Positions 1-23,568 of a DNA stretch of 23,568 nt are shown here, piece after piece. The notes beneath the pieces are model-generated. The model ran no database searches. It had not been told where the DNA came from and saw only the letters and a program-made list of their open reading frames with translations. Within the stretch, counting starts at the first letter, position 1, and each line of letters starts with the position of its first letter. Source of the DNA: a virus; IMG/VR virus record IMGVR_UViG_3300042556_001817, positions 1-23,568 of that record; one strand, written 5' to 3'. The position numbers were made by a program, and so were the translations under genes.

Positions 1-1134
1 TGGTTGAAAATTTGCAATTGGTTTGAATATTTTTTCCGTAAGCGATTTGTGTTCTCCGTCTACTAATGTCTCAAATAATATTTCAAAATAAGAATCTAAA
101 TGAGCTTTAAAATGCATATCAGTCCATGCATTAATATCACCATAAGTATTTCCGCTTTCACTTTGTAAATTATGTGGAAACATACTATACGATGATTTAA
201 TTTTTTCAATATCTACATCTAATTTATATTCATTTATTAAATGTTGTATAGTTAATACATCCATACCATTTGTAGATAAAAAAGACCAATCACCATATTT
301 TAACAAATCATCATTTATCATTCTATACATGACTGCCAATCGATGAAATCTGGCATTTCTCATTTTCATCAAATATTTATTGGGTCTTATAGTATTTCTA
401 CTATTATTAAAATCATCTATACTCATTGATAACTTTAAGTTATTTGATATCCCATCCGCATAAAACCAAGAACTATGGTCTAAACAAAATGGTAAATTTC
501 TAACCTGATATTTTCTTTGATGTGGAGGAAACCAGTTTTCATATAATTCTTTTGCATTGAAACTATTTACAATTATAAACACCGATGTAGGTGGTAATCC
601 ACTATTTTTCAAACATTCGGTTAATGCATTATGCATATTTAAATCTAAAAAAGGTTCCATAGTATAATCTATGTAAATAATTCCTTTTTTTTCTTTTACT
701 TTTTCTAAAACTTCTCTAGAAATAAATTTCCAAAAATATGAACCATTTAATTTATCTGCTATTGCGTTATTTACACCAGTAAATTGTGTAAATATTGGAT
801 TTGGTCTAATTGGGTATATAAATTTTTTGTTTGGGTTTCTTTCGAATAAAACAGAAGATTCTTTGTATTCCAAATGGTCTCTATAAACATTTGCTTGGAA
901 AAAATACCCATGTGCAGTGTTTGGATTATGCCCCATAGAATCTTCAAATACATCTTTCATAAAAATTTGACTACCCCTATCATTTACAGGTGGTTCAAAT
1001 ATTGTAGAATGTAATGTCCTATTTGTGTGTATAGATGAAATATAATTTATAATACCAAGTTGTGTGTCTAATGCATTTGGTAATATAAATGTTGGAAATA
1101 TATAATCAAATACAAATGTTAGTCTTTTTTTCAT
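1..1134 (-). CDS. Glycosyltransferase-like protein, 3' end cut by window edge
   Basis: An uninterrupted reading frame of 378 codons runs from an ATG at 1134 off the left edge, so the C-terminus is missing. Two motifs suggest a glycosyltransferase-like family common in marine phages: an R-N-A-R-F-H-R stretch at residues 259-265, recalling the N-R-x-x-R-x-H-R motif, and T-E-K-I-F-K-P-I at 366-373, recalling the (S/T)-E-K-x-F-K-P-I motif near the C-terminus of many nucleotide-sugar transferases including GT10-like enzymes. There is no signal peptide or membrane segment. The gene starts 2 bases after the stop of the first SGNH hydrolase gene and is the last visible member of the long minus-strand train. 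The motifs are seen; assignment to sugar transfer is from family resemblance; donor and acceptor are unknown. Confidence 0.6.
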   Translation of the reverse strand, partial: MKKRLTFVFDYIFPTFILPNALDTQLGIINYISSIHTNRTLHSTIFEPPVNDRGSQIFMKDVFEDSMGHNPNTAHGYFFQANVYRDHLEYKESSVLFERNPNKKFIYPIRPNPIFTQFTGVNNAIADKLNGSYFWKFISREVLEKVKEKKGIIYIDYTMEPFLDLNMHNALTECLKNSGLPPTSVFIIVNSFNAKELYENWFPPHQRKYQVRNLPFCLDHSSWFYADGISNNLKLSMSIDDFNNSRNTIRPNKYLMKMRNARFHRLAVMYRMINDDLLKYGDWSFLSTNGMDVLTIQHLINEYKLDVDIEKIKSSYSMFPHNLQSESGNTYGDINAWTDMHFKAHLDSYFEILFETLVDGEHKSLTEKIFKPIANFQP

Positions 1135-1136
1135 AA

Positions 1137-1910
1137 TTAAGAAAATATTTGAGGGCCTAATTGATGGGCTTTATTAAATGGTATTAAGATTTTTTTAGCG
1201 TAAGCTTGAAACTGAGATTCTATACTTTGTGTATCAACGGCCGTTAATGATAATTCATATCTTTCTTTAGATTCTAATGTATCATATTCAGGAAAAATTT
1301 CTTTTAAATATTGATAATGCATTGTTTGTGTGGGATGTGTATCATGTTCGTCTCTATCTTCATATTTTACATAATTAGATGCACCTTCAAAATTTTTAAG
1401 TTTCCAATCATCCATTGCTTCTTTTACATCTAATGTATCTTTTATATATGTGAAATATTTATTCATTAATTTATTTAATATATGTTCCTTTTCTAATACA
1501 ATATTATTCATAGATGTTAAAAATGTATGTTTAATATTTTTTAGAGTTAATATTTCTTTTATAGTTTTTACTGCTATATAAGTTTGATAAATACTCCATT
1601 CATCAGACCACATATTTTCTACAAAAGATTTTGATATAGATGTGTTCCAATAAATATTACCACCATGTTGCCAATTGTTTTTATCTCTGAATGAGAATCT
1701 ATCCATATTGGTAAACATAACAACCACATAATCATCTTCATTTAAAATATTACTAACTTCTATAAATCTATTCATTATAAATGTATTAGATGCACCACCT
1801 TGTCCATAGTTCATATATTCTTCAAAATTAGCACCCATATAATCTGCCCAAGTTGCAGTTACATATCCTGTATAACTACACCCAAATGTTATTAATCTCT
1901 TACCAACCAT
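1137..1910 (-). CDS. SGNH/GDSL-type hydrolase (copy 1 of 4)
   Basis: A 257-residue protein with the outline of an SGNH hydrolase or O-acetyltransferase. The nucleophile block is F-G-C-S-Y-T with Ser12, followed by a glycine-rich block Y-G-Q-G-G-A-S-N near 35-42, an F-T-N-M-D-R block with Asn68, and a C-terminal D-T-H-P-T with Asp190 and His192. These match blocks I, II, III and V, so the active site looks intact. I chose the ATG at 1910: the frame stays open to a TTG at 1928, but that start would deepen the overlap with the upstream gene from 11 to 29 bases. Family members remove or add acyl groups on glycans or lipids, so acetyl editing of a sugar is a reasonable guess. Substrate is unknown. 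No secretion signal is visible, which suggests action in the cytoplasm. Confidence 0.7.
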   Translation of the reverse strand: MVGKRLITFGCSYTGYVTATWADYMGANFEEYMNYGQGGASNTFIMNRFIEVSNILNEDDYVVVMFTNMDRFSFRDKNNWQHGGNIYWNTSISKSFVENMWSDEWSIYQTYIAVKTIKEILTLKNIKHTFLTSMNNIVLEKEHILNKLMNKYFTYIKDTLDVKEAMDDWKLKNFEGASNYVKYEDRDEHDTHPTQTMHYQYLKEIFPEYDTLESKERYELSLTAVDTQSIESQFQAYAKKILIPFNKAHQLGPQIFS

Positions 1911-2685
1911 TATTTTTAATTTTTTCAATTATAGAATTATAAACAATTTCATGACCTATATTTGATGTATGCATGGTTCCCATATCATCCGGATATTGTT
2001 GTGATAATTTCATAAAATCAACATCTACCATATTTTCATCATTAATATAACCATCAAAACCTCTGTCGTATGTTAAAAACAAATGTCGTATTCCTTTATT
2101 TTTCAAAAGTATATGTGACATCACCATCATTCCCATATCATATTGTCTTTGAATCTGGTCATCAAATATATTTAAATAATAATCTTTAAGTAATTTCATT
2201 TTATCATTACCTTCATCATCAAAGCGGGCATAATAATTAGATTGCCAGTTAGGATTATCCATACAATTATCAACATAATCTATTATACTATTAAAATTTT
2301 CAGTTAATAATTTTCCATTATAATTTTTGTCATTTTGCATTGGGTTGAGTATGGTATATTTATAACTATCTTTACCATATGGTGGATATTCGTGATAGTT
2401 TACATCCGTATTTTTAATTTCTCCAACAAAATCGTATCCTTCTTTAAACCACTCCGTTCTATTATATGTGGTTACACCTATACACATTAAATCTATATTA
2501 GATATGTTTTCCAATGCATATTTTACTTGTAAAGATATTGAAAAATTTGAACTGGAACCTTTAGCTAAATTTATTAAATTTTTATTTAAATTTGATGCTA
2601 ATAAACTACCATATGGTTCTTTTTCTAAATTATGACACCCTATTCCAATATTAAAGGAATCACCACATATAACTAAATTATTCAT
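1900..2685 (-). CDS. SGNH/GDSL-type hydrolase-like protein (copy 2 of 4)
   Basis: A 261-residue protein opening with I-C-G-D-S-F-N-I-G, a block I GDS motif with Ser10, followed by N-L-A-K-G-S-S-S-N (block II-like). The C-terminus has M-H-T-S-N-I-G-H-E, where His239 is the likely catalytic His. The acidic residue normally two or three positions before this His is absent, and the block III region reads V-T-T-Y-N-R, so the catalytic set is less canonical than in the neighbours. The ATG at 2685 overlaps the stop region of the upstream gene by 8 bases, which points to translational coupling. Fold family is fairly sure; activity may be altered or lost. Confidence 0.65.
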   Translation of the reverse strand: MNNLVICGDSFNIGIGCHNLEKEPYGSLLASNLNKNLINLAKGSSSNFSISLQVKYALENISNIDLMCIGVTTYNRTEWFKEGYDFVGEIKNTDVNYHEYPPYGKDSYKYTILNPMQNDKNYNGKLLTENFNSIIDYVDNCMDNPNWQSNYYARFDDEGNDKMKLLKDYYLNIFDDQIQRQYDMGMMVMSHILLKNKGIRHLFLTYDRGFDGYINDENMVDVDFMKLSQQYPDDMGTMHTSNIGHEIVYNSIIEKIKNNGW

Positions 2686-3559
2686 TTATAAGATTATTTT
2701 CTTTTATATAACTACATAATTCTTCTGCCCATATTTCGTGTGAGGATGGTGATGGGTGCCAACCACTATAAACATCTTGTTTATTATTTGATTCCATAAA
2801 ACTTTTAAATGTGTTATTAATTTTATTTTTTTTATAAAATCTAACATCATCTATCATGTTCCACATTGATAAATATTCTTGTTTATAATATTTTCTTTTA
2901 ATATCATGTGATGACTGATATGGGTGTAAGTTTAAATCTAATTTAGATATTTCATCGGCAATGTTTATATCAAACCATTCATTTGGAGATTTTCCTACAT
3001 TTTGATAAAAAGAATTAAAACACAACCAATTAATGTTATATGCTTTACAAAAATTTTGGAATTGTAAAATATTTGTAATGTGTCTTGGTAAGTACTCTTC
3101 TTTGTTCCAAAGATATTCTACATAGTAATCCCAAAATATTTTTTGATTTTCTATTTGTAAATTTGGTATAGAAGGCCATATTCTTAATTTTTGAGAATTA
3201 TTTTCATCTTTATACCAAAAAGAATTTCTTTCAGGAGATGACCAGCCAACCAATAAAAATAAATCATTTGTAGGTATTCCCTTTGAAATATAATTTGAAA
3301 TAACAAATGATATAATTCTATTTAATATAGTACCATTGTCATCTGCGGGCCATGCTAAATTTATTAAATTTGCATTTAATTTTTGTGCAAGGTGAGTTGG
3401 AAATATTTTTGATAATCTATAAGGTGTGTTCTCTTCAATCCAATCATATTCCCCCATATGTTTATCGATTGGTTGTGTTTTTATTATATTAGGGTCTACA
3501 ATTTCTGAACCGAATACCCAACTATCTCCATCACATATTATAGTTAATTTATTTTTCAT
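2678..3559 (-). CDS. SGNH/GDSL-type hydrolase (copy 3 of 4)
   Basis: At 293 residues, the longest of the four tandem SGNH proteins. Block I is C-D-G-D-S-W-V-F-G with Ser13; block II-like is N-L-A-W-P-A-D-D-N-G; a G-W-S-S-P-E-R-N segment corresponds to block III; and the C-terminus carries G-W-H-P-S-P-S-S-H-E-I-W-A-E-E-L with His268 as the likely catalytic His. The extra length lies between blocks III and V and is rich in aromatic residues, perhaps a substrate-binding insertion. Its ATG shares one base with the stop codon of copy 4 (TAATG), a reinitiation arrangement. Enzyme class follows from the motifs; substrate unknown. Confidence 0.7.
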   Translation of the reverse strand: MKNKLTIICDGDSWVFGSEIVDPNIIKTQPIDKHMGEYDWIEENTPYRLSKIFPTHLAQKLNANLINLAWPADDNGTILNRIISFVISNYISKGIPTNDLFLLVGWSSPERNSFWYKDENNSQKLRIWPSIPNLQIENQKIFWDYYVEYLWNKEEYLPRHITNILQFQNFCKAYNINWLCFNSFYQNVGKSPNEWFDINIADEISKLDLNLHPYQSSHDIKRKYYKQEYLSMWNMIDDVRFYKKNKINNTFKSFMESNNKQDVYSGWHPSPSSHEIWAEELCSYIKENNLINE

Positions 3560-4197
3560 TAAATTAATTTTTTATCGTTTATAAAATTAACCATTAAATA
3601 ATTTGCAAAATCTCTATGTCCTTTGAATGACCAATGGTTATCATTTATTTTATTATCAGTTGCAGTTTTAATATTTTCAAACGATGTCCATAAGTCAGTT
3701 ACTTCCCAAAATATACAATTACTAATTTTTTTAGAATATAAAAATTTTTCAATAAATTCATATCTAAAATTCGTTCTATCAACAAAAGATTGGTCATTTA
3801 CTAAATTTAAAAAATAAATAATATGTTCACCTTCTTCTTTACTAAATCCCAATCGTATCAACAAATCATATGCAGATGGAGTTACTGTTGTAAATCGTTG
3901 ATATAATGGTAAGTTTGTATTTTCATTATTTGGAATATCAAATCTATGATAAAAAGTTTTACCAATTATAACAACATCGTTTTCGGTTATTAAATGATGA
4001 TTTTCTAATATACTATCTATTATTCTGTCATTTGATAATGAACCATATCCAAAATTTACAAGTTCTAAATTTAATTTAGACGCAATAATTTCAGGCCAAT
4101 GAAAATCATCTAATTGTCTATACAATGTGGAATATTCGTCTTCTTCATGTGTTTTATTAAGTGTAAAAGAATCACCAAAAGTAAATAATTTATTCAT
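3559..4197 (-). CDS. SGNH/GDSL-type hydrolase (copy 4 of 4)
   Basis: A compact 212-residue SGNH protein. Block I is F-T-F-G-D-S-F-T with Ser10, block II-like is N-F-G-Y-G-S-L-S-N-D, block III lies around V-V-I-I-G-K-T-F-Y, and the C-terminus has N-D-N-H-W-S-F-K-G-H with Asp186 and His188. The first gene of the four in transcription order, it begins 3 bases after the paralogous glycosyltransferase-like pair. The four SGNH genes share only motif-level similarity, so they are old or separately acquired paralogues rather than recent duplicates. Confidence 0.7.
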   Translation of the reverse strand: MNKLFTFGDSFTLNKTHEEDEYSTLYRQLDDFHWPEIIASKLNLELVNFGYGSLSNDRIIDSILENHHLITENDVVIIGKTFYHRFDIPNNENTNLPLYQRFTTVTPSAYDLLIRLGFSKEEGEHIIYFLNLVNDQSFVDRTNFRYEFIEKFLYSKKISNCIFWEVTDLWTSFENIKTATDNKINDNHWSFKGHRDFANYLMVNFINDKKLI

Positions 4198-4200
4198 ATA

Positions 4201-5070
4201 TTATATTTTACCAAAAGAAGAACCATACCAATCCATTGATAATTGTTTAATTTCTTCCCAATCTTCCATACTATGTAAGTTTTTGTCTTCTGCAGCTTTT
4301 CTAACTAAATAATAATTGGTGGTATGTTCACCCTTTGGATGTATATTCCAATTTACTAAATGTTTATATAATGTAGTTCCAGGTCCATAATAAAATTCTG
4401 GACCATCCATAATTTCAAATGAATTTAATTTAGTAAAATCATTATAAATAACTTTATGTTGCCAACGATATGCCTGTGCAATTATATCCATAGTTGGTGA
4501 ATCTGAATAAAAAAAGATGTCATCAAATGATATGTAATTAAATTCTCTTGTAAATCTTGGTAAATATGATGAAGATGCATATGCAACAAATGGTTCTGTT
4601 GGGTGTATATAAAACTTATTGGTCATTACTCCAAATTTATTTTCCTCATCTAATGGAAAATTTAAATCAAATCTACCCTTTATCACCAAATCGTAAACAA
4701 ATTCATTTTCTATTTCATATTTTCTTTTTAAGAAAACACTTTTCATAAAACTATAAAAAAGTGGAGACCAGGCGTTTGTAAATTTATCCTTTTCAAAATG
4801 TTCAAACTCCATTAAAACAGGATTAAATGCATTTTGAATTGCCAATCTATCATTATCATCCAATGTGTAAATTGTAGATTCTTCTCTTTGTGTTGCATCA
4901 CTTTCTCTATAAGAATTTATGTCCCAAGTATGAATAAAAAAATCAACCTTAACACGTTGTTTTGTATTGTTGTTTATTTTTATATCAAAATAGTTTAATA
5001 TGTTTTCTACTGCATTTTTCCAAGTTCTTGATTGACCCGATAAACATACTGCAACTCTAAATGTTTTCAT
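4201..5070 (-). CDS. Glycosyltransferase-like protein (SGQ-R / HTWD family), copy A
   Basis: A 289-residue protein with an N-terminal V-A-V-C-L-S-G-Q-S-R-T-W at 6-17, then D-F-F-I-H-T-W-D at 43-50, a central I-K-G-R-F-D-L-N-F around 130-137, and D-D-I-F-F-Y-S-D-S near 183-191. I recognise this arrangement from uncharacterised glycosyltransferase-like proteins in phage and bacterial surface-glycan clusters; R-F-D at 133-135 is in the place of a metal/nucleotide-binding DxD-like motif. It is a diverged paralogue of the adjacent upstream gene: both share the S-G-x start, H-T-W-D, a segment ending L-K-R-x-Y-E, and an F-F-x-x-S/N-S patch. The start shares one base with its upstream neighbour's stop. 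Enzyme type is moderately supported; sugar unknown. Confidence 0.55.
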   Translation of the reverse strand: MKTFRVAVCLSGQSRTWKNAVENILNYFDIKINNNTKQRVKVDFFIHTWDINSYRESDATQREESTIYTLDDNDRLAIQNAFNPVLMEFEHFEKDKFTNAWSPLFYSFMKSVFLKRKYEIENEFVYDLVIKGRFDLNFPLDEENKFGVMTNKFYIHPTEPFVAYASSSYLPRFTREFNYISFDDIFFYSDSPTMDIIAQAYRWQHKVIYNDFTKLNSFEIMDGPEFYYGPGTTLYKHLVNWNIHPKGEHTTNYYLVRKAAEDKNLHSMEDWEEIKQLSMDWYGSSFGKI

Positions 5071-5822
5071 TATATCAAATTTAGTTTTGGTTCAATTGGA
5101 ATATTTAATCTTTTTATTTTTATATCAAACATCCTTAAAAAAAATCCGAAAATTAATTCATTGGATGTGTTTTTATTAAAGTGTGTCTCATTTAACATTG
5201 GTAACATATTATACATGGATGTTATTATATCAAATGTGTGTGAATTTGCAAAAAAGAAATTATAGTCAATTTTATCGTATGGAAAAACAAAAGTCTTAAT
5301 TGCAGACGCGGTATAAATAGTTTTATTATCAGGTATACAAAATTGGTCTGTTATTAAATTATAAATAATAGTGTCAAGTTGTACATCTGTGGTCATTCCG
5401 ATACAAACATCGTATTCGAAATTATTAGTTAGTTCATATTCTCTTTTTAAATGTGCAGACATCATTAAACTATATAATTCAGGCCCGTATTTTGATATTA
5501 GACAATTTTGTGCATTATCTTTTGCAAAGTTCTTTCTAAGTTCATTTAAATGAGATTCTCTACTATTATATTTTTCAAAGTTATCTATTATTATTGATTT
5601 TGGTTTAATAAAATTTTTAAAATCCAATAGTGAAGAGTTGTCAATACTTTGGGTTTGATTATGTTTAATATCAAAATCCCAAGTATGAACAAAAACATCA
5701 AATGATGATGTTTCATTTGAAAACTGTGATAATGCGTTTAACTTAAAAAACAAATTTATCCAACTTTGGTATTTGCTTTGCCAATTATTTAAATGTCCTG
5801 ATATACAAACTGCTAATTTCAT
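5070..5822 (-). CDS. Glycosyltransferase-like protein (SGQ-R / HTWD family), copy B
   Basis: A 250-residue paralogue of the following gene. It has L-A-V-C-I-S-G-H-L-N-N-W at the N-terminus, V-F-V-H-T-W-D at 43-49, then L-M-M-S-A-H-L-K-R-E-Y-E and Y-D-V-C-I-G-M-T-T-D in the positions where copy A has its M-K-S-V-F-L-K-R-K-Y-E and R-F-D motif. Copy B has lost the Arg of S-G-Q-S-R and of R-F-D, and it lacks the last part of copy A. This suggests a changed donor, a non-catalytic partner, or decay. The ATG is 1 base after the LamG protein's stop. It is probably cytoplasmic, as no signal peptide is seen. Confidence 0.5.
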   Translation of the reverse strand: MKLAVCISGHLNNWQSKYQSWINLFFKLNALSQFSNETSSFDVFVHTWDFDIKHNQTQSIDNSSLLDFKNFIKPKSIIIDNFEKYNSRESHLNELRKNFAKDNAQNCLISKYGPELYSLMMSAHLKREYELTNNFEYDVCIGMTTDVQLDTIIYNLITDQFCIPDNKTIYTASAIKTFVFPYDKIDYNFFFANSHTFDIITSMYNMLPMLNETHFNKNTSNELIFGFFLRMFDIKIKRLNIPIEPKLNLI

Positions 5823-5823
5823 T

Positions 5824-6570
5824 TTAAAAATAAATGTTGTTTTCTATATAAAATTGAAAATAATTACCTATACCTGTCATATCCCATATTTTATATTGAG
5901 TTGAATTTTTAAAATCACAAAATATTTTATATTTGTCTTTGTATGGTATATCTTTACTCAATATAGGTAATCCTTGAAATGTATCCGTTTCTAAATATTT
6001 ATTTTCATAATTATTTTTTGCATAGACAACATCTGTAATCTTTAATTTTTTATTTAATGCAAATAATAATTTATATTCAAATGAACCAATATTTTTATAT
6101 TCATCTTCGGTAATCATATTACCACACCCTAACCATATTAAAGAATCCGTATATGGTAGTTTTTTCATATCTTTATATTCTATAAAAGAAACATGGTTGT
6201 CATTTATATATAAATTAATAATTGAATTGGCATCATCACATATTATTGTGTATTCATTAAATTCATTTTCTAAATCATCTGGTAAGGTATAGGTTGTGTT
6301 CTTAGAAATAATTTCTTCATTGGAATCAAAAAACCAATAATTTAATTGAATCATTACATTTCCATCATCATTTAGTATTGCAGAAAGTCCACAATGTCTA
6401 CCATTTCTTGCAAAAAAATATGAAGGATTTTCTTTCATTATGGATTCTTTTATAATTTTTGCACTCACAAAAATAGTAAAATCATTTTCCATAAAATCAT
6501 CAATTCGTTTTGATGTTTCATATCTTCCAACTGGAAGAATACAAAATATATTATCTTTATTAACTATCAT
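5824..6570 (-). CDS. Free-standing LamG/concanavalin-like domain protein
   Basis: A 248-residue protein whose middle reads as a LamG/ConA-like beta-sandwich: a strand F-T-I-F-V-S-A-K-I near 31-39, then N-x-S-Y-F-F-A-R-N-G-R, Y-T-I-I-C-D-D-A-N-S-I-I-N-L-Y-I-N-D, and S-L-I-W-L-G-C-G-N. The tail has I-F-C-D-F followed by Y-K-I-W-D-M-T-G-I-G-N, the same layout as the D-x-x-x...N-L-M-D-L-S-G-N-K-N region closing the LamG domain of the GT7 protein at 9434-10855. There is no catalytic motif or secretion signal. Such domains bind sugars or form trimeric virion parts. It lies in the glycan gene train with 1-3 base gaps. Possible roles are a carbohydrate-binding helper or a small structural protein. 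Confidence 0.5.
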   Translation of the reverse strand: MIVNKDNIFCILPVGRYETSKRIDDFMENDFTIFVSAKIIKESIMKENPSYFFARNGRHCGLSAILNDDGNVMIQLNYWFFDSNEEIISKNTTYTLPDDLENEFNEYTIICDDANSIINLYINDNHVSFIEYKDMKKLPYTDSLIWLGCGNMITEDEYKNIGSFEYKLLFALNKKLKITDVVYAKNNYENKYLETDTFQGLPILSKDIPYKDKYKIFCDFKNSTQYKIWDMTGIGNYFQFYIENNIYF

Positions 6571-6573
6571 AAA

Positions 6574-7989
6574 TTACATTTGTATATTTTTACAAAAATT
6601 ATAAAATTCTTCCAATTCAGGAAATGTTTTACAAAAATTAGTTCCTCTTCTAATATCATGGTTAGAAAAATATTGATAAAAATTATATCTGTTTTTCATT
6701 TGTTGTTCTATATCTTGTGGTGAAATCATCCAATCATAGATTCTTTTCACTTTTTGTACTTCCACATCACTATATCCAATATATTCCGGTGTGAATGATG
6801 GGGATGCATAATAGGTTATTAATTTGGATTGTTCTAAAATATATTTAGAAAAATCATATGGTAAAATTTGAACAGTTTGATGTTGTGGATGTCTTAAGTA
6901 AGATGAATCTAAAAATGTTGCAGAATTCCAATATCTATCGGTTGAACCATATTCTCTTTTTAAATTATAAACTTCAGTAATTAACTTATTATAATTAAAT
7001 AAACTTAATGCATTATATGTAGACATAAAAGTTATATTAGTTCTTTTTAATGAACCTAATATTTTATTTACATTGTCCCAAAAACGATTAAATTCTAATC
7101 CTGTTCTAATATATTCAGCTTGTTCTCCCCATGTATCAGTAGATGTAAAAATTACAATTTCTTTAACTCTACCCTCATCTTCTATTTTTTTAAGTTTTTT
7201 TATAAATTTCTCTATTAAATTATCAGGTGCACCTAAGTTTGAATTGATGGCCAATTTTAATTCTTTATTTGGATTTTTATTTTCAATTATAAAATCCAAC
7301 ACACCCCAAGTGTCTTTAGATAACAATGGTTCTCCTCCGGTAATTCTAAATGTATGTAAATCTCTATATAAATCCGGCCACCATTTCCAAAATGCTTCTA
7401 CATATGGATTATATTGACTATGTGGAATTGGAAATTTATCTTCTGCCTTTAACCAGTTGTCACCATTAAATCCATCTAATGTTGGGTATGCACCAAATTT
7501 GTTTATTTCTTCAACCCACTTAGAACTATATGCAGGGCCACAATATGAACATTTAAAATTACATGCATTTGAGAATGCAACTTCTACATATTTTGGATTA
7601 TAATCTTCTCTCCAATTTGAATTAAATATTTCCTCTTTGAATGGAAGAGACCAACTTTCTCCCGATTTAAAAATTCTATCACTAAATCTATCCGAATTAT
7701 CTTCCACATTCCAACAATAATCACATTCGGTAGGCCTTGCTCCACTCAACATCTCTTTTCTACGAAGTTTTTTATATCGTGTATTATGAAGTGCAGAAGG
7801 ATTTCGTGCAATCTCCATTTCTGATATTTTATGAGTTCGTGGGTGGTGACATGAATGATTGTGGCCACTTTGTAATTGTAAAGTTACTTGTGTCCATTTT
7901 GCAAGACACATTCCAGGTCCCACTTGATTTAAATCTTCTTTTACTTTAACATAAAATGGATTATCAAAATTGCCGTTATCTTCTGCCAT
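6574..7989 (-). CDS. Twitch-type radical SAM protein
   Basis: A 471-residue radical S-adenosylmethionine enzyme. The [4Fe-4S] cluster motif is C-N-F-K-C-S-Y-C, with Cys143, Cys147 and Cys150 (CX3CX2C), followed by G-G-E-P-L-L at 218-223, the SAM-binding motif. Extra cysteines at 28, 47, 89 and 92 precede the core; the pattern G-M-C-L-A-K-W-T...S-C-H-H and E-C-D-Y-C-W resembles the N-terminal part of twitch-domain radical SAM proteins (shortened SPASM-like auxiliary cluster region). Such proteins are frequent in phage and bacterial surface-polysaccharide clusters, with mostly unknown substrates. Here it sits between a LamG protein and the GT7-LamG proteins, so action on a sugar or on a modified protein is likely. 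Radical SAM class is nearly certain; reaction unknown. Confidence 0.88.
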   Translation of the reverse strand: MAEDNGNFDNPFYVKVKEDLNQVGPGMCLAKWTQVTLQLQSGHNHSCHHPRTHKISEMEIARNPSALHNTRYKKLRRKEMLSGARPTECDYCWNVEDNSDRFSDRIFKSGESWSLPFKEEIFNSNWREDYNPKYVEVAFSNACNFKCSYCGPAYSSKWVEEINKFGAYPTLDGFNGDNWLKAEDKFPIPHSQYNPYVEAFWKWWPDLYRDLHTFRITGGEPLLSKDTWGVLDFIIENKNPNKELKLAINSNLGAPDNLIEKFIKKLKKIEDEGRVKEIVIFTSTDTWGEQAEYIRTGLEFNRFWDNVNKILGSLKRTNITFMSTYNALSLFNYNKLITEVYNLKREYGSTDRYWNSATFLDSSYLRHPQHQTVQILPYDFSKYILEQSKLITYYASPSFTPEYIGYSDVEVQKVKRIYDWMISPQDIEQQMKNRYNFYQYFSNHDIRRGTNFCKTFPELEEFYNFCKNIQM

Positions 7990-7991
7990 AA

Positions 7992-9437
7992 TTACGATTT
8001 TACGTTTATAAGTTTATGTTTGTCAAATATTGTATCAGTATTAATATATGTATATTTCATATTATTTATACCATCATTTTTATAATTAATATTCCCTTGT
8101 TGCATTTCTAATATGTATCTTTTTTCATTTTTTGCTGTGGTGTCTCCTTTTGCCCATTTATCAATTCCACCAACATTTATTAAACCCTCAGTTTGATGTG
8201 GTAAACATTTAAATTTACCATCACGTCTATGTGGTAATATGGTATGTGGTATTATTATATCTTCATTTTCAAAAGAAACATTTTTAATATTAAATTGTGT
8301 ATTTTCTACATTGTTTTTAATTTTATTATTTGCAAATGATAAATCAAATATCATTCCATTTTCTATATTATTTTTATGCAATGATTTTATCTCATTTGGA
8401 GTTAAACATCTATCCCACATTTTTATTTTAGATATATTTCCTTTAAAATATTTAGAATTAGTATCACTTTGAGTTGGTGAATATCCTATATAAAAATCTT
8501 CCATTCCATATCTTTTTAATGGTTCTTCAAAAATTAATGGTGATAGAGTTCCAGTTCCTAATCTTGCATCACTTTCTCTACCATTTAAATAAAAATGTAT
8601 TTTTTTATTTACTGTATCAACTGACATGGTTACCCAGCTCCATTGGTTTTCATATCTTTTAATCCATTGATATAGATGTTGTTTTTTTCTATCCCATAAC
8701 ATGGCAGTATATGCTCTACTATTATTAAACGATATACCCCAATCAAAACCTGGTTTTCTAAGAATTGGATATTCACAAAACCTTCTTTCGGTGTCACCAA
8801 TCAAATAAATAGGAACCTTTTCTATCTGTTGTTCTGCTTTTACTAATATAGAAACAGTATGAGAGTTTGATATAGCATTTCTTAATTTAATATTAACTGG
8901 AAATGATATTTTTGAATTTTTACCATTGAAATATCCAGTTGTATCATTTTCGTTATAATCTAATTTGGTTTTTTCGACATATCCTTCCATTACACATCTC
9001 CAAAATAGGTCATCGTCTTCCATTCCCCAATCCCAATAATCATTCGAATAACCATTGGTTTTTTCTACTTGCTCTTTTGAGAATATAACTGCTCCACCAA
9101 AGTATTCCTCATACTTTAATTGATAATCAGATTGTGAAATACGAACCGCAATGTGTTGAGGGTTATCAATTGGAAATGAATAATCACAACTATCATCTTC
9201 AGGCACCATATCAATATCATGCCAAACGATATAATCACATCCATCATCAAATGCGTATTTTGCGGCAATGTTCTTCATTAAACCTCTATTAAAAAGTTTA
9301 TCATCACATTGGTGTGCCAAATAAATGGTATGTTCTATTCCTCTTTCTGTTAAGAATTTTGAAACATGTGGAACGAACACTTTCATATGTTCTTCTCTAT
9401 TTCGATATGGTACGCATACTCCTAATTTGTGGTTCAT
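7992..9437 (-). CDS. GT7 galactosyltransferase-like protein with inserted LamG domain, copy 1
   Basis: A 481-residue protein. The N-terminal 155 residues match beta-1,4-galactosyltransferase (GT7) motifs: V-P-Y-R-N-R-E-E-H at 9-17, F-N-R-G at 49-52, the metal-binding H-D-I-D-M-V-P at 73-79, Y-F-G-G at 112-115, and W-D-W-G-M-E-D-D-D-L at 135-144. Residues about 165-395 form a LamG-like beta-sandwich (I-H-F-Y-L-N-G, K-Y-F-K-G-N-I-S-K-I-K-M-W-D-R). GT7 sequence then resumes: L-P-H-R-R-D at 401-406 matches the I-R-H-S-R-D segment of B4GalT1, whose His binds metal, and N-D-G-I-N-N-M-K-Y at 454-462 matches the D-G-L-N-S-L-x-Y end motif. The lectin domain is therefore inside the catalytic domain. 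The start overlaps the copy 2 stop by ATGA. Sugar transfer is likely; donor and acceptor unknown. Confidence 0.8.
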   Translation of the reverse strand: MNHKLGVCVPYRNREEHMKVFVPHVSKFLTERGIEHTIYLAHQCDDKLFNRGLMKNIAAKYAFDDGCDYIVWHDIDMVPEDDSCDYSFPIDNPQHIAVRISQSDYQLKYEEYFGGAVIFSKEQVEKTNGYSNDYWDWGMEDDDLFWRCVMEGYVEKTKLDYNENDTTGYFNGKNSKISFPVNIKLRNAISNSHTVSILVKAEQQIEKVPIYLIGDTERRFCEYPILRKPGFDWGISFNNSRAYTAMLWDRKKQHLYQWIKRYENQWSWVTMSVDTVNKKIHFYLNGRESDARLGTGTLSPLIFEEPLKRYGMEDFYIGYSPTQSDTNSKYFKGNISKIKMWDRCLTPNEIKSLHKNNIENGMIFDLSFANNKIKNNVENTQFNIKNVSFENEDIIIPHTILPHRRDGKFKCLPHQTEGLINVGGIDKWAKGDTTAKNEKRYILEMQQGNINYKNDGINNMKYTYINTDTIFDKHKLINVKS

Positions 9438-10855
9438 ATTGATACTGTAATATGTGTTTGATTTCCTACTGTTGATTTACTTAACTCTTTAAATTCTAAA
9501 TTAGACAATCCGTCATGTTTTGTATTTTTATGACCAGGTGCAACTTCATTTATATATCGTAACTGATTATATCTGGTTGTTATATTTTTCCAAGAACCAT
9601 TTACGAAACCATTTTCTTCATGTGGTAATAATTCAAAAGTGCAATCTCTCCTATATGGTATATAAATTGGTTTAGTATCTTCTATTTGATATCCCACAAT
9701 TTCACAATTCATTATTTTTCCGTCATTTTTATTTCCACTTAAATCCATTAAATTATATGATTTTATGAATTTTGCATCATAATATAATTTTAAATAGTCG
9801 GCTGATTCGTAATCACCAAAATTTTGTGTTAAACCAAAAAATTTATTAGTTGATATTTCTCTAATCTCATCATCGTTCAATATAGTATTATATATTGCAA
9901 CCGAACTAATTAAACCTTGAAAATATTTGTTGTTATTATTTCTTTTTGGGTCACCTGCACCTAAATATAATTTTATTTGTCTTCTATAATTGTATACATT
10001 ATCTTTCATTATTTTTTTATCAACCAATTTACCATCTTGATACATTTTAATTTCTTTCGTATCTGGATTTATGGTGGCCACAATCGTAGTTTTATAGTTT
10101 GGTTTGATATCCGAATTTATATAATTAATACTTTCGGATTCATCGTATATTTCAAAATTGTATCTAGAATATGAATTAAAGTTGATATTTAAATCTAAAC
10201 CAGGAACACTTAATACGGAAAATGTATCGTCATATTCCTCAGTATTGCAATGGAGTTCATCTGGAAAAAATGATACAAAAATGGTAAAACAATCAACTGG
10301 TTGAATTACATTTTTACATTCAACATATGAATTATGGCCGTTGAATTTTAATGCAGCAGTGTTAGTTGCTGGTTGTTGGATTTCCTTTCTATTTAAATTT
10401 ACATTATGTTCTTTACATCTATGTAATAAATCATCATCTTCATATCCCCATCCCCAATATTCGTTAGAGTAACCATTTATTGCTTCAAATATAGAACTAG
10501 GGAACATTGTTACTCCACCAAAATATTCGTCAAACAAAATTCTATTAAAAGATTTGTCAATTGATATAAAATTTGATGCCAAATGTATAGGATAATTAGA
10601 ATAAGTATAGTCTGCATCTATTGGTATCATATCCACATCATGAAATACAACATAGTCACATTTTAGTTTTTTAGCATAAAAAAATCCTATATTTAATAGT
10701 TTTCCTCTATTAAATATTTTAGCATCATCTTGTTCAACAATAATTAATTCATAAGATATATCCGTATTGTTTAGATAATTTGATATAGCTCTTTTGAATA
10801 TTAGTAATTGTCTATCTCTAGCTCTATATGGAACTATGATACCTAATTTATTCAT
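9434..10855 (-). CDS. GT7 galactosyltransferase-like protein with inserted LamG domain, copy 2
   Basis: A 473-residue paralogue of the next gene with the same nested layout. GT7 N-terminal part: V-P-Y-R-A-R-D-R at 8-15, F-N-R-G at 48-51, H-D-V-D-M-I-P at 72-78, Y-F-G-G at 111-114, W-G-W-G-Y-E-D-D-D-L at 134-143. The LamG-like insert spans about 167-395 (L-K-F-N-G-H-N-S-Y-V, I-K-M-Y-Q-D-G-K-L, K-Y-F-Q-G-L-I-S-S-V-A-I-Y, M-D-L-S-G-N-K-N-D-G). GT7 then resumes with I-P-Y-R-R-D at 399-404 and H-D-G-L-S-N-L-E-F at 447-455, ending in an I-T-V-S-I strand as B4GalT ends in I-T-V-D-I. In the H-x-R-D position expected for the third metal ligand it has Tyr401, while copy 1 keeps His. Its stop and the next start overlap by 4 bases, so the two are probably made in equal amounts. 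Confidence 0.8.
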   Translation of the reverse strand: MNKLGIIVPYRARDRQLLIFKRAISNYLNNTDISYELIIVEQDDAKIFNRGKLLNIGFFYAKKLKCDYVVFHDVDMIPIDADYTYSNYPIHLASNFISIDKSFNRILFDEYFGGVTMFPSSIFEAINGYSNEYWGWGYEDDDLLHRCKEHNVNLNRKEIQQPATNTAALKFNGHNSYVECKNVIQPVDCFTIFVSFFPDELHCNTEEYDDTFSVLSVPGLDLNINFNSYSRYNFEIYDESESINYINSDIKPNYKTTIVATINPDTKEIKMYQDGKLVDKKIMKDNVYNYRRQIKLYLGAGDPKRNNNNKYFQGLISSVAIYNTILNDDEIREISTNKFFGLTQNFGDYESADYLKLYYDAKFIKSYNLMDLSGNKNDGKIMNCEIVGYQIEDTKPIYIPYRRDCTFELLPHEENGFVNGSWKNITTRYNQLRYINEVAPGHKNTKHDGLSNLEFKELSKSTVGNQTHITVSI

Positions 10856-10857
10856 TT

Positions 10858-11025
10858 TTATTTTTGAGCTGCTTTATGAAATTCAGTCAAATAATATTGA
10901 ATACGATTACTCCATTCATCTTTATCAATTTCTTCGAACCAAACGGTCAATGCGTCCAATGAATTTGCAATTTTTTCTAATGCTTTTACTTTTTTTGTTT
11001 CTAATAATAATTCTTCGTCAGTCAT
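10858..11025 (-). CDS. Small helical protein, 55 residues, unknown function
   Basis: An ATG at 11025 opens a 55-codon frame ending in TAA at 10858-10860. The protein is acidic and looks all-helical: an N-terminal L-L-L-E-T-K-K-V-K-A-L-E-K-I amphipathic helix, then W-F-E-E-I-D-K-D-E-W-S-N-R-I-Q-Y-Y-L, whose W-F-E-E-I-D-K-x-E-W pattern I associate with small proteins of marine T4-like phages. It begins after the largest gap in the train (48 bases, with a promoter-like element) and stops 2 bases before the GT7-LamG gene. Spacing and codon use support a real gene. It could be an adaptor for a neighbouring enzyme. I cannot assign a function. Confidence 0.65.
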   Translation of the reverse strand: MTDEELLLETKKVKALEKIANSLDALTVWFEEIDKDEWSNRIQYYLTEFHKAAQK

Positions 11026-11041
11026 AACTTATCTATTTTTA

Positions 11042-11073
11042 GTAATATACGATTTTTTATTTGTATTTCCAAA
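11042..11073 (-). promoter_or_regulatory. Bacteroidota-like promoter candidate inside glycan gene train
   Basis: In the only sizeable gap of the train, the minus strand reads TTTG (11073-11070), 20 bases, then TATATTAC (11049-11042), 16 bases before the small-gene ATG. The layout is the same as in front of the primase (TTTGG, then GTATATT after the same distance). The last half of the -7 element is poor. If real, it would allow the downstream GT7-to-SGNH genes to be expressed separately from the fibre. Confidence 0.3.
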
Positions 11074-11922
11074 TTATATGGATATTATTTTTTTAAATAA
11101 TTTATCCCATTGGCCATATTCTTTAAATCCATCATTTTCAATCATAAATTCTGGATTGGTAATATCAATTTGAAAATTGTTTCTTCTAATAGCTTGATAC
11201 ATTTTAAGATATTCATCCGAATAAGAATAGTCTTTTTTAATATCTGCTACCGATTTAATTCTTTCAAAACACGTGTTATCCCACTTGAAATGATGTACTT
11301 GAACATTGTAATAATGATAAGGTGCAATTAATGGGTGATTCCAACCTTGCCATCTCCAAGTAGTTTGGCCATCTATTTTTGCATAATGTTGACCAGGTGT
11401 AATTTCTATATAACCTTTCATTATACAAACTTTATTAGGACATGCACCACTCATTGGGTATCTAAAAAATCCTGATAATGGAAATTGTTTAAATATATCT
11501 ACATTATCTTTTATTTCAGGAAAAGTACCATCAATTCCAATTCTATCAACAAATCCACCTCTAACTAAATCCCAACCATTTACTTCACAATCTGCAATTA
11601 TTTCATTTAAATCAATTGAATAAATATGAAACTCATCATCATCTGCTACTACCCACCAATCTTCTGGATGCATTAATTTTGTTTCATTATATAATTGAGT
11701 AACATATTCCCAATTATATTTTTCTTTTATTTCTCTTCTTACTATTTTTGCATTTGGAAATTTGGAAACAATTTCTTGTACTGAATCATATGTAGAAAAG
11801 TTTTCCCACTCATATACTACAACAAAAATTTCATCAACAATTTCAGTATAGTGTGACAACATATGACCTAAAGTGTTTGTTCTACTTCCTGTTACTGTAA
11901 CTAATCTTATTTTTTTATTCAT
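11074..11922 (-). CDS. GT2-like glycosyltransferase
   Basis: A 282-residue protein resembling the Glyco_tranf_2_4/GT92-like group of GT-A enzymes: an N-terminal I-R-L-V-T-V-T-G-S-R strand, W-W-V-V-A-D-D-D-E-F at 89-98 giving the DxD metal and nucleotide-sugar site, and V-H-H-F-K-W-D at 209-215, a conserved C-terminal motif of this group. There is no membrane segment, so it acts as a soluble cytoplasmic enzyme. It lies 3 bases after the methyltransferase gene in the same train. Sugar transfer is well supported; donor and acceptor cannot be read from the sequence. Confidence 0.72.
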   Translation of the reverse strand: MNKKIRLVTVTGSRTNTLGHMLSHYTEIVDEIFVVVYEWENFSTYDSVQEIVSKFPNAKIVRREIKEKYNWEYVTQLYNETKLMHPEDWWVVADDDEFHIYSIDLNEIIADCEVNGWDLVRGGFVDRIGIDGTFPEIKDNVDIFKQFPLSGFFRYPMSGACPNKVCIMKGYIEITPGQHYAKIDGQTTWRWQGWNHPLIAPYHYYNVQVHHFKWDNTCFERIKSVADIKKDYSYSDEYLKMYQAIRRNNFQIDITNPEFMIENDGFKEYGQWDKLFKKIISI

Positions 11923-11925
11923 TTA

Positions 11926-12696
11926 TTATTTTCTAGTTAGCATTGCTAAACCAGTGCTAGCAACTTTTTTATCGAACATACGAAAATTTTTTAAATTTAC
12001 CAAATTCCACTCTTCATTTTTTTCTAATTCTTTAATAAATTTTGCAGGGCCATCAAAAGAAACAAAATCTTCCTTAGAATTTTCAGTAACAACAAATGTA
12101 TCATGATATGTTTGGTCAGTATCGTGTATGGTTATTATTCCATTTTCAGACATTATAGTTGAATATAATTCAAAATCCTTTTTAACTCCTTCATATGAAT
12201 GGTCTCCGTCAATGTGTAGATAATCAATTTTAATATCTTGTCTTATAAAATAATCATAAAAAGTTTTTTCAGAAGTTTCTAAAATAACTTGTGGTGAAAA
12301 ATGTTGTCTTAAAAAACTATTTTCTTCAGTCCAATCAGTAAACCCACCAACACCATTTGCAGCATCAATTACAATTGTAGTTCCAATATCACCCCACTCA
12401 GTTGAATTATTTCCTTCAAATATTTTTTGTTCCCATAAATCTTTTCTTGCTTGTGTCATTAATCTTGGAATAAATCCACCTCCTGACCCAATACAGACAC
12501 ATACCTTTGCTCTAATAAACTGAATGAAAGAGTATATCAAAAGTCCATCACCCAAATGTAAATCGGTTGCACCATGTGTCCAACGATATTTAACGGGTTC
12601 TAATATAGTATTTCCCTCATCATCAAATTTATGATTATTCGTAAGATATTCTTTTATTAATTTTTCGTTAAGTAGTTGCATATTTTGGTAACCCAT
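11926..12696 (-). CDS. Class I SAM-dependent methyltransferase (Methyltransf_24-like)
   Basis: A 256-residue Rossmann-fold methyltransferase. Motif I is C-I-G-S-G-G-G-F-I-P at 68-77; the acidic metal/substrate segment I-D-Y-L-H-I-D-G-D-H-S-Y-E-G is at 157-170; and G-I-I-T-I-H-D-T-D is at 186-194. The H-I-D-G-D-H-S-Y motif is typical of Methyltransf_24 and CmcI/macrocin-type O-methyltransferases that methylate sugars and small molecules, so methyl capping of a glycan is a good guess. The first ATG (12696) overlaps the upstream glycosyltransferase by 40 bases; a second ATG at 12681 would cut this to 25 bases. I keep the first because it sits behind an A-rich leader. Confidence 0.8.
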   Translation of the reverse strand: MGYQNMQLLNEKLIKEYLTNNHKFDDEGNTILEPVKYRWTHGATDLHLGDGLLIYSFIQFIRAKVCVCIGSGGGFIPRLMTQARKDLWEQKIFEGNNSTEWGDIGTTIVIDAANGVGGFTDWTEENSFLRQHFSPQVILETSEKTFYDYFIRQDIKIDYLHIDGDHSYEGVKKDFELYSTIMSENGIITIHDTDQTYHDTFVVTENSKEDFVSFDGPAKFIKELEKNEEWNLVNLKNFRMFDKKVASTGLAMLTRK

Positions 12697-13640
12697 TTTT
12701 GTTTATTTGTATATTTTGTTAAACCATCTCTTAATTTACAAAATTCTAAATTTACTTTCTCAAATCCATCTTCTTGTATTTCTAAATATCTTTGATGGAA
12801 TTCTCCTTTACTACTTGCTCTGTATTTGTAATCAATATGTTTCATCCAATCGGTATGTATGATTGGAACTTTACCATTATCAACTGCATCAAATATTGCA
12901 TATCCAAATGGTTCTTTTGTATAACATCCATGAAATATTTGAAAGTTTTTTTGAAAAAAATTATTATGAAAATTATAATCAAATTCCATAAAATTATGAT
13001 AGTCCGAATTGGTTTTCGACCCCTCTAACATTCTTTTGTAATCATATTTGTTTGAAAAAATAATTGATGGAATATAATCTAAATAGTGTGCATTTTTTCT
13101 GGTTTCACATCTTGCAGCATATCCAATTTTATTACTTATTATTCCTGTAAATGGTTTTTTGTTTTTCCATTCATAGTAATTTGTAATTGTTTTGGTTTTT
13201 GGATATTGTTTATGTATTGTGTCTTTTTCATAACCTATCCAAACTATATTTTCCGAATTATTCAATATTTCTTTTTGCCATTCCCAATCTACTTTTGTCA
13301 TTATGTTTTCATAATCAGAATTCAATCCCAACATATCAGGAATAAAAGCATGGACAAATGTAAGATAAACTTTGTGTAAATAGTTTTTAATGATAGGATT
13401 TGGTTTGTAAGAATGGTGTAAAAAAATAATCTTATCACATTCTTTTAATATTCTATCAACTTCTTTTTCATTTTCGTAAGTATAAATTGCACCAAATTCT
13501 TTAATAAAAGGCCTACCATCAATTACGATTTTGTAATCTTCTTTGACTAATGGTAATACATTTTCTATAAAATTATTGCACCACAAATCCGCACCACCAA
13601 TAACATTTTTTCCATAACCTGTTGTAATAAAAACTATCAT
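12657..13640 (-). CDS. GT-B fold glycosyltransferase (GT4-like)
   Basis: A 327-residue protein with features of a GT-B (GT4-type) enzyme: an N-terminal G-G-A-D-L-W at 15-20, corresponding to the glycine-rich acceptor loop; I-G-Y-A-A-R-C-E-T-R-K-N at 172-183, the start of the second Rossmann domain; and E-P-F-G-Y-A-I-F-D-A-V at 243-253, matching the E-x(7)-E nucleotide-sugar motif but with Asp251 for the second Glu. This is followed by G-K-V-P-I-I-H. It is slightly shorter than usual for GT4 proteins. It lies 6 bases after the dioxygenase gene and overlaps the methyltransferase start. Confidence 0.72.
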   Translation of the reverse strand: MIVFITTGYGKNVIGGADLWCNNFIENVLPLVKEDYKIVIDGRPFIKEFGAIYTYENEKEVDRILKECDKIIFLHHSYKPNPIIKNYLHKVYLTFVHAFIPDMLGLNSDYENIMTKVDWEWQKEILNNSENIVWIGYEKDTIHKQYPKTKTITNYYEWKNKKPFTGIISNKIGYAARCETRKNAHYLDYIPSIIFSNKYDYKRMLEGSKTNSDYHNFMEFDYNFHNNFFQKNFQIFHGCYTKEPFGYAIFDAVDNGKVPIIHTDWMKHIDYKYRASSKGEFHQRYLEIQEDGFEKVNLEFCKLRDGLTKYTNKQKWVTKICNYLTKN

Positions 13641-13646
13641 ATATAA

Positions 13647-14720
13647 TTAAATATCTTCATAATGTAAAAATAACTGAATTACGAATTGTCCTTCTTCACA
13701 TTCTAAAGGGTCTCTCCAATGTTCTAATATGTTTCCACTAACCAATGAAGCGTATCCTGTTTTTGTAGGATATTCTATTACATCTCCATTTTTCGTTTTT
13801 ACTTTCAAAGACCAATCTTTATTTATGTTTTCAAATATACATAATGATATTGTGTAATCCAATCCATCTCTATCGGTATGTGAATTTAATGTTGACCCAT
13901 TTTGATAAATTCTAATATATGGATTTGCATTTTTTATTTTTTTATTAACTATACCTTCAACAAATGGCCTAAATCTATCCATCAATTCCCATAGAAAAGG
14001 TAATATTGCACCATATGAATTATTATAGTATCTTTTATCCGTTTCTAATTGCATCAAACCACTATCTTTCGAATCTAATACGATTTTTTTATAAACTTCA
14101 CATTCAGAAGCTTCTAATAATTTAGAAAAATCAAAACAAATTGGTGTTATTTCTTTTTTTATTATTTTTTTCTCAAATGAAGTTTCTCTAACCCAAATTA
14201 TTGCAATCCATTTTGTTCCTGATGTTACAGGTAATCCGGCATGAAAACTATCATAATCCAAAGAACCATCTTCTTTTATATTTTTCCAAATTAATAATCT
14301 ACCAGTTTTTGGATTTATCTTTATATTTTTATTTATAAATTCAGTTTCTCCACCTTCAAAATCATCATTTAAATAAAATAAACAACTATAAACTCTTTGT
14401 CCTCCTGATTCTATTACTTTTGAATAATAATCGGTATTTGGATGAAAAAAATCATGATGCTTTTTATACTCACCACCAATATCATATTTTACTATATGTA
14501 TTTTCTCTTGGTTATCAATAGACATATTTGTCTCTTTGACAATGATATTTTTAATTTTATTTGTCAAAATCGTTTCATCAAATATCCAACAATTTTCTGC
14601 AGTTCTATAACCATCTATGTTTTCACCTAATGTGGAAGATTTTATTAGTTTATTAGAACCATTCTCAATAAGTTCTAAACACTCATCCATCGTCAAAATA
14701 TTATCTAAAATTTTTATCAT
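13647..14720 (-). CDS. Double 2-oxoglutarate/Fe(II) dioxygenase, prolyl 4-hydroxylase-like
   Basis: A 357-residue protein with two double-stranded beta-helix dioxygenase domains in tandem. Domain 1 (about 1-180) is prolyl 4-hydroxylase-like: iron ligands His88 and Asp90 in K-K-H-H-D-F-F, L-F-Y-L-N-D-D-F-E-G-G-E-T-E-F at 114-128, distal His160, and Lys170 in S-G-T-K-W as the likely 2-oxoglutarate anchor. Domain 2 (about 195-357) has I-Y-Q-N-G-S...S-H-T-D-R-D with His281 and Asp283, and distal His334 in L-E-H-W-R-D-P. Both metal sites look complete. P4H-type enzymes hydroxylate proline in Pro-rich proteins. The preceding gene, 10 bases upstream, encodes a long Pro-Thr linker, an obvious candidate substrate (inference). 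Other substrates, such as sugars, are possible. Confidence 0.85.
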   Translation of the reverse strand: MIKILDNILTMDECLELIENGSNKLIKSSTLGENIDGYRTAENCWIFDETILTNKIKNIIVKETNMSIDNQEKIHIVKYDIGGEYKKHHDFFHPNTDYYSKVIESGGQRVYSCLFYLNDDFEGGETEFINKNIKINPKTGRLLIWKNIKEDGSLDYDSFHAGLPVTSGTKWIAIIWVRETSFEKKIIKKEITPICFDFSKLLEASECEVYKKIVLDSKDSGLMQLETDKRYYNNSYGAILPFLWELMDRFRPFVEGIVNKKIKNANPYIRIYQNGSTLNSHTDRDGLDYTISLCIFENINKDWSLKVKTKNGDVIEYPTKTGYASLVSGNILEHWRDPLECEEGQFVIQLFLHYEDI

Positions 14721-14730
14721 AAATTAAATT

Positions 14731-15270
14731 TTAATTACATGCACAATTTGAATTTATATATGACCTAACTGCATAATTAGCGGTACCCGTATATGCAGTT
14801 CCATCCACCAATGAACAACATACTCCCGCGATTGTTATACCACCCAATGGTGGGTCTCCAGCCACCGCAATTGTATATAATGGAAAACTATATGCATTTG
14901 CACCCGTACATCTCACATAGTCGTAGTAATATACCGTAGGTGGTTCCGGTGTCGGCGTAGGTGTTGGTGTCGGTGTCGGCGTAGGTGTTGGTGTAGGCGG
15001 TGGTGGCTCCGGTGTTGGCGGAGGAGGTGTTGGTGGTGGCTCCGGTGTTGGCGGAGGAGGTGTTGGCGTAGGTGTTGGCGTAGGTGTTGGTGTAGGTGTT
15101 GGTGTTGGTGTAGGTGTTGGTGCAGCATGAGTGTATCCTAAAAACTCCTTCATCGAATCCGGTGCACTTTTCCCCGCAGCTGCAGAATACGTTCTTAATG
15201 AATTAGATGAAGAACCTAATTCGGTTTTGATTTGTGACATTTTTACTGGACCTGTTGATGGAATCGGCAT
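14731..15270 (-). CDS. Pro-Thr-rich fibre-tip/adhesin protein
   Basis: A 179-residue protein in three parts. Residues 1-50 carry a widespread phage structural N-terminus: I-P-S-T-G-P-V-K-M-S-Q-I-K-T-E-L-G, then Y-S-A-A-A-G-K-S-A-P-D-S-M-K-E-F-L-G-Y, seen in small tail-associated and adhesin proteins. Residues 51-111 are an almost pure Pro/Thr(/Glu) linker with (Pro-Thr)n runs and an 11-residue duplication. Residues 112-179 are a small Cys-containing domain (Cys121, 151, 152, 176, 178) rich in Gly, Ala, Tyr and Thr, probably the exposed receptor-binding end. Its ATG shares one base with the tail-fibre stop (TAATG), like a fibre/adhesin pair such as T4 gp37/gp38. Location in the virion is inferred. 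Confidence 0.7.
   Translation of the reverse strand: MPIPSTGPVKMSQIKTELGSSSNSLRTYSAAAGKSAPDSMKEFLGYTHAAPTPTPTPTPTPTPTPTPTPTPPPPTPEPPPTPPPPTPEPPPPTPTPTPTPTPTPTPTPEPPTVYYYDYVRCTGANAYSFPLYTIAVAGDPPLGGITIAGVCCSLVDGTAYTGTANYAVRSYINSNCACN
14938..15120. repeat. Hexanucleotide-type repeat tract coding the Pro-Thr linker
   Basis: A 183-base low-complexity tract made mainly of six-base units (GGTGTT, GGTGTA, GGTGTC, GGCGTA) on the plus strand, read on the minus strand as Pro-Thr codons. It contains a 33-base tandem duplication (15002-15034 and 15035-15067, differing only at the last base) coding an 11-residue Pro-rich unit. The tract is far richer in G+C than its surroundings. Units are multiples of three, so slippage would change linker length without breaking the frame. 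Confidence 0.85.
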
Positions 15271-18200
15271 TACCTATTATTTTTTAATTCATCGATTTGA
15301 TGTTTCAATTCTTTAATACCTTCCAATAACAATGGAACGATTTTTTCATATTGAATCGTTAAATAGTTTTCACCACTAATAGACTTACCAGTAGATTGGT
15401 CTTTATCAAATGGTGCAGGTTTTACTATGTGTGGTAATATCTTTTGAACTTCTTGTGCAATAAAACCAACCTGTTCTTCATCGTTTGTATATCCGGTTTT
15501 TTTCTTTGCATCATCTGTGTAATTAAAATAAACACCTCTTATATTTTCTATTTTTTCTAATGGATTATCAATTATTCTTATATTTTCTTTTAATCTAACA
15601 TCAGATGTATTAGCAGTAATATCTCCGGTAGCTGTTAATCCACCACCTATTGATACGAAATCGGCATTATTAGCACGTTCAATTTTACAAAATCTATCTG
15701 TACTAAATACTACTTGGAATCCACCTGCAACCAATTCGGTTTTTGATATACCCTGAGCAATAGATACTGCAGTTATTGTTGGTGTCCTATATGTAGCTGT
15801 CATTGAGTTGGTATCTAAGTTACCATTAGTCGTTAATGACGATATCCCACCACCTTTAATATATGGAATTATATAATATGTTACTCCACTTGTAAGGTTA
15901 AGAGAACCAACTAAAGTTGGATTTGGGGTTGTACCTCTACTAAAACTAGTACCACTAATTGTTTGACTCCAGTCGTTATAATATGAAAAATTTGCAATTT
16001 CCGTACCATCCGTACTACCGGCTCTAATAGAAACTCCAATTGTACAAAATGCAGTTAAATATAAAAATGCGGCACTTGGACTCACATTATTGGGTTCTAA
16101 CATACCTACCGCTCTACTAACCAACCCACCTAAAGTAATGTTTGCATTATACGCACCATTGGTACTTGCTGTAAAACTTGGAATTGAACCTCCTAATGAA
16201 AATAATGGGTCATCACCGATATCAATTTGAAATATATCTATTTCCGTTGTTTCATATGTATCTTCTCTTTGAAGAAAGGTAGTGGTGGTATATGGAACAT
16301 TAGATACCGTACCTGTACCGGTTACCAAAGACGATAAAGATGTTGCGGAACTTATATCTACAACTAAACTTCCACCATTATATATTTCCATGGCCGGTCT
16401 TGTAGAATTAAGTTTTAAATTTGTTGTACCCAATGTAGTCGAACCCACACCCCATCCAGCAATATTTCCAGCTGTTGTTGCAACAATATTTGTTGCAGTA
16501 ACACTTCCATTTACAGACAAAGTAGCTCCATTAAATGTAAGTCTATCTCCAAGTGAAAATACATTTGTAGAACCTGACGCAAAATAGAATGGTGTATCCG
16601 GATTATTATAAGTACCACTAACCCCTACATATATTTTTTTATTTCCACCATCTAAAGTGATTCCATTTTGACCTACTTTAAGAATTTCACTTATATAACC
16701 GGCATTACCTGCCAAAACAGGAGAAGAAATTGAACGCGATGTGATAAATGTTCCATTTCCTGCAGTCCAATTACCATTTGCTAATAAATTTATAGAAGCA
16801 CTTGCATCGGATTTAGCTTGAGCAATAGCTGCAGATTGTGCAGCTGATGCTGCATTAGAACCAGACGTTACAGCTCTACTTGCTGCACTTGAGGCAAATA
16901 GTTCTGCTGCAGTTTGTGCCGCAGCTGCAGAAACTGACCCAGATGAAACTGCATTTGATAAACTACTTGATAAATTTGCATTAGTTGCGGCATTTCCACC
17001 TGTGACATTGATAGTTCCGTTTACACTTAAGAAAATTCCATCCCAAGTTAATTTATCTTTTAATGAAAAAAAACCATCACTATCCATATAAACGGATGTA
17101 CTTCCACTATTATATGAACCAGTATCATTCACACCACCTACATATATTTTTCTTAGACTTTTTCTTGCATCCAAAACAATAGGATTTGTATTACCTACTT
17201 GAAATTTCTCAGAAATATATCCCTGTTGACCACCTAATGTTGGTGAATATATAAACGTATCTCCAATAAAAGAACCACTAAATTGACCATTGGCCAATTG
17301 TTGAACTTTCGATAAAGATGATGATAATATAAATGAATTTGAAGAACTTACCGATGAACTCAATGAACTTAAAGAAGATGACACCGAACCACTTAAAGTA
17401 TTTACAGACCCACTGACAATTGTAATACTACCACTTGCAGATGAACTATAAACCGTCATCGTTCCACTAATAGACGATGATACTTTATTTAATAAATCTA
17501 AAGAAGATGATGTCGATGAACTTATTAAAGTAAGTGTACCATTGATATTATTATTACCACCGGTAAATAGTGCAGATTGTGTAACCTCAACGGGAACATA
17601 ATTGTTATTTACATCATAAAATTCAAATTTAAAATTAAATCTTTCATTACCTAATACAGTTGGCATTGTGGTAACAAAAGAAACTTCATCAGGTGAAAAC
17701 GCGGTATCTTCTGACAATCGTAAACTAATGTTTCCTAAATGCCATTCACCTTGTGATTGTGAAAAATATAAAGATGCCGATGGATAATCTCTATCTATCT
17801 TAAATGGTATTACGGTATCTAATAAATTTTTAGTTGGTTGTGTTCCTACTAATGTTGCAATACTACTTGTAAATGTTGTTGATTGAGAAACATAACTCAA
17901 ATATATTCCTAAATTACTTGAAGTTGATGAAGAATAAAATGCATCTAAATTTAATTCATATGCATTTGTACTTTTAATATCCAACGATGATGTATATGTA
18001 AAATTACCACTACCTGTCAATCTAACTCCACTTTCAACTCTACTTGATGTTAGAAAGGCATTTAATGAACCAGTATTCCAATATTTCTTAAGAGTTTCGG
18101 ATGTTAAAATACCAGTTTCACCAACAACACTTCCAGATAATCCAAATGTGGTTAATAATTCTTTTGATTCAACTAATATATCTTGTATTAAATCATAATC

Positions 18201-18881
18201 GGATATATCACCCTCTGATGTTCTAAATACTTTTACCCTTTTAACATCTCCTGCAAAAGTTTCCAACCTAGAAAGTTTTATATCAGCAAAAGATTGAGTT
18301 ACATTTGATGCAACTTTTACATCATTTTCTATTCTATATAATGGACTAAGTAATTCTTTAATAGTAGCCTGTGGTCTTTGGTAAAATCTAATTTTGGTTG
18401 TATTTGCCAAAGATGGGTTTACATCAATTTGTTTTTGCCATTTTACATTGTATTTATTTTCCCAATCCAATGGAACAGGAAGTGTGACACCATTTGTGTC
18501 TTGATATTCACTTAATTCACCCAATATTGTAAGTGTACAAGGGCCATATGCGGTATCCGGATAAACATAAACTGCAACTACTTTTGAAACACCTTCATAA
18601 TATTCCGATATAAAAGACTCACCAGCAACGGATGAAGAAACCAAACCTTCACCTGGTTCGTGATAAATAACATTTCCGGAAGAGTCCTTTAATTCAATTT
18701 GTATCTTAGTGTCTGGAACTAAATATTCAGAACCCGCAATCAGAAATGCATTCTTACCACCCGTAAATGTATCTGGCAATTCTGTTATTTTAAAATACTT
18801 ACTATCCGATTGTGTATCGTTTACTAATACGGCGTATTTGTCTAAATTTTTCGGAAATAGAGTTTTCTTTATAACGGCCAT
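15270..18881 (-). CDS. Large tail fibre with C-terminal S74 intramolecular chaperone
   Basis: A 1203-residue, Ser/Gly/Thr-rich fibre protein. Residues 1-440 form a virion-attachment-like region of beta-rich segments. Residues 455-527 are a Ser-rich repetitive stalk. Two related modules at about 528-622 and 698-792 share G-Y-I-S-E, K-I-Y-V-G, F-S-L-x-D-x-L-T and L-S-V-N-G, with an Ala/Ser-rich helical spacer between. The last 111 residues are a peptidase S74/CIMCD domain starting S-D-V-R-L-K-E-N, with catalytic Ser1093 and Lys1098 and G-F-I-A-Q-E-V further on. The protein should trimerise and then cut itself before Ser1093, as in endosialidase-type fibres. A T4-type late promoter lies 45 bases upstream of the ATG, and the adhesin gene follows directly. 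Confidence 0.87.
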   Translation of the reverse strand: MAVIKKTLFPKNLDKYAVLVNDTQSDSKYFKITELPDTFTGGKNAFLIAGSEYLVPDTKIQIELKDSSGNVIYHEPGEGLVSSSVAGESFISEYYEGVSKVVAVYVYPDTAYGPCTLTILGELSEYQDTNGVTLPVPLDWENKYNVKWQKQIDVNPSLANTTKIRFYQRPQATIKELLSPLYRIENDVKVASNVTQSFADIKLSRLETFAGDVKRVKVFRTSEGDISDYDLIQDILVESKELLTTFGLSGSVVGETGILTSETLKKYWNTGSLNAFLTSSRVESGVRLTGSGNFTYTSSLDIKSTNAYELNLDAFYSSSTSSNLGIYLSYVSQSTTFTSSIATLVGTQPTKNLLDTVIPFKIDRDYPSASLYFSQSQGEWHLGNISLRLSEDTAFSPDEVSFVTTMPTVLGNERFNFKFEFYDVNNNYVPVEVTQSALFTGGNNNINGTLTLISSSTSSSLDLLNKVSSSISGTMTVYSSSASGSITIVSGSVNTLSGSVSSSLSSLSSSVSSSNSFILSSSLSKVQQLANGQFSGSFIGDTFIYSPTLGGQQGYISEKFQVGNTNPIVLDARKSLRKIYVGGVNDTGSYNSGSTSVYMDSDGFFSLKDKLTWDGIFLSVNGTINVTGGNAATNANLSSSLSNAVSSGSVSAAAAQTAAELFASSAASRAVTSGSNAASAAQSAAIAQAKSDASASINLLANGNWTAGNGTFITSRSISSPVLAGNAGYISEILKVGQNGITLDGGNKKIYVGVSGTYNNPDTPFYFASGSTNVFSLGDRLTFNGATLSVNGSVTATNIVATTAGNIAGWGVGSTTLGTTNLKLNSTRPAMEIYNGGSLVVDISSATSLSSLVTGTGTVSNVPYTTTTFLQREDTYETTEIDIFQIDIGDDPLFSLGGSIPSFTASTNGAYNANITLGGLVSRAVGMLEPNNVSPSAAFLYLTAFCTIGVSIRAGSTDGTEIANFSYYNDWSQTISGTSFSRGTTPNPTLVGSLNLTSGVTYYIIPYIKGGGISSLTTNGNLDTNSMTATYRTPTITAVSIAQGISKTELVAGGFQVVFSTDRFCKIERANNADFVSIGGGLTATGDITANTSDVRLKENIRIIDNPLEKIENIRGVYFNYTDDAKKKTGYTNDEEQVGFIAQEVQKILPHIVKPAPFDKDQSTGKSISGENYLTIQYEKIVPLLLEGIKELKHQIDELKNNR

Positions 18882-18925
18882 TTAAATCTTTTTAAATAAA
18901 TATCTTCAAAAAAATAATTATCTCA

Positions 18926-18933
18926 TATTTATA
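18926..18933 (-). promoter_or_regulatory. T4-type late promoter (TATAAATA) for the fibre gene
   Basis: The minus strand reads TATAAATA exactly, the T4 late promoter octamer that serves as the -10 element without a -35. It lies 44 bases before the fibre ATG, which gives a leader of roughly 35-40 bases. It is the only exact copy I found on the minus strand, in the intergenic gap before the structural genes. In this AT-rich DNA a chance match is possible, but position and orientation fit. Confidence 0.6.
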
Positions 18934-18936
18934 TAA

Positions 18937-18986
18937 AGAAAACTAATAAATACTTTAATGTATTATAGAAAACTAAAGAAAACTAA
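18937..18986 (+). repeat. Three copies of AGAAAACTAA in the divergent intergenic gap
   Basis: The 10-base sequence AGAAAACTAA occurs at 18937-18946, 18967-18976 and 18977-18986, spaced 30 and 10 bases apart (multiples of about one helical turn). The copies fill the gap between the divergent fibre and small regulator genes, with the last ending 7 bases before the regulator ATG. Phased direct repeats of this kind can be operator sites; the adjacent RHH-like protein would be the natural ligand. Low complexity makes this tentative. Confidence 0.4.
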
Positions 18987-18993
18987 ATAAGTT

Positions 18994-19179
18994 ATGAAAT
19001 ACGCAATGTTACAAATCAAAAAAGAAACCCATGAACTTCTCAAAGAATATTGTGAAGAACACGGGTTTAAAATGGGTAGTCTAGTTGAAAATCTAATCAA
19101 GAAACACGTCGGTGTCTCAAAACCACAATCAAGTGTGTTGAAGGCTGATAAGGTAGTTCTTAGAAATCAATCTTACTAA
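18994..19179 (+). CDS. Small ribbon-helix-helix-like putative DNA-binding protein
   Basis: A 61-residue protein, the only plus-strand gene here. An M-L-Q-I-K-K-E-T strand at 5-12 is followed by two predicted helices, H-E-L-L-K-E-Y-C-E-E-H-G at 13-24 and M-G-S-L-V-E-N-L-I-K-K-H at 27-38. This beta-alpha-alpha layout with G-F-K-M-G-S-L-V between the helices resembles ribbon-helix-helix (Arc/MetJ-type) proteins. The C-terminal 20 residues are basic and probably flexible. It has no Shine-Dalgarno sequence, and its stop overlaps the convergent nuclease gene end by 20 bases. Divergent placement next to the late fibre promoter suggests a regulator, perhaps autoregulatory. Confidence 0.6.
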   Translation: MKYAMLQIKKETHELLKEYCEEHGFKMGSLVENLIKKHVGVSKPQSSVLKADKVVLRNQSY

Positions 19180-22100
19180 ATCCATTCTCTTTTTTAATTT
19201 CAATCAATCCGTCTACGATATCTCTCATTTGTTCTAAGTGAGAAATCATCCATATAAAATCAAATTGTGTTTTAAGATATTGCATCATCATAAATAAAGA
19301 TGATAAATTATCTGCATCCAATGTACCAAATCCTTCATCTACTACTAAGAAATTCGGACGAGGTAAATTACATACATTGATAAGTGCAACTCTAATAGCA
19401 AGTCCACTTACAAACTTCTCCATACCACTACACATCTCCAATGGCCATTCCTGGTCTTCATAAACAATCTTTGCATTAATAGATTTACCATCCATTTCCA
19501 TTGTGACACCGAAGTCTACAACTTGTGCAAGAATGTTATTGATTTCATTTTCAATTACCGGAAGTGCTTTACTAATTAACTCATATGGAATACCATCTCT
19601 CTTTACAGCATCTAAATAATAGGTGTATAATCGGTTCTTTTCTTCCAATTCCTTAACATCATTCATCTTTTGTTTTATACCTCCTATATAGGTCTCTAAT
19701 GATGAAATAGAACCATTTGTAGTTGCTATTTGTTTACTGATATCTTTAATGTCCGACTCAATTTTCTTTTTCTCTACTTCTAATTCTTTGATTTGTTTTT
19801 CCAAATCTTTATTAGATTGAATTGTTTCTTCGTTTTCAAAATATCTTTCAATATCTTCTTCTACTTTGTCCAATTGGGTTTCTAATAGTTCTTCTCTTGT
19901 AACCAATCCACTAAATTCTAAATAATAATTTTTATGAGTTGCTTTGGCTTTTTCTAATTTATTTTTTAAGTCGTTCCACTCATTATATTGTTCTTCTATA
20001 CCTTCCCATGTATCCAAAGTTTGTTGGATACCTGTACAATCAACCAGTGCTTCTCTAAGAATTTCTTTTAATTGAGGTAATGATTCCTTTACTCTCATTG
20101 CATCTTTTACAAAGGTATTATCACAACAAAACTTACAATTGGGGTCATATTCATGTTTATCCAAATGTGAAATCTTTTCTTCGGCTGAGGATAAATGTCT
20201 TTTTGCAATATCATAAACTCTTGTAGCTTCAATTAAAGCATTTTGTTCTCTTTGATAATTAGAATATACAACTTCTATATCAATACCATTAAATTGTTGT
20301 TTAGTTGTAATTGTATCCGTTAACTCAACCATTTTTTCGGTAATAGTAGTAATATTTGTGGTTTTATTCTGCATAATATCTTTATTTGCATCAATATCAC
20401 CTTTTAATTTTTCTCTACGTTCATTCAAATCATCAATATTCAAATTACCATCAATCGGAGTAAGGTTTCTACTCAAATCTAATATAACACTATCTAATCC
20501 ACCCTTATCACCATTCAATCTATTTAATTCGGTTTCTAATTCTTTTAATTCACCTTTCTTATCTTTCAACTCATTTGCTTTATCTGCAAGTTCCGTTGTA
20601 AAGTCGGTTTTCTTAAAGTTCTTAATCAATACTGAAACTTCTTTGATATCTTCGGTTGCAGTTTCGTATAATTTATCAAATACATTCAATCCCATAAATT
20701 GGGCAAGTAAGTCTTTCCTCTCACTTTGTGATTTATCAATGAATATAGAGTTATTACCTTGTAAAGATAATGTAGTCAATACAAAATCTTCATACTTACC
20801 AACATATTGTTCAATGACTTGATTTGTATCTCTTCTTTCAGTTCCATTCAAAGATACTTTCTCACCATCCATATCAATATACCAAAAGTTTACATCAACT
20901 TTTACATTCTTACCTTTGTTAATTGTTTTTGCAGTTCTTTCAATAAAGTAATCTACTCCGTTAACTTGGAAATTCAAATAACATCTAAAATCGGTCTTAC
21001 GATTATTTAAGATATTAGCAGCTTTGAATGCTCTACTACTTTTATCATAAAGACAAAATGAAATAGCATCAAAGATGGATGATTTACCTTGTGCATTAGG
21101 TGCGAATAATCCCATCAATCCATTTAACTTACTAAAATCAATTTTATTATCTTCACCATAACTAAACATATTAGAAAACTCAAATCTAATCGGTTTCCAC
21201 ATAATGTTTCTTAAAGTATCTTCATGTACAATTCTACTATTGACATCTCTATTAATATTTTCTAATTGTGCCAAATCTTTCTTATCAACGAATGGCATCA
21301 TTCTCTCTACATATTCATTGATTAAAGAGTTTTGATAATTGATGTCGGAAATATCTTCAAAGTCTAATTTATTTTGTCTATCTCCTGTTTTCTTTTTTGA
21401 TAATGAGTCCGTTCTAATAATTGTAAAATCCTCAACACCATATTTCATTTTGATTTCTGCAATTACCTTTTTAGTATCGGCAGTATCGGTGTTTGATAAT
21501 CTTACTCTTAAACGAGGATATTTTGGCATATCATTTACAACTGGAACTTTACCATTGTCGATATCCATTGTATAATAACCATAATCATTTTGAATATCAA
21601 TTTCTTCGTAAGACATTGTATCTAAATCCCACGCTAAGAAACCATGTCTACCTAATGTTTCACCAAAGTTTTGTTGAACCAATGAACCTGCATAAACTAC
21701 TTTACAACCTTTCGGACTTATCATTTCCTGACGCTTATGAATATCACCTAAAAGTGCTAAATCAAAACCATCAAATATATCCGTTGTAAAATGTCTACTA
21801 CTTACCACATATCCAATATCAGTTTGAGAATTATCAACAGGTCCGTGAAATAATGCAATCTTTTTATCACCAACCAATTTATCAGCAGTAATCCAATTGT
21901 CTTTGTTATCCAAAATTGAAAATACTGAAAAATCAACACCACCAATAGAAAATACCTGTGTATCTTTTAAATAATAAAAGTCTTTTAATTCCAATGCATC
22001 TACAATAGGAGTAAGAACATCCATTCTATCCATATTGTTCATATTACAATCGTGATTTCCGGTAATAAGAATTGTAGGACAAGTTTTAGCACACTCTTTG

Positions 22101-22306
22101 AATAACCAACTAATCTCATTAACTAATTCTGGACTCATTTCCAATTTAGCATGAGCAATATCACCTGCTAAGTAAATGATTGCATCTTCGGTTCCTCTTT
22201 TACGGATTTCCCCAAACATCAATTCAAATACCTGTCTATACTCTTTGTGTCTTTTTACATTACGAATATGGACATCCGCAATATGATAAATTTTCTTTAA
22301 ACTCAT
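19160..22306 (-). CDS. Single-chain Mre11-Rad50 (gp47-gp46) recombination nuclease fusion
   Basis: A 1048-residue protein joining two subunits that are separate in T4. Residues 1 to about 365 are an Mre11/SbcD/gp47 metallophosphoesterase: D-V-H at 11-13, A-G-D at 47-49, G-N-H-D at 83-86, H-G-P at 154-156, G-D-I-H at 187-190. From about 370 a Rad50/SbcC/gp46 ATPase follows: Walker A A-P-N-A-Q-G-K-S at 402-409, Q-loop L-S-L-Q-G-N at 513-518, coiled coils with a zinc-hook C-K-F-C at 724-727, signature C-S-G-M-E-K-F-V-S-G at 959-968, and Walker B F-L-V-V-D-E at 986-991. All catalytic motifs are intact. It processes DNA ends for recombination-dependent replication. The start overlaps the primase stop by ATGA. 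An internal Met369 begins the Rad50 half and could be a second start. Confidence 0.93.
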   Translation of the reverse strand: MSLKKIYHIADVHIRNVKRHKEYRQVFELMFGEIRKRGTEDAIIYLAGDIAHAKLEMSPELVNEISWLFKECAKTCPTILITGNHDCNMNNMDRMDVLTPIVDALELKDFYYLKDTQVFSIGGVDFSVFSILDNKDNWITADKLVGDKKIALFHGPVDNSQTDIGYVVSSRHFTTDIFDGFDLALLGDIHKRQEMISPKGCKVVYAGSLVQQNFGETLGRHGFLAWDLDTMSYEEIDIQNDYGYYTMDIDNGKVPVVNDMPKYPRLRVRLSNTDTADTKKVIAEIKMKYGVEDFTIIRTDSLSKKKTGDRQNKLDFEDISDINYQNSLINEYVERMMPFVDKKDLAQLENINRDVNSRIVHEDTLRNIMWKPIRFEFSNMFSYGEDNKIDFSKLNGLMGLFAPNAQGKSSIFDAISFCLYDKSSRAFKAANILNNRKTDFRCYLNFQVNGVDYFIERTAKTINKGKNVKVDVNFWYIDMDGEKVSLNGTERRDTNQVIEQYVGKYEDFVLTTLSLQGNNSIFIDKSQSERKDLLAQFMGLNVFDKLYETATEDIKEVSVLIKNFKKTDFTTELADKANELKDKKGELKELETELNRLNGDKGGLDSVILDLSRNLTPIDGNLNIDDLNERREKLKGDIDANKDIMQNKTTNITTITEKMVELTDTITTKQQFNGIDIEVVYSNYQREQNALIEATRVYDIAKRHLSSAEEKISHLDKHEYDPNCKFCCDNTFVKDAMRVKESLPQLKEILREALVDCTGIQQTLDTWEGIEEQYNEWNDLKNKLEKAKATHKNYYLEFSGLVTREELLETQLDKVEEDIERYFENEETIQSNKDLEKQIKELEVEKKKIESDIKDISKQIATTNGSISSLETYIGGIKQKMNDVKELEEKNRLYTYYLDAVKRDGIPYELISKALPVIENEINNILAQVVDFGVTMEMDGKSINAKIVYEDQEWPLEMCSGMEKFVSGLAIRVALINVCNLPRPNFLVVDEGFGTLDADNLSSLFMMMQYLKTQFDFIWMISHLEQMRDIVDGLIEIKKENGFSKIDF

Positions 22307-23244
22307 AATGAATTTATTTTATTTAACAATAATTCTTCTGAAGTAAACTCTTTAGTTTTCTTTAGTTCTTCATAGAATTTTTCATACCCCATATCGGAGG
22401 CATCTTTATCTTTTAGATACATCATTTTTACATGTATCCCATTTTTTCTAAAATATTCTGCAGCTTTTAATGCTTCATTAATTGCATCGTTATCCAATGA
22501 AATAATTATATCACTAACACCACTTAAAAATATTTTTTGGACTAATTCTTTTGATGGAAATTTACCCAACAAAGGGATTGCATTTCTTTTGATTGTAATT
22601 GCATCAAATACTCCTTCACAAAGTATAATTGGTTCTTTCCAATTAACCTGTGAGTCTAAACATATTACATTTTTACTGATTGGAGGGTTTTTGTATTTCA
22701 TCTTCTCTTCTGGATAATAAGAACGAGAAACAAAATAATTTAACGAACCATCGGAATTATATGATGGAACAATTACTCGTCTTGCATACAATCCTTCTTT
22801 ACAATATCCTATATTATATTTTACTATATCCTTTTCAGTAATACCTCTTTGTGTTAAGTAATTGATTGCATGTTTATATTCGGGATTAAACCCTTTAGGA
22901 ACCTCACTAAGACTAATAAATTCTTTTGGTAGGGAAATGAACACCTTTGTATCGGCATCCTCTAATTGTGGATTATATTGAGAATCTCCATAGATTTCTC
23001 TAATAATTGAAATGGTTTTTCTATCAACATCCAATCTCTTTAATAATGAGGTCAATTTCTTACCACCACTATTACAAGTCCAACAATGCCACTTTTGAGT
23101 TTCCGTATTAACTTGTAGTTTTGGTTTGTGATGATTACAAAATGGACAATAAAATGCTAACTCATTCCCTTTTAGAGTGAGATGACTACCTAACACACCG
23201 GTTAGAGTAGATACGACTATATTCTTATCATTTTGCTTCAACAC
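22303..23244 (-). CDS. DnaG/gp61-type DNA primase
   Basis: A 313-residue primase. An N-terminal zinc ribbon has C-P-F-C at 33-36 and C-W-T-C at 54-57. The TOPRIM core follows: I-L-C-E-G-V-F-D-A at 207-215 with catalytic Glu210, S-L-D-N-D-A at 249-254, and K-D-K-D-A-S-D at 278-284. It makes RNA primers with the replicative helicase, the role of gp61 in T4. There is no ATG: the frame opens with GTG at 23244, next to TTG at 23241, and a TAG lies two codons upstream, so the start must be one of these or further in (GTG codon 17). A G-rich AGGGGG touches the GTG and is too close for ordinary SD spacing. It is followed by the nuclease fusion with a 4-base overlap. Confidence 0.88.
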   Translation of the reverse strand: MLKQNDKNIVVSTLTGVLGSHLTLKGNELAFYCPFCNHHKPKLQVNTETQKWHCWTCNSGGKKLTSLLKRLDVDRKTISIIREIYGDSQYNPQLEDADTKVFISLPKEFISLSEVPKGFNPEYKHAINYLTQRGITEKDIVKYNIGYCKEGLYARRVIVPSYNSDGSLNYFVSRSYYPEEKMKYKNPPISKNVICLDSQVNWKEPIILCEGVFDAITIKRNAIPLLGKFPSKELVQKIFLSGVSDIIISLDNDAINEALKAAEYFRKNGIHVKMMYLKDKDASDMGYEKFYEELKKTKEFTSEELLLNKINSL

Positions 23245-23248
23245 CCCC

Positions 23249-23280
23249 TAAATATACAACAAATATTTGATATTACCAAA
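23249..23280 (-). promoter_or_regulatory. Bacteroidota-like promoter candidate before primase
   Basis: On the minus strand TTTG (23280-23277) is followed after exactly 20 bases by TATATTTA (23256-23249), one base from the Bacteroidota -7 consensus TAnnTTTG with a usual TTTG spacing of about 19. The start point would lie at or next to the GTG/TTG start, implying a very short leader. Tentative in AT-rich DNA. Confidence 0.35.
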
Positions 23281-23285
23281 TATTT
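23261..23285. repeat. Perfect 9-bp inverted repeat after endonuclease gene
   Basis: AAATATTTG at 23261-23269 and CAAATATTT at 23277-23285 form a perfect 9-bp inverted repeat around a 7-base spacer. The right arm touches the stop codon of the endonuclease gene, and the repeat overlaps the TTTG of the promoter candidate before the primase. The stem has a single G-C pair and no clear U-tract, so it fits an operator better than a strong terminator. Confidence 0.45.
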
Positions 23286-23568
23286 TAAGGTCTATTTTCT
23301 TCTAAAAACCACTCTTCCGGAATGAATTTATCGGCATACTTAAATCCGTTCTTTTCACACCACATTCCGTATGTAGTTTTGGAGTTTTTGCTGATTTTGT
23401 TCTTTGAATTGGAAAATACGAAACGAATATCCAAATTAGGGTTTTGTTCCTTTACTAATTGGTGTTTCTTGCGGTCTGCCGCAACAAATCTACCTTTTGT
23501 TTCTACCCTGATACCATTAGGTAACTTAAAATCAGGATGATAATTGTGAGATGAAGCAGGAATGATGT
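23285..23568 (-). CDS. T7 endonuclease I-like Holliday junction resolvase, 5' end cut by window edge
   Basis: The last 93 sense codons of a gene entering from the right edge and ending in TAA at 23285-23287. The sequence matches the core and C-terminal half of phage T7 gp3 endonuclease I (PF05367): Y-H-P-D-F-K-L-P-N-G-I, then V-E-T-K-G, which contain the catalytic Asp, Glu and Lys (Asp55, Glu65 and Lys67 in T7), then D-R-K-K-H, L-D-I-R-F-V-F-S and W-C-E-K-N-G-F-K, ending I-P-E-E-W. The enzyme resolves branched DNA before packaging. The N-terminal helix and the remaining catalytic Glu lie outside the window. It sits just upstream of the primase and nuclease fusion, so this forms a replication/recombination module. 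Confidence 0.9.
   Translation of the reverse strand, partial: IIPASSHNYHPDFKLPNGIRVETKGRFVAADRKKHQLVKEQNPNLDIRFVFSNSKNKISKNSKTTYGMWCEKNGFKYADKFIPEEWFLEENRP

Follow-up and report, generated by a model that had tools for sequence, protein, structure and literature searches.

The window (the whole stretch of DNA analysed, a 23,568-base IMG/VR virus record) derives from an uncultured aquatic phage. Among its other genes are one for a DNA primase and one for a tail-fibre protein bearing an S74 chaperone domain, so that it is part of a large tailed phage. Judged by a fused exonuclease of 1048 aa, the nearest isolate relative is Microcystis phage Mel-JY01 (41.8% identity). Two adjacent ORFs on the minus strand, P1 (7992..9437, 481 aa) and P2 (9434..10855, 473 aa), overlap by 4 bases, the TGA of P2 running into the ATG of P1. 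We confirmed that both encode GT7 (beta-1,4-galactosyltransferase-like) proteins in which a Laminin_G_3/pentraxin-like beta-sandwich (LamG) of ~240 residues interrupts the catalytic domain.

The genes surrounding this pair lie on the same strand. Directly upstream of P2 is a gene for a conserved, helical-looking small protein of 55 aa (10858..11025), which belongs to a family with the motif RKVKALEKIANSLDALTVWFEEIDKDEWS.RIQYYL.EFH and for whose function Pfam and PHROGs offered no match. It is preceded by genes for a GT2-like glycosyltransferase (11074..11922; PF13704, E 1.8e-4, which is below the gathering score) and a Methyltransf_24 methyltransferase (11926..12696; PF13578, E 1e-10). Downstream of P1 follow a twitch-domain radical SAM protein (N_Twi_rSAM, 6574..7989; NF033640, E 4e-101) and a stand-alone LamG-like protein of 248 aa (5824..6570), a homologue of the inserted LamG domain according to the lamG profile (E 3e-8) and the LamG tree.

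Several other minus-strand regions of the window are also of note. The 1048-aa protein (19160-22306) consists of an SbcD/gp47-like phosphoesterase joined to an SbcC/gp46-like ATPase, and it has a full-length relative in Mel-JY01. At 13647-15270 a long (PT)n/PPPTPE repeat protein adjoins a 2OG-Fe(II) oxygenase (prolyl-hydroxylase-like), the second half of which matches PHROG; this proximity suggests the repeat as a target of hydroxylation, and perhaps of glycosylation, by the cluster. The regions 1137-4197 and 4201-5822 contain runs of related-looking proteins with no function assigned: four whose GDS-like starts recall SGNH hydrolases, plus a homologue pair (phrog_13607).

The N-terminal GT7 piece of P1 (residues 1-158, 8964..9437) is matched by PF13733 (residues 2-86, E 7e-19, 68.2 bits) and PF02709 (residues 95-153, E 2e-19, 69.4 bits), and that of P2 (residues 1-160, 10376..10855) by the same two models (E 2.4e-19, 69.7 bits, and E 2.6e-19, 69.1 bits, respectively), all above the gathering cut-offs of 27 and 23 bits. 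When residues ~3-153 were compared with PDB sequences by phmmer, the matches were B4GalT7 and B4GalT1, with E values of 1e-31 to 1e-28 for P1 and of 1e-31 to 1e-22 across both proteins. The residue table for this piece of P1 gives the DxD motif (D74/D76), Y112, W137 and the xED residues E140/D141. The beta-sandwich comes next, at residues ~163-397 of P1 (8247..8951) and ~163-396 of P2 (9668..10369; boundaries set by alignment to P1). Laminin_G_3 scores 42.5 bits in P1 (residues 173-351, E 9.7e-11) and 44.5 bits in P2 (residues 215-331, E 2.4e-11), against a cut-off of 27.6 bits. In these two proteins the PF02709 match breaks off at position 60-67 of the 78-position profile, and in an insert-less viral GT7 it reaches position 77; such an early break is expected if an insert interrupts the GT7 domain.

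No Pfam model covers the last ~80 residues of P1 and P2. We used a profile built from the C-terminal pieces alone (gtC; A2), which in insert-less bacterial GT7s from GTDB genomes matched the segment directly after the N-terminal piece, with E values down to 2e-8; among 177,635 PDB sequences it matched the C-terminus of B4GalT1 weakly (E 0.4). Insert-bearing and insert-less GT7s have in common the pattern (R)R-x-G-x-F-x-x-L-x-H, followed by ...N...F/Y...DG(L/I)...Y/F. The C-terminal piece is thus, by sequence comparison and by the structural alignment of P1 described below, assigned to the GT7 fold; it spans residues ~398-481 in P1 (7995..8246; gtC and VIA-align to B4GalT1), with H414 (the C-His), N437 and D455-G456, and residues ~397-473 in P2 (9437..9667; alignment and gtC).

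The structure of P1 was predicted with AF2 from a 144-sequence alignment (pLDDT 94.3, pTM 0.88); a single-sequence prediction (pLDDT 34.5) was set aside. In VIA-align, residues 1..481 of the model superpose on residues 178..398 of bovine B4GalT1 over 217 residues (rmsd 2.0 A, Z 27.6), with the insert skipped. Residues about 162-397 resemble the LamG domain of PAPP-A (Z 21.5), 4dqa (20.8) and the pentraxins (~18), the overall range being 21.5-17. Strands of the model span residues 155-401, including continuous strands at 155-171 and 388-401. The nesting is accordingly seen in both sequence and model for P1, and is indicated for P2 by Pfam and the common alignment.

These results bear out an earlier note, made from the letters alone, which had placed both ORFs at the same coordinates and had read in them a LamG domain nested twice within a GT7 fold. 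The HMM search that it proposed yielded PF13733, PF02709 and Laminin_G_3 above their gathering scores in both proteins, and the superposition that it asked for gave, in P1, one continuous GT-A fold formed by the N- and C-terminal pieces around a LamG/pentraxin-like beta-sandwich. Its boundaries (about 1-155, 165-395 and 400-end) were correct to within a few residues, and the C-terminal motifs which it had attributed to GT7 have their equivalent in insert-less GT7s.

The insert-less enzymes served as an empty-site control. The gap between the N- and C-terminal pieces is mostly 1-8 aa (median about 3) in the insert-less bacterial GT7s with a scored C-terminal piece (n=55), and 207-264 aa (median 245) in insert-bearing viral ORFs (n=400), which rules out a domain order produced by chance adjacency. 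Insert-less viral GT7s exist as well, several of them with a gap of about 3 residues. Where the insert is lacking, the strand that follows the xED helix leads through a turn of a few residues into the R-x-G-x-F-x-x-L-x-H strand. Alignments and the P1 model agree that LamG replaces this hairpin turn, after the xED helix, ahead of the metal-binding C-His and just before the segment corresponding to the B4GalT1 lid. The conserved histidine, His414 of P1, is equivalent to His347 of bovine and His343 of human B4GalT1 and lies 13-16 residues after the turn. A placement of the metal ligand within 'PHRRD' was rejected, as alignment with insert-less GT7s puts it at His414 in 'KCLPH'; the 'RRD' segment is the strand leading to His414.

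In human B4GalT1 the lid comprises residues 338-365, with Met340 and His343 binding the metal (PMC6198961), and it starts just after the hairpin turn equivalent to the insertion point. The hypervariable regions HV2 and HV3, together with the sequences flanking xED, form the acceptor sites of GT-A enzymes including B4GALT1 (PMC7948508, PMC7185993). The suggestion of the earlier note that the insert lies near the acceptor side is thus upheld by position, and a site N-terminal to the lid is, by analogy, a plausible place for acceptor recognition. In this position LamG might, as the note proposed, link recognition of the acceptor with transfer or retain a growing chain.

The positions equivalent to bovine D252, D254, Y289, W314, E317, D318 and H347 are 98-100% conserved among P1-like (n=106) and P2-like (n=99) proteins. 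The Tyr289 equivalent is Tyr in 98%. According to the Qasba group, Tyr at this position is reportedly associated with the use of UDP-Gal rather than UDP-GalNAc, and the most likely donor of P1 and P2 would therefore be UDP-Gal. A third GT7-LamG clade, P3 (33 sequences), has R228 replaced by Tyr in 87% and keeps Trp314 in 33% and E317 in 36%; with its catalytic positions degraded, P3 is probably a pseudo-enzyme or catalyses a changed reaction. Examples occur in related phages (L021:1812-3257, L025:1784-3235 and L053:1856-3340). The window holds P1 and P2 as its only GT7-LamG genes, with no P3; since in relatives P3 lies immediately upstream of P2, separated from it by the small-protein gene, a copy beyond the window would be possible only if the gene had moved.

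Gene order recurs across 105 related loci as methyltransferase, GT2, (P3), small protein, P2, P1, twitch radical-SAM protein and LamG. The radical-SAM gene is present in 102/105, the GT2-like gene in 99/105, the methyltransferase gene in 87/105 and the small protein family in 97/105 of them (55-105 aa outside the window), and LamG profile matches corresponding to the solo LamG were obtained in most. The small protein precedes a GT7 start in 99 cases, with a median spacing of 0 bases, and in 97 of these the GT7 is P2. A gene for N_Twi_rSAM lies within 3.5 kb of 439 of the 485 insert-bearing viral ORFs, of none of the 49 insert-less viral and none of the 44 insert-less bacterial ones; the counts are not dereplicated, some of the loci being nearly identical, and the searches that supplied the related loci were seeded with the GT7-LamG family. 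Among the GT7s compared, radical-SAM adjacency is limited to the insert-bearing form. One ORF of 914 aa (L015:4175-6916) contains both P1 and the radical-SAM protein, either as a natural fusion or through a frame error, and is consistent with a functional link between the two.

The insert-bearing design is widespread in uncultured phages, with hundreds of copies on independent contigs. Its LamG domain has diverged more quickly than the GT part, with pairwise identities of 50% versus 78% in P1 and 34% versus 60% in P2. No conserved ligand site or shared ligand motif was identified in the LamG domain; the P1 clade has a conserved polar/aromatic run in this domain (Y223, R227, N238-R241, W258, R261, W266 and W268). 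In GT-core trees the insert-bearing sequences fall on one side of a branch with a support of 88, and for the first of these trees the constrained tree was the likelier (p-AU 0.87), so that the trees are compatible with one origin and are not strong proof of it. The LamG tree largely mirrors the P1, P2 and P3 clades, with the stand-alone LamG proteins as a separate clade and two divergent L105 sequences outside the expected clades. As judged from these sequences, the parsimonious and most likely history is a single insertion, after which duplications gave rise to P1 and P2 and, among relatives of this phage, to the degraded P3. Two copies were found in bacterial assemblies without a radical-SAM gene, one (L190:3950-5437) on a 66-kb contig with LRR-kinase, GT2 and ABC-transporter genes, the other (L189:409-1881) adjoining the same GT2-like gene. 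These cellular-looking copies may be bacterial acquisitions.

As to the activity, acceptor, LamG ligand and target of P1 and P2, we infer, with modest confidence, that the two are active GT7 galactosyltransferases, descended from a single insertion, in which the nested LamG selects the acceptor or a partner, and that they belong to a cassette that modifies a virion or surface component. They would be cytoplasmic, inverting and metal-dependent enzymes. Inserted immediately ahead of the substrate-controlled lid, LamG would offer a fixed surface for docking next to the acceptor groove and would in this way select either the acceptor, a glycan or glycoprotein specified by the phage, or another protein encoded in the same operon as a partner. 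The modification cassette would comprise P1 and P2, the small helical protein, the twitch radical-SAM protein, the stand-alone LamG, the GT2-like enzyme and the methyltransferase, and its target would probably be an adhesin of the virion or a surface glycan of the host. For comparable glycosyltransferase clusters in the host-recognition regions of pelagimyophages, the proposed role is to modify the host O-chain (PMC7029224); the roles listed for other large aquatic phages are modification of DNA, of serotype and of the virion (PMC12619734).

The faster evolution of LamG and the lack of a conserved ligand site also fit a mere spacer or scaffold. A less probable but serious alternative is that LamG acts as a scaffold or oligomerisation module, docking P1, P2, the solo LamG and the small protein (perhaps also the radical-SAM protein) and leaving the acceptor untouched. 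The strict linkage of the insert with the radical-SAM and small-protein genes, the homologous solo LamG two genes on, and the low identity of P2 LamG domains within their clade would all be accommodated in this way; however, docking does not require a position next to the lid, as a terminal fusion would do, and the polar/aromatic run of the P1 clade is typical of a ligand surface, although it might equally form an interface. We think it quite improbable that the GT7-LamG proteins are no longer enzymes and serve as binding or virion proteins with the GT-A fold as a second lectin. P3 paralogues have indeed lost W314, E317 and other residues, tail-fibre genes adjoin the cassette in this window, and phage virions commonly contain LamG proteins (BFVD matches), but the catalytic positions of P1 and P2, from the DxD to the C-His, are almost invariant and the neighbouring genes encode enzymes. 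It is hardly credible that the architecture is an artefact, arising from two neighbouring domains or a chimeric assembly together with chance similarity at the C-terminus. The missing Pfam model and the weak PDB match might speak for this reading, but the hundreds of independent copies, the in-register gtC matches and the confident P1 model refute it.

A bolder version of the galactosyltransferase reading, which we regard as unlikely, would see here a new class of phage glycosyltransferase system, in which tandem GT7s with a lid-nested lectin work with an obligatory twitch radical-SAM protein, a small helical protein and a free LamG. Such a system would install an unprecedented modification (a galactosylated, radical-SAM-modified peptide or glycan) on the virion or host, with LamG gating the lid through acceptor binding.

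The individual components are familiar. P1 shares with B4GalT1 and B4GalT7 (CAZy GT7) the GT-A fold, DxD, Trp loop, xED, C-His and DGL motif, at 30% identity over ~210-217 superposed residues; these animal enzymes are, however, Golgi type II membrane proteins with no inserted domain, whereas the phage proteins are predicted to be cytoplasmic and carry a LamG of ~240 aa just before the lid. The nearest relatives, the insert-less bacterial and viral GT7s (~220-260 aa), have the same core and the R-x-G-x-F-x-x-L-x-H hairpin motif, but a turn of a few residues in place of LamG and no radical-SAM neighbour. In polypeptide GalNAc-transferases (GT27) a C-terminal ricin-type lectin guides the choice of acceptor, so that a GT-A catalytic domain likewise works with a lectin domain; their lectin is, however, a beta-trefoil that is neither nested nor LamG, and their mechanism is retaining. 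In the phage protein, the ~80 residues after LamG complete the GT-A fold, unlike the GT27 layout, where the lectin follows a complete catalytic domain. GT7 and GT27 have been placed in one clade (PMC7185993). The same fold as in the insert occurs in the LamG of PAPP-A, BACOVA_03559 (4dqa) and the pentraxins (Z 18-21), but these are secreted or surface proteins and none is inserted in a glycosyltransferase. O-GlcNAc transferase has an Intervening domain lodged within its catalytic region and in this respect is similar, although its fold is GT-B and both the inserted domain and the site differ. We found no LamG- or lectin-inserted glycosyltransferase in the literature (open-licence papers), and INPHARED gave no match for P1, P2, the radical-SAM protein, the small protein or one insert-less viral GT7. 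Each ingredient (GT7 enzymes, LamG domains, glycosyltransferases of phages) is already known; judged by these sources, the nesting of LamG in the GT7 fold is new, although some other database may annotate it.

Of all the properties of GT-A enzymes, the choice of acceptor is the hardest to predict, and hypervariable loops are known to shape it. In the phage family a complete lectin-like domain occupies one such place, and it has persisted after duplication across hundreds of phage contigs. The insert-less relatives are natural controls, and the role of the insert is therefore testable by domain swaps. The linkage to the radical-SAM gene, in turn, provides a handle on a common, unexplained phage gene family.
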